From Chloroflexota bacterium (GTDB lineage: Bacteria; Chloroflexota; Dehalococcoidia; Lucifugimonadales; UBA3495): 64,000 bases of DNA. Both the position numbers and the translations under genes were made by a program. The DNA lies in contig JAPPCX010000006.1 of assembly GCA_028875655.1 (NCBI GenBank), positions 1-64,000 of the forward strand. The letters are read 5' to 3'. Positions 1 through 64,000 of this stretch are shown here, piece by piece. Within the stretch, counting starts at the first letter, position 1. Each line of letters opens with the position of its first letter. Below the pieces are notes generated by a model. The model made no database searches. It was not told the DNA's origin and saw only the letters and a list, made by a program, of their open reading frames with translations.

Positions 1-373
1 CGCATAGGTTGCCTCGTCGGTCGGGGCGTGGTCTTGCGATTTGGGAGTTGCTGACTGGTTGTTGGCCGTTGACGACCGTAGTGATTATGACTTCGTTGGC
101 AGGCGGCAAGGGTTAGGTTTTGATGTGCACGATACCATGATAGAACGGGCGTTTGGCATGGGTCAAGCGGCGGGTGTCACTCACGCGTACTCAGTTTGTC
201 ATTGCGAGGAGCGCCCCGGTTCGGGCTACCGCAGGCCGGAATTCGGGTGTACAATCGTTAAGGTTTAAATTCGGCTGGATGCGCCGCATCCGGCCTCCAT
301 GTCCGGGCCTGTAGTCAAACCATCCTTGGCAAACTTTTGCGGCCCGTGGAACCTGCTTGCTGAGGAGGAGATC
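1..373. other. Intergenic region upstream of icd
   Basis: No convincing gene is seen here. The short open frames have no family resemblance or ribosome-binding site. Around 196-215 lies a GTCATTGCGAGGAGCG-type sequence, a motif common in bacterial intergenic repeats. A TACAAT hexamer near 250 could be a -10 box for icd, but no good -35 is seen. The end of any gene to the left lies outside the window. Confidence 0.5.
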
Positions 374-2602
374 ATGCCAGAAGCTGCCAAGATCATTTAC
401 ACCGAAACCGACGAGGCGCCCTATCTCGCCACTCACTCCCTGCTCCCGATTCTCCAGGCTTTTACCAAGAGTTCGGGCATTGAGCTGGAGACCTGGGACA
501 TCTCGTTGTCCGGCCGCATTATCGCCAATTTTCCCGACAACCTGACCGACGAGCAGAAAATCCCCGACTACCTGCGGATGTGCGGCGAATTGTGCCTGGA
601 GCCGTCGGCCAACCTCATCAAGTTGCCCAACATCAGCGCGTCCATTCCCCAGCTGAAGGGCGCTATCGCCGAGTTGCAGGGCAAGGGTTACGACATACCC
701 GACTACCCCGACCAACCGGCCAACGACGCTGAACGCGAGATCCAGGCGCGCTATTCCCGGGTCCTGGGCAGCGCGGTCAACCCGGTCATCCGTGAAGGCA
801 ACTCGGACCGCCGCTCCTCTACCGCGGTCAAGGAACACGGCCAGCGCAACCCCCACCGCATGATGCAGGACTGGCCGGACGTCTCCAAGACTCGCGTCGG
901 CCACATGGCCGATGGCGACTTCTTCAGCAGCGAGGTCGCGGTAACCACGACCGAAGCCGGGTCTGCTGCCATAGAGTTCGTAGGCGCCGATGGCAGCGTC
1001 ACCGAGCTCAAGTCCGGCATTCCCCTTCAAGCCGGCGAGATCATCGACTGCGCCGTGATGAATGTTCAGCAACTCCGCCAGTTCTACGCCGAACAGATGG
1101 AGCAGGCCAAGGCCGACGACGTGTTGCTCGGCCTCCACGTCAAGACGACCATGATGCGCGTATCCGACCCCATCATCTTCGGACACCTGGTATCGGAGTT
1201 CTTCAAGGACGTCTTTGAAAAACACGCCGACGCTCTCGCTCAGGTCCTTGTGGATCCCGACAACGGCGTGGCCGAAATGCTTACCAAGATCCAGGATCTG
1301 CCGGAGGCAAAGCGGGCCGAAATCGAGGCTGACATCCAGGCGTGCTACGACAGCCGTCCCGACCTGATGATGGTTAACTCGTATCGCGGCATAACCAACC
1401 TCCATGTGCCCAGCGACACCATCATCGACGCCTCCATGCCCGTGGTCATCCGCGACGGCGGGCGCACCTGGGGCCCCGACAACGAACTCCACGACACCGT
1501 CGCCCTGATCCCCGACCGCTCCTACGCCACCATCTACCAGGCGGTGGTCGAAGACTGCCAGCAGCACGGCGCACTCGACCCGGCGACCCTCGGCAGCGTC
1601 GCCAACGTCGGCCTGATGGCGCAGGCCGCCGAGGAGTACGGCTCCCACGACAAGACCTTCGAGGCCCCGGGCAACGGGACCATCCGCGTCGTGGACGCAT
1701 CCGGCAACACGCTCATGGAGCAGAGCGTCGAGAAAGACGACATCTTCCGGATGTGCCAAACCAAGGACATCCCCGTCCAGGACTGGGTCAAGCTCGGCGT
1801 AACCCGCTCCAGGCTCACCGGCCAGGCCGCCATCTTCTGGCTCGATGCCAACCGCGCCCACGACGCCGAGTTGCTCAAGAAGGTGGAAAAATACCTGCCT
1901 GAACACGACACCACCGGCCTCGACATCAGCATCTTGCCCCCCGTCGATGCCATGAAAGCCACCATAACCCGCAGCCGGGCCGGCCAGGACACCATCGCCG
2001 TAACCGGCAACGTCCTGCGCGATTACCTCACGGACCTCTTCCCAATCCTGGAGCTCGGCACCAGCGCCAAGATGCTCTCGGTTGTCCCACTGCTGAACGG
2101 CGGCGGCATGTTCGAGACCGGAGCCGGCGGCTCGGCCCCCCGGCACGTGCAGCAGTTCGTTGAGGAAGGTCATCTGCGCTGGGACTCCCTGGGTGAGTTC
2201 TGCGCCCTGGTGGCGTCCTTCGAACACTACGGCGAGGTGTACAACAGCGACCAGGCCAGGTTGCTCGCGGAGACCCTGGACCAGGGCATCGGCGAGCACC
2301 TGGAGCACCAGCGCAACCCGTCCCGTCGGGTCAACGAGCTCGACACCCGCGGCAGCCACTTCTATCTGGCGCTCTACTGGGCGCAGGCCCTGGCCAAACA
2401 GGACAAGGATGCCGACCTCAAGGCCAAATTCAGCGAGGTCGCTCGGCAGATGACCGAGAACGAGGAAAAAATCGTCCAGGAGCTCGTCGACTGTCAGGGT
2501 CAGCCCGTGGAAATCGGCGGCTACTACCGGCCCGACAACGATATGGCCGCCAAGGCCATGCGCCCCAGCGCTACCCTCAACGCCATCCTGGACTCAATCT
2601 AG
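374..2602 (+). CDS. icd: Monomeric NADP-dependent isocitrate dehydrogenase
   Basis: Oxidatively decarboxylates isocitrate to 2-oxoglutarate with NADP in the cytoplasmic TCA cycle. The 742-residue length is that of the monomeric IDH class, about twice the usual dimeric enzyme. The segment [12 protein letters not shown] and the following PHRM are hallmarks of this class. An upstream in-frame ATG at 299 exists, but the start at 374 is chosen because GAGGAGGAG lies just before it and the protein then begins MPEAAKII, as family members do. The mdh gene follows after 17 bp and is probably cotranscribed, giving a small TCA operon. Confidence 0.95.
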
Positions 2603-2619
2603 TAGAGAGGCATTCCCCA

Positions 2620-3552
2620 ATGCGAAGCAAAGTCACCGTAGTCGGCGCCGGCAACGTCGGCGCCACCACCGCCCAGCGCATCCACCAACTCGGCTACGCC
2701 GACGTTGTCCTCGTGGACGTAGTCGAAGACCTGCCTCAGGGCAAGGGCCTCGATATGCTGGAATCCGGCCCCATCATCGGCTCCGACGGCATGATCACCG
2801 GCTCCAACGGCTACGAGGAGACCGCCGGCTCCGACGTCGTGGTCATCACCGCCGGCATCGCCCGCCGCCCCGGCATGAGCCGCGACGACCTCCTCCTCAC
2901 CAACATGCGGATAACCTCCGCCGTCACCGAGGAAATCGTCAAGAATTCCCCCGACTGCATCATCCTCGCCGTAACCAATCCGCTGGACGCCATGGTGCAG
3001 AACGTCTTCCAGACCGCCGGGTTCCCCCGCAACCGAGTGTTCGGCATGGCCGGCGTCCTCGACACCGCCCGCTACCGCACCTTCATCGCCCAGGAACTCA
3101 ACGTCTCCGTGGACGACGTTCAGGCCATGGTGCTCGGCGGCCACGGCGACGACATGGTGCCCTTGGTGCGCTACACCACCGTGGGCTGCATCCCACTCAC
3201 CGAGTTGCTGTCCCAGGACCGCATCGACTCCATCGTCCAGCGCACCCGCGACGGTGGCGGCGAAATCGTCGCCCTCCTCAAGCAGGGTTCCGCCTTCTAC
3301 GCTCCGTCCGCGGCCATCACCGAAATGGTCGAGGCCATCCTGCTGGACAAGAAGCGCATCCTCCCCGGCTGCGCCTATCTCGAAGGCGAGTACGGCATCA
3401 ACGGCCTCTGCGTCGGCGTCCCCGTAAAGATTGGCGCCGGCGGCGTTGAGCAGGTCATCGAAATCAGCCTAACCGACGAAGAGATGACTGCCCTAAAAAG
3501 TTCCGCCGCCTCCGTGCAGGAGTTGGTGGACGTCATGGCCAACGCCGAATAA
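2620..3552 (+). CDS. mdh: Malate dehydrogenase (LDH-like class)
   Basis: Interconverts malate and oxaloacetate with NAD(H). The 310-residue protein has the N-terminal Rossmann motif GAGNVGA, the substrate-loop motif [12 protein letters not shown] whose arginines mark malate rather than lactate dehydrogenases, and the catalytic histidine H175 in GGHGDDM. The length fits the homotetrameric LDH-like MDH class. It lies 17 bp after icd and is followed by a strong hairpin terminator, so icd-mdh look like one transcript. Confidence 0.95.
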
Positions 3553-3578
3553 CCTCGCAGTTCAATAACAACAGGCGG

Positions 3579-3599
3579 GGGCGGGTCTTGTACCCGCCC
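3579..3599 (+). terminator. Rho-independent terminator after mdh
   Basis: GGGCGGGT (3579-3586) and ACCCGCCC (3592-3599) form an 8-bp perfect stem with a 5-nt loop, followed by TTATTT. Near-identical hairpins occur at 4997-5019 and 26508-26528. Confidence 0.8.
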
Positions 3600-3619
3600 T
3601 TATTTCATTGGTCCAGGAG

Positions 3620-3646
3620 TATAATGTTTGTCAAACTACGACAAAC
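3620..3646 (+). promoter_or_regulatory. -10 box with adjacent inverted repeat upstream of aminotransferase
   Basis: TATAAT (3620-3625) is a perfect -10 hexamer. It is directly followed by the inverted repeat GTTTGTC (3626-3632), 7-nt spacer, GACAAAC (3640-3646). The repeat would overlap the start of the transcript, a classic repressor position. No good -35 is seen, so the promoter may need an activator or the match may be chance. Confidence 0.45.
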
Positions 3647-3661
3647 TTGGAGGAGGCCCGC

Positions 3662-4957
3662 ATGTCTGAGCGCACTGAATTGGAACGTGACCTGCTGGCG
3701 AAAGCCGCTCAATACTTCCCGGGCAACTCCACCGGCAACACCAACTACCCCGAAGAACTCAATTTCCTCATTCGTGAAGGCAAAGCCGGCCGCGTTTGGG
3801 ACGTCTCCGGCAACGAATACGTGGACTGGCTCATGGGCTCCGGTCCCATGATTATGGGCCACGCCCATCCCGCCGTAACCGAGGCCGTCCTGGATGCTGT
3901 GGGCCGCGGTTCCACCTTCTTCGCCAACAACGACCAGGCCGTCATGCTCGCCGAGGAGCTCTGCAAGGCCGTTCCCTGCGCCGACAAGGTGCGGTTCACC
4001 ACCAGCGGCACCGATGCCTGCTTCCAGGCCATGCGCGCTGCTCGCGCCCATACCGGCAAGGAGAAAATCCTCAAGTTTGAGGGCGGCTACCACGGCACCA
4101 GCGATTACGCCATGATGTCCGTGTTCGCCTCCGCCAGCGTCGAGTTCCCCCAGGCCGAGACCAACAGCGCCGGCATCCCCCGCGCCCTCAGCGACCTGAT
4201 GCTCGTCTCCCAGTTTAACGACCTGGACACCACCGCCGCCATCATTGACGCCCACAAGGACGAAATCGCCGCCGTCATCGTGGAACCGTTGCAGCGCACC
4301 CTGGCCCCCAATCCCGGTTTTCTCGCCGGCCTTCGCAAGATCACGTCCGATGCCGGCGTGCTGCTCATCTTCGACGAAGTAGTCACCGGCTTCAGGCTAG
4401 CCTACGGCGGCGCCCAGGAATTTTACGGCGTCACCCCCGACCTGTGCTCCGTCGGCAAAATCATGGGCGGCGGCTATCCGTTGGCTGCCGTGCTGGGTTC
4501 GGAGGAAGTGATGTCCGTTTACGACCGCTCCTCAGTGTCTTCCGACAGTTATGTTGACCAGATCGGCACCCTCAACGGCAACCCCATCGCCTGCGCCGCC
4601 GGTCTGGCGACCCTAGCCGAACTGCGCAAGGACGGCGTGTACGACCGCCTCCACCATGTCGGCGGGCGTATCCGCCAAGCCCTGGTTGACGCCTGTTCGG
4701 AGCAGGGCTTCACGGTCCAGAGCGTCGGCGAGGACGCCATATTCGACATCTACTTCGCTGACCACCCGGTGCAGAACTACCGCGACGGGCTGGCTGCTGA
4801 CCCGGCACCATTGGCCAGGCTCAACTACGGTCTGCTGAACCACGGCATCATCAAGTCCTGGCCGCAGAAGTTCTACCCTTCCGTCGCCCACACCGATGCC
4901 GACGTTGACCAGACCATCGCCGCCATCCGCGAAGTCGCGCCAACTTTGCGGGACTGA
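3662..4957 (+). CDS. Class III aminotransferase, glutamate-1-semialdehyde aminomutase-like
   Basis: PLP-dependent fold-type I enzyme of 431 residues. It has the substrate/PLP-binding block LIFDEVVTGFR and the PLP lysine K266 in SVGKIMGGGYP, the pattern of HemL and its relatives. GSA aminomutase (tetrapyrrole synthesis) is the best-known member, but no other hem genes are nearby and many members are amino-acid or amine transaminases, so the substrate is open. The start at 3662 follows GGAGGAG by 7 nt; the in-frame start at 3608 would lie upstream of the -10 box. A hairpin terminator follows. Confidence 0.85.
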   Translation: MSERTELERDLLAKAAQYFPGNSTGNTNYPEELNFLIREGKAGRVWDVSGNEYVDWLMGSGPMIMGHAHPAVTEAVLDAVGRGSTFFANNDQAVMLAEELCKAVPCADKVRFTTSGTDACFQAMRAARAHTGKEKILKFEGGYHGTSDYAMMSVFASASVEFPQAETNSAGIPRALSDLMLVSQFNDLDTTAAIIDAHKDEIAAVIVEPLQRTLAPNPGFLAGLRKITSDAGVLLIFDEVVTGFRLAYGGAQEFYGVTPDLCSVGKIMGGGYPLAAVLGSEEVMSVYDRSSVSSDSYVDQIGTLNGNPIACAAGLATLAELRKDGVYDRLHHVGGRIRQALVDACSEQGFTVQSVGEDAIFDIYFADHPVQNYRDGLAADPAPLARLNYGLLNHGIIKSWPQKFYPSVAHTDADVDQTIAAIREVAPTLRD

Positions 4958-4996
4958 GCCGCAATGGGGTTCCACTCCGCAACCCGGAAATAAGTC

Positions 4997-5019
4997 GGGG
5001 CGGGTATTCAACCCGCCCC
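4997..5019. terminator. Hairpin terminator between convergent genes
   Basis: GGGGCGGGT (4997-5005) pairs with ACCCGCCCC (5011-5019) around a 5-nt loop, followed on the forward strand by GAGTTTTG. It separates the aminotransferase from the convergent sdh genes and may serve both strands. Confidence 0.7.
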
Positions 5020-5045
5020 TGAGTTTTGCGTAATCTCGAACCGTT

Positions 5046-5924
5046 CTACCGCCCGCGCAGCTTTACTTCCAGCGGCCCGGTACTGATGATATGCCGTTTC
5101 AGACCCAACTCGTTGGGCGACATTCCCATCGCGAGGCCGATCAGCTGCGGCATGTGCAGTATCGGCAGGTCGATGGAACGGCGAGCCTGCGACGCCGCCT
5201 TCGGTTGGAAACCGTCCAGGTTCAGGTGGCACAACGGACACGGAGTGACCATAGCGTCGGCGCCCAGGTCCTTCACTTCCGACGTGTGCTTGCCCACCAT
5301 CGCCATTGAGTTGCGCTGGTTGATGGTCAGGATCGGGAAACCGCAGCAGCGTGTCTTTCCCTCAAAGTCCACCAGCGTCGCCCCCAGCAACTGGATCAGC
5401 ATCTCCAGGGACTGCTGCCGTTCGGGGTGTTCCTCAATGTCCAGCGCCTCAGTGGGTCGCACGATGTAACACCCGTAGAACGGCGCGACTTTGAGCTCGT
5501 TCAATGGCCTGGTGATTAGCGCGCCCAGCTTGTCCAGCCCGTAGTCTTCGATCAGGATCCACAGCAGATGCTTGGGCTCGCTGTTGCCACTGTATTCCAA
5601 CCCTTCCTCCGCCAGATGGGAGTTGATCTCGGCCAGGTACTCCGGGTTGCGCATCCGGTGGTTCGCCTGTGACATTACCCCCTGGCACGTGCTGCATATA
5701 GTCAGGATGGGCAGGCCCATCTGCTCCGCCTTGGCGAAGTTGCGTGCGTTCAGGGTGTCGCCGAAAAGCTGGTTTTTTTCCTGGATCACGCCGGCGCCGG
5801 TGCATGTCCAGCCGGGGATCTCCTCCAGTTCGATACCCATGCGGTCGCACACCATCCGCGCCGCCGGGTAAAGTTCGGGCGCGCCCCCTTGCGACACGCA
5901 GCCCGGGAAAAAGGCGTATTTCAC
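5046..5924 (-). CDS. HdrB-like cysteine-rich (CCG) subunit of succinate dehydrogenase
   Basis: A 292-residue protein with two CCG-type cysteine-rich regions. The first carries C9, C41, C77 and C80 with Thr after C41 instead of a second Cys. The second has FYGC, RCCGFP and PCPLC. These domains bind an unusual Fe-S cluster in heterodisulfide reductase HdrB and in the SdhE subunit of type-E succinate:quinone reductases. Lying 29 bp after sdhB, it is inferred to be the electron-transfer or membrane-association subunit of this SDH. The GTG start at 5924 is chosen because GAGGAGG precedes it and MKYAFFPGC is the family N-terminus. Confidence 0.85.
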
Positions 5925-5953
5925 TGGTTCCTCCTCATTGCTCAAACGCAGCG

Positions 5954-6958
5954 CTATCCGAACGGCGAGTTGTTGCTCACCTTGGCGGCCTCGGGTTCCG
6001 GCTGCGTGCGGGCGAAAATGCGTCGCACGGCATCCACGTTCTCCACGTTCTTGTGCGCGATCGGCGGCATCTTGCCCCGCCGCATCGCCCTGAACGCCAC
6101 CGGCATGTAGTCCATCAGCGCCGGCAGGTTCATCATCCCCACCGACTTGATCGGCAAGCGCAACTCGTCCAACCGCCCGCTGTGGCCCACCGACTCCGTA
6201 AAAGCGTCCGTGTGCCGCGCGCCGTTGTTGTTGTCGTAGCCGGCCTGGATCGCTTGCTCCCGCATCGCCATGATGCGGTCCATCGGAGCCACGCCCTTGG
6301 GGCACGCCTGCACGCATTCGTTGCAGCGCGTGCAGTCCCAGATGCCGGTCGGCTCGCTCAACGCCCACAGCCGTTCCATGGAAACGCCTTCGGCGTCACC
6401 ATCACGCGGGTCGGCGGTGAACCGGTACGCCTTTGCTAGCGCGGCCGGCCCCAGGAACGTCGGGTCCACCTCCAGCACCGTGCAGTCCGACACGCACGCG
6501 CCGCACATGATGCAGGCCGTAACGCCGGACAGATGCAGCATCGCCTCGTTGGACACGATGTATTCGCCTTCCGGCTCCTGGCCCATGTGCTTCAGGTACG
6601 GATCGACCGCTTCAATTTTCTCCCAGAAGAGATCGAAGTTGACCACCAGGTCCTTGACCACCGGCATTACGCCGGCCGGCTCCACCGCAATGACCCCGTC
6701 CTGCACCACCGTGTTTGCGATGGTCTTGCAGGCCAACCCCGCGTGTCCGTTTATCCTAACCGCGCACGAGCCGCAGATCGCGCTTCGGCACGAGCACCGC
6801 AGCGACAGTGTGCCGTCGTCGTCCTCCCGAATCTGAATCAACGCATCCAGGACCGTCGCGTTGTCCGCGATTGTGACGGGATAATCCTGCCAGTACGGCA
6901 AGCGGCGTTCGTCTCCCGCTTCCGGGTCCTGTCGTTTTACCCTGATTGTGACATCCAT
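5954..6958 (-). CDS. sdhB: Succinate dehydrogenase/fumarate reductase iron-sulfur subunit
   Basis: Carries electrons from the flavin subunit through three Fe-S clusters. The N-terminal plant-type ferredoxin domain has C57, C62, C65 and C77 for the 2Fe-2S cluster. The C-terminal half has CIMCGAC (C148-C158) and [14 protein letters not shown] (C208-C218) for the other two clusters. At 334 residues it is longer than the usual 230-260, with a C-terminal extension of roughly 80 residues. It lies 3 bp after sdhA. No SdhC/SdhD membrane-anchor genes are present next to it; the HdrB-like gene occupies that place. Confidence 0.93.
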
Positions 6959-6961
6959 TTC

Positions 6962-8650
6962 CTAGTACTTCCTCTCTTCCGGCGTCCACTTCGTGATGAC
7001 CACGGGCAATTCCGAAACTTGAGGCCCGCCGTCCCCTTTGGTCAGCACGATGTGGTGCAGCCATTCCTCGTCGTTACGCTCCGGGTAGTCAACGCGGAAC
7101 TGCGCCCCGCGGCTTTCCCGGCGTTCCAGCGCGCCGACCGCGATGGTGTCGGCGCAGTCCAGCATGTACCCCAACTCCAGCGCGAATATCAGGTCAGTGT
7201 TGAAGGTCTTGCCCTTGTTCTGCACCGGAACGTTCTCGTACCTCCGGCGCAGGTCATGCAGGTCGCCCAGCGTTTCCTGTATGCCCTCCTCGTTGCGGAA
7301 CACGGCCACGTTGCGGTTCATCGAGTCGCCCATGTCCTTGCGGATTGCGCCCCAGCGGTCGCCATTCTCCGGCCGGTCCAGCATCTCCTGGATGCGCCGG
7401 CGTTCCTGGGCTAGCGCGGCATTCGCGTCGAAGTCCGCGAATCCTGTATTGCGCACGGCGTCGGAGGCGTGGTTGCCGGCCCGCTCGCCAAACACGATGG
7501 TATCCAGCAGCGAATTCGCGCCCAGCCGGTTCCCGCCGTGTACGCTGACGTTGGCGCATTCACCGGCAGCGTACACGCCGCTCAGGTTCGTCAGGCCGTT
7601 CACATCGGTCTTGATGCCGCCCATTATGTAGTGCATCCCGGGCCGTATGGGAATCGGTTCCTTGATCATGTCCACGCCGGCCAGGTCGATCCCAATCTCC
7701 CGGATCTGGATCAGCTTCTCCATGATCAGCGCTTCGCCCAGGTGGGTGCAGTCCAGGTACACGCAGCCGTCCACACCGTTACCGCCATTGATTTCGGTTT
7801 GCTCGGCGCGGGAAACTACGTCGCGGGAGGCCAGCTCCATCATGTTGGGAGCGTACTTCTCCATGAAGCGGTTGCCGTCCTTGTCGCGCAAGTACGCGCC
7901 CTCGCCGCGCGCCGCCTCGGAGATCAGCACACCGCTGCCGGCCAGCGTGGTGGGATGGTATTGCACCATCTCCATGTCCATCAACTGCCCGCCGGCGTTG
8001 TAAATCAGCCCCATGCCGTCGCCGGTGACGATCAATGCGTTGGTGCTGGGTTCAAACAGCCGGCCGCAGCCACCCGTGGCGAAAATCACCGTCTTGGCGC
8101 GGATCACGCACAGCTCGCCGGTGCGGATTTCCAGCGCGATGACTCCAGCGGCGCGTCCTTCTTCCATGATCAGCGAAGTTACGAACCATTCCTCGTACCG
8201 CTGCACTCCGGACTTGATCAGTTGCTCGAACATCACGTGCAGCAGAGCCTGGCCGGTGAAGTCGCCCACGAAGAACGTCCGCGCCCGGCGTTGGCCGCCG
8301 AACGCGCGGGTGCCCAGCCGGCCCTCGTCGTCCCGGTTGAACGTAACGCCCATGTGCTCCATGTCGATCAGCGACGCGCCGGCCTGCCGGCACATCACCT
8401 CGATGGCGTCCTGGTCGCCCAGGAAGTCGCTGCCCTTGATGGTGTCGTAGGCATGGTCTTCCCAGTCGTCCCCCCGGTCCAGCAGCGCGGCGTTGATGCC
8501 GCCCTGGGCCGCGTTTGAGTGGCTGCGCACCGGATGAACCTTGCTGATGATAGCGGTGTCCGCGCCACCGGCTCGCGCGGCGATGGCAGCGCGCATACCG
8601 GCCAGACCGGCGCCAACGATCAACACGTCGTGTTGCAAATCCTCTGGCAT
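6962..8650 (-). CDS. sdhA: Succinate dehydrogenase/fumarate reductase flavoprotein subunit
   Basis: Oxidises succinate to fumarate (or the reverse). The 562-residue protein starts with the FAD-binding motif GAGLAGM, and the covalent-FAD histidine is H44 in SHSNAAQGG. Further conserved blocks include YHPTTL and GGI near the fumarate site. GGAGG precedes the ATG by 8 nt, and an inverted repeat lies directly upstream of that site. It is the first gene of sdhA-sdhB-HdrB-like. It sits downstream of the tandem Nudix genes on the same strand, so read-through from nuo is possible. Confidence 0.95.
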
Positions 8651-8664
8651 TTGTGAATTCCTCC

Positions 8665-8687
8665 AACCGGATCAACGCGGTCCGGTT
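8665..8687 (-). promoter_or_regulatory. Inverted repeat just upstream of the sdhA ribosome-binding site
   Basis: AACCGGA (8665-8671) and TCCGGTT (8681-8687) are perfect 7-bp arms around a 9-nt spacer. They abut the CTCC complement of the sdhA Shine-Dalgarno sequence. It could be an operator or a 5'-leader hairpin that controls sdh translation; no known regulator site is recognised. Confidence 0.45.
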
Positions 8688-8732
8688 ACTTGCGGCGCAT
8701 AAGCGGTCTAGCGGCGCGCCTGTTTTTGACGG

Positions 8733-9302
8733 CTAATTATCCCCCAAGACACGCATCGCAAGCAACAACGAAGCCACGCTCTTGGCGTCTCTTATCGTTC
8801 CGTCAGCGATGAGAGCTGAAATGTCGGCCAATGGCGTCCGGACCACCTCGATAAATTCGTCCTCATCGGCATCCAGCCGGGCCGAAACCAAATCCCTTGC
8901 CAAGTAGGTGTGGATCGTCTGGGTGCACCACCCTGGCGCAACGTAGAAGTTCCCCAAGGGTTCCAGTTGACCCGCGGTGTGGCCGATTTCTTCCTGCAAC
9001 TCCCTCAATGCAGTCGCATGCGGGTCCTCTCCAGGTTCCATTTTCCCAGCCGGCGCTTCCAAAAGGAATGATTCAACGGCCTTGCGGTACTGCCGCACCA
9101 GCAAAATGCCGCCGTCGGAGTCCACCGGCACGATGCAGACGGACGTCGGATGATCCACTATCTCGCGGGTCGTTTCTTGACCATCGGGCAGGGCGATGGT
9201 ATCGAGCCTGACCCTGATCAAATCGCCCTGGTACACGGTAGCCGTGGCCAGCGTAGGCTCTTCGGCTGCCGCCGCTGTAGCCCGCTCGGTCGTACCCACC
9301 AT
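8733..9302 (-). CDS. Nudix hydrolase, ADP-ribose pyrophosphatase-like (copy 1)
   Basis: Likely cleaves ADP-ribose or a related nucleoside diphosphate derivative. The 189-residue protein has a complete Nudix box: G86, E92, then RELQEEIG with the metal-binding glutamates. The N-terminal half (REIVDHP, ILLVRQYRK) is typical of the NudF/ADP-ribose subgroup. Its ATG overlaps the TGA of the adjacent Nudix gene by one base, so translation is probably coupled. It is a paralogue of the 9302-9847 gene, sharing for example DEDEFI and DAKSVASLLLAMRVLG. Confidence 0.9.
   Translation of the reverse strand: MVGTTERATAAAAEEPTLATATVYQGDLIRVRLDTIALPDGQETTREIVDHPTSVCIVPVDSDGGILLVRQYRKAVESFLLEAPAGKMEPGEDPHATALRELQEEIGHTAGQLEPLGNFYVAPGWCTQTIHTYLARDLVSARLDADEDEFIEVVRTPLADISALIADGTIRDAKSVASLLLAMRVLGDN
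8736..8765 (-). promoter_or_regulatory. Possible sdhA promoter
   Basis: Read on the reverse strand, TTGCTT (8765-8760) and GATAAT (8741-8736) are separated by 18 nt, a fair match to a housekeeping promoter. It overlaps the 3' end of the Nudix gene and would give a leader of about 80 nt before sdhA. Confidence 0.3.
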
Positions 9303-9847
9303 CACACTCCCAGAACTCTCATCGCCAGCAGCAACGAGGCCACGCTCTTGGCATCCTGTATGGAACCCTCGGCTATCCGGTCCGGAATTTCCGCCAATGG
9401 AACGGGCACCACGTCGATAAATTCGTCCTCGTCCGAATCAAGCACCGCCGGCGTCAGTCCGGTGGCGAGAAACGCATGCATATACTCCGATGCCCAACCG
9501 GGCGCCAGCCAGAACGCCGTCAACTCCCTTAGCTCTGCCGCCGTATGCCCAATCTCTTCCTGCAACTCCCGTCGCGTTGACTCTTCAGGATCCTCGCCTT
9601 CTTCGATTCCTCCCGCCGGCACCTCCAGCAGAAAACTCTCGGTGGGCTTGCGGTACTGGCGCACCAGCAACACGTTGCCGTCCCCATCCACCGGCACCAC
9701 GCAAATCGACGGGGCGTGATCCACAATCTCCCGCGTCGTCTCCCTTCCGTTGGGCAGCCGAATCGTGTCCACCCGCACGTCGATGATGCGGCCCTGGAAT
9801 ACGGAACGGGTGGCGATAGTTGGTTCGTTGTTTTCAGCGGCAGTCAT
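9302..9847 (-). CDS. Nudix hydrolase, ADP-ribose pyrophosphatase-like (copy 2)
   Basis: A 181-residue paralogue of its downstream neighbour, from a tandem duplication. The Nudix box is intact: G79, E85 and RRELQEEIG. The segments TTREIVDH and LLVRQYRK are shared with copy 1, but the loop after the Nudix box differs (FWLAPGWASEYMHAF against FYVAPGWCTQTIHTY), hinting at different substrates. It begins 6 bp after nadK. The nadK-nudix-nudix order suggests a shared role in NAD(P) turnover. Confidence 0.9.
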   Translation of the reverse strand: MTAAENNEPTIATRSVFQGRIIDVRVDTIRLPNGRETTREIVDHAPSICVVPVDGDGNVLLVRQYRKPTESFLLEVPAGGIEEGEDPEESTRRELQEEIGHTAAELRELTAFWLAPGWASEYMHAFLATGLTPAVLDSDEDEFIDVVPVPLAEIPDRIAEGSIQDAKSVASLLLAMRVLGV

Positions 9848-9853
9848 TCCAAT

Positions 9854-10711
9854 TTACCGCCCCTGGAAGCTGAAACCCAGCCGTCGCGTCAGCGTCGCCC
9901 AGAAGTAGTTCGGCTCGTTAGCCCGCAGAAATCGCGCCCGATACGGGCTGTGCGTGATCCTGACCCAATCCCCCGGCTCTATCGGATGATTCTCAAACCC
10001 GTCAACGCTGATGATAGCCTCCTGAGATCCTTCCAGGTGAAAATCCACGCTGCTGGTGGGACTCAACACCAGCGGCGTCGTCAACCCCACGTGCGATGCC
10101 AGGGGTGTCAGCACCAAATCGTCGGACAGCGGGTCTATGATTGGGCCTCCTGCTGCGAAACTGTACCCAGTGCTACCCGTCGCAGTTGCCAAGATCACGC
10201 CGTCGGCGCGGAACGTGGAGACGTCTGCTCCGTCGATCGCCGCCCGCACCGTGATCACCCGCGATACGCGGCTTCGGGACAACACAACATCGTTCAGGGC
10301 GTGGTAAGGACCCTGCGAAGCCGGCGCCTCCGCATCCGTCGTGTTGCGCCGGTACACCTCGGCCTTCAGCATACTGTGTTCCGACACCCTGACGTTGCCG
10401 TTCAGGTAACGGGGCAACTGCTCCATAACTCCCGGCACGGTCAACTCGGTCATAAAACCCAGCCGGCCCATGTTGATACCGAGCAGCGGTATGCCCCTGG
10501 GCGCAACCGCCCGGTTCACCCGCAGGATGGTACCGTCGCCCCCAATGGTGACTACCAGGTCGGTGTCCTCGGCTCGCTCTGCGATGTCCTCCGCGTCCTC
10601 GGCCCGCAGGATCCAACTGTTGGCCCCCAGGTTCAGCTCGCCGACGATGGCGTGAGCCAGGTCGAGGGCCTCCGGTATCAGGTCGTTGTAGGCGATGCCG
10701 ACGGTTTTCAT
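9854..10711 (-). CDS. nadK: NAD kinase
   Basis: Phosphorylates NAD to NADP using ATP or polyphosphate. The 285-residue protein has the GGDGT motif with the catalytic Asp near residue 59, the NDVVLSR block, and the glycine-rich TGSTGYSFAAGG loop. The length is normal. It is 6 bp downstream of nuoN and 6 bp upstream of a Nudix gene, so it is probably cotranscribed with complex I. Confidence 0.95.
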   Translation of the reverse strand: MKTVGIAYNDLIPEALDLAHAIVGELNLGANSWILRAEDAEDIAERAEDTDLVVTIGGDGTILRVNRAVAPRGIPLLGINMGRLGFMTELTVPGVMEQLPRYLNGNVRVSEHSMLKAEVYRRNTTDAEAPASQGPYHALNDVVLSRSRVSRVITVRAAIDGADVSTFRADGVILATATGSTGYSFAAGGPIIDPLSDDLVLTPLASHVGLTTPLVLSPTSSVDFHLEGSQEAIISVDGFENHPIEPGDWVRITHSPYRARFLRANEPNYFWATLTRRLGFSFQGR

Positions 10712-10717
10712 GTTCGG

Positions 10718-12226
10718 CTACCCGCCGGCCAGCACCGACACGGCCCGTTCCGCCGCTCCCAGCAGTGTCATTGGTGCTACCCCCAACCACACCAGCGCCA
10801 GCGTCGCCACACCCAGCGCCACGTTGACCGGCCAGGATGCTCGCACCCGCTCGGTGTGAATCGGCGTTTGCAGGAACATCACCTTGATGACCCGCAGGTA
10901 GTAGTACGCCGAAACCACGCTGTTGACCACGCCGATTATCACCAGCCACGTCATAAGCGACTCACCGGTGTTGATCGCCGCCGCGAAGACGTAGATCTTG
11001 GCGAAGAACAGCCCAGTAGGCGGCAATCCAATCAGCGCAATCAACGCCAGCGCCAGCGTGATAGCCAGGAACGGCGCGCGCCTCACCATCCCGGAGTAAT
11101 CGTAAATTTCGTCGCTGTTGATCCGGTTGCCGATACACACGATGGCGAAAAACGCCGTCAGGTTCGCCGCCGTGTACGCGGACAGGTAGAACAGCACGCT
11201 GCTCGGCCCGAACGTTTCGCTATCCGTCGCCGACGCCACGGCGGCCACTCCCACCAGGAGGTAACCCGCGTGCGCCACCGTGCTGTAACCGAACATCCTC
11301 TTGATGTTGCGCTGCGCAATCGCTACCAGGTTGCCGACTGTCATCGACAGCGCGGCCAGCCCCGCCAGCAGCACCCACCAGTCTCCGCCCAGTGCGTCGA
11401 ACCCGATGTAGAACACACGCAGCACCAGCGCAAACGCCGCCGCCTTGCTGGCGACCGACAGGAACGCCACCATGGGCGTGGGCGCGCCTTCGTACACGTC
11501 GGGCACCCACATCTGGAACGGCGCCGCCGACATCTTGAACCCGAAACCTACCAGCAGCAGCACGATGGCCAGCAATATCGCCATGCTCCCGAACGGGAAT
11601 GCACCCGCCGCCGCTCCCGCCGACAACGCCGCCGCTATCTCGTCCAGCCGCGTGCTCCCGGTGAAACCGTAAATCAGCGCCATCCCGTAGAGCATCAACG
11701 CGCTGCTCAACGCGCCGATGATCAGGAATTTCATTCCGGCTTCGCTGGACCTGCCGTTGGGCAGGAACGCCGCCAGCGCCGCCAACGGCAGCGTCGTCAA
11801 CTCCAGCGCGATATACATGGTGATCAGCTCGTTGGCTGACACCAGCAGCATCATTCCCGTCGCCGACAGCAGCATCAACCCGAAGAACTCGCCCTGCAGC
11901 CGCTCCATCCGCCGCACGTAGTCGGTCGAAACCAGGACCACCAGGCCCACGGCGGCCAATATCAGAAAGTTAAAGAACAGGGAGAATTTGTCGATCGACA
12001 GCGTATGCAGGACTACGGAACCTTCCGCCGCCAGTTCACTCGCCCCTGAGCCCGTCAGATCGGCTACCTGCCACGCGCTCAACGCTGCCGGCGCCGCGAG
12101 TCCCACAAACGACAACCCGACCAGCAGCCCCGTGCGCCGGGTCAGCAAATCAACGACGATAACCAGCATCGCCAGCGCCGCCAGCGCCAGCGGCGGAGAA
12201 ATCAGGTAAAGGTCGTAGGCGTTCAT
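10718..12226 (-). CDS. nuoN: NADH-quinone oxidoreductase subunit N
   Basis: Membrane proton-pumping subunit of complex I, of the Mrp-antiporter type. About 502 residues made almost wholly of transmembrane helices. The conserved antiporter block is seen around KRMFGYSTVAHAGYLL. The start at 12226 (MNAYDLYLISPP) is chosen because it begins the first hydrophobic segment and avoids the overlap with nuoM that an in-frame start at 12280 would give; no strong ribosome-binding site is seen for either. It is the last nuo gene. Confidence 0.93.
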   Translation of the reverse strand: MNAYDLYLISPPLALAALAMLVIVVDLLTRRTGLLVGLSFVGLAAPAALSAWQVADLTGSGASELAAEGSVVLHTLSIDKFSLFFNFLILAAVGLVVLVSTDYVRRMERLQGEFFGLMLLSATGMMLLVSANELITMYIALELTTLPLAALAAFLPNGRSSEAGMKFLIIGALSSALMLYGMALIYGFTGSTRLDEIAAALSAGAAAGAFPFGSMAILLAIVLLLVGFGFKMSAAPFQMWVPDVYEGAPTPMVAFLSVASKAAAFALVLRVFYIGFDALGGDWWVLLAGLAALSMTVGNLVAIAQRNIKRMFGYSTVAHAGYLLVGVAAVASATDSETFGPSSVLFYLSAYTAANLTAFFAIVCIGNRINSDEIYDYSGMVRRAPFLAITLALALIALIGLPPTGLFFAKIYVFAAAINTGESLMTWLVIIGVVNSVVSAYYYLRVIKVMFLQTPIHTERVRASWPVNVALGVATLALVWLGVAPMTLLGAAERAVSVLAGG

Positions 12227-12245
12227 GCTCTGCGTTCGCTCATTT

Positions 12246-13781
12246 CTATCGGCTACCGGCAATGCCCAGGTTGTAGGCATTCACAATCGGTTCCAGTCCG
12301 TCGCGGAAAACGTCGGTCAGCCACGCCGGGTAGATTCCAACGGCAAATATGCTGATTACCAGCAGCGCCACCGGCACCGTGTTAACCAGGGACGCGTCGG
12401 TCAACCCGTCCCACCGCGCCGGCCTCGGCCCAAACATCGTCCGCTGTATCATCCACAAGATGTATCCCGCCGCCAGGATGATGCCCAACACCGCCAGTAT
12501 CGTCAATGCCGGGAACGCACGGAACGCGCCGAAGAACACCAGCAACTCGGACACGAACCCGCTCATCGCCGGCAGTCCCAGCGATGCCGCGCCGGCAATC
12601 AGGAACGCCCCCGCCAGTATCGGCATCCGGTTGGCCAGCCCGCCCAGGTCGGGTATGTGCCGCGTGTGCGTCTTTTCGTACAGGATGCCGACTGCGACGA
12701 ACAGCAGCCCTGTTATCGTCCCGTGGGTGAACAACTGCATCGCCGCGCCGGTCAAACCGGCGTCGGTCAACGCTCCGCCAACCACCGCCACCGAACCAAT
12801 GCCTATCAGCACCAGACCCATGTGGCTCACGCTGGAGTATGCGATCAGCCGCTTCAGGTCCGTCTGGCGCAATGTTACCACCGCGCCGTACAGCACGCTG
12901 ATTACGCCCAACGCGACTATGGGCAGAGCGAAGTTCGCCAGCTGCTCGGGGAACATCCCGGCGTTGACGCGCAGCAGCCCGTAGCCGCCCATCTTCAGCA
13001 TCACGCCGGCCAGCATGACGCTGCCGGCGGTCGGCGCGTCGGTATGCGCGTCGGGCAGCCAAGTATGCACCGGCCAGGTGGGGAGTTTCACCGCAAACGC
13101 GATGAAGAACAGCCAGAACAGTACGCCCAACGGCAGAGCAGCCCGCGATGCGTCCAGCGCTCCGCCCGGTTCCAGCAGGCGCGTCATGTCGAAGCTGCCC
13201 ACGCCGGAACTTACGAACACGGCGACGATGGCAACCAGCATGAACGCCGAGCCCAGGATGGTGAAGATCAGGAACTTCATCGCCGAGTATTCCCGCCGTC
13301 CGGTTCCCCAGGTGGAAATCAGCAGGTACATCGGCACCAGCTCGATTTCCCAGAACAGGAAGAACAGCAGGAAGTCCAGCGACGTGAAGACACCCATCAC
13401 GGCCGTTTGCAGCACGAACAGCCAGATGAAATACTCTTTGACCCGGTCGTTGATGTGGAAGGATACAAATACCGCGCACAGACCCAGTAGGCCGGTCAGC
13501 ATCACCAGCGGCGCGCTGATGCCGTCCACGCCCAGCAGGTAACTCGCCTGCACCGTCCCGGTGTCAATCCAGTCGAAGCGGTCGATCAGCTGGAACCGGT
13601 CGCCACCCGGCTGGAACAGCACGAACACAATGACCGACAGCACCAGGTCGGCCAGCGCCACGATGCCGGCATACCACCGGATCGAGCGCGCGTCCCGCAC
13701 GATTCCCGTTGCCAGCAGCAGCGCGGCCACCGCCGGCAGGAACACCGTCGCAGTCAGCAATCCGTTGAATCCGCTCGGCAT
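12246..13781 (-). CDS. nuoM: NADH-quinone oxidoreductase subunit M
   Basis: Antiporter-like proton-pumping subunit of complex I, 511 residues and strongly hydrophobic. Conserved features include the WEIELVPMYLLI block with its helix glutamate, PTWPVHTWLPDAHTDAP, and the KRLIAYSSVSHMG segment with the pumping lysine. It lies 6 bp after nuoL. Confidence 0.95.
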   Translation of the reverse strand: MPSGFNGLLTATVFLPAVAALLLATGIVRDARSIRWYAGIVALADLVLSVIVFVLFQPGGDRFQLIDRFDWIDTGTVQASYLLGVDGISAPLVMLTGLLGLCAVFVSFHINDRVKEYFIWLFVLQTAVMGVFTSLDFLLFFLFWEIELVPMYLLISTWGTGRREYSAMKFLIFTILGSAFMLVAIVAVFVSSGVGSFDMTRLLEPGGALDASRAALPLGVLFWLFFIAFAVKLPTWPVHTWLPDAHTDAPTAGSVMLAGVMLKMGGYGLLRVNAGMFPEQLANFALPIVALGVISVLYGAVVTLRQTDLKRLIAYSSVSHMGLVLIGIGSVAVVGGALTDAGLTGAAMQLFTHGTITGLLFVAVGILYEKTHTRHIPDLGGLANRMPILAGAFLIAGAASLGLPAMSGFVSELLVFFGAFRAFPALTILAVLGIILAAGYILWMIQRTMFGPRPARWDGLTDASLVNTVPVALLVISIFAVGIYPAWLTDVFRDGLEPIVNAYNLGIAGSR

Positions 13782-13787
13782 GGTCAG

Positions 13788-15827
13788 TTATCCCAGTATC
13801 AAGTACAGCACGATGATGACCAGGCCGCCGAGGGCAGCCACCAACGGGTATGTTTGCACCTGTCCGTTTTGAGCCAGCGCGATCAGGCTGCCGACGTTGC
13901 GTGAAATCCAGCCCGTCAAACCCACGATCCCGTCAACGATGTTGCGGTCAAACCAGTCCGTGACCGCCGCCACAACACGGTAAAACACGCGCCCAACGAT
14001 TACTCCTTCGTAAAGATGATCCAGGTAATAGCGTTGCGCCAGGACGGCGTGAATTATCCCACCCCTGGTCAGAGGATCGGTATTCGTGAACCCCCTCGGC
14101 CAGGCGTAAGTCAGCACCGCCAGTCCGATCCCGGCCAAGGCAACCACGTTGGAAATCACGGCCATCGCGATGCTGAACGGCGGCGCGTGGTGTCCGTCGT
14201 GCAAACCGGACGCGAAGTAGTCCGTCAACCAATGCGACGGTATCAACCCGAACACGCTCTTAACCCCGATCGGGTTCGCTACCCATCCGGCTATCACCGC
14301 GCTGATCCCCAGGAAAACCATCGGCCCAACCATCCACCACGGGGATTCGCCCAAGTGTACGTGATGGCTGACGCCCGTCGGCGCCGGCTGGCCCGCTTCC
14401 TCGCAGTCGTGCAACTCCTGCTCGCCGCCGCCGCGAAACTCGCCGTGGAAGGTCAGATGCACCATGCGGAACGAGTAGAACGCCGTCAACAGCACGCCTA
14501 CCAGCAACAATACGAAGACCAGCAGGCTCACCGACGTTTCTACAGCTCCCGTGCCGAGCCATGCCTCCAGCAGAATCTCGTCCTTGCTCCAGAAACCGGC
14601 CAGCGGGAAGATTCCCACCAGGCTCAGCGCGCCGATCACCGTCAGCCAGTACGTGAACGGCATCGCCTTGCGCAACCCGCCCATGTACATCATGTTGAAC
14701 GTACCGGCGGCGTGGTTGACGCTGCCTGCCCCCAGGAACAGCAATGCCTTGAAAAATGCGTGGGTGAACAGGTGGAACAGCGCGGCGTTGTACGCGCCGA
14801 TGCCCAGCGCGGCCATCATGTAACCCAGCTGGCTCACCGTCGAGTACGCCATGACTCGCTTGATGTCGTTCGCCGCCAGGCCCATGGTCGCCGCGAACAC
14901 GGCGGTGAACGCTCCGATCAACGCCACCACCATCATCGCGCCCTCAGACTCGGAGAACACCGGGAAGAACCGGCCCACCAGGAACACGCCGGCCGCCACC
15001 ATCGTCGCCGCGTGAATCAACGCGCTGACGGGCGTTGGGCCTTCCATCGCGTCCGGCAGCCAGGTGTGCAGCGGGAATTGTCCGCTCTTGCCGGCCGCGC
15101 CCGCGAACAAACCGAGGCACAACCAGAGCAGCGCGCCGCCCGCCACGATGCCCGCACCGCCCGCCGCTATCGGGGCCGCCGCCGTCCAGATGTCGGGAAT
15201 ATGCAGCGCGTTCAAACCCTGCGCCGCGAAGTCGTCCGCCTGGAAGAACAGGAAAATGATCGCCAGCAGGAACCCCACGTCGCCGATGCGCGTGATGATG
15301 AACGCCTTTTTAGCCGCCGCTGCTGCCGATGGCCGGTCGTGCCAGAACCCGATCAGCAGGTAAGAGGACAGGCCCACCAGTTCCCAGAACACGTACATCT
15401 GCACGATGTTCGACGCCAACACCAGCCCGATCATGGACGCGCTGAAGAGCGACATATAGGCGTAATACCGCGCGAAACTCTCGTCGCCGTCCATGTAGCC
15501 CATGGAGTAGATCTGGACCATCAGGCTGACGCCGGTCACCACCACCAGCATCACGTTGGTTAAGGGGTCAAGCAGCAGACCCATCTGCACCGACGCTCCC
15601 GGCGCCAGGTTAAGCCACAGATGCGGGGCGAAGTCGTACACCACGCCGTGGGCGTGAGACCGCAACAGCCACAGGGAGAGCACGAACCCCACGCCCAGCG
15701 CCAGAATCGTTACGTAGCCGGCCGCCTTTGCCACGCTTGGCCCCAACGGGCGGATCACTCCTCCAATCAGCAGGAACGACGCAACAGGCAACAGGAAAAT
15801 TGCCCAGACCAGGGCTTCGCTCAGCAT
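13788..15827 (-). CDS. nuoL: NADH-quinone oxidoreductase subunit L
   Basis: Distal antiporter-like subunit of complex I whose long lateral helix braces the membrane arm. 679 residues, with FWELVGLSSYLLIGFW, FPLHTWLPDAMEGPTPVSALIHAATM and KRVMAYSTVSQLGYM as recognisable NuoL blocks. A hydrophilic insert near residue 480 (EQELHDCEEAG) is followed by the C-terminal helices. It follows the small DUF2007 gene by 13 bp. Confidence 0.95.
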   Translation of the reverse strand: MLSEALVWAIFLLPVASFLLIGGVIRPLGPSVAKAAGYVTILALGVGFVLSLWLLRSHAHGVVYDFAPHLWLNLAPGASVQMGLLLDPLTNVMLVVVTGVSLMVQIYSMGYMDGDESFARYYAYMSLFSASMIGLVLASNIVQMYVFWELVGLSSYLLIGFWHDRPSAAAAAKKAFIITRIGDVGFLLAIIFLFFQADDFAAQGLNALHIPDIWTAAAPIAAGGAGIVAGGALLWLCLGLFAGAAGKSGQFPLHTWLPDAMEGPTPVSALIHAATMVAAGVFLVGRFFPVFSESEGAMMVVALIGAFTAVFAATMGLAANDIKRVMAYSTVSQLGYMMAALGIGAYNAALFHLFTHAFFKALLFLGAGSVNHAAGTFNMMYMGGLRKAMPFTYWLTVIGALSLVGIFPLAGFWSKDEILLEAWLGTGAVETSVSLLVFVLLLVGVLLTAFYSFRMVHLTFHGEFRGGGEQELHDCEEAGQPAPTGVSHHVHLGESPWWMVGPMVFLGISAVIAGWVANPIGVKSVFGLIPSHWLTDYFASGLHDGHHAPPFSIAMAVISNVVALAGIGLAVLTYAWPRGFTNTDPLTRGGIIHAVLAQRYYLDHLYEGVIVGRVFYRVVAAVTDWFDRNIVDGIVGLTGWISRNVGSLIALAQNGQVQTYPLVAALGGLVIIVLYLILG

Positions 15828-15840
15828 CTCGCGTCCTTCC

Positions 15841-16035
15841 TCACAGCTTCCGCACGATCTCTTCGGCTACGTGCTCGCGCCCCTTGGGCACGTAGATGCG
15901 GAACGCTGCCCGCTCGCTCCAGTCGCGTATATCCCCTTCCGGCAAGATACGGCTGGGCAAGCCCTCGGCTTCCAGGACTTCCTTCCAGATTTCGGCGGCC
16001 ATCAAGTTCGGCGCGCGTTTGAATTCAACCCACAT
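15841..16035 (-). CDS. DUF2007-like small protein inside the nuo operon
   Basis: A 64-residue soluble protein. It begins MWVEFKRAPNLMAAEIWKEVLEAEGLP and continues to a C-terminal IYVPKG..HVAEEIVRKL. This alpha/beta pattern (helix that scans for an alternative copy, then a strand with V-x-K/P) is that of DUF2007, called 'putative signal transducing protein'. Its ATG overlaps the nuoK stop by one base (TGATG), so it is translated with complex I. The function is unknown; an assembly or regulatory role at complex I is only an inference from position. Confidence 0.7.
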   Translation of the reverse strand: MWVEFKRAPNLMAAEIWKEVLEAEGLPSRILPEGDIRDWSERAAFRIYVPKGREHVAEEIVRKL

Positions 16036-16364
16036 CAGTGCCTCATCGCCGCCGCGTCGGTCAGATCAACGCTCTCGGTGTTGCGGAACATGGCAAACAC
16101 TATCCCCAACCCCAGAGCAATCTCCGCCGCCGCCACCGTGATGATGAAAACGGCAAAAACCTGCCCCGTCAGCACCGCCGACAGCGCGTCCTGCACCGCA
16201 TACGGCGCCAGCCAGCGACCCATCGCCACCAGGGTCAAGTTGACGCCGTTGAACATCAGCTCAATGGACATCAGGACAGCGATGAAGTTCCTCCGCGCCA
16301 GCGCCCCGTACAGGCCCACGCAGAACAGCACGGCGGCCACCACCAGCATCGATTCCAGGGACAC
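16035..16364 (-). CDS. nuoK: NADH-quinone oxidoreductase subunit K
   Basis: Small three-helix subunit of the complex I membrane arm, about 109 residues. It carries the conserved glutamates in SIELMFNGVNL and AAAEIALGL. The GTG start at 16364 is chosen because GGGAGG lies 6 nt before it and it gives the normal NuoK length; the reading frame is open further upstream but that part overlaps nuoJ and is not hydrophobic. It starts 4 bp after the nuoJ stop. Confidence 0.93.
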   Translation of the reverse strand: MSLESMLVVAAVLFCVGLYGALARRNFIAVLMSIELMFNGVNLTLVAMGRWLAPYAVQDALSAVLTGQVFAVFIITVAAAEIALGLGIVFAMFRNTESVDLTDAAAMRH

Positions 16365-16368
16365 CGTG

Positions 16369-16971
16369 CTACCTCCCTCGCCCGCGGGCCAGCGCCAGCC
16401 CGCCAATCGCCGCCGCCAGCAGCAGCAGCGACACCGCCTCAAACGGCAGCACGAACTCGCCAACCAGCAGGTCGGCCAACCCACCGCCGGCCACGCTTTC
16501 CACTTCCTGCTCCGACAATCCCGATTCGGCCAGTCGCCCGGCGGCCTCTATGTCCACTATGCCCACCGCCTGCGTCTGAGCGATCTGAGACTTGGCCTCC
16601 AACCCTGCGCCGGCCAGCGTCGTCCAGTCCGTCGTTACCGCCGTGAATATCATTGCCGCCAGCAGCAGCCCCGAGATTATGCCCGCCGGTATCTGCAAAC
16701 GGTTCGGCGCGTTGCCCTGCCGCACGTCTCGCGTCAGCATGACGCCGAAAATGAACAGCACCGCAATGGCGCCCACGTAGATGAGTATCTGCACCACCGC
16801 CAGGAATTCCGCGTTCATCAACACATAGAAACCACCCACCGCCACGAACACCGTCGCCAGCAGCAGCGCAGCACGGAACAGGTCGCGCGACATCACCACA
16901 CCCACCGCGCCGGCAATCGCCACCACGGACAGGGCCCAGAAAACTACGTCCTTAAACCACTCGGCGCCCAT
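16369..16971 (-). CDS. nuoJ: NADH-quinone oxidoreductase subunit J
   Basis: Membrane subunit J of complex I, 200 residues, five predicted helices. The conserved third-helix region ILIYVGAIAVLFIFGVML, important for coupling, is intact. It abuts nuoI directly, with no spacer. Confidence 0.93.
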   Translation of the reverse strand: MGAEWFKDVVFWALSVVAIAGAVGVVMSRDLFRAALLLATVFVAVGGFYVLMNAEFLAVVQILIYVGAIAVLFIFGVMLTRDVRQGNAPNRLQIPAGIISGLLLAAMIFTAVTTDWTTLAGAGLEAKSQIAQTQAVGIVDIEAAGRLAESGLSEQEVESVAGGGLADLLVGEFVLPFEAVSLLLLAAAIGGLALARGRGR

Positions 16972-17559
16972 CTAGCTTTCGTCCTCGGCGCTCCGGTCGT
17001 TCGTGTTGCCGCCGGTCAGGCGCATCCCCGCTTTCTCGCGCTGATGCCATCGCCAGTTTTCCCGTCCCACTTCCCGCCATCCCAGTGGGCGGCTGACGCC
17101 GGGCTTGTACTCCATGCCCTCCAGTTGCGGGCGGAACCACGTGCTGGGATGCTTGTCCGCCTGTCGCAGCCGGTCAATGCTGATGACCAGGTCGGTCCGC
17201 TTGTATTGTCCTTCCTCGAACCCGCTGCCCATGAACAGCGCGTCGTAGGGACAGGCTTCCACGCACAAGCCGCAGAACATGCACCGCTGCAACTCGATGT
17301 CAAAGACCTCCAGCCGGTACTTGTCGCCCTGCAACGGCGCAGTTTCGCTTGGCGACGTCACAATCTTGATGATCCCCAGCGGGCAGTACTTGGCGCACGA
17401 CGCGCAGCCGGTGCATCGCTCCTCGTACCAGGTGAATTCCTCTCCCCGGAACCTCGGGTGCTGTTTCAACCGCTGTTCCGGATAAGACGTCGTGAACGGC
17501 TTACGCGCCAGGTTGGTCAGTGTTACCAACAACCCTTTCGCCATTTCCAGACCGTACAT
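16972..17559 (-). CDS. nuoI: NADH-quinone oxidoreductase subunit I
   Basis: Ferredoxin-like subunit that carries clusters N6a and N6b between the peripheral arm and NuoB. Two full 4Fe-4S motifs are visible: C49, C52, C55, C59 and C93, C96, C99, C103. The 195-residue length is normal. nuoH ends 18 bp before it. Confidence 0.95.
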   Translation of the reverse strand: MYGLEMAKGLLVTLTNLARKPFTTSYPEQRLKQHPRFRGEEFTWYEERCTGCASCAKYCPLGIIKIVTSPSETAPLQGDKYRLEVFDIELQRCMFCGLCVEACPYDALFMGSGFEEGQYKRTDLVISIDRLRQADKHPSTWFRPQLEGMEYKPGVSRPLGWREVGRENWRWHQREKAGMRLTGGNTNDRSAEDES

Positions 17560-17577
17560 CGCTTCGCCTCCCCTGCT

Positions 17578-18810
17578 CTAACCCACTTCAATCGTCGAAA
17601 CGCCGCGCACCACCGGCGACGCTGCCGCCGTGGTCCGCGAACTGTCCCGTACCTTCTGCCGGATTATCCACCCGAAAAACGCTATCGACACGACGGCAAC
17701 CGGAATGTTGATCGCCGTCATGATCCAGAGATCAGCCGTACTCAGCGCGCCGCTGGCGTCCCGCAGGAAGTACACCTCCAGCGTTACCACCGCCAAGTTG
17801 ATGAAGCTCAACGGCATCAGGAACTTCCAGCACACCGTCATGATCTGGTCCAACCGCAGCCTCGGGAACGTCGAACGAATCCACACGAACAGGAAGATGC
17901 CGATGAACGTCTTGATCAGGAACCACAGCCAGCCCAGCCAGTCAGCAACCGGCCCGGCCCATCCCGCCAGGAACAACGTGGCGATCAGGCCCGACACGAA
18001 CAGCGCACCGCCAAACTCCGCCGCCTGTATCAGCGCAAACTTGATGCCGCTGTACTCCGTGTGATAACCGGCGATGATTTCTGACTCCGCCTCGGCCACG
18101 TCGAAGGGCGTCCGGTTCAGCTCCGCCGACATTCCCGCCAGGAACACGAAGAAGGCCAACGGCTGCACCAGGAAGAACGGCACCGCCTGCGCGACCACGA
18201 TGTCACCGAGCGACATCGATCCGGCCACTATCACCACTCCCAGCAACGACAGCACCACAGGCACCTCGTAGCTGATGAGCACCGCAACAGCCCGGCCCGC
18301 GCCGAAGAGAGCGTACCGGTTGTTGGACGCCCAGCCTGCCGTGAAAATGGCAATCGACGTCAGCGAGCTCACCGCCAGTATGAACAGCACGCCCACGTTC
18401 AGGTCCACCAGCGCAACGTCCTTGGCGAAGGGTATCACCGCCGTCGCCACCAGCAGCGACGCCACCATGATGACGGGAACCGCCGTGAACGCCAGCCGGT
18501 CCGCGCCGTAGGGGATGATGTCTTCTTTCGTAATGAGCTTGGCCAGGTCGGCGATGGGTTGCAGCGCGCCGAACGGCCCCCAGCGGTTCGGCCCGACCCG
18601 GTTCTGGAACCGTCCGAGCAGCCGGCGCTCGCCCCAGCTCACTATGGCCGCGCCCAGCAGCACCGCGTTGATCAAGATCAGCATGATTACCAAGCCGGCA
18701 ATCACGAAGGCCAACCAGCAAGGCAGCACGTAGGCCGCCACGTTGAAAATCAGCGCAAACAGGGGGTTCCCGCCCAGCGCGCCCTGCGGGTCGAGGTGGC
18801 AGCCGTTCAT
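17578..18810 (-). CDS. nuoH: NADH-quinone oxidoreductase subunit H
   Basis: Membrane subunit that forms the quinone-binding chamber with NuoB and NuoD. 410 residues, multi-helix. Conserved blocks include GRFQNRVGPNRWGPFG, the loop AELNRTPFDVAEAESEI, and GYHTEYSG. Its ATG overlaps the nuoD stop by 4 bp. Confidence 0.95.
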   Translation of the reverse strand: MNGCHLDPQGALGGNPLFALIFNVAAYVLPCWLAFVIAGLVIMLILINAVLLGAAIVSWGERRLLGRFQNRVGPNRWGPFGALQPIADLAKLITKEDIIPYGADRLAFTAVPVIMVASLLVATAVIPFAKDVALVDLNVGVLFILAVSSLTSIAIFTAGWASNNRYALFGAGRAVAVLISYEVPVVLSLLGVVIVAGSMSLGDIVVAQAVPFFLVQPLAFFVFLAGMSAELNRTPFDVAEAESEIIAGYHTEYSGIKFALIQAAEFGGALFVSGLIATLFLAGWAGPVADWLGWLWFLIKTFIGIFLFVWIRSTFPRLRLDQIMTVCWKFLMPLSFINLAVVTLEVYFLRDASGALSTADLWIMTAINIPVAVVSIAFFGWIIRQKVRDSSRTTAAASPVVRGVSTIEVG

Positions 18811-19913
18811 CGGTCCACCTCACCCATGTTTATGTCAACGCTGCCCAGCGAAACGATCATGTCCGCCAGCTTCCAGCCCAGCAGCAGGTGCTCGGTGATG
18901 GTCAGATTGATCAGCGATGGGGAGCGGATTTTGCATCGGTAAGGCGACACTCCGCCGTCACTCACCAGGAAAAACCCCAGTTCTCCTTTGGACGCTTCAA
19001 CGCGCCCGTAGGCTTCAGCTCCAGGCTCAGCCCGCAGCACCATCGGCAGCTCCAGCCGCACCGGCCCCGGTTCAATTTGGGCGATGCACTGTCTCACTAT
19101 GCGCAGACTTTGGCGCACTTCCTGCATCCGCACCCAGAATCGGTCGTAGTTGTCCCCAGTGTTCCCCACCGGCACGTCAAACTCCACCTGGTCATAGGCG
19201 TCGTAGGGCGCCATCTTCCGCCAGTCCCAGTTGATTCCGCTCGCCCGCAGCACCGGTCCGCTCACCGAGCAGTTGATGGCTACGTCGGCGGGCAGCGGGC
19301 TGACCCCCCGGGTGCGCACCATCAGGATCTCGTTGTTCAGGAGCAGGTTCTCGATCTCTTCCAGTTCGCCCTCAAAGTCGTCCAGGAACTGGTCCAGGGC
19401 CGGCCAAAAATCCGTCGGCGCGTCCGAGAAAACACCACCCGGCCGCATGTAACTCACCGTAATCCGCGCGCCGCACAGCATCTCGAACAGGTCAAGGATG
19501 CGCTCCCGGCTGCGGAAGGTGTACATCAGCGGCGTTCCGAACGCGCCAAGCTCCTGCACGAAGAAGCCGACGGCGATCAGGTGACTGGCGATGCGCTGCA
19601 ACTCCGCCGCCAGCGTGCGCAGGTATTTACCCCGCGGCGGCGGTTCAATCCCCAGCAACTGCTCCACCGCTAGACAGTACGCCTGGTTATTGATCATCGA
19701 AGACGTGTAGTCCAGACGGTCGGTCAGCGTCACCACCTGTACGTAGTTGCGTTCCTCGGCCAGTTTCTCCGTGCCCCGGTGCAGGTAGCCCAGCACCGGC
19801 TCCACCTCAACAATGTCCTCGCCGTCGAACGTGATGCGAACCCGGAACACCCCGTGCGTGCTTGGGTGCTGCGGCCCAACGTTGACCGTCATCGGTTCGG
19901 TGCGAATCGTCAT
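18807..19913 (-). CDS. nuoD: NADH-quinone oxidoreductase subunit D
   Basis: The 49-kDa quinone-site subunit, related to the NiFe-hydrogenase large subunit. 368 residues. It begins with VNVGPQHPSTHGVFR, whose histidine region lines the quinone pocket, and includes DRLDYTSSM. The C-terminal DINMGEVDR is the family ending. It is separate from nuoC, not fused. Confidence 0.95.
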   Translation of the reverse strand: MTIRTEPMTVNVGPQHPSTHGVFRVRITFDGEDIVEVEPVLGYLHRGTEKLAEERNYVQVVTLTDRLDYTSSMINNQAYCLAVEQLLGIEPPPRGKYLRTLAAELQRIASHLIAVGFFVQELGAFGTPLMYTFRSRERILDLFEMLCGARITVSYMRPGGVFSDAPTDFWPALDQFLDDFEGELEEIENLLLNNEILMVRTRGVSPLPADVAINCSVSGPVLRASGINWDWRKMAPYDAYDQVEFDVPVGNTGDNYDRFWVRMQEVRQSLRIVRQCIAQIEPGPVRLELPMVLRAEPGAEAYGRVEASKGELGFFLVSDGGVSPYRCKIRSPSLINLTITEHLLLGWKLADMIVSLGSVDINMGEVDR

Positions 19914-19934
19914 AGTGAATGTTCCACGCTTCGC

Positions 19935-20378
19935 CTACAAAAAATCCTTGCGCAGCGGATGACCGTCAAACCCTTCCCACAGCATGATCCGCTTCATGTT
20001 GGGATGCCCGGTAAACCGTATCCCCATCAGGTCCCAGATTTCCCGTTCCTGGAAATCCGCGCCTTTCCACACGTTCACCACCGAGGCTGCCGTAGGCTCC
20101 TCTCGCCCATAGACCCGGCTACGCACCACGCCGGTGTGTTCTTTCGCCAGCGACATGAGATGGTACACCAACTCAAAATGCTCCACGAAGTCAATCGCGC
20201 TGATGGCGTTCAGAAACGCGAAATCGATATCAGGGTCGTCATGCAGGAAAGCCGCCACCGAAGCCATCGCCTCGGGCCTCACCCACACCGCGGCGTCGTC
20301 CCACTCAACCACCGCGTCCGGCGTAGCTTCCTGCAAACGCCGGGCCAGGGTTTCGCCGGGTATAGCCGCCAACGTCAC
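19935..20378 (-). CDS. nuoC: NADH-quinone oxidoreductase subunit C
   Basis: The 30-kDa subunit of the complex I connecting module, 147 residues. [20 protein letters not shown] and the C-terminal GHPLRKDF are the family signature. The GTG start at 20378 overlaps the nuoB stop as GTGA, a typical coupled start, and gives the expected N-terminus; the frame remains open upstream inside nuoB. Confidence 0.92.
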
Positions 20379-21007
20379 GGCTTGAAGCTCCGGTCGCCGA
20401 TGTTCCGGTACTTCTTGATCTTCTCGTGGAGTTCCATGATGCCGTACAGCAGCGCGTCCGGGCGGGGCGGACACCCCGGCACGTACACGTCCACCGGCAC
20501 GATGTGATCCACACCCGGAACCACGCTGTACGAGCCGAAGTACGGCCCGCCGCTGGTCGCGCATACCCCCATGGAAATCACCCAGCGCGGTTCGGCCATC
20601 TGCTCGTAAATCCGCTTGATCGGCGGCGCCATCTTCCAGGTCACCGTCCCCGCCACGATCATCAGGTCGGCCTGCCGCGGGGAGGCGCGGAATACTTCCA
20701 TCCCGAACCGCGAGATGTCAAAGCGCCCCATCGCCGTCGCCATCATCTCGAACGCGCAGCACGCCAGCCCGAATGACACCGGCCAGAGGGCCGACTTGCG
20801 GCTCCAGTTCACCAGCGCGTCCACCGACGTTACCATGAGGTTGCGCTTCAGGTCGTCAGGAACTTCGATCGCCGGCACTTCGATGGGCGATTGAGACGCC
20901 GCGATGAGATCATTCACCAACTGGCCTTCGGAGCGGTCGATCTCCCAAGTCCGGCTGTGCAGCGGTCCGCCCACCGAAGGCAGTTCAAAATGCGTCGATT
21001 CCACCAT
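20375..21007 (-). CDS. nuoB: NADH-quinone oxidoreductase subunit B
   Basis: Carries the terminal Fe-S cluster N2. The four ligands are C83 and C84 in [10 protein letters not shown]149 in GVCATSGG and C179 in VPGCPPRP. The 210-residue length includes about 50 extra N-terminal residues, rich in Ser, Glu and Pro, before the core. The ATG at 21007 lies 4 nt after the nuoA stop; the frame continues further up but overlaps nuoA. Confidence 0.94.
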
Positions 21008-21011
21008 GTCG

Positions 21012-21398
21012 CTACCCTTGCCACTCCAGGTCCCGCTTGCGCCAGGCGTACGCCCACGCCAGCAGCAGGATGCCAACGAACACTGCCATCTCAATCAGGG
21101 CAAACAACTCCAGCGTGAGGAACTTCGTCGCCCACGGATACAGGAACACTACTTCTACGTCGAAAATCACAAACAGGATGGCGAACATGTAATACCGAAA
21201 CTGGAACCGGTTCCACGTCCCGCCAATGGTCTGCACACCGCACTCGTAGGTGTCGTGCTTCACCGCGTCCGGGCGCGCCGGCCGTATCCCCAACCGCGAA
21301 AGCGCATACGACGCCCCCAGCATACTGCAAGGAACGATTATGGAAAGCGCCAGAAAGATGGCGATCAGGCCGTATTGACCAAAATAATCTTCTAGCAT
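21012..21398 (-). CDS. nuoA: NADH-quinone oxidoreductase subunit A
   Basis: Three-helix membrane subunit of complex I, about 128 residues. The loop [20 protein letters not shown] and the helix [15 protein letters not shown] with its conserved Asp/Glu are diagnostic. The start at 21398 ([10 protein letters not shown]) gives the usual length; in-frame starts further up (for example near 21491) would place it at the promoter. It is the first gene of the operon. Confidence 0.93.
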
Positions 21399-21489
21399 CT
21401 CGGTGCTTTGCCCCCTCGCCAAAGCAGTCCCTGCCGGACCGTAAGGTTCGTCGAGCGGCCGCGAACCGTCTGGCTGAATGAGCGGCGGC

Positions 21490-21498
21490 ATTATATCA
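21490..21498 (-). promoter_or_regulatory. Extended -10 promoter of the nuo operon
   Basis: On the reverse strand the sequence TGATATAAT is a perfect extended -10 element (TGnTATAAT), about 90 bp before nuoA and in the 141-bp gap between divergent nuoA and the hydrolase gene. The -35 region is poor, as often with extended -10 promoters. Confidence 0.6.
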
Positions 21499-21539
21499 TA
21501 ACCACGTTCCGAAAAGCCTAAGCCTTTCAAGGCCGTCAT

Positions 21540-22424
21540 ATGACCACACGACAGACATACCAAGATTGGACCAGCCGCTACATCCACGCCAACGGCATCC
21601 GCCACCACTACCTGGAATGGGGCGAACCTGACGCGCCGCCGCTGCTCATGCTCCACGCCACCGGACTTTGCGCCTGGCCCTGGAAACCCATCGCCCGCCG
21701 CCTGTCCGCAAAATACCGAGTGCTGGCCTTCGACCAACGCGGCCACGGCGACACCGACCCGTCCGACAAGGGCTATCGTTTCGAGTACGCCGGCGAAGAC
21801 CTGGCCGCCATCGTGGGCGCTATGGAACTGGAGACTCCCCGTGTAGTCGGCCACTCTTCCGGTGGTCTGGCAACCATCATCGCCGCCAACCTCCTACCCG
21901 ATCGGTTCGGCCCCGTTGTTCTCGTTGAAACTCGCGTCAGCAACGACGCTCCCACTGCGCCCACGCAGGACCTCAATCGCCGCGCCGAGCGCACCCGCAT
22001 GAAACGCCCGATCTGGGACACCCGCCAGGCCATGTTCGAAGCCTATCGCACTCGCGCCGCCTTCAAGGATTGGCAGGACGAACCCTACCGGCAGTTCATT
22101 GAAGGCGGAACCCGGTTGCTTTCCGATGGCCGCGCCGAGCTGAAATGCCACCCGGAAACCGAAGCTACCTTCTACGGTATGCGGGACGACCTGGCGATCC
22201 GGCGATACCTGGAAAACCTGGCCGGCGATTGGCTGCTGCTACTGGCCGATTATCCCGGGTGTCAGCGTACCGACGATACCGGCATCCAACAGTTCCAACA
22301 ACTTGTTCACGGCGCGGAAGTGAAACCGATGGGCAAGGGCAGCCACTTCCTCCCCATGGAATACCCCGACGACGTGCTGGCCGTCATCGAACCCTGGTTT
22401 GACTGCAAAATAGCTGCGCCGTAA
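21540..22424 (+). CDS. Alpha/beta hydrolase
   Basis: A 294-residue alpha/beta-hydrolase fold protein. The nucleophile elbow is GHSSGG (S106), DQRGHGDTDPS is the typical strand-4 loop, and the C-terminal GKGSHFLPMEYPD supplies the catalytic histidine. The substrate cannot be read from sequence. It begins the forward cluster with a CaiB-type CoA-transferase 27 bp downstream, which suggests a role in ester or acyl-CoA catabolism. Confidence 0.85.
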   Translation: MTTRQTYQDWTSRYIHANGIRHHYLEWGEPDAPPLLMLHATGLCAWPWKPIARRLSAKYRVLAFDQRGHGDTDPSDKGYRFEYAGEDLAAIVGAMELETPRVVGHSSGGLATIIAANLLPDRFGPVVLVETRVSNDAPTAPTQDLNRRAERTRMKRPIWDTRQAMFEAYRTRAAFKDWQDEPYRQFIEGGTRLLSDGRAELKCHPETEATFYGMRDDLAIRRYLENLAGDWLLLLADYPGCQRTDDTGIQQFQQLVHGAEVKPMGKGSHFLPMEYPDDVLAVIEPWFDCKIAAP

Positions 22425-22451
22425 CATCAAGATGCCCCCTTTAGGAGCAAC

Positions 22452-23699
22452 ATGACCGACGACTCTCCCGAAATTAACGTCTCCGCCTCAGGCCCGCTCG
22501 CCGGCCTGCGCGTCCTGGACCTGTCCATCATCGTCGCCGGCGGCACGGCTTCCTCGCTCATGGCCGACTTCGGCGCCGAGGTCGTCAAGGTCGAGCGACC
22601 CGGCGCCGGCGATCCTCTGCGCAACTGGGGCCCTTTCTACAACGGCGTGTCCCTCTGGTGGAAAGTCCACTCCCGCAACAAGCAGTCCATCACCCTCAAC
22701 ATGGCCGACCCAATGGGCCAAGACTTGCTCAAGCGCCTCGCGTCTCAGGCCGACATCCTCATCGAAGGTTTCCGCCCCGGAACTTTGGAACGGTGGAACT
22801 TGGGCCCTCACGATCTCCACGCGCCGGACGTCAACCCCGGCCTCATCATTTTGCGTTTCTCCGGATTCGGTCAAACCGGTCCCTACAAAGACCGCCCCGG
22901 CTTCGGCACCATCGCCGAGTGCATGAGCGGCTACATCGGAATGACCGGCTTCCCGGACACCCCGCCGAATCTGCCGCCCGTCCCGCTGGCCGACGAGATC
23001 GCCGGCGTCTTCGGCGCAATGGCCGGCATGATGGCCATCTACCGCCGCGACGCCGACCGCCGCGGCGAGCAGCCCGGCGCCGGCCAGGTGGTTGACCTCT
23101 CGCTGTTCGAGCCGCTGTTCCGTCTCTGCATCCCCCATTTGACCATTTACGATCGCCTCGGCGAAATCCGCGAGCGCATCGGCAACGATTTTCCCGATGC
23201 CGCGCCGCGCAGCCTCTACCGCACTGCCGATGACCGCTGGCTCGGCCTGTCTGCCACTTCCCAAAACACCTGGGAGGGACTGGCCCGCGCCATGGGATTC
23301 GACGCGCTGCTCGACGACCCCCGTTTCGCTAGCAACGCCGCCCGCCTGGACAACAAGGACGCTCTCAACGAGGTTCTCCAGTCCTGGCTTAGCAGCCGTC
23401 TCACCGATGACGTCATGGATGAGCTGATTCCTGCCGGGGGCGTGGTAGGCCCGGTGTACAACAGCGCCGACATCATGGCCGACCCACACTACCAGCAGCG
23501 CGACGACATCGTGGAAATCGACGATCCGGAACTCGGACACACCAAAATGCTCGGCCTGGTCCCCAAGTTCAGCGACACACCAGGCCAACTCCGCCACATG
23601 GGCCCCACCGTAGGCGAGCATAACGCCTCCGTGTACGGCGACTGGCTTGGCCTCAACGACGGCGATCTGGAAGTTCTGTCAGCGCAAGGTATCATCTAG
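22452..23699 (+). CDS. CaiB/BaiF family (type III) CoA-transferase
   Basis: Moves CoA between carboxylic acids. The 415-residue protein begins with GLRVLDLSIIVAGG and has MADFGAEVVKVERPGAGDP, the CoA-binding N-terminal block. D181 in PLADEIAGVFGA aligns with the catalytic aspartate of the family. The C-terminal GEHNASVYGDWLG is the usual ending. AGGAG precedes the ATG. The substrate is unknown; it is one of three such genes in the window. Confidence 0.9.
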   Translation: MTDDSPEINVSASGPLAGLRVLDLSIIVAGGTASSLMADFGAEVVKVERPGAGDPLRNWGPFYNGVSLWWKVHSRNKQSITLNMADPMGQDLLKRLASQADILIEGFRPGTLERWNLGPHDLHAPDVNPGLIILRFSGFGQTGPYKDRPGFGTIAECMSGYIGMTGFPDTPPNLPPVPLADEIAGVFGAMAGMMAIYRRDADRRGEQPGAGQVVDLSLFEPLFRLCIPHLTIYDRLGEIRERIGNDFPDAAPRSLYRTADDRWLGLSATSQNTWEGLARAMGFDALLDDPRFASNAARLDNKDALNEVLQSWLSSRLTDDVMDELIPAGGVVGPVYNSADIMADPHYQQRDDIVEIDDPELGHTKMLGLVPKFSDTPGQLRHMGPTVGEHNASVYGDWLGLNDGDLEVLSAQGII

Positions 23700-23701
23700 C
23701 C

Positions 23702-24313
23702 ATGCCATCCCCCACCCTCCTGGTAGCCACCCGTAACCCCGGCAAGATGCGCGAGTACCGCCAACTCCTCGCCGACTATTCTGGCCGCCTGATCTCTCTG
23801 GACGATGCCGGCGTGCCCGACGAAGTGGAGGAAACCGGCGACACCTTCCACGCCAACGCTATCCTCAAGGCCGCCACCTACGCCAGCCTGTCCGGTCACC
23901 TCACCATCTCTGACGACTCCGGCCTCGAAGTCCACGCCCTGGGCGGAGATCCGGGCGTGTACTCAGCCCGCTACGGCGGCGACGCCTGCCAATCCGACGC
24001 CGACCGCGTAATTCTCCTGCTGCAAAACCTCGCCCACGTCCCCTGGGAGCAACGCATCGCCCGCTTCCGTTGCTGCACCGCCATCGCCGACCCTCGCGCT
24101 GGCGGCGAGCCCCACGTCGCCACCGTCGTAGGATCCGTCGCCGGGATGATACAATACGAACCGGCGGGCGAGCACGGCTTCGGGTATGATCCGGTCTTCT
24201 ATCTCCCGTCCTACGGCGCCACCATGGCTGAATTGCCGTTGGCGGCCAAAAACCGGGTCAGCCACCGCACCGACGCCGCCCGCAAAGCCCGGCAGATTCT
24301 CAACAGCCTATGA
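23702..24313 (+). CDS. rdgB: dITP/XTP pyrophosphatase (RdgB/HAM1)
   Basis: House-cleaning enzyme that hydrolyses non-canonical purine nucleoside triphosphates. The 203-residue protein has ATRNPGKMREY at the N-terminus, the DDSGLEV.ALGG.PGVYSARY block with the metal-binding residues, and FGYDPVFY. It lies 2 bp after the CoA-transferase gene and overlaps moaA by 4 bp. Confidence 0.95.
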   Translation: MPSPTLLVATRNPGKMREYRQLLADYSGRLISLDDAGVPDEVEETGDTFHANAILKAATYASLSGHLTISDDSGLEVHALGGDPGVYSARYGGDACQSDADRVILLLQNLAHVPWEQRIARFRCCTAIADPRAGGEPHVATVVGSVAGMIQYEPAGEHGFGYDPVFYLPSYGATMAELPLAAKNRVSHRTDAARKARQILNSL

Positions 24314-25329
24314 TTACCGACCTCTTCGGCAGACTCCTCCGCGACCTCCGTATATCGGTCACCGACCGCTGCAACTTCCGCTGCCCCTACTGCATGCCTG
24401 CCGAGATATTCGGCGAGGCTTACCAGTTCCTGCCCAAAGACGAGATCCTGACGTTCGAGGAAATCGCCCGCCTGTCCGGCTTGTTCGTGCAACTTGGCGT
24501 CAACAAGCTGCGCATCACCGGCGGCGAACCCCTGCTCCGCGTTGACCTGCCCAAACTCATCTCGCAACTGTCCGCCATCCCCGGCGCCGATGACATCACC
24601 CTGACCACTAACGGTTACCTGCTCGCCCAGCAAGCCCAGCAACTCGCCGACGCCGGCCTCCACCGCATCACCGTCAGCCTCGACTCGCTGGACGACGAGG
24701 TTTTCAAGCAGATGAACGGTCGCGGATTCGGAACCCGTCGCGTCCTCGACGGCATCAAGCGCGCCTCCGACGCCGGATTAGTCCCCCTCAAGATCAACGC
24801 CGTCGTGCAGAAGGGCGTCAACGACCACACCATCGTTGACCTCGCCCGCCATTTCAAGGGCAGCGGCCACATCCTCCGGTTCATCGAGTACATGGACGTG
24901 GGCAACCGCAACGGCTGGAAGCTCGACGAGGTCGTGCCCGCCGCCGAGATCATCACTCGCATCGACGCCGAACTCCCCCTGGAGCCGGCCGACGCCAACT
25001 ATGTCGGCGAAGTCGCCAAACGGTGGCGCTACCGGGACGGCGGCGGCGAAATCGGCGTCATCGCGTCCGTAACCCAGCCCTTCTGCGCCGACTGCACCCG
25101 CGCCCGCCTCTCCACCGACGGCAAGATCTACACCTGCCTCTTCGCCACCGACGGCATTGACCTCCGCGGCCCCATGCGCGACGGCGCAACTGACGCAGAA
25201 CTCAGCGACATCATCACCGGAGTCTGGAACGTCCGCCGCGACCGTTACTCAGAAATCCGTACCGAGTTCACTACCGCCGAAACCGCCAACGCCCGCCCCA
25301 AGGTCGAAATGTACCAAATCGGAGGCTGA
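24310..25329 (+). CDS. moaA: GTP 3',8-cyclase (molybdenum cofactor synthesis)
   Basis: Radical-SAM enzyme for the first step of molybdopterin synthesis. 339 residues. C21, C25 and C28 (CNFRCPYC) hold the SAM cluster. C259, C262 and C276 hold the second, GTP-binding 4Fe-4S cluster. The C-terminus ends in GG, required for activity in this family. Its ATG overlaps the rdgB stop (ATGA). Confidence 0.96.
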
Positions 25330-25331
25330 CC

Positions 25332-25828
<497 letters not shown>

Positions 25829-25832
<4 letters not shown>

Positions 25833-26197
25833 ACTCCGCGCCGCTGCGCCTCCTGCGAAAGCGCCCGCACCGCCGCTGCCAGGTAGATCAGGTACTCCTC
25901 AGCCGACAAATCATCCAGCGGCTTGAATTCCTCCACCTGGTCAACTTCCAGCACGCCCACCACTCCCGGAATCGCGGTCACGTCCAGTTCTGCGATCATC
26001 CCGTCCGGCGTAACCACCACGCACCCCCGGTCGGTCTTCGGATTCAGCGCCGGCTCCAACTCCACCGCCTGGATTGTCGTCATCCCCAGGAACGCCGGAA
26101 ACGGAACCAACCGGCCGCACAAGTCTGCCAGCACAGCTTCCAGCTTGCCGGCGGTTTCGTCCAAAATCTCATCTATCTCAGTAGTCAACTCGCCCAT
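25829..26197 (-). CDS. Hypothetical protein
   Basis: A 122-residue acidic protein with no family recognised. The N-terminal third is helical ([22 protein letters not shown]). The middle has a beta-rich stretch ([22 protein letters not shown]). The C-terminus is helical ([20 protein letters not shown]). No signal peptide or membrane segment is seen. The ATG at 26197 is preferred; TTG at 26203 is also in frame. Codon use resembles neighbouring genes, which supports it being real. Confidence 0.6.
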
Positions 26198-26210
26198 CAC
26201 CAATCAGCGA

Positions 26211-26240
26211 AATCCTGTCTATCCTGTTCATCCATGCAAA
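26211..26240. repeat. Dispersed repeat (ATCCTGTCTATCCTG family)
   Basis: This AT-balanced sequence ends in CATCCATGCAAA. Related copies lie at 40020-40048, 40813-40841 and 44535-44555, all in intergenic DNA on the forward strand. Confidence 0.65.
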
Positions 26241-26343
26241 AACTGCCAATCCCGACTCACCCGCAATTGACAATCCGCCGAACCCCGCCTTACCATGTTC
26301 CAACGCGCGGCAACAGCGACGACTGGTCGGGGCTGCGCGGGTT

Positions 26344-26418
26344 GGCGACGTAGCTCAGTGGCAGAGCGGGCGCTTCATAAGCGCTAGGTCGTTGGTTCGA
26401 ATCCATCCGTCGCCACCA
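26344..26418 (+). tRNA. tRNA with CAT anticodon (Met elongator or Ile2)
   Basis: The cloverleaf folds well. Acceptor GGCGACG/CGTCGCC, D-arm GCTC/GAGC, anticodon stem GGCGC/GCGCT around TTCATAA, T-loop TTCGAAT, and an encoded CCA end. The first pair is G-C and the stem lacks the three G:C pairs of initiator tRNA, so it is elongator Met or lysidine-type Ile2. Sequence alone does not decide between these. Confidence 0.93.
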
Positions 26419-26467
26419 TCTAGCCGGTTTCACCCCACCAACCGTCATTCCTAACCTTTCAACCGTC

Positions 26468-26487
26468 ATTCCCGCTTTCGCGGGAAT
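26468..26487. repeat. Palindromic repeat (ATTCCCGC/GCGGGAAT)
   Basis: Perfect 8-bp arms around TTTC. Copies lie at 40774-40793 (loop GAAA, i.e. inverted) and a degenerate one at 35274-35293. This REP-like element is widespread in bacteria. Confidence 0.75.
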
Positions 26488-26507
26488 CCAGCAGCCCAAA
26501 AGCACAC

Positions 26508-26535
26508 GGGCGGGTATGAAACCCGCCCTTTTTTT
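26508..26535 (+). terminator. Rho-independent terminator after the tRNA
   Basis: GGGCGGGT (26508-26515) pairs with ACCCGCCC (26521-26528) around ATGAA, followed by seven T. The T-run direction assigns it to forward-strand transcripts, that is the tRNA. Confidence 0.85.
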
Positions 26536-26555
26536 GCTTTCTTTGTCACCGGCCC

Positions 26556-27473
26556 CTATCGCTCCGGTTCCTCAAACCCCTCGCCCAACTCGCTCAGAAA
26601 CTGTTCAATCTCCGGTGACAGGGCCACCGCTTCCCCGGTATCCTCACCGCTTTCCTCAGCAGTCGCGCTCCCTTCGGCCTCATTGGAGTCGTAGTAGTCC
26701 TCCATCTGCTTGATCAGGCCTTGCAGGTCCGAGTTCCGCTCCACCGCCGCGTTCAACTCCCGGTATTGCCGCTGGCCCCTCCGCACCGGCGCCAAATCCG
26801 ACGGAATCTCGGGATATACCGAAGACAGCGCCTCAATCATACGCGCCGTGCCGTTGAAGTCCTCGTCCAGCTGCACGTACTGCGGCAGGTGCACCATGAA
26901 GTTGATGGACTCAATCCCCAACCGATCAATCCCGTCCGATACCAGGTTCATGATCGTCGTCGGCCCCTGGTACGTGCTGCGACGCAGCTTCAAGTTGGCC
27001 ACCGGCCGGATCTGCTCCACGCCCCCTAGCGAACCCGTCACCAGCAACGGCCGCGTGTGCGGCACCGTGTCGTACATCGCGCCCAGCCGACAATATCGCT
27101 TCACTCCAAACTTCTCCACCACTTCCAGGATGGAGTCCGTGTACGTCTCGCTGTTCGCGTGCGGCTCTCTCAGGTGCAGGAACAGGTAATCTCGCCCGGT
27201 CTCCGTCGTGGCGTACCGGATGATGCTGTTGGGAATCCGCACCCGCCGCTCGTTGTCCACCAGCCGCATGCTCGGCCTGTACCGGGTGAAATCAAAAAAC
27301 TCGCCCGGCCTTTTCAACCGTCCCAACTCCTTGGAGCCCAAGTAGCGTTCCAGTCGTTGGAGCGTCAGCGTTCCCACGCTGCCCACGTCCACCCACGGCC
27401 GGATCATGGCAAAAACGTGGGGGTCGTTCAACTCCGGCAACGGTTCTTGTATCTCAAATGCGCCGATCATCAT
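26556..27473 (-). CDS. PAC2 family protein (proteasome assembly chaperone-like)
   Basis: 305 residues. The PAC2 pattern is seen in the block YLFLHLREPH, then a paired-strand core (KRYCRLGAMYDTVPHTRP, LLVTGSLG) and the region GIESINFMVHLPQYVQ. The C-terminal 60 residues are acidic and low complexity, ending in a helical SPEIEQFLSELGEGFEEP. In bacteria these proteins often occur in lineages with proteasome or ATP-grasp systems; the actual role is unknown. The start at 27473 follows AAAGG. Confidence 0.75.
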   Translation of the reverse strand: MMIGAFEIQEPLPELNDPHVFAMIRPWVDVGSVGTLTLQRLERYLGSKELGRLKRPGEFFDFTRYRPSMRLVDNERRVRIPNSIIRYATTETGRDYLFLHLREPHANSETYTDSILEVVEKFGVKRYCRLGAMYDTVPHTRPLLVTGSLGGVEQIRPVANLKLRRSTYQGPTTIMNLVSDGIDRLGIESINFMVHLPQYVQLDEDFNGTARMIEALSSVYPEIPSDLAPVRRGQRQYRELNAAVERNSDLQGLIKQMEDYYDSNEAEGSATAEESGEDTGEAVALSPEIEQFLSELGEGFEEPER

Positions 27474-27647
27474 AATACCTTTATCTTGCCAGACCCGGCC
27501 CCGCAATTCAAGACACAACCGGTGAAAACCTTCGCCCATGAACCCAACCCACTACCTCAACTTCGTACACCAAAAGGTCGCCGCCGGCGACACTATGGTA
27601 TCCTTTACCCCCTTGATTCCCCTGATTGACCCGAGGTGATTCCCCAA

Positions 27648-28442
27648 ATGGTTTCCCACAGTGAGCGGATGGTCTCCGTCCGCAATGGTATGTTCAACGT
27701 CCAGGTCGCCGAGGGCGGTTCCGGCAACCCGCTGGTCTATCTTCACGGCGCCGGGGGATACGTCGGTTGGCCCGATTTCCTGGACCGGCTCGCCCAGGAT
27801 TACCATGTTTACGCGCCCGCTCACCCGGGAGTCGCCAACTCCACCGGACTGAACAACCTCGACGACCTCTGGGACCTCGTACAATTCTTTGAAGAATTCC
27901 TCGACGCTCTGGGCATTGCGAAGTGTCACCTCGTCGGCCATTCCTACGGCGGCTTTTGCGCCGCCGAACTGGCCGCCCACCGCCCCGACCGCATTGGGCG
28001 TCTGGTGCTTGTCAATTCCCTCGGCCTTTGGCTGGAAGACAAGCCCGTCGCCGACTTCTTCATCCTCACTCCCGACGAACGCCGCGAAATGCTCTGGCAC
28101 GACCCGGAAAGCGAATTGGCCCACGCCTACGTCGCTCAACCTGCCGAGCCGGAAGCCCGGCTGGAATATACCCTGGACCGCATCCAGACCCTGCAATCCG
28201 TCGCCAAGTTCACCTGGCCCATACCTGAGCGCGGCCTCACCAAGCGCGCCCACCGCATTACCATGCCAACACTCGTGGTGTGGGGCGATTCCGACCAGGT
28301 CATCCCGCCCGAATACGGCGCAGCCTTCCGCGATCTGCTGCCCAACGCCACCCTCACCGTAATCCCCGAGTGCGGCCACATCCCCCAGCTCGAACGCCCC
28401 GACGCCTTCTTCGATAGCGTCCTCGGCTTCCTCCACGACTAG
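27648..28442 (+). CDS. Alpha/beta hydrolase
   Basis: A 264-residue alpha/beta hydrolase with an intact triad: S99 in GHSYGG, Asp in VVWGDSDQVIPPEY and His in ECGHIPQLERP. The oxyanion-hole segment is LHGAGGY. It resembles C-C bond hydrolases and esterases of the meta-cleavage or haloalkane groups, but the substrate is not readable. The ATG at 27648 is preferred over GTG at 27636 because GAGGTGA lies 8 nt before it. Confidence 0.87.
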   Translation: MVSHSERMVSVRNGMFNVQVAEGGSGNPLVYLHGAGGYVGWPDFLDRLAQDYHVYAPAHPGVANSTGLNNLDDLWDLVQFFEEFLDALGIAKCHLVGHSYGGFCAAELAAHRPDRIGRLVLVNSLGLWLEDKPVADFFILTPDERREMLWHDPESELAHAYVAQPAEPEARLEYTLDRIQTLQSVAKFTWPIPERGLTKRAHRITMPTLVVWGDSDQVIPPEYGAAFRDLLPNATLTVIPECGHIPQLERPDAFFDSVLGFLHD

Positions 28443-28461
28443 CCCAATTAGGAGACCTGAA

Positions 28462-28986
28462 ATGCCCGTAGATTCCACCTTGCAGGACGCCATCAACCGG
28501 CACATCAACGCCGAGCTGTACTCCTCCTACCTCTACCTCTCCATGTCCACCTACTGCGACTCCATCGACCTGCCCGGCTTCGCCCACTGGATGCGTATCC
28601 AGAGCGAAGAAGAGTACACCCACGCGATGAAGTTCGTGGACTATCTTCAGGACCGCGACAGCCGCGTAACCCTCCTCCCCATCGAACAGCCGCCCGTCGA
28701 GTACGATTCCGTCGAGGATGTAATGCGCCAGACCCTGGCCCACGAGCAGCACGTGTCCGTCCTCATCAACGACCTCTACGGCGTGGCCGTCAGAGCCAGC
28801 GACTATGCCTCCCAGATAATGCTCCAATGGTTCATTACCGAGCAGGTCGAAGAGGAAAAAACCGCCCGCGACGTCATCGCCGCGCTGGAAATGGTCAAGG
28901 GCCGCAGCGATGCCCTCCTCCTGCTTGACCGCGAGATGGGCGCCCGTCCCGCCGCCTCCCCCATCGCCACCGATGTCGCCGCCTGA
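28462..28986 (+). CDS. ftnA: Non-haem ferritin
   Basis: Iron-storage ferritin of 174 residues. The four-helix bundle carries ferroxidase ligands: E18 in NAELYSSYLYLS, E50/E51 and H54 in QSEEEYTHAMKF, Glu in LAHEQHVSVLI and Gln/Glu in ITEQVEEE. AGGAG lies just before the ATG. There is no haem-binding Met, so it is FtnA- rather than Bfr-like. The downstream DinB-like gene starts 13 bp later. Confidence 0.93.
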   Translation: MPVDSTLQDAINRHINAELYSSYLYLSMSTYCDSIDLPGFAHWMRIQSEEEYTHAMKFVDYLQDRDSRVTLLPIEQPPVEYDSVEDVMRQTLAHEQHVSVLINDLYGVAVRASDYASQIMLQWFITEQVEEEKTARDVIAALEMVKGRSDALLLLDREMGARPAASPIATDVAA

Positions 28987-28999
28987 GGAGACCCGCATC

Positions 29000-29500
29000 G
29001 TGACGCTCAACGAATTCATCACCGACGCCTTGGAAAAGGAAAATGGCTTCCTGACCGATGCCCTTGACGGCCTCACCCCCGACGAGCTCGCTTGGCAGCC
29101 GGCGCCCGACGCCAACTCCATCGGCTGGATCCTCTGGCACATGGTCCGCGTGGAGGACATGTGGATTCAGTTCTTCGCCCAGTTTCAGACCGAACTATGG
29201 GAAACCGAGGGGTGGCACGAGAAGTTCGGCCTGCCCACCCGCGATAACGGATTCGGCCACACCGCCGAGCAGGTCAACAATTTCCCCCGCATTGACCTTG
29301 CCCAGTTCCTGCAGTACCGGGCCGCCGTCCGCGCCAGCACGCTGGCCTACCTAAACACGCTAAGCCCTGAGGACATGGCAACCGTCCCCCGCGAACGCCG
29401 GCCCGAAATGTCCCTGGGCGCGATGTTTCGCCAGATTATAGGCGAAATGTACCAACACGTCGGCCACATCGCTTACCTGCGCGGCCTCCAGGGCAAGTGA
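29000..29500 (+). CDS. DinB-like / DUF664 family protein
   Basis: 166 residues with the DinB four-helix pattern and the metal-binding histidine triad H47 (ILWHMVRVEDMW), H153 and H156 (YQHVGHIAYLRG). Family members include metal-dependent thiol transferases, such as bacillithiol and mycothiol S-transferases, and DNA-damage-induced proteins. The GTG start at 29000 follows GAGGAG by 9 nt and yields the family N-terminus. The function is not certain. Confidence 0.85.
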   Translation: MTLNEFITDALEKENGFLTDALDGLTPDELAWQPAPDANSIGWILWHMVRVEDMWIQFFAQFQTELWETEGWHEKFGLPTRDNGFGHTAEQVNNFPRIDLAQFLQYRAAVRASTLAYLNTLSPEDMATVPRERRPEMSLGAMFRQIIGEMYQHVGHIAYLRGLQGK

Positions 29501-30384
29501 TTCCGCCTTTCCAGGTATCCAAAATCCGGAACTTCACACTCTCAACGATGATATGGGCCGGCCTCATCGTCGCCATCGCCTGCGCCGGTCCATCTTCAGG
29601 GAGCCCAGGTGAAACCCCGGACGCAACCGTCTTCCCCTCAACGGGGGCGGCCAGCGAAACCATGGAACTCACCGTCGGCCCGGCCCGTAAGGAGTGCTAC
29701 GGACCCTTCCAACGTATGTGCCTGGTGGTGGACGGCCAGTTCTTCTACGAAGAGATCGACGGGTTTACCCACGAACCCGGCTACGAGTATCGCCTGCGCG
29801 TCGAACGTTATGACGCTTTCCCGGGACAGCCCGAACCCCCTCAAGATGCCGGCCGTTACGGTTACAGACTGATCGAAACAATCTCCAAATCCCGAATCGC
29901 CGGCGAAGTGATCGAAGCGTCGATAGCCCCTATCCGCGTCACCTGCCTCAAATCCGACGAGCTTTGCCTGCTGGTCAACGGCGCGCCTCAACGGGGCGCC
30001 ATAGCCGGGTTTGAATTCAAGGCCGGCTATGACCACCTGATTCGCTACGAACAATACACGGACGGTTCCCGGCGCCTGCTCGACACCCTTTCGCAAACTC
30101 CCGCCAAAGCGGTTGACGACGATATATCCGTCGGCCCCTGGCGGGTGGAATGCCGCGAAAACGCGCCCATTACGGCGGCCTGCATCGTCGTCAACGGAGA
30201 ACCCTACTACGGCAACATAGAGCACTTCGCCAGACGACACGGGTACGAATACATCCTGCGGGTGGAGAGGTACGACCTTATGCCCGGCGTTTCCGTACCT
30301 TCGACGGAGTCTTCAAAATACGGATACCGACTTTTGGAAGTCCTGTCCGAACAGCCGGCGTCCAAACCCCCGCCCGCAAACTGA
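29497..30384 (+). CDS. Probable lipoprotein with three DUF4377-like repeats
   Basis: 295 residues. A hydrophobic segment (residues 16-28) after KIRNF ends in IACA, a weak lipobox with C29. Three homologous units follow at about 57-131, 141-200 and 209-284. Each has a cysteine pair (C67/C75, C150/C157, C219/C229), a short MCLVVDG-like strand, and a GF/HF...GYEY.LRVERYD ending. This is the DUF4377 pattern seen in META/HslJ-type secreted proteins. The GTG start overlaps the previous stop (GTGA). The function is unknown. Confidence 0.7.
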   Translation: MIPPFQVSKIRNFTLSTMIWAGLIVAIACAGPSSGSPGETPDATVFPSTGAASETMELTVGPARKECYGPFQRMCLVVDGQFFYEEIDGFTHEPGYEYRLRVERYDAFPGQPEPPQDAGRYGYRLIETISKSRIAGEVIEASIAPIRVTCLKSDELCLLVNGAPQRGAIAGFEFKAGYDHLIRYEQYTDGSRRLLDTLSQTPAKAVDDDISVGPWRVECRENAPITAACIVVNGEPYYGNIEHFARRHGYEYILRVERYDLMPGVSVPSTESSKYGYRLLEVLSEQPASKPPPAN

Positions 30385-30391
30385 CCACCGG

Positions 30392-30859
30392 CTATCGCCG
30401 GTTCAGCCTTCGCAGCCCTTCTTCCAGCGCCACCCACGGCAGCAAGGCGCATTTGACCCGCACCGGATATTGCCGCACCACCTCCAGCGCGCTCAACTCT
30501 CCCAGTTCCTCCAGCGCCACCGGGGGCAGCGGTTTCCCCTGCATCAGGTCGCGGAACAACTGCGACAGGTCGCTCGCCTCATCCACCGTCCTTCCGTGTA
30601 CGCCATCAGCCAGCAACGACGCGGACGCCTGGATGATGCTGCAACCCTCCGCCACCGCGCTTACCCCGGCAATCACCGCGACCTTACTCGCGGCCTTCGC
30701 CAATTGCAACTGTAGATTCGCCCGGTCCCCGCAAAAAGGGTTGAATTCCTCCGCCTCCGCGTCCGGACGCTCCAGCCGCCGCCGGTGCCGGGGGCTCCGG
30801 TAGTGCTCCATGATAACGTCGCCGTACAGCGCGTCAGGATTGTCGGGCAGGGAGGCCAT
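30392..30859 (-). CDS. SufU-like Fe-S scaffold/sulfurtransferase, second copy
   Basis: A 155-residue paralogue of the upstream sufU. The zinc/catalytic residues are all present: CGD in FCGDRANLQL, Cys in AEGCSIIQAS and Cys in RVKCALLPW. The start at 30859 (MASLPDNPDALYGDVI) overlaps the previous gene's end by no bases and matches the SufU N-terminus; the frame is open further up but without SufU similarity. It is the last gene of the suf operon. Confidence 0.85.
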   Translation of the reverse strand: MASLPDNPDALYGDVIMEHYRSPRHRRRLERPDAEAEEFNPFCGDRANLQLQLAKAASKVAVIAGVSAVAEGCSIIQASASLLADGVHGRTVDEASDLSQLFRDLMQGKPLPPVALEELGELSALEVVRQYPVRVKCALLPWVALEEGLRRLNRR

Positions 30860-30882
30860 ATATGCCCGCGACGGGATTCGGC

Positions 30883-31332
30883 TCACTCGGTAGTAGCGAC
30901 GTTCTCGCCATCCATCGCCGCTTTCAGAGTATGCCACGCCAATATAGCGCACTTGATGCGCGTGGGATACGCTATGACGCCGGCCAGCATCTCAAGGTCG
31001 CCCAGCAGGTCGATGTCCAATTCCGCGTCCGGCTCCGTCAACATCTTGTGGAACTCGTCAAACATCGCCATCGCTTCGTCCGAAGTGGCACCTTTCACCG
31101 CCTGGGTCAGCAGCGACGCCGACGCCCTGCTGATTGCGCAACCGTGCCCCTGGAACCCAACGTCGTGCACCTTGGCGTCGCCTACGTTCAGTTGCAGCGA
31201 GATCTGGTCTCCGCACAGCGGGTTGAACCCGTCGGCCTGGTGCGTGGGGTTATCCAGCGTCCGGAAGTTCCGCGGCCGCCGGTTGTGCTCCAGCAAAATT
31301 TCCTGGTAAAGGTCGCTCAGGTCCGAAGCCAT
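30883..31332 (-). CDS. sufU: SufU, sulfur acceptor for SufS
   Basis: Zinc-dependent sulfurtransferase that takes persulfide from SufS in SufU-type Fe-S assembly. 149 residues with LCGDQISLQL, GHGCAISRAS and RIKCAILAW, giving the three Cys and one Asp zinc ligands. Its start overlaps the sufS stop by one base. Confidence 0.93.
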   Translation of the reverse strand: MASDLSDLYQEILLEHNRRPRNFRTLDNPTHQADGFNPLCGDQISLQLNVGDAKVHDVGFQGHGCAISRASASLLTQAVKGATSDEAMAMFDEFHKMLTEPDAELDIDLLGDLEMLAGVIAYPTRIKCAILAWHTLKAAMDGENVATTE

Positions 31333-32618
31333 CAGCCGAATACCTCAATAACGCGGTCAATCGCCTTGACCAGCGCGTCAATGTCGTCGGTCGTATTGTA
31401 AAACGCCAGCGATGCCCGCACCGTGGCCGGAATCCCGTAGCGCGCCATCACCGGCTGTGCGCAGTGGTGGCCGGTCCGCACTGCGACGCCTTCCGCGTCC
31501 AGTATAGTGCCGATGTCGTGAGGGTGCGCCGCCTCCATGTGGAATGACAGCACGCCGCCCTTTTCCTCGGCGGTGCCAATCAGCCGCACCCCCTCTATGT
31601 CGCGCAGTTTTTCCGTTCCGTAGCGCAATAGCGCTTGTTCGTAAGCGGCAATCCGCTCCATTCCGATGGACTCCAGGTACTCAACCGCCGCCCCCAGGCC
31701 GATGGCTCCGGCGATGTCCGGCGTTCCCGCCTCGAACTTGTGGGGCAGCGTGTTGTAGATCGTCTCTTCAAACGTCACCGACCGGATCATCTCGCCGCCT
31801 GACTGGTAGGGCGGCATATCGTCAAGCAGTTCCGCCCTGCCCCACAGCGCTCCGATACCCGTGGGCCCGTACATCTTGTGACCGGAGAAGGTCAGGAAAT
31901 CCGCCCCCAACGCCTGTACGTCAACGGGCATGTGCGGAACGGATTGCGCCGCATCCACCATTACGTGAATCCCGCGCGCGTGGGCCAGCTCCACCATCTC
32001 CGGGATGGGGTTGACCGTACCCAGCGCATTGGATTGATGCACCACCGACACCATGCGCGTCCGGTCGTTGAGCATGGTTTCGTACTGATCCATCAACAGT
32101 TCCCCGTCGTCGTTGAACGGAACCACTCGCAGGCGGATGCCGATTTCCTTCCCCAGAATCTGCCAGGGCACGATGTTGGAGTGATGCTCCATGCCGGTGA
32201 TGATCACTTCGTCGCCGGCTTTGAAATACCTGCGCCCATAGCTGCTGGCTACCAGGTTCAACCCTTCCGTGGTGCCGCGCACGTAGATGACTTCGTTGGC
32301 GTCCGGCGCGTTTATGAATCGCCGCACCGCTTCCCGTCCTGCCTCGTAATCGTCAGTAGCTCGCTGGCTCAGCGTATGCACTCCCCGGTGTACGTTGGCG
32401 TTGTTGTGCAGGTAGTAGTTGCTGATGGCATCAATTACGGCTTGGGGCTTCTGCGTAGTCGCCGCGTTGTCCAGATATACGAGCGGCTTGCCGTTCACCT
32501 CTTGGCGCAGAATCGGAAAGTCCTGCCGAATGCGGTGTGGGTCAATGACATCCAGCCCATGGGGGTGACCGGAGCCGTCGCGGCCCGGTATGCCCGGCGT
32601 ATTGATAACGGTGGTCAC
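31332..32618 (-). CDS. sufS: Cysteine desulfurase SufS
   Basis: PLP enzyme that takes sulfur from cysteine for Fe-S clusters. 428 residues. The PLP lysine is K248 in FSGHKMYGPTG, HHSNIVPW holds the PLP-stacking histidine, and the active cysteine lies in RTGHHCAQPV, the group II (SufS) type. It overlaps sufD by one base. The N-terminal 25 residues are a Gly/His-rich extension. Confidence 0.95.
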   Translation of the reverse strand: MTTVINTPGIPGRDGSGHPHGLDVIDPHRIRQDFPILRQEVNGKPLVYLDNAATTQKPQAVIDAISNYYLHNNANVHRGVHTLSQRATDDYEAGREAVRRFINAPDANEVIYVRGTTEGLNLVASSYGRRYFKAGDEVIITGMEHHSNIVPWQILGKEIGIRLRVVPFNDDGELLMDQYETMLNDRTRMVSVVHQSNALGTVNPIPEMVELAHARGIHVMVDAAQSVPHMPVDVQALGADFLTFSGHKMYGPTGIGALWGRAELLDDMPPYQSGGEMIRSVTFEETIYNTLPHKFEAGTPDIAGAIGLGAAVEYLESIGMERIAAYEQALLRYGTEKLRDIEGVRLIGTAEEKGGVLSFHMEAAHPHDIGTILDAEGVAVRTGHHCAQPVMARYGIPATVRASLAFYNTTDDIDALVKAIDRVIEVFG

Positions 32619-33973
32619 TAGCGGCCTCCAATGGACAGCGAAAGATCGGCGTCGGGAATCGCGCCCTGAAACTGCTCGTCCAGGTACTCCCGCAGCGGCT
32701 CCAATGCCACCGTGTCGATAATCTCGCTGGCAAAGGCGTGAATCAGGATGCGGCTGGCTGTGGACAGGTCCAGCCCCCGGCTCCGCATGTAGAAGACGGT
32801 ATCGGCGTCAATGTGGCCGGCGGTGGCCCCGTGCCCGCACTTCACGTCGTCGGCGTAGATAAGCAGGCTGGGCTTGCTGTCCACCTCGGCATACTCTGAC
32901 AACAGCAGGTTCTTGTCGGTCTGCTGGGCGTCGGTTTTCTGCGCGTCCTTGCGGACGGTTACGTTCCCGCCGAACACGGCCCGCGATCGCCCGTCCAGGA
33001 TGCCTTTGTAGAACATCCGGCTCGTGCCGTAGGGCTCGGCGTGGTCAATGTTGACGTAGTTGTCGATGTGCTGGTTGCCCGTGGTCAGGTACAGCCCATT
33101 CAAAGTACACTCGGCTCCGGTTCCGGCCAATTTCACCCCGAAGTCGTTGCGACCCAACGCCGCGCCCCTGGCGATGGACACCGACGAAAATGCCGAGTCC
33201 TTATGCTGCAAAACCCGGCTGACCCCCACGTGGTAGGCGTCCATGCCTTCCGTCAAGAGGCGATAGTGTTCTACGCTGGCCCCCTCGCCGACCCTCACCT
33301 CGGTGACGGCGTTGGTCAGGTAGCGTACATCGTCGGGGCCGGCGAACGTTTCGACCACCGTAACGCGGGAGTTCGCCGCTGCGTCAATCAGAGTGCGCGG
33401 GTAGGTGACCCGGGGTTGCTCACGCCCAGTGGTGAGATACACAACATTCACCACTCCGGCGTCTGCCCCCGCCGGTACTGAAATAACCGCGCCATCCCGC
33501 ACGAAGGCGGCGTTCAGCGCGGTAAATCCGTCGTCCTCCGGCGCGGCCAGGCTGCCCAGCAGAGAGTCGCCAGCGCCCAGAGCGTCAGCCAGCGGTGCGA
33601 TGGTCAGCCCGCCCGACTGGGTAACGGTTATGCCGTCCGACAGAGCCGGCGCAAACACGCCGTCCACCATCACCAGCGTGCGCCAGTCGCCATGCCAGGG
33701 AGCGATGGCCCGCACGTCGGCTAGCGTCAAGCCAACGTCTTCGGCGCACAATTCATGCCCGAAAGCAAAGGCTTCCCGCGCGATGGGAGCGGCGTTCGTG
33801 TACTTCCAGGGTTCGTTGCCTCGGCGTGCGGTGGGCAGCCCCAACTTCAGAAAGGCGTCCCAGCCCCGCGCCCGCAGACGGCGCAGCGCGTGCGCTCCCG
33901 CGTCAGCCTGCGCCGCGTAAGCGACAGCGTAGTGCGGGTAGGTATCAGCAACGGATGTAGCAACAGTCGTCAT
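32618..33973 (-). CDS. sufD: Fe-S assembly protein SufD
   Basis: Scaffold subunit that pairs with SufB and SufC. 451 residues with the SufBD beta-helix core. Recognisable blocks are NVTVRKDAQKTDAQQ, LLLSEYAEVDSKP and KCGHGATAGHID. The family histidine is in KCGHG. It is separated from sufC by a PaREP1-like gene, which is an unusual insertion. Confidence 0.93.
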   Translation of the reverse strand: MTTVATSVADTYPHYAVAYAAQADAGAHALRRLRARGWDAFLKLGLPTARRGNEPWKYTNAAPIAREAFAFGHELCAEDVGLTLADVRAIAPWHGDWRTLVMVDGVFAPALSDGITVTQSGGLTIAPLADALGAGDSLLGSLAAPEDDGFTALNAAFVRDGAVISVPAGADAGVVNVVYLTTGREQPRVTYPRTLIDAAANSRVTVVETFAGPDDVRYLTNAVTEVRVGEGASVEHYRLLTEGMDAYHVGVSRVLQHKDSAFSSVSIARGAALGRNDFGVKLAGTGAECTLNGLYLTTGNQHIDNYVNIDHAEPYGTSRMFYKGILDGRSRAVFGGNVTVRKDAQKTDAQQTDKNLLLSEYAEVDSKPSLLIYADDVKCGHGATAGHIDADTVFYMRSRGLDLSTASRILIHAFASEIIDTVALEPLREYLDEQFQGAIPDADLSLSIGGR

Positions 33974-33986
33974 TGGCTATTCTCAA

Positions 33987-34448
33987 TCATCGGCCTTGTC
34001 GGAATCCTTGTGGCGGTCTGGGACGACGCAGCCACGGGAGCATTACGCCACAGAACTGTTCAGTTCGTCGCAGGTTTAGGGTTACTATGTATTCCGGCGC
34101 GTCGTTCTCATAAAAATTCTCGTGCAAATCTTGAGCAGCGTAAAATCCAGTGTCCAAATCGGACTCGTTATTTAACGAAGCCAATCCGTGGACCAAAGCC
34201 CGTAAGTCCTGATGACGCCCATGCGTAACGCCGGCATCTTTCCAGTTCTCCGCGACCGCCTTTAGGATCTGTGCGGCAGAACCCCAACCCTTTTCCGAGG
34301 CCTGGCGCAAATCTCCATCCCTCAAGTAGCCGTGCGCTTTGGTCATCAACTCGAAACTGGCTGCCACGTACTCTTGAGTATCGTTAGATAGACGCTGCCA
34401 ATCGGTATCCGTGAGCAGCGGACTAGCGGGATTATTCGGCGTGGTCAT
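33987..34448 (-). CDS. PaREP1/HEPN-like protein inserted in the suf operon
   Basis: About 153 residues and mostly helical. The region SFELMTKAHGYLRDGDLRQASEKGWGSAAQILKAVAENW resembles the PaREP1 family and HEPN-type helical proteins, which are often linked with nucleotidyltransferases or toxin modules. It lies between sufC (5 bp) and sufD (13 bp) on the same strand. The start at 34448 (MTTPNNP) avoids overlap with sufC. Base composition is visibly less GC-rich than the suf genes, suggesting a later arrival. No partner toxin or antitoxin gene is visible. Confidence 0.6.
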   Translation of the reverse strand: MTTPNNPASPLLTDTDWQRLSNDTQEYVAASFELMTKAHGYLRDGDLRQASEKGWGSAAQILKAVAENWKDAGVTHGRHQDLRALVHGLASLNNESDLDTGFYAAQDLHENFYENDAPEYIVTLNLRRTEQFCGVMLPWLRRPRPPQGFRQGR

Positions 34449-34453
34449 CGGGC

Positions 34454-35236
34454 TTACTCCGCCGCGACCGCCTCTTCCCGCACCCAATCGTAGCCCTGCG
34501 CCTCCAGCTGCTCCGCCAATTCGGGTCCACCACTGCGGACGATTCGGCCGTCCACCAGCACGTGCACCTGGTCCGGCGTGATGTAATTCAGGATGCGCTG
34601 GTAGTGGGTCACCACAACCGCCGCATTGTCCGGGCGGCGCAAGCGGTTCACCCCATCAGCGACGATGCGCAGCGCGTCAATGTCCAACCCGGAATCGGTC
34701 TCGTCCAACAGGGACAACGTTGGCTCCAGGAGCGCCATCTGCAAAACCTCGTTCCGCTTCTTTTCCCCACCGGAGAACCCCTCGTTCACCGAGCGTCGCA
34801 CCAACTCTGGATCGATCTCAACCTCGGCTACTTTGCTGCGGAGGAGACGGTCGAACTCGCGGGCGCCCATTTCCTCTTCGCCCAGGTGGATTCGCTTGGC
34901 GTCCACGGCAGCCTTGAGAAACTGCCAAGCGCGCACGCCGGGCAGCTCCACCGGATATTGAAATGCCAGGAACACCCCCTCCCGCGCCCGGTCCTCCGGC
35001 TCCATCTCCAGGAGATCCATCCCTCTGTACACGGCCTTCCCATCGGTTACCGTGTACTCCGGCCGGCCCGCCAGGGTGTTGGCCAACGTGCTTTTCCCGG
35101 AACCGTTCGGCCCCATGATGGCGTGAATCTCTCCGGAATGCACCGTCAGGTTCACCCCGCGCAGGATTTCCTGCTCGTCAATGGATACGTGGAGGTCGCG
35201 CACCTCCAGAATGGGATCGATTGTGGTGGTCGTCAT
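34454..35236 (-). CDS. sufC: Fe-S assembly ATPase SufC
   Basis: ABC-type ATPase that drives the SufBCD scaffold. 260 residues with Walker A GPNGSGKST, the signature FSGGEKKR and Walker B LLDETDSGLD (Glu-Thr rather than Glu-Pro). The N-terminus DLHVSIDEQEILRGVNL is typical. The region between sufC and sufB (about 95 bp) holds a degenerate palindromic repeat. Confidence 0.95.
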   Translation of the reverse strand: MTTTTIDPILEVRDLHVSIDEQEILRGVNLTVHSGEIHAIMGPNGSGKSTLANTLAGRPEYTVTDGKAVYRGMDLLEMEPEDRAREGVFLAFQYPVELPGVRAWQFLKAAVDAKRIHLGEEEMGAREFDRLLRSKVAEVEIDPELVRRSVNEGFSGGEKKRNEVLQMALLEPTLSLLDETDSGLDIDALRIVADGVNRLRRPDNAAVVVTHYQRILNYITPDQVHVLVDGRIVRSGGPELAEQLEAQGYDWVREEAVAAE

Positions 35237-35273
35237 TGTGTTCTGGACATCCTTGGGTCAGGTAAGGGACTGT

Positions 35274-35293
35274 ATTCCCGCTTTCGCGAGAAT
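35274..35293. repeat. Degenerate ATTCCCGC palindrome between sufC and sufB
   Basis: ATTCCCGC, loop TTTC and GCGAGAAT with one arm mismatch. It belongs to the same family as 26468-26487 and 40774-40793. No terminator T-run follows, so it may attenuate or process the suf mRNA. Confidence 0.55.
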
Positions 35294-35331
35294 GACGAGA
35301 ATCGGGTGAGCGAGACGAACGGGAGCGGGGC

Positions 35332-36804
35332 TTACCCGACCGTTCCTTCCAGGCTGACTTTGAGCAATTGCGATGCTTCCATCGCAAATTCAAACGGCAG
35401 TTCCTGGAAAATACCCCGGCAGAAGCCGTTGATTATCATGAAGTGAGCGTCCTCAACACCGATGCCCCGCTGTTGCAGGTAGAAAAGCTGGTCATCGGAC
35501 ACTTTGGACGTGGTGGCTTCGTGCTCCATTTGCGCCGTCGGGTTCTTGACCTCAATGTACGGCACGGTGTGGGCGCCGCACTGGTCGCCCACCAGCAGGG
35601 AATCGCACTGCGTGAAGTTCTTGGCCCCGTTCGCCGACGGGTTGATTTTCACCAGACCCCGGTAGGTCTGCTGTCCCTGGCCTGCCGAGATTCCTTTTGC
35701 CACGATGGTGCTTCGAGTGTTCTTGCCCACGTGGATCATCTTGGTGCCGGTATCCGCCTGCTGCCAGTTGTTGACCAGAGCAACCGAATAAAACTCTCCC
35801 ACCGAATTGTCGCCCTGCAGGATGACGCTGGGGTATTTCCACGTGATGGCGGAGCCGGTTTCAACCTGCGTCCAGGAAATCTTGGAATCGGCGCCGGCGC
35901 ACTTGCCTCGCTTGGTCACGAAGTTGTACACCCCGCCCTGCCCGTCCTTGTCGCCGGGATACCAGTTCTGCAAGGTGCTGTACTTGATCTCCGCGCCCTC
36001 CATCGCCACCAGCTCTACCACCGCGGCGTGCAGCTGCGTTGACTTCCGCATTGGAGCCGTGCAGCCCTCCAGGTAGCTCACGTAGGATCCCTCGTCGGCT
36101 ACGATCAGCGTCCGCTCGAACTGCCCGCTGTCCGCCTGGTTGATGCGGAAGTAGGTCATAAGCTCGATGGGGCAACGCACTCCCGGCGGTATGTACGCGA
36201 ACGACCCGTCGGAAAACACCGCCGAGTTCAGCGTGGCGTAGAAGTTGTCGGCGTAGGGCACCACGGAACCCAGGTATTTCTGCACCAGGTCCGGGTGATT
36301 TTGGATCGCCTCGCTCATCGAGCAGAAGATGACCCCAGCCTTCTCCAATTGTTCCTGGTAGGTGGTAGCCACCGACACGCTGTCCAGCACGGCGTCAACT
36401 GCCACGCCCGCCAGCCGCGCCTGCTCTTCCAGCGGGATGCCCAGCTTGCTGAACGCTTCCAGAACCTCCGGATCCACCTCGTCCAGGCTCTTCGGCCCGT
36501 CGTCCGCAGACTTGGGCGCCGCGTAGTAGTGAATGTCCTGGTAATCAATGGGCGGAAACTCAACATTAGCCCAGGTAGGTTCGGTGTAGGTCTGCCGAGA
36601 CCAGAACCGATACGCCTTCAAGCGCCATTCCAGCATCCACTCCGGCTCGTTCTTCTTGGCTGAAATCAGGCGCACCACGTCCTCGCTGAGGCCCTTGGGG
36701 AACGCCTCTTCCTCAATGTCGATGGTGAACCCCCACTTGTAGTCGGAGTTCAACTCCTCGGAAGTGGTGTCCCGGGAAATGACGCGCTGTGTCTGGGTCG
36801 TCAT
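35332..36804 (-). CDS. sufB: Fe-S assembly protein SufB
   Basis: Main scaffold of the SufBCD complex, 490 residues. Blocks include [12 protein letters not shown] near the N-terminus, [40 protein letters not shown] (with the conserved Cys), and the C-terminal [13 protein letters not shown]. First gene of the suf operon, divergent from a lipoprotein gene. The intergenic region has a short palindrome that could be an operator. Confidence 0.95.
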
Positions 36805-36857
36805 CGGACGTGCATCCTCCCAACCGGCGTTGTTAGCGGCGATGCCGGTGATGGTCT

Positions 36858-36884
36858 TTCATAATTCCCGACCATTACGGTCAA
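36858..36884 (-). promoter_or_regulatory. Possible suf promoter with overlapping palindrome
   Basis: On the reverse strand TTGACC (36884-36879) and TATGAA (36863-36858) are spaced by 15 nt. GACC-ATTAC-GGTC (36870-36882) is an inverted repeat over the spacer. The spacing is short, so an activator or repressor is plausible. The site is inferred only. Confidence 0.3.
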
Positions 36885-37069
36885 CAATTATCCTAGACTA
36901 GCAACCCCATCCTGTCAACGGGAAGTCGCGCAGCTGAACCATGGCGCGCTCATCATCATTCCGGCGGACATTGACGCCCATTCGCCTGCCCGGATACACT
37001 TTCGCCAGTATACGGGGACTATATCCCGTGTTCGGCAAAGCCGGCTGCCGCCCAACGGCTGGAGTGGGA

Positions 37070-39148
37070 ATGAGTTTTACCTTCGGAGGGTGGTGGTCGC
37101 TACCGGCCTTAGTTATGCTGCTTCTGTTCGGACTGACCGCGTGCACCGGCGAGGGCACACTTCCCGGAGTTGAGCAAACTCCCGTCGCCGGCTCGACATT
37201 GCCGCCCACCGGGTCTGGACTCACTGGCCCCAACACGGCGGCGGCAACTCCACCGGCGCCGGAGCAATCTACCGCCGCTTTGACATCGTCGGCCCAAGCC
37301 GACCCGTCCGACTCCAATGCAACGGCTACGCCGGAAGAGCCGGTACAGCCCACTTACACCCCACGCCCGCGGCCGACTACCAGGGCGACCGACCCCAATG
37401 CCGCGGCGAGTCCGGCAGAGCTCGAACAACCCGCCGCTACGCCCGTTCCGAGGCCGGTTGCGCCCCGGCCTGAGTACGACGTTTCGGTCCCGTTCTCCGA
37501 ACTCATCAAACCCCACTTCCTCGCCCGGGACACTGACGGCAATCCGGTTCCGGCTCGCGGCGAACCGGAGTTGATCCTGGAGCATGCGGGAGGCGTAAAG
37601 ATAAAGCTGAATGATGACGGCCAGGCAAAGTACCTCGACTTGGTGGCCTTGGAATCGGAGCGAATCGGCGAGCACCCGGCCCACAGAATCTTCCGTCTGG
37701 CCGCCATGGGCGTGGCCGTTGCCCCGGAATTGGGCCGGAAGCTTCAGCCCGACAGTTTCGACCCGGCGTTGTTTCACAGCATCGATTTTGAGTACCAGCG
37801 TGGGCGGGAAACCAACGGGATCATCGCCGAGCTGTTCCACGATGGCTCCTTCCTGGTTATCACCAACGGCCCGCCGAGTGAATGGGCGAGCAGCCAGCCG
37901 GGGGAAATCGCCGAGCCTACCCACTTCCACGTCAATCCGCGGGCTTTAAGCGTTCCGACCTCCCAACTGGCCAAGGAGTACGAGTCCGAAATCCTGGAAT
38001 TGTCCTTTGAAGACCAGCGTTATCCGCCTTCTCACCTGGCCCGCAAGCAGTGCGACTTGTACCAGGAAAGCCTCACCTACGGGCCGTACCGGGAACTGCT
38101 GAACTCCATGGGCTTCCGCTTTGCCATCAGCGTCCAGCCCCACGACGACGAACCTGGCGAGTCTTCAGAGGAAGCGCCCCCCTTGGGCCAACGGTACGCC
38201 GACCTGATACGCCGGGGAGCAGGAAAGCAGACCAGGTATTTTGGAATGGGCAGCCAGTGGCTGGGCGGACTGCTCCGGGAACTCGGCGCGCCCTGGATTG
38301 GCGAATGCGATACTGCCACCGGGGCCAGAAGTTACCGCTTGCCAGGCGACTCCCAGGACCACTATTACCTGATCCTGCGCCGCTCCCTGGAGCCGGATAA
38401 GAAACAACGCTATAAGATCCTCACGCTGTCGGAGGACGGTTCAGGGAATGAGGTTTACACCGCTCCAGGCATCATGCTGATGGCCCTGCCCGCCCCTTGG
38501 GATGACACTCGGTGGATAATCAGTTCCGAGGGCTGGCCGTCCGCTCAAGGGGAGCAGCCGCCGGATCCACGGTGGCAGGCAGTGTATATCGTCAACACCG
38601 AGAACCCAGGCGAGTACGAACTTGTGGAATACCCGATTTCCCAATTCCCCGAAGCGCCGCAAGGTCTTTACGGCGCTTCGGCGGCGGTCAGCGACGACGG
38701 CCGCTACCTTAACAACACGCTGTACGGATTCAAGGATGAAGGCGGCGGGCTGTGGGTGGCCGCGCTGGAAGAGGGATTCCAGGCCAACCCGGACAGTTTC
38801 GTCCGCATCGTGGAGTGGGATCATATGCTCAGCTGGGTCTCTCTGACCGGCGATGCTGACCCGGCGGATTCTCGCGCCATATTCGTCACCGGCAAAGAGG
38901 TGGCCGACGATTTCGCCATGACCGCCAACGTCATCTCATTGCAAGGACAGGGACTGGAAACGACTATCGAGCGCAAAGAGCGGCTGCTGCGAATGGTGGG
39001 CTGGAACCCAGTTCCTTTCGCCATTCAAACCCTCGACCAGGGGCGGTTTCGCGTCGCCGTGGAAACGCACCTGAATTACGAAAATTCCCTGCTGCCTCGG
39101 GCCAAAGGCGTATATTTGCTGGACGTTGATACAGGCAACGGAAACTGA
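37070..39148 (+). CDS. Lipoprotein of unknown function
   Basis: 692 residues. The signal peptide WWSLPALVMLLLFGLTAC ends in an LTAC lipobox with C25. A Pro/Thr/Ala-rich linker to about residue 130 follows, as in surface-anchored lipoproteins. The rest is soluble and beta-rich, with repeated sugar-binding- or propeller-like segments (for example ISSEGWPS, AAVSDDGRYLNN), reminiscent of TolB-type beta-propellers, but no family is clear. The ATG at 37070 is preferred over 36941 because GGAGTGGGA precedes it and the lipoprotein signal then sits at the N-terminus. Confidence 0.6.
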   Translation: MSFTFGGWWSLPALVMLLLFGLTACTGEGTLPGVEQTPVAGSTLPPTGSGLTGPNTAAATPPAPEQSTAALTSSAQADPSDSNATATPEEPVQPTYTPRPRPTTRATDPNAAASPAELEQPAATPVPRPVAPRPEYDVSVPFSELIKPHFLARDTDGNPVPARGEPELILEHAGGVKIKLNDDGQAKYLDLVALESERIGEHPAHRIFRLAAMGVAVAPELGRKLQPDSFDPALFHSIDFEYQRGRETNGIIAELFHDGSFLVITNGPPSEWASSQPGEIAEPTHFHVNPRALSVPTSQLAKEYESEILELSFEDQRYPPSHLARKQCDLYQESLTYGPYRELLNSMGFRFAISVQPHDDEPGESSEEAPPLGQRYADLIRRGAGKQTRYFGMGSQWLGGLLRELGAPWIGECDTATGARSYRLPGDSQDHYYLILRRSLEPDKKQRYKILTLSEDGSGNEVYTAPGIMLMALPAPWDDTRWIISSEGWPSAQGEQPPDPRWQAVYIVNTENPGEYELVEYPISQFPEAPQGLYGASAAVSDDGRYLNNTLYGFKDEGGGLWVAALEEGFQANPDSFVRIVEWDHMLSWVSLTGDADPADSRAIFVTGKEVADDFAMTANVISLQGQGLETTIERKERLLRMVGWNPVPFAIQTLDQGRFRVAVETHLNYENSLLPRAKGVYLLDVDTGNGN

Positions 39149-39181
39149 AGAAATGCCGCGGCGCCAACACGGAGAGTAACC

Positions 39182-39994
39182 ATGCCCGCATCGCCCATTT
39201 TCTGCGACGCCCATACCCACCTGGACCAGTACGAGCAGTTCGACCCCGCCGAACTCCCCGGCATCCTTCAGCGCTCGCAGGAGGCCGGCGTCGGGTACAT
39301 CGTCCTCGCCGGCACCACCATGGAGTCCACCGAACGTTGTATCGCCCTGGCCGATGAACACCCCATGTTCTACGCCGGCGTCGGCATCCATCCCATGCAC
39401 GCTTACAGCCCCGTGGACGATGCCCTCTACGCCCGCCTGGAGACCCTGGCCCGCGACAATCCTCGCGTCGTCTGCATCTCCGAGGTTGGGCTGGATTACC
39501 TGCCCGATTCCCCCGACCACGAGGTGCAGGATCAGGTGTTCCGCCAGCATATACACCTGGCCAAGAGCCTGGACTTGCCGGTCATCTTCCACTCCCGGGA
39601 ATCGCACCCAGACGTATTCAAGGTACTCCGCGAGGAAAACGCCGGCCAGGTCGGTGGCGCGATGCACTATTTCCAAGGCGACGCCGAAACCGCCCGCGCC
39701 GCCATCGAGTGCGGATTCTTCATTTCCCTGGCCCGCCCCTTGACCCGGCTCCCCGAGCTGCGCGAGGTCGCCCGCAACGTCCCCTTGGAACACATCGTCC
39801 TGGAAACCGACGCCTATCCGCAACCCTTCAAAAAGTACCGCCATAACTGGACCGAACCCCGCCATCTCGCCGAGGTCGCCCAGTGCCTCGCCACCGTCAA
39901 GGGCATCTCCGTGGAAGAAGTCGCCGAAGTAACCACAGCCAACCTCAGCCGGCTGCTGAAGCTCGAAACCCCCGCTACGCCCGGCGCCGTCTGA
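39182..39994 (+). CDS. tatD: TatD family metal-dependent deoxyribonuclease
   Basis: 270 residues, TIM-barrel amidohydrolase fold. Metal ligands are seen in DAHTHLD (H11, H13), the Glu in SEVGLDY, the His in IFHSRESH, the His in AMHYF and the Asp in LETDAYP. TatD enzymes are 3'-exonucleases used in DNA repair and RNA turnover. AGAG precedes the ATG. The small gap before it belongs to the lipoprotein. Confidence 0.92.
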   Translation: MPASPIFCDAHTHLDQYEQFDPAELPGILQRSQEAGVGYIVLAGTTMESTERCIALADEHPMFYAGVGIHPMHAYSPVDDALYARLETLARDNPRVVCISEVGLDYLPDSPDHEVQDQVFRQHIHLAKSLDLPVIFHSRESHPDVFKVLREENAGQVGGAMHYFQGDAETARAAIECGFFISLARPLTRLPELREVARNVPLEHIVLETDAYPQPFKKYRHNWTEPRHLAEVAQCLATVKGISVEEVAEVTTANLSRLLKLETPATPGAV

Positions 39995-40019
39995 AAGGCG
40001 AATCCAAATCATCAATTTT

Positions 40020-40048
40020 ATCCTGTCTATCCTGTGTATCCATGCAAA
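40020..40048. repeat. Dispersed repeat (ATCCTGTCTATCCTG family)
   Basis: Copy of the sequence at 26211-26240, here with GTGTATCCATGCAAAT. It precedes the Tag-like gene. Confidence 0.6.
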
Positions 40049-40086
40049 TCCAACCTGCCCCGCAGAACGGACATGAGAAAGAAGCC

Positions 40087-40557
40087 ATGACCACCCAACA
40101 AGAACCTCAACACCCGGACGCGCCGCCTCAAATCGTTCCCCGTAGCCTCAACGACTACCTCGAAGTGATGACCAAAGCCGTCTTCCAGAGCGGCATGTCC
40201 TGGAAGGTCGTCAACGGCAAGTGGCCCGGTTTCCGGGACGGCTTCCAGGGCTTCGACGTTGCCGCCGTCGCCGCCATGGACGAATCGGCCATCGACACCC
40301 TTGCCGCCGACACCCGCATCATCCGCAACCGCCGCAAAATCGTCGCCACCGTCCACAACGCCCAGCGCCTCATCGAGTTGGACGAAGAGTACGACGGCAT
40401 CCGCAACTACCTCCGCTCCCACGACGACTTTTATGCCGTGCTGAAGGACGTCCGCAAGCAGTTCAAGTACATGGGCGACACCGGCACCTATTACTGGCTC
40501 TACGTCCTCGGCGAGGACGTCCCCGACTACTCCGAATTCTGCAACCGCGGCAAATAA
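40087..40557 (+). CDS. DNA-3-methyladenine glycosylase I-like protein, lacking the zinc end
   Basis: 156 residues. The core matches Tag: FQSGMSWKVV (compare QAGLSW in E. coli Tag), DTRIIRNRRKI (compare GIIRHRGKI) and KYMGDTGTYYWLY (compare FVGTTICYSFM). The N-terminal and C-terminal cysteine/histidine residues that bind zinc in TagI are absent, as is the N-terminal CxW segment. It could be a divergent glycosylase or a non-catalytic relative. The start at 40087 gives MTTQQEPQ; only a weak ribosome-binding site is visible. Confidence 0.75.
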   Translation: MTTQQEPQHPDAPPQIVPRSLNDYLEVMTKAVFQSGMSWKVVNGKWPGFRDGFQGFDVAAVAAMDESAIDTLAADTRIIRNRRKIVATVHNAQRLIELDEEYDGIRNYLRSHDDFYAVLKDVRKQFKYMGDTGTYYWLYVLGEDVPDYSEFCNRGK

Positions 40558-40600
40558 CCTGTGGTAACATCCCCGACGGCACACCAACCATTCCCGCACC

Positions 40601-40753
40601 TCACACCAACCATCCCGACGGCACACCAACCATCCCGACGGCACACCAACCATCCCGACGGCACACCAACCATCCCGACGGCACACCAACCATCCCGACG
40701 GCACACCAACCATCCCGACGGCACACCAACCATCCCGACGGCACACCAACCAT
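40601..40753. repeat. Tandem repeat, 20-bp unit
   Basis: The unit GCACACCAACCATCCCGACG occurs six times perfectly from 40621 to 40740, with a variant copy before (40601-40620) and a partial after. A further partial unit lies at 40572-40592. There are no spacers, so it is a minisatellite, not a CRISPR array. It lies in the gap between the Tag-like and DUF1802 genes. Confidence 0.92.
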
Positions 40754-40773
40754 TCCCGCACCCTCACACCGTC

Positions 40774-40793
40774 ATTCCCGCGAAAGCGGGAAT
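40774..40793. repeat. Palindromic repeat (ATTCCCGC/GCGGGAAT)
   Basis: Perfect arms with loop GAAA; the same element as 26468-26487 in opposite orientation. Confidence 0.75.
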
Positions 40794-40812
40794 CCAGAAA
40801 TCCTTGACAACA

Positions 40813-40841
40813 AATCCCGTCCATCCTGTCTATCCATGCAA
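40813..40841. repeat. Dispersed repeat (ATCCTGTCTATCC family)
   Basis: A shortened copy, CATCCTGTCTATCCATGCAA, directly before the DUF1802 gene. Confidence 0.55.
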
Positions 40842-40859
40842 CCCCCGGAGGTCCCCGCC

Positions 40860-41450
40860 ATGACCACCCCCGCTACCTGCCAGCTTGCCCTCAAAGAATG
40901 GGCCATCGCCGTAAAGGCCCTCGCCGACGGCGACCAGATCCTCATGGTGCGCAAGGGCGGCATCCACGAGGAAAGCAAGGATTTCCGGGTCATCCATCCC
41001 GAGTTCCTGCTCTACCCCACCTACCTGCACCAGCGCGAAGACCTGCTCAAGGATTCCCACCGGCCCACCCTGCGCAGCCTGCTGGCCGACGACCCCAACG
41101 ACACCGACGCGGTAACCTTCACCCATTGGGCGCGCGTCCACGAGTTGCTCGAAATTGACCGGCTGGACAAGGTAGCCAGCCTGGCGCCCCACCACATCTG
41201 GACGGACACCTACGCCGAATCGCGTCTGCACTGGAAGCCCATGGTGCCCCTGACCATCATGCTCCTCCGCGTGTACCGCATGGAAAATCCCACCACCGTC
41301 CCGTTCATCCCCGAGTACGGCGGCTGCAAGTCCTGGGTGGACGTCATTCCCACCGTTCGCCTCGGCGATGCAACCCCGGTAATCGACGACAACCGATTCA
41401 CGCAGATGGTGGACGCCGTTCACGACAGCCTCGGCTTGGTTCCTGCCTGA
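40860..41450 (+). CDS. DUF1802 family protein
   Basis: 196 residues. The blocks ALKEWAIAVKALADGDQILMVRKGGI, then FRVIHPEFLLYPTYLHQ, are the DUF1802 signature. The middle has FTHWARVHELLEIDRLDKV and HHIWTDTYAESRLHWKP. No enzymatic motif is known for the family. The ATG at 40860 follows GGAGG by 8 nt; an in-frame ATG at 40836 lacks it. Confidence 0.85.
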   Translation: MTTPATCQLALKEWAIAVKALADGDQILMVRKGGIHEESKDFRVIHPEFLLYPTYLHQREDLLKDSHRPTLRSLLADDPNDTDAVTFTHWARVHELLEIDRLDKVASLAPHHIWTDTYAESRLHWKPMVPLTIMLLRVYRMENPTTVPFIPEYGGCKSWVDVIPTVRLGDATPVIDDNRFTQMVDAVHDSLGLVPA

Positions 41451-41500
41451 CCTTATCCCCTCCCTTCCCCTTGGCCGGCTCCCTCGAAATCGCGGCTGTA

Positions 41501-41755
41501 ATGGCGGTCTCCGAACCGCCGCTTTACGATTTCTTCTTCGACCTCGTGGTTGACCCCGACTGCGACAGTTTGCTGCCCGGCTGCTGTTCGTGTCCCGATG
41601 ACGGCCTCTTTCGATATCACCGCAGCGAGCTTGACGCGCAGGCTCACCAATGGGCCAGCGACGAAAACCTGCCCTGGCCCGACCGCGCTACCCTCCTCCT
41701 CCAGCTCGACAACCTACCCTGGCACAACGACGAAATCATCTTCTACTGGGGCTAA
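41501..41755 (+). CDS. Small hypothetical protein, paralogue of next gene
   Basis: About 84 residues from the ATG at 41501; an in-frame TTG at 41471 would add ten. It shows a motif order shared with the following gene: PPLYDFFFDLV, a Cys-containing middle (LPGCCSCPDD), then LFRYHRSELDAQAHQWAS and NLPWHNDEIIFYWG. No known family. The pair lies directly upstream of the AIPR gene. Confidence 0.6.
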   Translation: MAVSEPPLYDFFFDLVVDPDCDSLLPGCCSCPDDGLFRYHRSELDAQAHQWASDENLPWPDRATLLLQLDNLPWHNDEIIFYWG

Positions 41756-41850
41756 TAAAGACCGCAACAAAATGATGACACCGGGCCGTTGACGCCCGCA
41801 ATCCGGGTCCGCTAAATCATAGGCCATCTTGATTTGCCGAGGTGAGGGCT

Positions 41851-42168
41851 ATGGCGATGGACGTTTGGGCGGTCAAAACCGAGTACTCGCACTTGAAACG
41901 GCCAGCCCCGCCCATATACGATTTCCTTTACGACCTGATGCTGAATCCCTGCACGGGGCAAGGGGATGACCCTTGGGACAACGATACATGGGGTGGTTCC
42001 TGGGGCAACAACGGGCTGTACGAATTCAGCCGGACCGGTCTGCGTCGGCGGGCGCTCAATTGGGCAAACGCTCACAATCTGAGCCAAGCAGAGAAAGCCA
42101 AACTGCGCAGGTGGATTCGGAGCCTACCTTGGAACGACGAGCACATCACGCTGCACTTGGGGAACTGA
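41851..42168 (+). CDS. Small hypothetical protein, paralogue of previous gene
   Basis: About 105 residues. It shares PPIYDFLYDL, YEFSRTGLRRRALNWA and SLPWNDEHITLHLG with the preceding protein. The middle is Gly/Trp/Asp-rich (DNDTWGGSWGN) and differs. The ATG at 41851 follows GAGGTGA. It ends one base before the AIPR start, so they are translationally linked. Confidence 0.65.
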   Translation: MAMDVWAVKTEYSHLKRPAPPIYDFLYDLMLNPCTGQGDDPWDNDTWGGSWGNNGLYEFSRTGLRRRALNWANAHNLSQAEKAKLRRWIRSLPWNDEHITLHLGN

Positions 42169-42169
42169 A

Positions 42170-43993
42170 ATGACTAGCCGACGGCAAACAGCCCGAGATC
42201 GCTACGACCACATCCTGCCCTTCATCGAGGAGGCTGCTGAGGAATACTACGGCGGCAATCTTGACCGGGGGTTTCGTCATTGGTCATTCGCAACGTATTT
42301 CCTGGAGGGCCACGACGTTCAAGGGAACGACATCGTTGAGGCTACCGTTATCGACGGCTCTGATGACTTTGAAGTCGACGGCTATTTCATACCTGAATCC
42401 GATGACGATTCCGTGGTGCATCTATTCCAAAGCAAGCGCCGGGAGCCTGGAACGACAATGGGGCCGCGAGAACTGGCGCCATTTCTAAACGCTCCCAATC
42501 GCTTATTGAATGCCAATGAAGTTGCTGCTTGTCGCAACGACGAGACGAAAGCGCTCCATGACGAACTGATCAAGCGGCTATCGTCCCGAGACCGCCCATG
42601 CTCCATAAATTTGGTTTGGGTAACCAGCGGCACGTTAAGCGATGCAGCACGTCGCAACGCCGAGACCAACCAGTCGCGAAAACTGACTGCTGAGATAAAC
42701 GGCAATCCAATAGAGATTGACGTGACTTTGGAGTGCCTGGATTTAGCCGACCTGCATGAACGTCACACAAATCATCAAAGTAGCGACGACGCCACCATTC
42801 CATGCGATTTTACGTTCCACCTTGAGCCTGGAACGTATCATGAGACAGGCAAAGGTACTGACTATCGCACTCTATCTATGACCGTGCCCGTCAGTCAGAT
42901 CATCGACGTGTTCGCTAGGCACAGCTACAGGCTCTTCCGCTTGAATCCGCGTGGGCCGTTGGGCAACAAAGTCAATAACGAAATCAAACGCACCTTGAAT
43001 GATCAAACGGAACGACGCCGGTTCCACTTGCTCAACAACGGCATCACAGCGATTTGCGATTCATATCGTCCGGTTGACGACCAACTGGTGGTACAAAACT
43101 TCCAAATCATCAACGGCTGCCAAACTACCGTCACGATATGGAATGTAAGAGCGGTCATACGACAAGATCCCAGTGTCCTGGTAACCGTGAAATTGACGGA
43201 ATGCCCTGAGCATTTCGCTCAGGCAATCGCAAGAACTACCAATAGCCAAACTGCTCTCCGGGCCGAGGACTTCACTTCCAACGATGCCGTTCAAATCCGG
43301 CTGCAGAGAGAGTTCTCAGATATGCGGCCCCCGTGGTTCTACCAAATCAAACGTGGTGAGTGGGACAAAATGATTGGCGGCACGTCAGCGAAAGAACCTT
43401 ACCGGGAAGCCGGAAGAGAGTACCGAAAACTCACCAGCAAGGAAGTTGCTCAGGCGGTCGTGTCGTTCGCGGGATTTCCGGGGGAGGCAAAGGACAATAT
43501 CCGGAGCTTCCTCAACAAGGCCAGAATTGCTGTCATAGCGCGTGAAGCCGATTTCAGCTACGAAACGATCTATACTGACAACGTTGACGCGGCACAATTA
43601 TTGTTGCCGGCGGTGATACAGCGCAGAGTTTGGAAACAGGTTACACTCGATAAAGGAAACGAGCCATGGCTGGAGTATGCTCGCTTTCACATCGTGTGGC
43701 TCATTGCCGACATCTTACGGGAACACTACTCTATCGAGAGCAGATTGTTCCCAGCTCATCGAGCAGCCGTAGTATCCGACCAAATCGATGACTGGTTTGC
43801 GCCGATTTACGGGGTAGCGCTGGCGGCAATCAGGAACGCTTTACAGGAATCCGAGCGACGAGAAGAATTCACTGGCTACCGTGAGTTTTTCCGTACCCCG
43901 AACAACTACCGCATGATCGAATCCAATCTACACGGAGCCTTACAACTAGCCCGCAATTTCGGCGACCCGTTTTCCAATCTGCCACCACCATGA
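42170..43993 (+). CDS. AIPR-family protein (abortive phage infection), with nuclease-like N-terminus
   Basis: 607 residues. The AIPR core includes LFRLNPRGPLGNKVNNEIKRTL, FHLLNNGITAICDSY and VQNFQIINGCQTT, then LRAEDFTSNDAVQIRLQREF. The first 110 residues carry D70 and Q87-x-K89 (HLFQSKR), a D...QxK pattern like PD-(D/E)xK nucleases. AIPR proteins are linked to abortive infection defence. Codon use is visibly less GC-biased than its neighbours. It overlaps the next small gene by 4 bp. Confidence 0.85.
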   Translation: MTSRRQTARDRYDHILPFIEEAAEEYYGGNLDRGFRHWSFATYFLEGHDVQGNDIVEATVIDGSDDFEVDGYFIPESDDDSVVHLFQSKRREPGTTMGPRELAPFLNAPNRLLNANEVAACRNDETKALHDELIKRLSSRDRPCSINLVWVTSGTLSDAARRNAETNQSRKLTAEINGNPIEIDVTLECLDLADLHERHTNHQSSDDATIPCDFTFHLEPGTYHETGKGTDYRTLSMTVPVSQIIDVFARHSYRLFRLNPRGPLGNKVNNEIKRTLNDQTERRRFHLLNNGITAICDSYRPVDDQLVVQNFQIINGCQTTVTIWNVRAVIRQDPSVLVTVKLTECPEHFAQAIARTTNSQTALRAEDFTSNDAVQIRLQREFSDMRPPWFYQIKRGEWDKMIGGTSAKEPYREAGREYRKLTSKEVAQAVVSFAGFPGEAKDNIRSFLNKARIAVIAREADFSYETIYTDNVDAAQLLLPAVIQRRVWKQVTLDKGNEPWLEYARFHIVWLIADILREHYSIESRLFPAHRAAVVSDQIDDWFAPIYGVALAAIRNALQESERREEFTGYREFFRTPNNYRMIESNLHGALQLARNFGDPFSNLPPP

Positions 43994-44241
43994 CCACCAT
44001 CACCCAACGCCCCCTGTCGCCGGACGCCATCGCAGGCCTCAGTTCCATCGCCGAAGCGTGCGGCGTGCTGCGCGCCTGGGGATACCCCGACCTCGCCGAC
44101 CGCCTAGCCTACCTGGCCTCCGATGAAGACTTGGACGAAGGCGACAAGCCGTACGCACCGTTTGCCGGCTCCACCCCAGAGAACAACACCTCTCCCACTG
44201 GCTCGCGCATTTTCGCACTTCCGACCGCCAAACGCAGGTGA
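43990..44241 (+). CDS. Small protein coupled to the AIPR gene
   Basis: 83 residues; ATGA overlap with the AIPR stop. The first half is helical (LSSIAEACGVLRAWGYPDLADRLAYLASDEDLDEGD) and resembles short regulatory proteins of TA-like loci, though no family is certain. The last 30 residues are Pro/Thr/Ser-rich and look like a frayed or truncated end. It could be an antitoxin-like partner or a remnant. Confidence 0.5.
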   Translation: MTTITQRPLSPDAIAGLSSIAEACGVLRAWGYPDLADRLAYLASDEDLDEGDKPYAPFAGSTPENNTSPTGSRIFALPTAKRR

Positions 44242-44490
44242 CACTCCCCTCTTGCCCCTAATCGCCACCCATACTTACCATTTAGCTGCCTGATCGCCAA
44301 CTAACCTGAATGCCATAATTCATACCAAACATTGCCCTTCCAATTCCGTCCACTGGCCCGCCAAAACCGTTGAAATCACCCCCAAAACCGGCTCAATCCA
44401 CACCCATGCACCCTCATGACCCGCGCCAATCCCCTACTCAAATGAACGAAAATGAGCGGAAATAAGCGGGTTTCGCCAAAATAACAGCCT

Positions 44491-44511
44491 GCCCCGTACT
44501 TGATACGGGGC
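44491..44511. repeat. Inverted repeat GCCCCGTA/TACGGGGC
   Basis: Perfect 8-bp arms around CTTGA. No T-run follows, so it is not a standard terminator; it resembles dispersed bacterial intergenic palindromes. Confidence 0.65.
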
Positions 44512-44534
44512 GCCACCATCCCAATCTGATCCCT

Positions 44535-44555
44535 AATCCTGTCCATCAATGCAAA
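44535..44555. repeat. Dispersed repeat (ATCCTGTCCATC family)
   Basis: Short variant of the repeat at 26211-26240, reading AATCCTGTCCATCAATGCAA. Confidence 0.5.
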
Positions 44556-44615
44556 TAACTCCCCGCCAGGTGATATGATTCACGTCCGAAGTTGAAAGAC
44601 GCGCAAGGAACAACC

Positions 44616-45011
44616 ATGGGTACGTTTTACACCGATGTCCTGATTGGCAACGTGGGCGGCGGCGATATGCTCCCGGTATCGGCTCTGGTGGATACCGGCG
44701 CATCCGACTCGGCGTTCCCCACTGACTTGTTGGAATCTCTGCAAATCAGGCCGATAGGCAATCCGGTTGTGTATTATCTGGCCGACGGCAGCACTCTGGA
44801 ATGTCCCCGCGGGGAGGCTCGGCTGTCCATCACCCTGCCGTCCGGGCAGGTCGCCACCGGAACGTGCCCGGTTGCCTTCTGGCCGGACGACACCGGGCAA
44901 TGCATCGGGGCCACCGCGTTGCAAGTGATGGCATTGGTCGTCGATGCCGCCAACGAACAACTCGCCGCAGCGTCCGGCTTGCGACGGGGTTGGGCCGGAG
45001 ACATCTCCTAG
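44616..45011 (+). CDS. Retropepsin-like aspartic protease domain protein
   Basis: 131 residues. ALVDTGASDSAFP gives the D26-T-G-A active-site motif of clan AA aspartic proteases, followed by beta strands with the duplicated pattern seen in gag/Ddi1-type monomers (VYYLADGSTLECPRG, PVAFWPDD). One DTGA per chain means it would act as a dimer. The start at 44616 is supported by AAGGAA. The natural substrate is unknown; bacterial single-domain members of this family are little studied. Confidence 0.75.
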   Translation: MGTFYTDVLIGNVGGGDMLPVSALVDTGASDSAFPTDLLESLQIRPIGNPVVYYLADGSTLECPRGEARLSITLPSGQVATGTCPVAFWPDDTGQCIGATALQVMALVVDAANEQLAAASGLRRGWAGDIS

Positions 45012-45031
45012 TTGATGAAGGAATCACCACC

Positions 45032-46039
45032 ATGAAATACCGCCAACTCCCCCGCACCGACCTGATCCTCTCCGAAGTCGGCTTCGGTGTCTGGACCGTC
45101 GCCACCAACTGGTGGGGCCGCATCCCTGAAGAAACCCGGCGCCAGCTCCTGGAAGAAGCCCTCGAAATGGGCATCAACTTCTACGACACCGCCGACACCT
45201 ACGGCGACGGCTACGGCGAAGAAGTCCTCGCCAAGTTCATGGGTCATCGCCGCCACGACATGATCATCGCCACCAAGTTCGGCTATGACATCTACGACCA
45301 GACCACCCCGCGCGTCGGCCATCAGGAACGTCCCCAGAAGTTCGAGCCGGATTTCATACGGTTCGCCTGCGAGCAGTCTCTCCGCCGCCTCAACACCGAC
45401 TACATCGACCTCTACCAGTTGCACAACCCGCGCATCGAGGCCATCGAAAACGACGATGTCTTTGAGACCCTGGAGGCTCTGAAACACGAGGGCAAAATCC
45501 GCTACTACGGCTCGGCCCTTGGCCCCGACATCGGCTGGTTCGAGGAGGGTCAGGCCAGCATGGAAGAACGCCACGTCAGCAGCTGCCAGATTATCTACAG
45601 CATCCTGGAACAGGACCCGGCCAAAGACTTCTTCCCCATCGCTGAAAAGGAACAGGTCGGCCTGCTCTCCCGTGTGCCCCACGCCTCCGAGGCACTGACC
45701 GGACGCTACGACGCGCCGCCGGAGTTCGACGAAAGCGACCACCGCTCCTACCGCCGCCACCAGTGGCTCAGCGAGGCCCTGGTCAAAGTCGATCAGGTCA
45801 AGTTCCTCGCCGGCGAAGAGACCGGCCGCTCCATGAGCCAGGCCGCCATCCAGTTCGTCCTCCACCAGCCCACCATCACCAGCGTCCTACCCAACTTCAC
45901 CACGCTGGAAGAACTCAGGGAGTACTCCGACGCCGTGGAAACTCCCCCGCTGAGCGAGGGCGACCAGTCCATCATCGACGACCTCTGGGCCAACAACTTC
46001 TACGTCGAGCCGGCCGAGCCGGAATTCCGCGAGATCTGA
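45032..46039 (+). CDS. Aldo/keto reductase
   Basis: NADP-dependent oxidoreductase with TIM-barrel fold, 335 residues. Catalytic residues are in FYDTADTYGDG (Asp, Tyr), IIATKFGY (Lys) and YQLHNP (His). QAAIQFVLHQPTITSVLPNF is the C-terminal cofactor-loop region. AGGAA lies before the ATG. It is followed by a Fur-family regulator, which may control it. Confidence 0.9.
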   Translation: MKYRQLPRTDLILSEVGFGVWTVATNWWGRIPEETRRQLLEEALEMGINFYDTADTYGDGYGEEVLAKFMGHRRHDMIIATKFGYDIYDQTTPRVGHQERPQKFEPDFIRFACEQSLRRLNTDYIDLYQLHNPRIEAIENDDVFETLEALKHEGKIRYYGSALGPDIGWFEEGQASMEERHVSSCQIIYSILEQDPAKDFFPIAEKEQVGLLSRVPHASEALTGRYDAPPEFDESDHRSYRRHQWLSEALVKVDQVKFLAGEETGRSMSQAAIQFVLHQPTITSVLPNFTTLEELREYSDAVETPPLSEGDQSIIDDLWANNFYVEPAEPEFREI

Positions 46040-46134
46040 CCCTCGTTTGCCGCCTCCGGGCCGCCGATGCTATACTCGTTTCAGCGTCGCTGCGCCCACA
46101 GCAAACGGGCCGGGCGGCGCCCCGGAGGGTCCTT

Positions 46135-46584
46135 ATGATGCAAAACGCGGTGGTCCAGCAGCTTCGTCAAGGCGGAGTGCGTGTTACTCCCCAGCGTTTG
46201 GCCATCGCCGAAGCGGTGCTGAACTCTTCCGACCATCCTACGGTGCAGCAGATTCACGAGCGTGTCCAGCAGCACTTCCCCTCCATGACCCTCGCCACCG
46301 TGTACTCCACGCTGGGCGTCCTGTCCAAGAGCGGCCTGATCCAGGAACTGCCGTTCGCCAAGCAGTCCCGATACGAGAGCAACGTCTCACCCCACGTGAA
46401 CTTGGTTTGCATCGGCTGCGGCAACATCGCCGACGCGGACGACAGCAGCGAGATCATCGTCCGTCTCCGCGACCAGGTTTCCACCGAAACCAGTTTCCAG
46501 GTCATGTGGCAGCGCGTCGATTTCCACGGCTGGTGTCCGGCCTGCACCGCAGCCGGCGCGCTGGAAGCATCCGCAAGCGAATGA
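46135..46584 (+). CDS. Fur family transcriptional regulator (PerR-like)
   Basis: 149 residues. The winged-helix part has LRQGGVRVTPQRLAI and recognition helix TLATVYSTLGVLSKSG. The metal domain has HVNLVCIGCGNI (C92, C95) and WCPAC (C134, C137), the structural zinc site. This is the metal-dependent Fur/PerR/Zur family; which metal or peroxide it senses is not readable. GGAGGG precedes the ATG at 46135. It overlaps the VOC gene by 4 bp. Confidence 0.9.
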   Translation: MMQNAVVQQLRQGGVRVTPQRLAIAEAVLNSSDHPTVQQIHERVQQHFPSMTLATVYSTLGVLSKSGLIQELPFAKQSRYESNVSPHVNLVCIGCGNIADADDSSEIIVRLRDQVSTETSFQVMWQRVDFHGWCPACTAAGALEASASE

Positions 46585-46946
46585 TCACCGGCGTCGTTGG
46601 CATCACGCTCTGGACGGACAACCTGGAGCGTATGGCCGGTTTCTACCGCGACACCTTGCGCCTGCCGCTGCATTCCTTCCACGAGGACGAGGGTTTCGCT
46701 GCTTTCGAGCTTGGCGACGTCCGTTTCAACGTTGGCCGGCACGGCGGCGTCAGCGGCCCTTCCCGCGACCCGTTGCGGATAATGCCCCACCTGGGCGTCA
46801 GCGACATCCACGCTGAGCATACGCGCCTGGCCGCCCTGGGAGTGGAGTTCATCCGCCCCCCCGAACAGGAGCATTGGGGTGGCTGGGTAGCAACCCTCAA
46901 AGACCCCGACGGCAACACGCTCCAACTTCTCCAGTTCCCGGAATAG
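46581..46946 (+). CDS. VOC / glyoxalase-like protein
   Basis: 121 residues with the beta-alpha-beta-beta-beta pattern. VVGITLWTDNLERMAGFYRDTLRLPL and ATLKDPDGNTLQLLQF are the paired VOC motifs. Metal ligands are not certain: only one Glu-containing block (EQEHWGGW) is seen. The ATG overlaps the fur stop (ATGA), so the two are co-translated. Candidate functions are glyoxalase, dioxygenase or a resistance protein. Confidence 0.85.
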   Translation: MITGVVGITLWTDNLERMAGFYRDTLRLPLHSFHEDEGFAAFELGDVRFNVGRHGGVSGPSRDPLRIMPHLGVSDIHAEHTRLAALGVEFIRPPEQEHWGGWVATLKDPDGNTLQLLQFPE

Positions 46947-46953
46947 CGGCGAT

Positions 46954-46981
46954 GTAGGGGCGAGGCATGCCTCGCCCCTAC
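46954..46981. repeat. Perfect 28-bp palindrome
   Basis: Arms GTAGGGGCGAGGCA and its exact complement, 14 bp each, with no loop. It is a dispersed intergenic palindrome type known in many bacteria. It lies between the convergent VOC and flavin reductase genes, and could act as a bidirectional terminator or mRNA stabiliser. No T-run is present. Confidence 0.85.
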
Positions 46982-47001
46982 GGTAGGACTTGCGCGTTGG
47001 G

Positions 47002-47661
47002 TCAGTCCGCCGCCCGTCCCGCCGATTCTTCCTCGGGAACGTAGGCCGGGCGCACCAACTCGTACACGTCGTCCGTGTGGCAGTACATGTTGCCCGCCAA
47101 ACGTCCGGTCGGCCTCAGTGCCTCATGGTTGATGCGCAGGCCGTTCGGCCCTTCGTAAAGAATGTCGTCCCGCACGTGCATCCTGACAATCTCCCCGATC
47201 ACCAACCCGTGGGCGTGGGGCTGCTCGCCGATGTTCACCACCTGCATCAACCGGCATTCCATGTTGACCGGCGACTCCAATACCCGGGGCACTTTCACTA
47301 TCTCGCTGGGCGCTTCCGTCAACCCCGCAACGTCAAACTCGGAAACGTCCGAAGGGTATTCGGCGGCGGTGGCGTTCATCGCGGCGGCGATGTCGTCCAC
47401 CACCACGTTGACCACGTACTCCCCCGTTTCCTCAACGTTGGTCAGCGTGTCCTTTCGCTTGTCCTGCCATCCGGCCGCCTTCCGCGAGGACGAGAATATC
47501 AGCGTGGGCGGGTTGTACGCCATCGCGTTGAAGAAACTGTACGGCGCCAGGTTGACAACCCCCTCAGTCGAGATAGTCGATACAAACGCGATGGGCCGGG
47601 GTACCACCACCCCGGTCAGGATCATGTTGAAGCGGTCAAAGTTCTTGGGATCAATCAGCAT
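47002..47661 (-). CDS. Flavin reductase-like protein
   Basis: 219 residues of the FMN-binding flavin reductase-like family. VVPRPIAFVSTIST is the N-terminal FMN-binding segment, NLAPYSFFNAMAYNPPTLIFS the core. The C-terminal part is EALRPTGRLAGNMYCHTDD. It could be a partner of a flavin monooxygenase or an isoflavin/ring-cleaving enzyme. It lies divergent from a CoA-transferase gene. Confidence 0.88.
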   Translation of the reverse strand: MLIDPKNFDRFNMILTGVVVPRPIAFVSTISTEGVVNLAPYSFFNAMAYNPPTLIFSSSRKAAGWQDKRKDTLTNVEETGEYVVNVVVDDIAAAMNATAAEYPSDVSEFDVAGLTEAPSEIVKVPRVLESPVNMECRLMQVVNIGEQPHAHGLVIGEIVRMHVRDDILYEGPNGLRINHEALRPTGRLAGNMYCHTDDVYELVRPAYVPEEESAGRAAD

Positions 47662-47834
47662 TCGGGATGGCTCCTTGTCTTTCAGCTATCGAGTGGATCG
47701 CAGTTGTCAGGAGATTATACCCCTCAAAGACGGCGCAATGGGAAATTGCCGCCACCGACGGGTTGGGATACAATCCGTCAACGCGCTTCGCAGGCTTTTC
47801 ATCTTCCATCACACGGAAATCTTTCTAGCGGTTT

Positions 47835-49028
47835 ATGGACATCTCAGGCCCCCTGACGGGCATCAAGGTTCTAGATCTCAGCGAAGACATCGCCGGGTCG
47901 TTCTGCGCCAGATTGCTGGCCGATTACGGCGCTGACGTTCTCAAGGTTGAACCTCCCAGCGGGTCGGCCATGCGCGGCTTCGGGCCGTTCTACCACGACG
48001 ACCCGCACCCCGAAAAGAGCCTGTTCTTTCTTATCCTGAACTTGAACAAGAAAGGCATCACTCTGAATCTTGACTCCGCCGCTGGACGCCGGCTGCTCTT
48101 GGAATTGATCCCCCACGTGGATTTGGTTGTCGAGAGCTACCAGCCGGGGTATTTGGCCGGCTTGGGCATCGGCTACGACGAACTCGCCAGGATCAACCCC
48201 GGCTTGGTGATGACCTCTATAACCCCCTTCGGACAGACGGGACCGTACAGCGAGTACGCCGGCGAGGAGATTGTCTCTTATGCCATGGGGATGGTAATGG
48301 GCATCAGCGGCGTCCAGGGTCGTCCCCCTTTGAAGCACGGTGGGTTCCAGGCCCAATACCAGGGCGGGCTTTTTGGAGCCGGCGCCACCGCCATGGCCCT
48401 GTTCGCGCAAGACCGGCACGGTATCGGCCAGCACGTGGACGTTTCCATCACAGAGTGCGTGGCGTCAACCATGATGGCCACCCAGACCATCTACCCCTTC
48501 ATCGGCGGCGTGCAGATTCGACGGGCCGACGGCACCATGTGGGAAAATCCCATGCCTTGTAAGGACGGCTGGATCATTGTCCAGGCAGGCGGCGGTGCCA
48601 CCTGGGAGGACATCGCCGATTTCTTCCAGGCTCCCGAGTTGCTGGAACCGCGTTTTGCCGACCGCGCCCAAAGGGTCCGCAACGGCCCCGCTATGGATCA
48701 GGTGGTGCTGGACGCCATCCGCGACCGTGAAAAGTGGGAACTGTTTCCCAAAGCGGCGGAAAAGCGCATGCTGTTCGGTCTGGTGCAAACTCCGTCCGAA
48801 CTGGCCGAATGCCCCCAACTGGAATCTCGCGAGTTCTATCGTGAAACCGAGCACCCGGTGATTGGCAGGGTCAAAGTCCCTGCTGAGCTGTTCCGCATGT
48901 CCCCCGACGGCTACCAGTTGCGCATGCCCGCCCCTACGTTAGGCCAGCACAATCGCGAAGTCTTCGTCGATGGTCTTGGCTACAGCGCGGCGCAACTATC
49001 CGTGATGCGGCAATCTGGCATTATCTGA
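47835..49028 (+). CDS. CaiB/BaiF family CoA-transferase, catalytic Asp replaced
   Basis: 397 residues. VLDLSEDIAGSFCARLLADYGADVLKVE and ITPFGQTGPYSEYAG are the family blocks. Where the catalytic aspartate is expected (compare ADEIAGVFGA in the 22452 gene), this protein has QAQYQGGLFGA, apparently lacking the Asp. It may be a subgroup with a different nucleophile or an inactive member. No clear ribosome-binding site precedes the ATG. The next CoA-transferase follows after 49 bp. Confidence 0.85.
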   Translation: MDISGPLTGIKVLDLSEDIAGSFCARLLADYGADVLKVEPPSGSAMRGFGPFYHDDPHPEKSLFFLILNLNKKGITLNLDSAAGRRLLLELIPHVDLVVESYQPGYLAGLGIGYDELARINPGLVMTSITPFGQTGPYSEYAGEEIVSYAMGMVMGISGVQGRPPLKHGGFQAQYQGGLFGAGATAMALFAQDRHGIGQHVDVSITECVASTMMATQTIYPFIGGVQIRRADGTMWENPMPCKDGWIIVQAGGGATWEDIADFFQAPELLEPRFADRAQRVRNGPAMDQVVLDAIRDREKWELFPKAAEKRMLFGLVQTPSELAECPQLESREFYRETEHPVIGRVKVPAELFRMSPDGYQLRMPAPTLGQHNREVFVDGLGYSAAQLSVMRQSGII

Positions 49029-49077
49029 AAATGGGCATCTCTGAACGGAGCGACTCACTGAACGGAGCTATCCACCT

Positions 49078-50430
49078 ATGCCATCGCTGCCACTGGAAGG
49101 AATTCGTGTTTTGGATTCCACTTACGTCTTTGCTCTCCCCTACACCGGCGGTCAACTCGCGGACCTGGGAGCCGAGGTGATCAAAATCGAAGGGCCGGGC
49201 CGGCCGGACATCACGCGCGGCGGCGGCCTGTACGGGACCTTCCCCGACAACGAACCGGGCGAAGACTGGTGGAACCGTCCCTCCACCTATCAACTGCTCA
49301 ACCGCGGCAAGCGATCCCTGGTGCTGGATATGTCCCGGGAGGAAGGACGCGAGATTTTTCGTGAACTGGTCATGGTCAGCGACGTGGTGATGGAAAACTT
49401 TACGCCGCGAGTCATGCGTCGATGGGGACTTGACTACCCGAACCTGCGCAAACTGCGGCCCGACATTATCATGGTATCTAACACTGGTTACGGACACGGC
49501 GACGGGCCATACTCGTCCTACCCAGCGCAGGCGACCACCCAGGAGGGCACCCACGGTCACTGCTGGGTCACCGGCTATCCCGGCGACGAACCCTCCAAGG
49601 CCGGCCGGTCCTTTGTCGATTTTCTCTCCACTTGGAGCGCCATGCTCGCCATCGGGTCGGCCTTGCGCTACCGCAACCGGACCGGACGCGGTCAATGGGT
49701 CGATATCGGCATGTACCAGGCCGGGGTAATGTTCCTGTCCGAGTACCTCATGGATGCCATCGTGAACGGCCGCGAGGGCGAACGCATCGGCAACCGCCAT
49801 CCCTATCGCGCTCCCCAAGGTGCTTACCCGGCAGCCGGAGAAGACCAATGGATCGCCCTGTCCGTAGCGGACAACGAGCAATGGCGTACGCTGTGCCGGT
49901 TGATCGAACGGCCCGATTTGGCCGAGGACGAGCGGCTAAGCTCAGTACAGGGTCGCCAAACACGGCACGATGAAATCGATGATGCCATATCCGAATGGAC
50001 ACGCCATCACGACAAGTACGATCTGATGCACCGGATGCAGGCGGTCGGCATCGCCTCCGGTCCCGTGCTGAGCGGAAAGGATGTGCATTTTGACCCCCAC
50101 TACCGCAGTCGCAATTTCCTGGAGCGCGTCCAGTACCCCGAAGACAGCGGCATGGGGGAACGGATCATAATGGGCCGACCGTACAAGCTGTCGAAGACTT
50201 CTCTGGAAGTGCGGGGGCCGGCGCCGAAGTTTGGCCAGGACAATTTGGCCCTGCTGGAAACTCTCCTCGGCAAACCGTCCGAACGGGTCTCCGCCTGGGC
50301 CGACGAAACGGTTATCACCAACGTGCCCACCACCGGCGAACCTTCGCCTGCCCTGGACCCTCAGGAACTCGTGGACCGGCGGCAGCTGGCCGAGTGGGAT
50401 CCGGAGTACCGGAAGCGTTTGGGAATCTGA
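49078..50430 (+). CDS. CaiB/BaiF family CoA-transferase
   Basis: 450 residues, longer than usual. Blocks are IRVLDSTYVFALPYTGGQLADLGAEVIKIEGPGRPD and the second half FVDFLSTWSAMLAIGSALRYR, which retains an Asp where expected for the catalytic residue. The C-terminal 50 residues are an extension. It is the second of a pair with the 47835 gene; the two may form a hetero-oligomer, as some type III transferases do. A tRNA follows. Confidence 0.88.
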   Translation: MPSLPLEGIRVLDSTYVFALPYTGGQLADLGAEVIKIEGPGRPDITRGGGLYGTFPDNEPGEDWWNRPSTYQLLNRGKRSLVLDMSREEGREIFRELVMVSDVVMENFTPRVMRRWGLDYPNLRKLRPDIIMVSNTGYGHGDGPYSSYPAQATTQEGTHGHCWVTGYPGDEPSKAGRSFVDFLSTWSAMLAIGSALRYRNRTGRGQWVDIGMYQAGVMFLSEYLMDAIVNGREGERIGNRHPYRAPQGAYPAAGEDQWIALSVADNEQWRTLCRLIERPDLAEDERLSSVQGRQTRHDEIDDAISEWTRHHDKYDLMHRMQAVGIASGPVLSGKDVHFDPHYRSRNFLERVQYPEDSGMGERIIMGRPYKLSKTSLEVRGPAPKFGQDNLALLETLLGKPSERVSAWADETVITNVPTTGEPSPALDPQELVDRRQLAEWDPEYRKRLGI

Positions 50431-50477
50431 ACATCGTTGACGATTCTGCCGCCGGGGAATACCCTGAATATCCCCGT

Positions 50478-50552
50478 GGGCCCGTAGCTCAGCGGTAGAG
50501 CGTCCGACTCATAATCGGCAGGTCACAGGTTCGAACCCTGTCGGGCCCACCA
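50478..50552 (+). tRNA. tRNA with CAT anticodon (Ile2 or Met elongator)
   Basis: Acceptor GGGCCCG/CGGGCCC, D-stem GCTC/GAGC, anticodon loop CTCATAA, T-loop TTCGAAC, and CCA encoded. The stem around CTCATAA (CCGA/TCGG plus a T-C mismatch) has no initiator G:C triplet. Together with the tRNA at 26344, the window has two CAT tRNAs, of which one is probably Ile2 (lysidine). Confidence 0.93.
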
Positions 50553-50652
50553 TCTTCCATTTGAGACCTGACCAGGTTTGAACTCCTCCGCGGTCAGCGT
50601 AGCCCTTTAACCTAAGTCTTGAACTCTGTATTGGTAGCGTCCGTAAAAGCTG

Positions 50653-50680
50653 GCGGAGCGAGCTTTGGCTCCCGCTCCGC
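50653..50680. promoter_or_regulatory. Stable hairpin in the leader of the PKS operon
   Basis: GCGGAGCG (50653-50660) and CGCTCCGC (50673-50680) are perfect 8-bp arms, with an inner AGC/GCT pair around TTTG. It lies about 50 bp before the PKS start, without a T-run. It may be a leader structure or attenuator; the promoter itself is not clear. Confidence 0.4.
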
Positions 50681-50728
50681 TACACTCCCGCTGCTAGCCT
50701 CTGAACTGGCGATGAACAGGTGGAAATA

Positions 50729-53700
50729 ATGGAAACGCATACTGGCTTTAAGGGGGATCTTGTGCCCGAGTTCCACGGCAGCAGTACACAAAGATTTCCT
50801 ATTCAGGAGCCGATAGCCATCATCGGGATGGCTTGCAGGTTCCCCAAGAGCAGGAGCATTGCAGAGTACTGGCAGCTGCTAATCAACGGCGTAAACGCAG
50901 TAGTCGAGGGGCCACCCGGTTCCGTTATCGGACGCACGGGGCACCACTTTCCGGATTCCAACGCCAGAAATGATGCCGTCCGGTTCGGCGCATTCGTCGA
51001 AGACATTGAACAATTCGACGCCGAGTTTTTTCGCATCTCCCCACTGGAGGCGCAGTTGCTCGACCCCCAGCAGCGCATGATGCTGGAGACAACCTGGCAA
51101 GCGCTGGATGACGCAGCGATTGACTCAGATACCTTGAGAGGGAGTCGAACCGGGGTTTACGTCGGCATTAGCAACTACGACTATCGGGACATGACCATCG
51201 ATTCCCCCGAGACTGCCGAGCCTACGGGTGGTCTTTACGCCGTGACCGGCACTGCCCTGAACACGGCCATTGGTAGGGTCGCCTTTGCACTGGGTCTAGA
51301 GGGCCCGGCGTTGGCCATTGATACAGCCTGCTCATCCTCATTGGTTGCCATCCATCAGGCTGTCGGCGGCCTACAGCGCCGGGATGCGGACCTGGCGATT
51401 GCGGGAGGAGTGCACCTTTTCCTGGACGGACGCGCGCTTGACCTGCGCGCCAACGCCGGAATGATGTCTCCCGAGGGGCAGTGCAAAACTTTCGACGCGT
51501 CAGCAGACGGATTCGTCTGCGGCGAGGGCTGCGGGCTTGTCATCCTCAAACGCCTGAGCGAGGCGGAGGCCGACGGCGACCGTATTTGGGGCGTCATCCG
51601 GGGCACTTCGGTCAATCAGGATGGCGCTAGCCAGGGCCTTACGGTGCCCAGCGGCCCATCTCAGGAACGAGCTATCGAAGAAGCGATAGCCCGCGCGGGA
51701 CTCTTACCGTCCGACGTTGACTACCTGGAAGCCCACGGCACAGGCACGGTAGTTGGCGATCCTATTGAGTTGAATGCCGCAGCCTCCGTGTACGGCCGCG
51801 GCCGCGATCCCGACCGTCCGATACTGGTTGGTTCCGTCAAGACCAACATCGGCCACCTGGCTCCTGCCGCAGGCGTCGCCGGTTTGATTAAGGCCGTGCT
51901 GGCGATGCGGCACGGAGCAATTCCGCCTCATCTAAACTTCAGTGTCCCGAACCCTCGCATAGATTGGGACAACCTGCCGGTGCGCGTGACTGACGTAACT
52001 ACGGAGTGGCCGGCGCATCCTGACCGGCCACCGGTGGCTGGAGTTAACTCCTTTGGCTGGTCCGGCACGAACGCGCATCTAGTGGTTCAGGGATACGGGA
52101 AGCCGGTCATCGCTCGCAACCCCGCTGAGATGTCTCTCCCCTCGGGCCCTGCCCTGCCGGTGGCCTCAACCCCTGAACAGTCAGGCGAACCCGGCTTGCG
52201 CGTAACACGCTTTCTTCCCTTGTCCGGCAAATCGCCGCAGGCACTGCGGGACTCGGCATCAGATTATCTGGCCTGGCTTCACGCTAAAGCCGATGAGATT
52301 GCATCTGAGACCGCTGGCGAGGCAACCCTGTCTGATATGGCTTGGACGGCCTCGGTTGGCAGGAGCCATTTCCCCCATCGGGCCGGTGTAGTATTCAGCG
52401 ACTCCGTGCAGTTGCAGGAAAGATTGTGCGCGCTGATAACCGGAGAGGCTCCGGAAGGCAGCGCGCAGTCACACGACCCCAGGAAGGTGGCGTTCGTTTT
52501 CACCGGACAGGCGAGTCAATGGGTTGGCATGGGCGAAACTCTGTATGAGAGAGAGCCTGTGTTCCGTTCGGTCCTTGACGATTGCGACCGCTTGATTTAC
52601 ACAGAGCGAGGCGTCTCGCTGCTGGACGTAATGTTCGGCCGTAACGGTACCGAGGGCCTACTGGATGAGCCGGTATGGACCCAACCCGCCATTTACGCGC
52701 TGGAATGCGCGCTGACCGCGCTTTGGGAAAGTGTCGGTGTCAAGCCCAGCCTGGTTGTCGGCCACAGCCTGGGGGAAGTTGCGGCATCTCAGGCGGCCGG
52801 CGTGCTCACGTTGGAGGAAGGGCTCCGGTTTGCGTCGGCCCGCGGCCTGCTGTTGGGAGCTACACGCTCCGATGGGGCTATGGGGGCTGTGTTCGCGCCC
52901 GCCGAGCGTGTCGCCGCAGTGGTGCAAGAGCACAACGCGAATTCGGGCGACGTCGGCTTGAGCGTCGCGGTGGACAACGGGCAACAACAGGTGGTGAGTG
53001 GCCCTGCGAATGACGTTGAGGTGGTGCTGCAACTCTTCGAATCTGAAGGTACCCGTGTAGTTCGTCTGCGCAAAAGCCCCGCGTATCATAGCGCGCTGAT
53101 TGAGCCGGCATTGGACGACCTGGAAGCTGCTTTCGCAGCCATAGTGCCGGCGCCTCCGGCCGCTTCCGTGCCGCTGGTGAGCAACATTAGCGGCAAGCCG
53201 CTCGACAGTAGCGAACGTATGAACGCCGCCTACTGGCGGCGTCAGGCGCGTAGCCCGGTAGCCTTCCGCGCTTGCGTTGAGACCCTGGCCGCAGTGGGCG
53301 TTGATGCCGTCATCGAGATCGGCCCTCACGCAGTGCTCGGACCGGTGGTCTCAATGACGTGGCCTGATTTCGCGTCGGCAGGGCCTCCGGCAATCCTGGC
53401 AAGTTTGCGTCGCCCGCCACGCGATGTTGAGGAGCCATTTACAGACACCAGCGGCGGCTTTGTGGAGGCGACGGCCGGAGCTTACGAGGCCGGCCTGCAT
53501 CTGGATTTTAACGGTTTGTTCGCAGGAGAGGGCAGGCGCCGGATTTCCATTCCCAGCTACCCGTTCCAGCGTACTCATCATTGGGTACAAGCGTCCCGGC
53601 GCCAACGGCGAGCAGCCGGGCACCCACTGCTGGGCGCCCGACACGAGTCGCCTCGGGGCGAGGTGATGTACGAAACGGAGCTGTTTCCTGATGATCCCTC

Positions 53701-56700
53701 CTGGTTGCCGGACCACCTGGTTTACGAGAAGGTGGTCGCCCCCGGTGGAATGTTTGGCGCCATGGCCGTGGCGGTGTCCTTTGCCGAACTGAAAGGCTCG
53801 GCGGTTGTGGACGAAATGCAGATGCACAGCCCGTTGATATTGGAGGACCAGCAGGAAGATGCGGCGAACGACGCGGGTCGCAGGGTACAGTTTGTCCTCG
53901 ACGCGCCGGCCAGCAACTCAACCCGCCGGTTCGAGATTTTCAGCAAGGGAGAAAATGAAGAGGGCTGGACACTGCACGCCGATGGAACGCTGTCCCCGTC
54001 CGCGTCAGACTCCGGTGACGGTGCTCCTATAGACCTGGATGAGCTCTGGGCCGACTTGGAGCCGCAAGACCCCGCGGGTTTCTATCGGATGCGATCGGCA
54101 ACTGACATCTACCTCGGCCCGTCTTATCACACCCTCAGAGCAGCTTGGGCCGGGGAAGGAGAGTCCCTGGGCGAGCTCGTATTGCAGGACTCGGTAGATG
54201 CCGGTGGCGTGGAGATGCACCCGCTCCTGCTGGATGGTTGTTTTCAGGTGCTATCGCTTGGCCGTTATCTCACTGGTGTTGAGCATGGCGCGGTTTATAT
54301 GCCATTCGGCTGGGAACGTTTATGGGTCAATGGCCCCATGCCGGAACGAACGGTATGCCACGCCATACTGAGAACCCCTCCTGCCACCAACGGAGCCGCC
54401 GCGCCGCAGACGCCGCCGGAGGTCTTGACCGGAGACGTTTGGCTCTATTCGGAGAACGGTGCTCCCATTGGCGGCTTGCAAGGCTTTACCGTCAAGCGCG
54501 CGACCCGGGCGGCGCTGCTCTCCGCCAGAGACGGCCTGAAAGACCTCATCTATGAAGTTGTCTGGCGGGACAAACTTCAGGGGAAAGCATACCCCTCCGA
54601 CTTTTCTGCCAGTCCGGCGGAGATTGCGAGCGGGTCACAAACCCTTGTGGATTACCTGGCAGACGAGGGGATCAGTGAGCGAGATCGGACCGAATTCTTG
54701 AAGGACCTTGAGCGGCTCTCGCAATCTTACGCGCTCTCTGCGCTGCAACGACTGGGGTGGGAGTGGAGAGCCGGCGCGTCAGTATCTCCTGAGCGCTTGC
54801 GTTCACAGCTGAGAGTGGTGGACGAGCACCGGCGTCTCTTCGGGCGGCTCCTTCAAATGCTGTCCGATGCCGGCGTGTTCGCTCCCTCCAGTGAAGGGTT
54901 TGCAGTCCGAGTGGGAGCCGGCGACGACCTCCCGGACGAAGCTATCGGCAACCCCCAATCTCTGGCGGATGAACTGGTGGCAAAGCACCCCCATGGGAGC
55001 AACGAACTTGGTCTGCTTCGCCGCTGTGGTTTGGCTCTCGCCGACGTACTGACCGGAAGCCTCGACCCTCTGCCCTTGCTATTCGGCGACGACGGGCCCG
55101 GCGCAGCTGACCTGTACCTCAGGGCGCCGGCATCTCTGGCAGCGAACCGGATGCTGGGAGATACCGTGGCCAAAATTGTAGCCAGCTTACCGGAGGAGCG
55201 CCGGCTACGGGTGCTGGAGGTCGGCGCGGGCACTGGCTCGGCGACTGCGGCCGTCCTCCCGGTTTTGCCCGAAGACAGATTCGAGTACACCTTCACCGAC
55301 ATCTCCGCGGGGTTTTTCGCCCAGGCCGAAGAACGTTTCGCTTCTGCCGGTGCGTCCATTGACTACTATCCGCTGGACATCGAGGCTGACCCTGCTGCAC
55401 AGGGCTTCAACCTGCACGGTTACGACCTCGTGATAGCAGCCAATGTCCTGCACGCCACGCGGGACCTTGGCGAAACCCTTGCTCATTGCCGTAGTCTTCT
55501 GGCTCCGTCAGGCCAGTTGATTGCGCTTGAGGGGCTGCAGCACCGGGCCTACCAGGACCTGACCTTCGGTCTTCTGGATGGATGGTGGCGTTTTGCCGAC
55601 GAGTACCGGCCTGACCATGCTCTTGCAACTCCCGTCGTATGGGAGGAAGCGCTGGCCGACGCTGGATTCTCAAGCGCCGCGTTTGTAGGTCTTTCCAACC
55701 CGCACATCGACGAGCCACTGGGTTCGGGCGTCATTATCGCGCAGGGGCCAGCCGAAGTGGATTTTGCCCCCGGCCTATGGGTAATCACCGCCGATAAGCG
55801 TGGCAGAGCGACGGAAGTTGCGGACGCTCTCGCCTCACGCAATCAAACGGTAATCATCGCCGCGCACGATTCGGCCGCATACACAAGCGCCGGCGTTATG
55901 GCCTCGGCGGTTGAGTTGACAAACCGGGAGTCGTGGCAACGCTTGTTTGAAGACCTGCCCGGCGACGTGCCGTTCAAAGGCGTGGTGCATCTCATAGGCC
56001 TGGACGGGCACGGTGCGATGGCCAGTGCTCCGGAAATGGTCGAGGACATAACGCACGCCGGAGCCAGCGCTCTGGCGCTCGTCCAGGGCATCATTGATGC
56101 CGGCGCAACGCCCGCCGAAGGCGTATGGTTCGTTACACAGGGAGCCTTGGCGCTGGAGGATGACTACCTTACTCGGGAGTCCGGAGAGCTTGCCGGAGCG
56201 ACCTTATGGGGGTTCGCTAAAGTGGTGGCGCTGGAAGCAAGCCACCTTTATCCGAGGGTGATAGACCTTGACCCGGTTGCCAGGGAGTCGGCAATCAACA
56301 ACCTTACGGAAGAACTCCTCTTTCCCGACGCGGAGAACCACGTCGCCTATCGGGGAGGCCGGCGTCAAGTCGCCCGTCTGGTTCGCAATGATGCCAACGG
56401 TATGCGACTGGTCGTGCCCGAGGACAGGGAATGGGTCATCGGCCCCGGCGACCCTGAAGCGGGCCTGGCCGCTCTGCTCGTAAAGCCTCAACCTGAACGC
56501 GCCCTCGAGTCCGGCGAAGTTCGGATTGCCGTTGAGTCCATGGGACTCAACTTCGCCGACGTTCTACTGAGCATGGGCGTAGTCGAGTACACGCTGGAAG
56601 TAGGGCGCGAGGTCTATGGACGCATCATCGAAACTGCTGACGACGTTCAAGGTCTTTTACTGGACGACCCTGTCGTCGCCATGGGGTTTGGTGGATTTAC

Positions 56701-59700
56701 GCCGGAGATGGTCACACTGGCCTCGATGGTAGCGAAAGTTCCCGACGGATATGCTGCTCCGGCTCTTGCCACTGTCCCCATCTGCTACGTCACCGCAGAG
56801 CTGGCTTTTCGCATGGCGGATCTCAAGGCCGGCGAGCGTGTCCTCATCCACGCCGCCAGCGGCGGTGTCGGACTTGCTGCCATCCAGTTGGCCCGGGCTA
56901 TCGGCGCCGAAGTATTTGCCACCGCCAGCGCGCCAAAGCAGGCTTACCTGCGCTCCCTTGGTGTTGAGCACGTCTTTGACAGCCGGCAAACTACATATGG
57001 CGAAGAGATTCTGAGCGCCACCCGAGGTGAGGGTGTTCACCTCATCCTCAACAGCTTGACCGGTGAGGGCTTCATTGAATCGAGCCTTTCTTGCCTGGCG
57101 CCGAACGGCCGATTCGTTGAGATTGGCAAGCGTGGCATCTGGAGTGAAGCCGAGATGGACGCATACCGGCCGGATGTCGGATACACCATCCTGAATGTGG
57201 ACGTCTTGAAGAGGTACGACCCGGACATTGCCGGTGCCTCTCTTGCCAGGGTCATGGCCCGCCTGGCGAAAGGAGAGTTGACCCCGCTGCAGCACAACGT
57301 CTGGCCTCTTACTGACATCCGGTCAGCTATGAACGTCATGCGAACAGCGCGACATATCGGCAAGAACGTGTTCCGCATGCCGCCTCTGGCCAGGGGAAGC
57401 CTCCGCAGGGACCGTACGTACCTCGTAACGGGAGGACTTGGCGGCATCGGCTGTCAGGTTGCCCGCTGGCTGGCAGAGAACGGAGCCGGAATTATCGTTC
57501 TCAACGGCCGTCGCGCTCCTGACCCCGCGGCCGAAGCGGTGATTCGCGAACTTCGGGAAGCCGGCGCGGACGTCCGCGTCGAACTGGCCGACGTTGCGGA
57601 CCCCGCCGCCGTTGCCAATATGCTGGCCCGCTTGGACGAAGCGCTGCCGCCTCTCGCCGGCGTGATACACAGCGTGGGCGTGCTGTCGGATGGCGTCATT
57701 GAAAACCAAACCTGGGACCGCTTCCAGCAAGTGCTGTGGCCCAAAGTTCTCGGCGCATGGCACTTGCACCAGGCCACTCGGAACCGGAATCTGGAAATGT
57801 TCGTGCTGTTCTCCAGCATCACCGGCGTTCTGGGCAATTCCGGGCAGGCTAATCATGCGGCAGCCAACTCTTTCCTTGACCAATTGGCAGCCCATAGACG
57901 GGCTCAGGGACTTCCCGGGCAGGCCATCGCCTGGGGCGCTTGGTCTGGGGTCGGCGAAGCGGAGGAGCAACGTGAGCGGATTGAGCGGCAGCTGGCGTAC
58001 GCCGGAACGGGATGGCTGACGCCCCAACAGGGCATAAAAGCCTTCGACTGGCTGATCAGGCAGGACCTGACCACGCCAACGGTTACCGCGGTTGACTGGG
58101 CGGTTGTCTCCGAGAGTCTGGAATCCCCGTCGCCCTTCCTGGAAGACATCCTCGTCGCGTCCAGCAATCGGGAGCGACCCGCGGCTGCTAACACTTTTGC
58201 TGCCGGCCTGCTGACACAGCTGCGGGAATCTTCGGCAACGGAGCGCGAGAGCCTGTTGTTGTCGTTCATCCAGCAGGAATTGAAGGCTGTACTCAGACTC
58301 CCGTCTTCGCCGTCGCCTTCGGTCAGTTTCTTCGACCTGGGTATGGATTCCCTGATGGCTGTGGAGTTGCGCAACCGAGTCAACCGTGCGCTTGCCGGTG
58401 AGTACACGGCCTCCAACACCGTGGTATTTGACTATCCTAACGCCGCAAGTCTTGCTGGGCACCTGGCGAGCGGGCTGGAGGCGCTGACCGGCCCCGCCCC
58501 GGCGACGCAGCCGACCGTGCGGCCAAGACGCCCCCGGGTTACGGGGAGCGAAGAACCCATCGCCATCGTGGGCATGGCGTGTCGGTTCCCCGGCGCTCCT
58601 GACATCGACGCCTTCTGGCGTCTATTGGAGCAGGGCGGGGACGCAGTTACGGAAGGACGTACGGATTCCGGTTCGTGGCGGGGTACGCTCGGCGACCCCA
58701 ACGACGAGAACGCCATCTATCGCCGGGGAGCGTTTGTGGATGGCATCGACCTGTTTGACTCGCGGTTCTTCCGCATTTCACCAATTGAGGCACGGCAGAT
58801 GGACCCTCAGCAACGAATGCTGTTGGAGACCACGTGGGAGGCTCTTGAGGACGCTGCTATCGATCCGTACAGCCTGGCCGGCAGTCGAACCGGCGTATTT
58901 GCTGGCGTTGGCGGCAGTGAATACCGGGACCTGATTGCCTCCAGGGGCCAGGAGTACAGCTACTCCGGCACTAACGAAGCTGTGACTGTTGGGCGAGTTG
59001 CTTTTGCTCTGGGTCTGGAGGGGCCTGCCATACCTATTGACCTGGCTTGCGCTTCTTCATTGGCGGCGGTGCACCAGGCGGTCGTAAGCCTGCAACGGAC
59101 TGAGGTTGACTTAGCCATCGCTGGTGGAGTCAACGCCATCCTGTCTCCCAGGATCACAGAGTTCCTGATGGATATGGGGATGCTGTCTCTCAGCGGTCGC
59201 TGCCACGCGTTCGACGCCGCGGCAGATGGTTTTGTCCGCGGCGAGGGTTGCGGCATGGTCGCTCTCAAGCGTCTCAGCGACGCCGAAGCAGATGGCGATC
59301 GGATCTGGGCCGTTGTCCTGGGCTCAGCTGTGAATCAGAATGGCACGAGCGCCGGGATGATGGCACCAAACGGGCCTGCCCAGGCGCGTGTCATGGAAGA
59401 CGCTCTTGCCCGGGCCGGCGTTGTCCCCTCAGAAATTGACTACCTGGAGGCGCAAGGCGTAGGCAGCGAATTTGGCGACCCTATTGAACTGAACGCTGCG
59501 GCAAATGTGTACGGCAAGGACCGTGACGAAGCGCGCCCCTTGCTTGTCGGATCGGTCAAGACCAATATCGGACATTTGGAATGGGCATCGGGAATTGCCA
59601 GCCTGCTCAAGACGGTGCTGGCGATGCGCAATAAACTGATTCCCAGAAACCTCCATTTCAATGACCCAAGTCCCAATGTGGAGTGGGACCGGTTGCCGGT

Positions 59701-60544
59701 GCAGATAATCACTGAGTCCACGGATTGGCCTTCCCGTTCCAATGGGCAACAACTGGCGGCCGTAAATACCTTTGGCCTTTCGGGAGCCAACGCGCACGTA
59801 GTGGTGGCAAGCTACGGGGACTCCGCTGACGGCAAGGGCACATCGTGGCCGGTAGGCTCCGCTCGGCCGCTAGTAGCCCCGGAACCGAACGGCCATTCCG
59901 TCACCCCCCCTGCGGACCTTACGGAACGCACAACAAGGCTCCTGCCTCTGTCGGGCAAGACGCCGCAAGCTTTGCGGGACTTGGCCCAACGTTACTTGGA
60001 ACATCTGAAGGGCATCCGGTCTGAATCAATTACAGATGCCGAACTGCTCGCAGACATGGCGTGGACAGCGGCAGTAGGCAGGAGCCACTTCCCCTTCCGC
60101 GCCGGGATTGTGTTCAACGACGCCGACGAACTTCGCGAGAAGCTCGAAAATCTGGCCGCCGTACCGGTCGATACGGATTATCAAGCGCTGCCCGAAGCGC
60201 CGAAAGTTGCTTTCGTCTATACCGGGCAGAACAGTCTACCGCTTGAATGCGCTCTCACGGCTCTCTTGGAAAGCGTAGGCGTGAGCCCCATTGTGAGTGG
60301 CGAAGACTACGCGCAGGCGCTGGCTGAGCTGGATGTGGACACTGTGGTTCAAATTAGCGCAGGCCCGGATCCCGGCAAAGCGTTTATAGACGCAGTTGCT
60401 AAGGGATACGAGGCAGGCTGCAAGATAGCCTTCACGGGCTTGTTCGCCGGGGAATCACGCCGGCGCGTACCCCTGCCGAGCTACCCGTTCCAGAGGCGGC
60501 GGCATTGGATTGACCCGCCAAAGGCTTCCGCCCCGGCTTCTTGA
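50729..60544 (+). CDS. Type I polyketide/fatty acid synthase, KS-AT-DH-MT-ER-KR-ACP-KS*-AT*
   Basis: 3271 residues. KS1 (25-456): C201, H336, H376. AT1 (589-870): S680 in GHSLGE; substrate motif PAYH (784-787), not HAFH or YASH. DH (965-1260): H996 and D1169, with Glu1000 where HxxxGxxxxP has Gly. C-methyltransferase: EVGAGTGS (1497-1504). Structural KR: about 1680-1890. ER: GGVGL (2045-2049). KR: GGLGGIG at 2235, H2376 in place of the usual Tyr, N2380. ACP: S2541. KS2 (2610-3031): C2774, Q2909 for His, H2949. AT2: relic (3095-3265) lacking GHSxG. No TE. Expected product: a methyl-branched, reduced chain made iteratively (inference). ATG 50729 follows AGGTGGA. Confidence 0.93.
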   Translation: METHTGFKGDLVPEFHGSSTQRFPIQEPIAIIGMACRFPKSRSIAEYWQLLINGVNAVVEGPPGSVIGRTGHHFPDSNARNDAVRFGAFVEDIEQFDAEFFRISPLEAQLLDPQQRMMLETTWQALDDAAIDSDTLRGSRTGVYVGISNYDYRDMTIDSPETAEPTGGLYAVTGTALNTAIGRVAFALGLEGPALAIDTACSSSLVAIHQAVGGLQRRDADLAIAGGVHLFLDGRALDLRANAGMMSPEGQCKTFDASADGFVCGEGCGLVILKRLSEAEADGDRIWGVIRGTSVNQDGASQGLTVPSGPSQERAIEEAIARAGLLPSDVDYLEAHGTGTVVGDPIELNAAASVYGRGRDPDRPILVGSVKTNIGHLAPAAGVAGLIKAVLAMRHGAIPPHLNFSVPNPRIDWDNLPVRVTDVTTEWPAHPDRPPVAGVNSFGWSGTNAHLVVQGYGKPVIARNPAEMSLPSGPALPVASTPEQSGEPGLRVTRFLPLSGKSPQALRDSASDYLAWLHAKADEIASETAGEATLSDMAWTASVGRSHFPHRAGVVFSDSVQLQERLCALITGEAPEGSAQSHDPRKVAFVFTGQASQWVGMGETLYEREPVFRSVLDDCDRLIYTERGVSLLDVMFGRNGTEGLLDEPVWTQPAIYALECALTALWESVGVKPSLVVGHSLGEVAASQAAGVLTLEEGLRFASARGLLLGATRSDGAMGAVFAPAERVAAVVQEHNANSGDVGLSVAVDNGQQQVVSGPANDVEVVLQLFESEGTRVVRLRKSPAYHSALIEPALDDLEAAFAAIVPAPPAASVPLVSNISGKPLDSSERMNAAYWRRQARSPVAFRACVETLAAVGVDAVIEIGPHAVLGPVVSMTWPDFASAGPPAILASLRRPPRDVEEPFTDTSGGFVEATAGAYEAGLHLDFNGLFAGEGRRRISIPSYPFQRTHHWVQASRRQRRAAGHPLLGARHESPRGEVMYETELFPDDPSWLPDHLVYEKVVAPGGMFGAMAVAVSFAELKGSAVVDEMQMHSPLILEDQQEDAANDAGRRVQFVLDAPASNSTRRFEIFSKGENEEGWTLHADGTLSPSASDSGDGAPIDLDELWADLEPQDPAGFYRMRSATDIYLGPSYHTLRAAWAGEGESLGELVLQDSVDAGGVEMHPLLLDGCFQVLSLGRYLTGVEHGAVYMPFGWERLWVNGPMPERTVCHAILRTPPATNGAAAPQTPPEVLTGDVWLYSENGAPIGGLQGFTVKRATRAALLSARDGLKDLIYEVVWRDKLQGKAYPSDFSASPAEIASGSQTLVDYLADEGISERDRTEFLKDLERLSQSYALSALQRLGWEWRAGASVSPERLRSQLRVVDEHRRLFGRLLQMLSDAGVFAPSSEGFAVRVGAGDDLPDEAIGNPQSLADELVAKHPHGSNELGLLRRCGLALADVLTGSLDPLPLLFGDDGPGAADLYLRAPASLAANRMLGDTVAKIVASLPEERRLRVLEVGAGTGSATAAVLPVLPEDRFEYTFTDISAGFFAQAEERFASAGASIDYYPLDIEADPAAQGFNLHGYDLVIAANVLHATRDLGETLAHCRSLLAPSGQLIALEGLQHRAYQDLTFGLLDGWWRFADEYRPDHALATPVVWEEALADAGFSSAAFVGLSNPHIDEPLGSGVIIAQGPAEVDFAPGLWVITADKRGRATEVADALASRNQTVIIAAHDSAAYTSAGVMASAVELTNRESWQRLFEDLPGDVPFKGVVHLIGLDGHGAMASAPEMVEDITHAGASALALVQGIIDAGATPAEGVWFVTQGALALEDDYLTRESGELAGATLWGFAKVVALEASHLYPRVIDLDPVARESAINNLTEELLFPDAENHVAYRGGRRQVARLVRNDANGMRLVVPEDREWVIGPGDPEAGLAALLVKPQPERALESGEVRIAVESMGLNFADVLLSMGVVEYTLEVGREVYGRIIETADDVQGLLLDDPVVAMGFGGFTPEMVTLASMVAKVPDGYAAPALATVPICYVTAELAFRMADLKAGERVLIHAASGGVGLAAIQLARAIGAEVFATASAPKQAYLRSLGVEHVFDSRQTTYGEEILSATRGEGVHLILNSLTGEGFIESSLSCLAPNGRFVEIGKRGIWSEAEMDAYRPDVGYTILNVDVLKRYDPDIAGASLARVMARLAKGELTPLQHNVWPLTDIRSAMNVMRTARHIGKNVFRMPPLARGSLRRDRTYLVTGGLGGIGCQVARWLAENGAGIIVLNGRRAPDPAAEAVIRELREAGADVRVELADVADPAAVANMLARLDEALPPLAGVIHSVGVLSDGVIENQTWDRFQQVLWPKVLGAWHLHQATRNRNLEMFVLFSSITGVLGNSGQANHAAANSFLDQLAAHRRAQGLPGQAIAWGAWSGVGEAEEQRERIERQLAYAGTGWLTPQQGIKAFDWLIRQDLTTPTVTAVDWAVVSESLESPSPFLEDILVASSNRERPAAANTFAAGLLTQLRESSATERESLLLSFIQQELKAVLRLPSSPSPSVSFFDLGMDSLMAVELRNRVNRALAGEYTASNTVVFDYPNAASLAGHLASGLEALTGPAPATQPTVRPRRPRVTGSEEPIAIVGMACRFPGAPDIDAFWRLLEQGGDAVTEGRTDSGSWRGTLGDPNDENAIYRRGAFVDGIDLFDSRFFRISPIEARQMDPQQRMLLETTWEALEDAAIDPYSLAGSRTGVFAGVGGSEYRDLIASRGQEYSYSGTNEAVTVGRVAFALGLEGPAIPIDLACASSLAAVHQAVVSLQRTEVDLAIAGGVNAILSPRITEFLMDMGMLSLSGRCHAFDAAADGFVRGEGCGMVALKRLSDAEADGDRIWAVVLGSAVNQNGTSAGMMAPNGPAQARVMEDALARAGVVPSEIDYLEAQGVGSEFGDPIELNAAANVYGKDRDEARPLLVGSVKTNIGHLEWASGIASLLKTVLAMRNKLIPRNLHFNDPSPNVEWDRLPVQIITESTDWPSRSNGQQLAAVNTFGLSGANAHVVVASYGDSADGKGTSWPVGSARPLVAPEPNGHSVTPPADLTERTTRLLPLSGKTPQALRDLAQRYLEHLKGIRSESITDAELLADMAWTAAVGRSHFPFRAGIVFNDADELREKLENLAAVPVDTDYQALPEAPKVAFVYTGQNSLPLECALTALLESVGVSPIVSGEDYAQALAELDVDTVVQISAGPDPGKAFIDAVAKGYEAGCKIAFTGLFAGESRRRVPLPSYPFQRRRHWIDPPKASAPAS

Positions 60545-60625
60545 CCTTGACTCATCTGTGCCAGGCAGATAACATTTCTTACCTTGATGATCCATTCACC
60601 AAGGAAGAAAAGGAGTGTAGCTAAA

Positions 60626-60871
60626 ATGCCATCAACAGCGGAGCGTGTTCAGAGACTCGTGGTCGAAAATTTGGAAATTGACGGCAATCCGATAAGCGAG
60701 CCTGTGGATATGAACAGCAGCCTCGTCGACCTTGGCTTGTCGTCTATGGACGCCGTCGCTTTTGCCAGACTGGTCCAAACGGAGTTTAACGTCAAGTTCA
60801 CTCCAGATCACTGCGGGCAACTGGCGAATCTGTCGGCGTTGGTTGAATTTCTGGATTCCAACGGCGGATGA
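60626..60871 (+). CDS. Free-standing acyl carrier protein
   Basis: 81 residues. The 4'-phosphopantetheine serine is S40 in DLGLSSMDAV. It is acidic and helical, as carrier proteins are. The start at 60626 is chosen because AGGAG lies 10 nt before it; an in-frame ATG at 60584 would add 14 residues without one. It lies between the PKS and PPTase and is a likely acceptor for the chain or a donor of starter units. Confidence 0.9.
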   Translation: MPSTAERVQRLVVENLEIDGNPISEPVDMNSSLVDLGLSSMDAVAFARLVQTEFNVKFTPDHCGQLANLSALVEFLDSNGG

Positions 60872-60878
60872 CACCTCC

Positions 60879-61622
60879 ATGGTAAGGGGGCGATCCTCGC
60901 CAAAACCCGTCGCTCCCAATCCTCACCATTGGTGGAGCGCGCTTCGCGAAATCGGCTCTATCAGAGTAATTTGGGTTGACCTGACGCCCTACGCCAGCCG
61001 TGAGGCGTCAGCTTTTTCGTGGCTCGACGAAAGTGAGCGGGACCGCTGGCGCCGCTTCCAGTACCCGGGCCCGCGTCGCCGGTTTGCATTGTGTCACGCG
61101 GCGCTTCGGTCCCTGCTTTGCTCGTATCTGCAATGCACGAATGAGCAGCTCGCTTTCGACTCCACCCGCTACGGCAAGCCGTTCGCTATGGTGGACGGCG
61201 AAAAAGCTCCCGTCAGCTTCAACGTGAGCCACAGTGGCAAGCACGGACTGATTGCGTACGCGCCGAAAGGACGGTTGGGTGTTGACGTTGAGGAGCTACT
61301 TGCCAGACGCGACACCGAGCTGCTGATTGATGCGGTATGTGGCCCCGCCGAACAGGCTGACCTTGCGCTGGTGCACGGGTGTCACAAGATTCGGCTGTTC
61401 TACAAACTCTGGACCATCAAAGAGGCCCTAATCAAGGCCGTTGGCGTGGGCTTTTCGTGCGACGTGTCCCAGTTTGAAGTTCCTCGGGCCCTGCGTGGTG
61501 GCACGGCGGGAGATTTTGTGTTCCCCCAGGTTCCGACGGAGCGATGGCAGGTGCAATACCTGGGCAACAGGGAATTTGCCGGAGCCATCGCCTACGAAGT
61601 AGGTTGTGAAGCGAGGTTTTGA
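60879..61622 (+). CDS. Sfp-type 4'-phosphopantetheinyl transferase
   Basis: Converts apo-ACP to holo-ACP using CoA. 247 residues. GVDVEE (D136, E138) binds magnesium, and WTIKEALIKAVGVG (W178, K181, E182) is the second signature. SFNVSHS is the CoA-binding motif. The start at 60879 lies 7 bp after the ACP stop. It probably serves both the PKS ACP and the free ACP. Confidence 0.93.
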   Translation: MVRGRSSPKPVAPNPHHWWSALREIGSIRVIWVDLTPYASREASAFSWLDESERDRWRRFQYPGPRRRFALCHAALRSLLCSYLQCTNEQLAFDSTRYGKPFAMVDGEKAPVSFNVSHSGKHGLIAYAPKGRLGVDVEELLARRDTELLIDAVCGPAEQADLALVHGCHKIRLFYKLWTIKEALIKAVGVGFSCDVSQFEVPRALRGGTAGDFVFPQVPTERWQVQYLGNREFAGAIAYEVGCEARF

Positions 61623-62527
61623 TGGTGACCACCGAAGCCATTTGGGAGGTTCCGGAGCCGCTGTCCACTTCCGAAGTACGGGTGGACGACGACGCGGTCA
61701 TTACGGTACGGCAGCATGGGAACCCTTCAGGTCAGCGGCTGATCCTTAGCCATGGAAATGGCCTCGCGATTGACCTGTACTATCCCTTCTGGTCGCTCTT
61801 GCTGGAGGATTTCGAGCTGATAGTCTATGACCTCCGAAATCACGGATGGAACCCCGTGAGCGTCCTGGAAAACCATACGCTGCCCACATTTGTTGAGGAC
61901 CATGACAAAATTCTTGCTGCAATAGACAGAGACTATGGCAGCAAGCCGAAGATAGGCGTATTCCACTCGATTTCTGCCCTTGCCTCACTGTTGTCGGCCA
62001 ATAAGGGCAGCGACTTCGCGGCGCGCGTGCTCTTTGACCCACCCCTTTGCAAGCCAGGGCGCGGATACGTGGAATTTGAGGAGGCAGCAGAGCGCGTGTC
62101 TGCGATGACTCGCCGCAGAACGCCACGATTTGAAACTCGGGAAGAGCTGGCGTCAGTTTTACCGTTGCTACCGCTTTTCCAGAACGCAGTGCCCGGAGTT
62201 GCCGATCTCTTTACCCGGACGACACTCCGTGAAAGCGACACCGGAGAGGGATACGTGCTCCGATGCCCCAGAGAGTACGAGGCTCAAATCGTTCAGTACG
62301 CCAGCACATTCGCGGTACTGGTCGATTTCGACTCGGTGCTCTGCCCCACTAAGGTTATTGGAGCCGACCCGACCCTGCCGTTCTCGTTCTTGCCCAGTCT
62401 CGACCTCAGCGACGCGATAACGGTAGGCTATGACTTCCTGCCAAACGCTACCCACCTTCTGCAACTGGAACAGCCAAAGGAATGCGTCGAGCTGATGCGC
62501 GAATTCCTCGAATCCGTCACAGGCTAG
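61622..62527 (+). CDS. Alpha/beta-hydrolase-like protein of the PKS operon
   Basis: 301 residues with an alpha/beta-hydrolase layout: oxyanion segment ILSHGNGLA, strand-4 DLRNHGWNP, C-terminal NATHLLQLEQPKE with the histidine. The nucleophile elbow reads VFHSISAL (S116), where the small residue usually before HxSxG is Phe and the Gly after it is Ser, so catalytic form is unusual. Its ATG overlaps the PPTase stop by one base (TGATG). The natural guess is a trans-acting thioesterase or acyl transferase that releases the PKS product, since the PKS has no TE domain. Confidence 0.75.
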   Translation: MVTTEAIWEVPEPLSTSEVRVDDDAVITVRQHGNPSGQRLILSHGNGLAIDLYYPFWSLLLEDFELIVYDLRNHGWNPVSVLENHTLPTFVEDHDKILAAIDRDYGSKPKIGVFHSISALASLLSANKGSDFAARVLFDPPLCKPGRGYVEFEEAAERVSAMTRRRTPRFETREELASVLPLLPLFQNAVPGVADLFTRTTLRESDTGEGYVLRCPREYEAQIVQYASTFAVLVDFDSVLCPTKVIGADPTLPFSFLPSLDLSDAITVGYDFLPNATHLLQLEQPKECVELMREFLESVTG

Positions 62528-64000
62528 CCCTCCACACGCACCGTGACGACGTCCATCCCGTGGTACTTCTGGTGTTTCACTGAAGAGGCGTAGTGTCTGA
62601 GGAGGCGGAACGAAATCTCTCTTTCGTCCACCGTCTCGGATTCTTCCTCAAGATACGCGAGACGGTCGCCTAGGTTTTCTTCCTCCAATACGGAAACAAA
62701 CTCCAGGTCCACCGCTCTTCCGTCGGGGCGCGCCGAAATCACCAGCCGCGGCCGATTAGTCCCCGATTCGACTTCCGAAAATACGTTCTCAGGTTGCAGC
62801 AAACTCGACAGCGTTTCTTCGCCCGCCGAGCGAAGCCGATCGGTTGAAGACTCATTCCATCCCATCCTGCCGGCGAGATCCTTCAAGAAGGCGTCAATCC
62901 TGGGGAGTTCCGAAAAATCCAAGCGGGCTCGCAGTCGTCTGGGACGCGGGCCGGTCAGCTCCATGAAAGCAGTGAGCGTGACCGCCGTCAGTGTTCCCAC
63001 CGTTAGCCCGTTTCCAAGCAACGTGTCCCAAGGCGGTATGAGAAGCCCGGCGAAGACGTTGTGATGTTGCATGCCCGCTCCGGCGGCGAATGACAGGCCA
63101 ACGATTAAGGCTTTGGAAACATCCAGCCCATCCCGGATTATAGATTGGATGCCTTCCATGAAGAGCAGACCAAGGGCAATCAGCAAAAAGCCGCCCATCA
63201 CCGGACTGGGAATGGTGAGGAGCGCGCCGGTAAACTTTGGGAAAAAGGCCATCACCACCAGTAACGCGGCTATGGCGTATCCTACTGAGCGAGCGGCTAC
63301 ACCGGTGAGGTTCACCAGCGACGCCGTAAGCGAGGAATAGTAAGTCATCGGCGGCGTTCCGGCTATTCCCGACAGCAAGGTTCCGATGCCGTTGGCATAC
63401 AGCGAGCCTTGCAGCAAGCGGTAATCAGTGGCCCCCGGCCGGCGCCGGGATACCTGTTGAATAGCCATTCCGTCTCCGACTCCCTTAATGGCCTGAACCA
63501 GGGTGACTATCAAAAACATCGGTATCAGAGCCCAGAATCCGGCTGTCGGCGTGAAGTGCAGCCCCGGGAACCCGGCGCGAGGGACCCCAATCCAGGCTGC
63601 GGCATATAGCGAATCGAGTTCGTAGATGCCGAACAGCGCTGCCGCCACGCAGCCACTGCCGATTCCCAGCACCAGCGCCCATGGGCGCCATTGCCTGGGA
63701 GCGCGCAGGGCCAGAATCATCGATACGGCGATTGTCACCGCGGCCACGCCCAGAGCGGCGGAATCCGGCGCTCCCTCGGGCACTTCTCGCAGCCTGTCCA
63801 GGGCAAAGGGCAGGATCAGGACAGCGAGCAGCATAAGCAACGTGCCAGACACCACCGGCGTAATTATCCGGCGTAACAAAGGTAACCAAGTTGCCACTGC
63901 GCAGAAGAAAAGCGCTGAAATTACGATGAGGCTGGCTAACATGGCCGGCCCTCCCTCATTCAACGCCAGGATGGAAACTGCGATGTAGTTGGGGGTAGTG
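62524..64000 (-). CDS. NCS2/xanthine-uracil permease fused to a GHKL-ATPase-like domain (5' end outside window)
   Basis: The reading frame is open to the window edge, so roughly the first 100 residues are missing; an in-window TTG at 63963 is not a likely start. The N-terminal part has PPV.GTL-like LLRRIITPVVSGTLLML, the GGP and PPMTYYSSLTASLVNLTGVAARSVG blocks of NCS2 nucleobase transporters. The C-terminal 150 residues are soluble: DAFLKDLAGRMGWNESSTDRLRSAGEETLSSLLQ looks like the N-box helix of a histidine-kinase-like ATPase (SpoIIAB/RsbW type), though the G-boxes are poor. A transport-sensing fusion is possible. It is convergent with the PKS operon and shares 4 bp of its end with it. Confidence 0.75.
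   Translation of the reverse strand, partial: TTPNYIAVSILALNEGGPAMLASLIVISALFFCAVATWLPLLRRIITPVVSGTLLMLLAVLILPFALDRLREVPEGAPDSAALGVAAVTIAVSMILALRAPRQWRPWALVLGIGSGCVAAALFGIYELDSLYAAAWIGVPRAGFPGLHFTPTAGFWALIPMFLIVTLVQAIKGVGDGMAIQQVSRRRPGATDYRLLQGSLYANGIGTLLSGIAGTPPMTYYSSLTASLVNLTGVAARSVGYAIAALLVVMAFFPKFTGALLTIPSPVMGGFLLIALGLLFMEGIQSIIRDGLDVSKALIVGLSFAAGAGMQHHNVFAGLLIPPWDTLLGNGLTVGTLTAVTLTAFMELTGPRPRRLRARLDFSELPRIDAFLKDLAGRMGWNESSTDRLRSAGEETLSSLLQPENVFSEVESGTNRPRLVISARPDGRAVDLEFVSVLEEENLGDRLAYLEEESETVDEREISFRLLRHYASSVKHQKYHGMDVVTVRVEG

Follow-up and report, generated by a model that had tools for sequence, protein, structure and literature searches.

The acquisition of a nuclease is dangerous to its host, and how such genes arrive safely is understood mainly for restriction-modification (R-M) systems that carry dedicated controllers. 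A review covers the control of R-M genes, both by controller (C) proteins and through promoter-site methylation (PMC3874152), and earlier comparative work found that AbiU1/AIPR genes frequently adjoin R-M genes (PMC3506569). Here we describe a small protein family, named S, that accompanies both types of system. S genes resemble those of C proteins such as C.EcoO109I and C.Csp231I in being small, in usually preceding nuclease genes, in travelling with defence cassettes and in having a promoter with repeated short boxes that form a predicted operator. They differ from C proteins in that S has no match to an HTH family (24 members searched), is mostly acidic and is not confined to R-M genes, occurring also with AIPR, Mrr, GmrSD, EVE and GHKL genes.

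The locus under study (41471-44241) lies in the window, by which we mean the whole 64,000-nucleotide stretch of DNA that was analysed, and contains two S genes (S1 and S2), an AIPR gene and a gene remnant, flanked by a DUF1802 gene and by an aldo/keto-reductase-like (AKR) gene, the latter named by eye. The likely starts of S1 (TTG 41471) and S2 (ATG 41851) were reset by family comparison. The features are as follows.

41471..41755, + strand: S1, an S-family paralogue with a TTG start that matches the S profile
41789..41818: predicted S2 promoter, with TTGACG as -35, GGTCC at 41806-41810 and TAAATC as -10
41851..42168, + strand: S2, an S-family protein of 105 aa with an ATG start, predicted first gene of the operon
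42170..43993, + strand: AIPR (AbiU-like) nuclease-like protein of 607 aa, with D70 and QSK87-89
43990..44241, + strand: deletion scar, the first 54 codons of a 146-aa gene and then a piece of a 152-aa gene

S1 begins 21 nt behind the DUF1802 gene, and a gap of 1 nt separates S2 from the AIPR gene, with S2 leading this closely spaced pair behind an S-type promoter. Several details of the original prediction held up, namely the ATGA overlap between the AIPR gene and an 83-aa ORF and the lower GC bias of the stretch (G+C of 0.51-0.52 across the AIPR gene versus about 0.61 in the surroundings). Its description of the cassette as bordered by repeats fared poorly. A 20-nt unit (CACACCAACCATCCCGACGG) is repeated about eight times, almost perfectly, in an intergenic region 5' of the cassette (about 40590-40760) that precedes the neighbouring DUF1802 gene; a search of the window for a repeat pair on both sides of the cassette found none.

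The prediction of an AIPR nuclease-like gene with a D...QxK N-terminus was borne out by a full-length match to PF10592 (142.3 bits against a cut-off of 25; E 3.5e-41) and by the PADLOC AbiU model (E 1.1e-37). By motif alignment, D70 and Q87-S-K89 are kept in the S-linked relatives except L048, which has QSM (L numbers denote loci). The protein also shares the AIPR domain with MzaE of the MZA system, but the match to the MzaE NCBIfam equivalog is weak and partial (37.2 bits, under the cut-off of 1050), and MZA partners were not seen at the locus. A sequence search among solved structures returned no relatives of AIPR at a meaningful E-value. The window is thus supported as containing an AbiU-like AIPR protein, and its locus is a defence hotspot, the same site being empty in relatives. 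The protein may act by abortive infection, as originally suggested, with growth arrest or death of the infected cell, or by DNA restriction. Unlike the window protein, most AIPR/AbiU proteins of the order are encoded without an adjacent S gene: we counted 43 AIPR genes in 37 genomes, with eight of the genes beside S.

The two small genes are indeed paralogues, with 33% identity and an E-value of 7e-7 in a within-genome search, and S2 is 44% identical to the S protein of L005, a Dehalococcoidia MAG that is the closest relative found. A first profile built from S1, S2 and the L005 protein had matches in 35 of the 250 genomes examined from the window's order; with an enlarged profile the number rose to 42 at E 0.01, of which about 36 were strong. 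Among 400 genomes sampled across the phylum, the profile matched only the window's own genome, and no relatives were found in phage collections, plasmid collections or one viral-contig scan. S1 orthologues occur in L035, L037, L038 and L040. Typical members begin with MGLDIG and end with LPW...LHF.W. The libraries searched hold no name for the family, single members giving weak matches only; a sequence search of solved structures gave no relatives at a meaningful E-value, and the literature, covered in part, yielded no report of such a small partner. Judged by these comparisons, S is a previously unnamed protein family. Because dN/dS is low both for S1 (0.14-0.45) and between the S2-type genes of relatives (0.08-0.13), the S genes are under purifying selection and are taken to be translated. 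Fold models were of low confidence, and fold searches (Foldseek, VIA-align) gave nothing above Z 5, a result that excludes no fold. At L061 (3862-4509), an internal deletion has fused the N-terminus of S in frame to the C-terminus of AIPR in one 215-aa ORF.

S genes adjoin seven unrelated kinds of defence gene. The partner is AIPR in the window, L005, L035, L046, L048, L058, L060 and L063, with an AIPR remnant in L061, and a methylase/EcoO109I endonuclease pair in ten loci (L036, L038, L039, L041, L044, L050, L052, L053, L054 and L195). The others are a TdeIII R-M pair (L042, L051), Mrr_N (L049, L062), an EVE or EVE-like gene (L043; also L055 and L059, assigned solely by their similarity to L043), GmrSD-HNH (L056) and a GHKL ATPase (L057). 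R-M genes lie beside S in about 12 of 36 S loci. Adjacency of S with AIPR was observed eight times against 0.11 expected under a generous chance model, and with EcoO109I ten times against 0.008, the EcoO109I endonuclease gene being present in 21 genomes. When partner labels were placed on the S tree, whose internal support is modest, they required 14 changes compared with 13.4 in shuffles, and partner type does not appear to follow the tree. L035 and L036 come from the same genus, share their flanking genes and carry S proteins that are 79% identical, with AIPR in the first and an R-M pair in the second. S does co-occur with AIPR in other genomes, but it adjoins only 8 of 43 AIPR genes and most S genes have other partners, so an obligate partnership with AIPR was rejected. 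What survives of the proposed new small components is a new small family tied to defence nucleases, not dedicated parts of an AIPR system. At L192 (44-2805), AIPR and EcoO109I-type endonuclease genes are convergent with overlapping 3' ends; neither a methylase nor an S gene was detected in the 4.5 kb read there.

Where an S gene has a promoter of its own, this contains a sigma-70-like element (TTGACA-type -35, TA...T -10) with GGTCCG directly before the -10 and often GGTCC directly after it. GGTCC was present in the 80 nt preceding 22 of 27 such S genes and 11 of 187 control genes (p 2e-17), and in 8% of random 80-nt windows. Across 247 genomes, the long form of the motif matches exactly at 19 sites, of which 11 precede S genes and one precedes an S-less TdeIII pair; the sites not before S are at chance level, since a backwards control pattern gives about 31. 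The promoter of S2 is conserved before S2-type genes in L005, L035 and L036 and partly in L039, and in the window it has a single GGTCC without the full tandem. S1-type genes have no GGTCC motif upstream. At L129 (700-880), the promoter of an Eco29kI-type R-M cassette located in the same hotspot resembles the S2 promoter of the genus, with GGTTC replacing GGTCC.

EcoO109I, TdeIII and Eco47II recognise GGNCC-type sites. It might therefore be that the methylase of the cassette reads GGTCC, with S either a bystander or an effector that is on at unmethylated GGNCC. Control of R-M genes by promoter methylation is already known (PMC3874152), and the motif persists at two R-M pairs that have no S2-type gene: the TdeIII pair of L150, which lacks S and has the motif before its methylase, and the pair of L038, which has S1 only and a shorter form. 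However, six of seven S-less EcoO109I-type methylase-endonuclease pairs have no GGTCC, and a close EcoO109I-type methylase is absent from 14 of the 15 genomes in which S has no adjoining R-M genes, so that methylase specificity alone is insufficient to account for the motif. S genes beside AIPR, Mrr, GmrSD, GHKL and EVE genes keep the boxes as well. We consider this explanation very unlikely, and a methylation switch as the sole cause of the boxes is weakened by the S-less pairs that mostly lack them. The motif mostly follows S, not the type of nuclease.

Our preferred reading, to which we assign a probability of about 0.42, is that S2 and its own promoter make up a control unit that is portable and indifferent to the type of the exchangeable defence nuclease placed behind it. 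The promoter would transcribe S2 and then AIPR as a single operon; S2 would control that promoter via the GGTCC boxes next to the -10 and keep expression at a safe level for whichever nuclease fills the slot, and AIPR is the predicted effector against invading DNA. What the sequences themselves establish is the family, the exchange of partners, the layout of the operon and a motif in the promoter that goes with S. We infer that S acts on its own promoter, because motifs with essentially one target per genome are usually read by a product of their own cassette and because S is the sole constant gene of the cassettes; the sign of the control and any anti-phage activity are likewise part of what we propose. 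S1, which is read with DUF1802, is perhaps a leftover or a second dose. We regard as doubtful the broader proposal of a universal socket, in which the small regulator and its operator-bearing promoter would stay in place while unrelated restriction and abortive-infection nucleases swap, giving one control logic across the order. If true, a single family and promoter type would offer a general answer for unrelated nucleases, and S could serve as a marker for finding unknown defence nucleases in Chloroflexota.

Several observations count against S as a controller. The proteins are mostly acidic (median pI 4.3, median net charge -11), which is unusual for a DNA-binding regulator; the HTH search was negative, and the models give weak winged-helix rows only among others. 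S lies downstream of the nuclease gene in about five loci and on the opposite strand in about six. The two R-M pairs with a motif and no S2-type gene, the single GGTCC in the window and the many AIPR genes without S point the same way.

The main mechanistic rival to promoter control is a brake at the protein level, in which S would bind the adjoining nuclease, directly or as a DNA mimic, and hold it inactive until infection in the manner of an immunity protein or antitoxin. S is small, mostly strongly acidic and devoid of conserved catalytic residues, and it is often made, by prediction, just ahead of the nuclease on the same mRNA, all of which would suit such a role. Many of the partners (EcoO109I, TdeIII, Mrr and the AIPR N-terminus) probably also have a common PD-(D/E)XK core. 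Yet one family would have to bind freely exchanged partners of unrelated fold (HNH, GHKL ATPase, EVE) as well, the R-M pairs are already protected by their methylase and the common promoter motif would be left unexplained. S2 of the window is itself near neutral (pI 7.9), which also weakens general DNA mimicry by S. No antitoxin or immunity family was matched by sequence, and fold searches stayed below Z 5. Overall we judge a brake unlikely.

The setting of the cassettes raises the further question of whether S has an unrelated role and merely resides where defence genes insert. Both main sites, DUF1802-AKR and GlyRS-SbcD, are hotspots whose flanks are adjacent, with the site empty, in many relatives, and S1 and a few other S genes (L037, L040, L064) have no nuclease. 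DUF1802-AKR also takes Eco29kI and Eco47II R-M genes without S (by Pfam), which makes a passenger a real rival at this site; counting these, the association of S with defence genes there gives p 0.09, and the case for a control unit is therefore carried by adjacency across the order, the exchange of partners and the promoter. At GlyRS-SbcD, by contrast, S and defence genes are gained and lost jointly (13/1 versus 2/10), a strong association that is indicative only, as S-positive loci in the hotspot tables were selected by S. S also lies beside nucleases at further sites (L041, L046, L050-L052, L054 and L060), and the operon spacing is tight. A passenger role for S is in our view quite improbable. 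At L133, an S fragment lies in front of a decayed AIPR gene.

In addition to S1 and S2, the original prediction treated the 83-aa ORF as a small coupled part of the system. L005, whose AIPR is 73% identical to that of the window, has a 146-aa gene and a 152-aa gene at this position. The first 54 codons of the 83-aa ORF match the 146-aa gene, after which the sequence continues within the 152-aa gene, in a different reading frame according to a phase count. By this comparison the ORF is a deletion scar, the stump of the 146-aa gene, and not a component of the system, and its ATGA overlap with AIPR is inherited. We rejected it as a new component on finding the 146-aa gene intact in L005, L035 and L036. 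There the pair is complete, with two copies in L036, and it stands behind AIPR or R-M genes alike. A small clan-AA aspartic protease-like gene (PF13650; 44592-45011) adjoins the cassette in the window and has no match in L005.

The 146-aa and 152-aa genes gave no match to a Pfam family. They form an overlapping, conserved and unnamed pair (L005:7824-8713, L036:8210-9956, L128:8846-9891 and L130:9114-10003), which in L128 occurs without a known nuclease, and the 152-aa protein has weak relatives on Rhizobium plasmids.

Follow-up and report, generated by a model that had tools for sequence, protein, structure and literature searches.

A sup-like PKS cluster at the 3' end of a tRNA-Met gene in a Chloroflexota bacterium, with a duplicated KS-AT tail and a proposed transfer route to a free carrier protein

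The window analysed here is a stretch of 64,000 nucleotides from a Chloroflexota bacterium. Between positions 50,729 and 62,527 it carries an unbroken PKS gene followed by genes for a free ACP, a PPTase and an α/β-hydrolase, which lie head to tail on the same strand, as the first-pass annotation had described. A check for frameshifts found the PKS frame open from 50720 to 60544 (+) with 0 internal stops. The ATG at 50729, which gives 3,271 residues, is the likelier start than the GTG at 50720, from which SupA residues are numbered here. SupA and SupE are published names; SupB, SupC and SupD are our working names for the ACP, the PPTase and the hydrolase. Features are collected in Table 1. The first-pass annotation had not counted the permease gene to the block, nor placed the start of the block at the tRNA-Met.

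Table 1. Features of the sup block and its left edge
Feature	Position	Strand	Basis
tRNA-Met, 3' end is left edge of inserted block	50478..50552	+	ARAGORN
Inserted sup block	50551..64000, on to ~64451 of the contig past the window		Empty-site alignment
SupA-type PKS, KS1-AT-DH-cMT-ER-KR-ACP-KS2-AT*	50729..60544	+	Single open frame
KS2, residues 2612-3029	58553..59806	+	Alignment; sister clade to family KS1
AT* relic	59900..60541	+	Alignment, AlphaFold model, Foldseek
SupB-like free ACP, carrier Ser kept	60626..60871	+	Pfam PP-binding 1e-8
SupC-like PPTase	60879..61622	+	Pfam ACPS 3.5e-14
SupD-like alpha/beta-hydrolase	61622..62527	+	Pfam Abhydrolase_6 2e-13
SupE-like permease, Xan_ur family	62524..64000, on to 64308 of the contig	-	PF00860 3.6e-40

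Pfam found in SupA two KS, one full AT, DH, cMT, ER, KR and one ACP domain, with E-values far beyond chance (1e-161 for ketoacyl-synt and 4e-66 for KR). SupA is thus a type I PKS of one module that has reductive domains and a C-methyltransferase, in agreement with the single reducing, C-methylating module read earlier; the lack of a thioesterase, also claimed, held in a Pfam domain search of the four-gene set. KS1 of the window copy has the motifs HGTGT and DPQQR, and the AT of the module is a cis AT with its catalytic Ser and His. The position of the KR catalytic Tyr is occupied by His in all 30 family KRs, so full reduction by SupA is not certain.

The ACP and the PPTase had been called private to the cluster. 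The ACP is indeed a separate gene, whose start at 60626 was set by family alignment (21 ACP rows from 17 loci), and the PPTase, aligned in 10 rows including the window, is the sole match of its kind in the host genome at E<=1e-5. The hydrolase has the motifs HGNG, FHS (nucleophile), GADP and ATH, and is 53-68% identical to 16 relatives. With the window counted, 19 of 31 loci have it near SupA; among the 20 loci flanked by 3 kb or more on each side, the number is 16. SupD was rejected as a strict sup marker: of the 301 genomes sampled from the phylum, 26 have matches at 1e-60, and the four second-copy neighbourhoods inspected, one in the host genome and three in others, gave no match to a SupA-like gene. 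Its AlphaFold model was set aside (mean pLDDT 43). The permease has a C-terminal domain of unknown kind besides its Xan_ur part, and 14 of 31 loci, the window among them, have a relative of it near SupA. The commonest SupA neighbours across the family are the hydrolase, the permease, the ACP and the PPTase; none of the four is nearby in 4 of the 20 loci flanked by 3 kb on each side (L009, L016, G019 and G022).

Behind the SupA ACP, the Pfam matches are the second KS, a CurL-like linker and a KS C-terminal extension; a second AT was not found. The top Foldseek match of the AlphaFold model of this tail was the CurL KS-AT didomain (PDB 4mz0, E 1.4e-57), which, unlike the modelled tail, has a full AT. 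In the window copy, AT* consists of the KS-AT linker and the post-AT linker ending in YPFQRRRHW, and the catalytic part of the AT is deleted. KS1 and KS2 of the family are sister clades in the KS tree, and the nearest relative of AT* is a sup AT1 in 25 of the 25 AT* tails with a match. KS2-AT* is therefore an internal duplication of SupA's own KS1-AT1, newly recognised in this analysis.

The dead AT relic noted earlier was confirmed across the family. The Ser site of AT* is occupied in 23 of 27 aligned tails and Ser is found in none of these, so that AT* is dead wherever it can be read. The erosion differs widely between copies, whose tails measure from 187 to 464 aa, and the post-AT linker motif is present in 25 of the 27 tails, namely those that no frameshift or contig edge interrupts. 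The 27 include the window's tail and two reduced to little beyond the linkers. Outside the 27 are L100 (AT* split by a frameshift), L010 (a misaligned piece), and L005 and L024, whose contigs end before a complete KS2-AT*. The K and G seen at the AT1 Ser in L003 and L010 come from AT2 pieces filed as AT1. By analogy, a KS with a flanking subdomain, as left by this erosion, resembles the AT-less KSs of trans-AT PKSs, whose flanking subdomain carries LPTYPFx5W in the description of PMC11260071.

A non-elongating KS (KS0) keeps the active-site Cys and lacks the first His, that of HGTGT. KS2 of the window copy keeps Cys2777 and His2952, and its first catalytic His is replaced by Gln2912, a change that suits acyl transfer better than condensation. 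Among 30 family KS2 domains, the Cys and the second His are present in 30 of 30 and the first His in 28; the full Cys-His-His triad is thus kept in 28, with Gln only in the window copy and G011. The earlier term "non-condensing" stands for the window copy but not for the family, and because 28 of 30 keep the triad a transfer-only role may be limited to the window copy and G011. An intact HGTGT motif is found in 3 of 30 KS2 compared to 26 of 26 KS1. Mean identity is 66% between KS2 domains and 70% between KS1 domains, which speaks for selection on KS2.

We consider it reasonably probable that this is a sup cluster, set as a block at the tRNA-Met 3' end, whose products work in the order SupC, KS1 cycle, KS2, SupB, SupD and SupE. 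SupC would put phosphopantetheine on the SupA ACP and on SupB. KS1-AT (using malonyl-CoA), cMT, KR, DH and ER would then iterate on one ACP to give a saturated alpha-methyl-branched chain. KS2, which without its first catalytic His is like a non-elongating KS0, would take the finished chain on Cys2777 and hand it to SupB unextended. SupD, replacing a thioesterase, would free the acid from SupB or transfer it, and SupE might carry the product or a precursor across the membrane. The cluster probably makes methyl-branched lipids. A parallel for the KS2 step is hangtaimycin KS3, a trans-AT KS0 for which the experiments described in PMC8456789 show a Cys-dependent springboard between two ACPs, with acyl transfer and no condensation. 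In contrast to the trans-AT KS0s, the window KS2 arose when the synthase's own cis-AT KS-AT pair was duplicated and the second AT decayed; the block has no stand-alone (trans) AT gene, and the ACP proposed as acceptor is a protein of its own.

Two other roles for KS2-AT* have to be weighed against this transfer. KS2 might truly condense, adding a last malonyl unit from SupB to give a beta-ketoacyl-SupB that SupD hydrolyses to a beta-keto acid, from which a methyl ketone possibly follows; the step would have been lost in the window copy. The triad kept in 28 of 30 KS2 agrees with such a role, and malonate could be charged onto SupB. The scarcity of intact HGTGT in KS2 compared with KS1 does not, nor does the finding that the only AT gene in the block is SupA's own. 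Moreover, the Gln copies of the window and G011 are not sister KS2s in the tree (judged by topology only); therefore condensation seems dispensable, and we regard this role as unlikely. More doubtful still is a catalytically idle tail, a duplication fossil kept for dimerisation or synthase-synthase contacts. It would suit the wide range of AT* lengths over which the post-AT linker motif nevertheless stays, but an idle KS2 would hardly keep its Cys and second His invariant and be conserved nearly like KS1. Transfer from SupA to SupB by KS2 is the role we prefer.

The window cluster is most likely an ordinary sup cluster, likened to Sup by published descriptions rather than by alignment with a deposited SupA. 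SupA of published Sup clusters carries an MT domain. Sup is described as a small PKS with a single module, for which mid-chain-branched fatty acids are the proposed products (PMC4245539), and SUP clusters are reported from Chloroflexota, Spirochaetota, Proteobacteria and Acidobacteriota, with no apparent link to taxonomy (PMC9426513). The likeness lies in the monomodular PKS, a probable distribution over several phyla of sponge symbionts, the SupE permease and the proposed methyl-branched fatty acid, as these are described in PMC4245539, PMC9426513, PMC4210886 and PMC3908369. The permease gene at 62524-64308 was likened to SupE by the description in PMC3908369, not by alignment to ABE03914. 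The Sup likeness of the layout, seen at first pass, holds as judged from these descriptions. There is no known difference in kind from Sup; the window copy has Gln for the first His of KS2 and a strongly shortened AT*.

It had also been suggested that the tail and the hydrolase might make the cluster a distinct variant. This did not survive comparison, since the tail is found in the 27 aligned tails and in L100, and the hydrolase recurs near SupA as counted above. The window SupA reaches only 54-60% identity with the relatives found and was compared with Sup by description, which would leave room for a new PKS type outside Sup. However, other family pairs mostly share 55-70% identity as well, and domain order and tail, compared across the family loci, are the same as in the window copy, with largely the same neighbours. 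Because tail and partner genes recur across the family, we reject a new type as very improbable. A swf-type cluster has next to no probability. Swf clusters are likewise single-module PKS/FAS systems of sponge symbionts, and a SupE-like permease lies near the cluster of one swf fosmid; but SwfA as described has the domains KS-AT-DH-ER-KR-ACP without MT, the motif HATGT and I/V in DPQQR, and its partners are SwfB, with R and ST domains, and SwfC (PMC3908369). The window protein differs by its cMT and its KS1 motifs, and its flanking genes belong to other families, so this assignment was rejected.

SupA relatives were found at 22 loci of named MAGs (48-57% identity over the best segment), which carry labels of many phyla and whose bin names seem to fit sponge studies (PMC8163846, as described there), and, among the host's relatives, in 8 of 59 further genomes. 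Overall, family SupAs share 48-60% identity with the window copy as well as its tail, and for the most part its neighbours. Among genomes of the host genus, SupA identity is about 57%, as against 87-90% for RpoB. Over 16 genomes (120 pairs), the comparison of SupA with host phylogeny gave a Pearson r of 0.44 (Mantel p 0.002) and a Spearman coefficient of 0.15 (p 0.095); SupA tracks host phylogeny only weakly, and by inspection the correlation appears to come from a few close pairs (L006-L023 and L011-L020). In L006-L016, SupA is 85% identical and RpoB 59%; in L012-L019 the values are 88% and 65% (both RpoB values over a 334-residue block), with wrong binning possible for L016 and L019, whose contigs are near 30 kb. 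The sup block has spread horizontally.

Sister genome G008 (L173) matches contig positions 48707-50550 with its bases 1-1828 and positions 64452-66314 with its bases 1822-3684, and has nothing between. The left flank match stops at 50550, at the tRNA-Met 3' end. G008 therefore represents the empty site, and the ~13.9-kb sup block arrived at the 3' end of tRNA-Met. No integrase was seen in the block, and its G+C shows no difference worth noting (0.608 vs 0.617). That a tRNA lies beside sup as a general rule was not shown: of 34 stretches of other loci, 3 have one no more than 0.6 kb from a sup gene. These are G011, with tRNA-Leu 48 bases beyond the permease and its 3' end facing; L006, where tRNA-Glu follows SupA after 298 bases, its 3' end facing; and G022, with tRNA-Thr and tRNA-Phe, 5' ends facing. 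In the remaining stretches tRNAs are farther away or none is present; in L099, of another genus, the same CoA-transferase/tRNA-Met place is separated from SupA by 2.1 kb that hold a TPP enzyme. In 8 of 13 comparisons with relatives, the homology of G011 sets in at the end of the tRNA (query base 11-12); in the others it starts at 3-21. No clean empty site was found for G011; the block flanks are far apart in the relatives where one contig holds both (G003, G004, G007 and G010).

The window cluster most likely adds one copy to the known sup clusters, which are widespread in sponge symbionts. In the literature we consulted, neither the Sup product nor its release step was found established. Tentatively, Sup may represent cis-AT enzymes caught turning trans-AT-like. 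An ancestral tandem KS-AT duplication would have been followed by repeated erosion of the second AT to a flanking subdomain, the spare KS becoming a gate through which the iterative module hands its load to a free carrier protein, and the set would travel inside sponges between bacterial phyla as a compact integrase-less block that at times lands at tRNA 3' ends. The natural series of AT decay across sup tails may bear on the origin of AT-less ketosynthases, and the clean empty site of G008 shows how such clusters move between symbionts. Sup genes dominate sponge-microbiome KS surveys, making up more than 99% of KS amplicons in one survey described in PMC4245539.

The part-by-part reading of the first-pass annotation was borne out by Pfam. 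The single-module PKS, SupA, contains KS, AT, DH, cMT, ER, KR, ACP and a second KS (KS2) in this order, with just linker pieces beyond KS2. It is followed on the same strand by genes for an ACP (here called SupB), a PPTase (SupC) and an α/β-hydrolase (SupD), whose starts were picked from the family alignment. SupA and ACP genes are separated by 81 bases and ACP and PPTase genes by 7 bases, and the PPTase and hydrolase genes overlap by one base. A Xan_ur family permease gene lies directly after the hydrolase gene on the opposite strand, and a second one follows, facing away from it. In both permeases the C-terminal ~150-180 residues are outside the Pfam match, and matches to solved structures also end before that part. 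Within the genome (3.45 Mb in 123 contigs, the window's contig being 66.6 kb), SupA gave one match at 1e-50 and the PPTase is the sole one of its kind at E 1e-5. The window also carries an AIPR-domain gene, by name of the abortive infection/phage resistance type, where the G+C content is lower (0.567 over 40-44 kb).

Positions of the sup genes and of related features
Feature	Sequence	Positions	Strand	Remark
SupA PKS	window	50720-60544	+	single stop-free open frame; likely start ATG at 50729
tRNA-Met	window	50478-50552	+	sup block starts at its 3' end
AIPR-domain gene	window	42170-43993		
First Xan_ur permease	L094 (stretch of window's contig)	2524-4308	−	
Second Xan_ur permease	L094	4522-6270	+	
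SupA locus of G032	L099	225-12169		other genus of host family
tRNA-Leu/permease junction of G011	L105	2233-2367		same genus as host
Stand-alone SupD homologue	L148 (contig C29 of own genome)	12347-13243		

A scan of named genomes yielded 79 loci, of which 22 (L003-L020, L023, L024, L032 and L033) encode a SupA-type protein with 48-57% identity in the best segment. Their match ranges all begin near residue 30 and end near 3270, although in L005, L018 and L024 the contig stops within the gene. The remaining 57 loci match at 28-47% and served only as a source of KS domains and, for two small tests, of ATs and KRs. The 22 MAGs are labeled Chloroflexota, Gammaproteobacteria, Gemmatimonadota, Bryobacterales, Binatia, Latescibacterota, Rhodobacteraceae, Actinomycetes, Terriglobia, Rhodothermales and Deltaproteobacteria. 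Among the host's relatives, SupA is carried by 9 of 60 genomes, own genome counted. When all neighbors of SupA in 31 loci were clustered, the commonest families were hydrolase (18), permease (12), ACP (10) and PPTase (7), followed by a family with a sulfatase member in 5 loci and several in 3, including a TPP enzyme. When partners were instead counted by their similarity to those in the window, the 31 loci (window counted) have the hydrolase in 19, permease in 14, ACP in 17 and PPTase in 11, one PPTase being a fragment. In the 20 loci flanked by 3 kb or more on each side, window counted, the numbers are 16, 11, 14 and 9, respectively, and none of the four partners was found near SupA in 4 of them. 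Order and strand of the partner genes differ between loci. At least two free ACP genes, seemingly of two kinds, lie near the hydrolase gene in L008, L017 and L033 (Bryobacterales/Terriglobia MAGs), rather than a single one. SupA is split over two frames in L003, L007, L010, L020, L023, L100 and L102, as is SupD in the relative G002; sequencing error and decay are indistinguishable here.

Sup PKSs are small and monomodular, with mid-chain-branched fatty acids as their proposed products (PMC4245539). They have been described from Chloroflexota, Spirochaetota, Proteobacteria and Acidobacteriota, a distribution apparently unrelated to taxonomy (PMC9426513). The spread over phyla and the partner genes found here are typical of sup clusters in sponge symbionts. 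Sup had rightly been chosen as kin, and the window cluster is most likely a further member of these known clusters; the tail and hydrolase, once thought to make it perhaps a distinct variant, are standard in the family. Swf, another sponge PKS, was ruled out by its motifs and partners as described in PMC3908369. The company of the cluster suggests a sponge as the habitat of the window's genome. New here are the origin of the tail by duplication, the graded decay of its AT, the pattern of active-site residues in KS2 and the insertion shown by an empty site; no paper stating them was found in searches of the open-licence literature.

In a tree of 55 sup KSs and 40 others, the outgroup being loci from the named-genome scan only, KS1 (26, together with the KS from the truncated sup gene of L024) and KS2 (29) form sister groups with supports of 0.98 and 1.0, and 1.0 jointly. 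Mean KS1-KS2 identity is 57%. The best AT match of the AT* tails was sup AT1 in all 25 tails with a match, L024 counted as sup. KS2-AT* is therefore most likely the product of one KS1-AT1 duplication predating the spread of the family. The AT copy in the tail is dead, because its Ser site holds Ser in none of 27 aligned tails (another residue in 23, a gap in four) and all 27 lack the segment that would carry the catalytic His, although L003 (frameshift) and L101 (contig end) are not judgeable. Tails span 187-464 residues, 263 in the window copy. The post-AT linker [ILV]PxYPFx5W is kept in 24 of 27 tails, or 25 with one variant, the exceptions being L003 and L101; it resembles LPTYPFx5W, a motif characteristic of the flanking subdomain region in trans-AT KSs (PMC11260071). 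The tail was modeled from a 26-row alignment (pTM 0.82 and mean pLDDT 75 for the best of five models, with mean pLDDT values of 52-75 over the set). Its first structural match was the CurL KS-AT, and the best-covered among the matches shown were AT-less KSs of bacillaene, with TM-scores by target length of 0.82-0.86.

KS1 has Cys and first His in 26/26 and second His in 25/26, whereas KS2 has Cys and second His in 30/30 and first His in 28/30, with Gln in the window copy and in that of G011. HGTGT is intact in 26/26 KS1 versus 3/30 KS2. A KS with Cys but no first His can carry an acyl chain but is not expected to condense. In hangtaimycin biosynthesis, a non-elongating KS0 was shown to move the chain between two ACPs in a Cys-dependent manner (PMC8456789). 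Because of this precedent and the retained Cys without first His, we propose that KS2 would unload the iterative module onto SupB, and SupD would release the product. SupD is a conserved hydrolase that has the motifs HGNG, FHS, GADP and ATH, with 53-68% identity to 16 relatives and ~76% to SupD of G011, outside that set. AT1 has its Ser and His, and the motifs of cMT and ER are present. All 30 family KRs carry His at the catalytic Tyr position (window position 57854, GQANHAAANAF or close), with Asn in 30/30 and Ser in 30/31 rows; the only two KRs found by motif in other loci, both in L031, have Tyr in one and His in the other. This His may be a caveat on reduction by sup KRs. The genome also encodes a stand-alone SupD homologue (47%), which adjoins an acyl-CoA-ligase-like gene; the 20 kb inspected around it contain nothing resembling SupA, and it could be a housekeeping cousin.

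Among 16 genomes compared, RpoB of the window's genome matched best those of five Dehalococcoidia or Chloroflexi/Chloroflexota MAGs (1132-1231 bits, 59-64% identity). L003, the sixth MAG of that phylum, gave 831 bits (58%), and none of the ten MAGs from other phyla exceeded 604 bits, over shorter pieces (55-61%). In a common 334-residue block, identity was 60-69% for Chloroflexota versus 50-62% for other phyla. These values place the host in Chloroflexota, probably close to Dehalococcoidia. Its congeners G002 and G011 share 90 and 87% RpoB identity with it, but only 54-57% in SupA.

SupA occurs in 3 of 14 genomes of this genus, own genome counted. In G008, whose neighboring CoA-transferase is 94% identical, the second permease comes immediately after tRNA-Met. 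The alignment of the window's contig with G008 stops at 50550 and restarts at 64452; therefore the window genome has ~13.9 kb extra, containing SupA, ACP, PPTase, hydrolase and one permease. G006 has tRNA then permease without sup, and no sup was seen in the stretches retrieved from eight of the ten genus relatives bearing the CoA-transferase (the G006 stretch being short). The block could have been lost from these relatives, which is less simple than its gain by the window genome. We take gain as the simpler reading. The two G008 flank matches overlap by 7 bases where the tRNA ends (ggcccac, with ggcctac at the right end); this overlap may be the trace of a site-specific insertion, or chance. 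The block's genes include no integrase that could be recognized. In G032, SupA is found close to this CoA-transferase/tRNA-Met locus, a TPP-enzyme gene lying between them; the locus may be a hot spot. The G011 block has a different location, with 48 bases separating its permease from the 3' end of a tRNA-Leu; no clean empty site for it was found in relatives, where its flanks are not neighbors.
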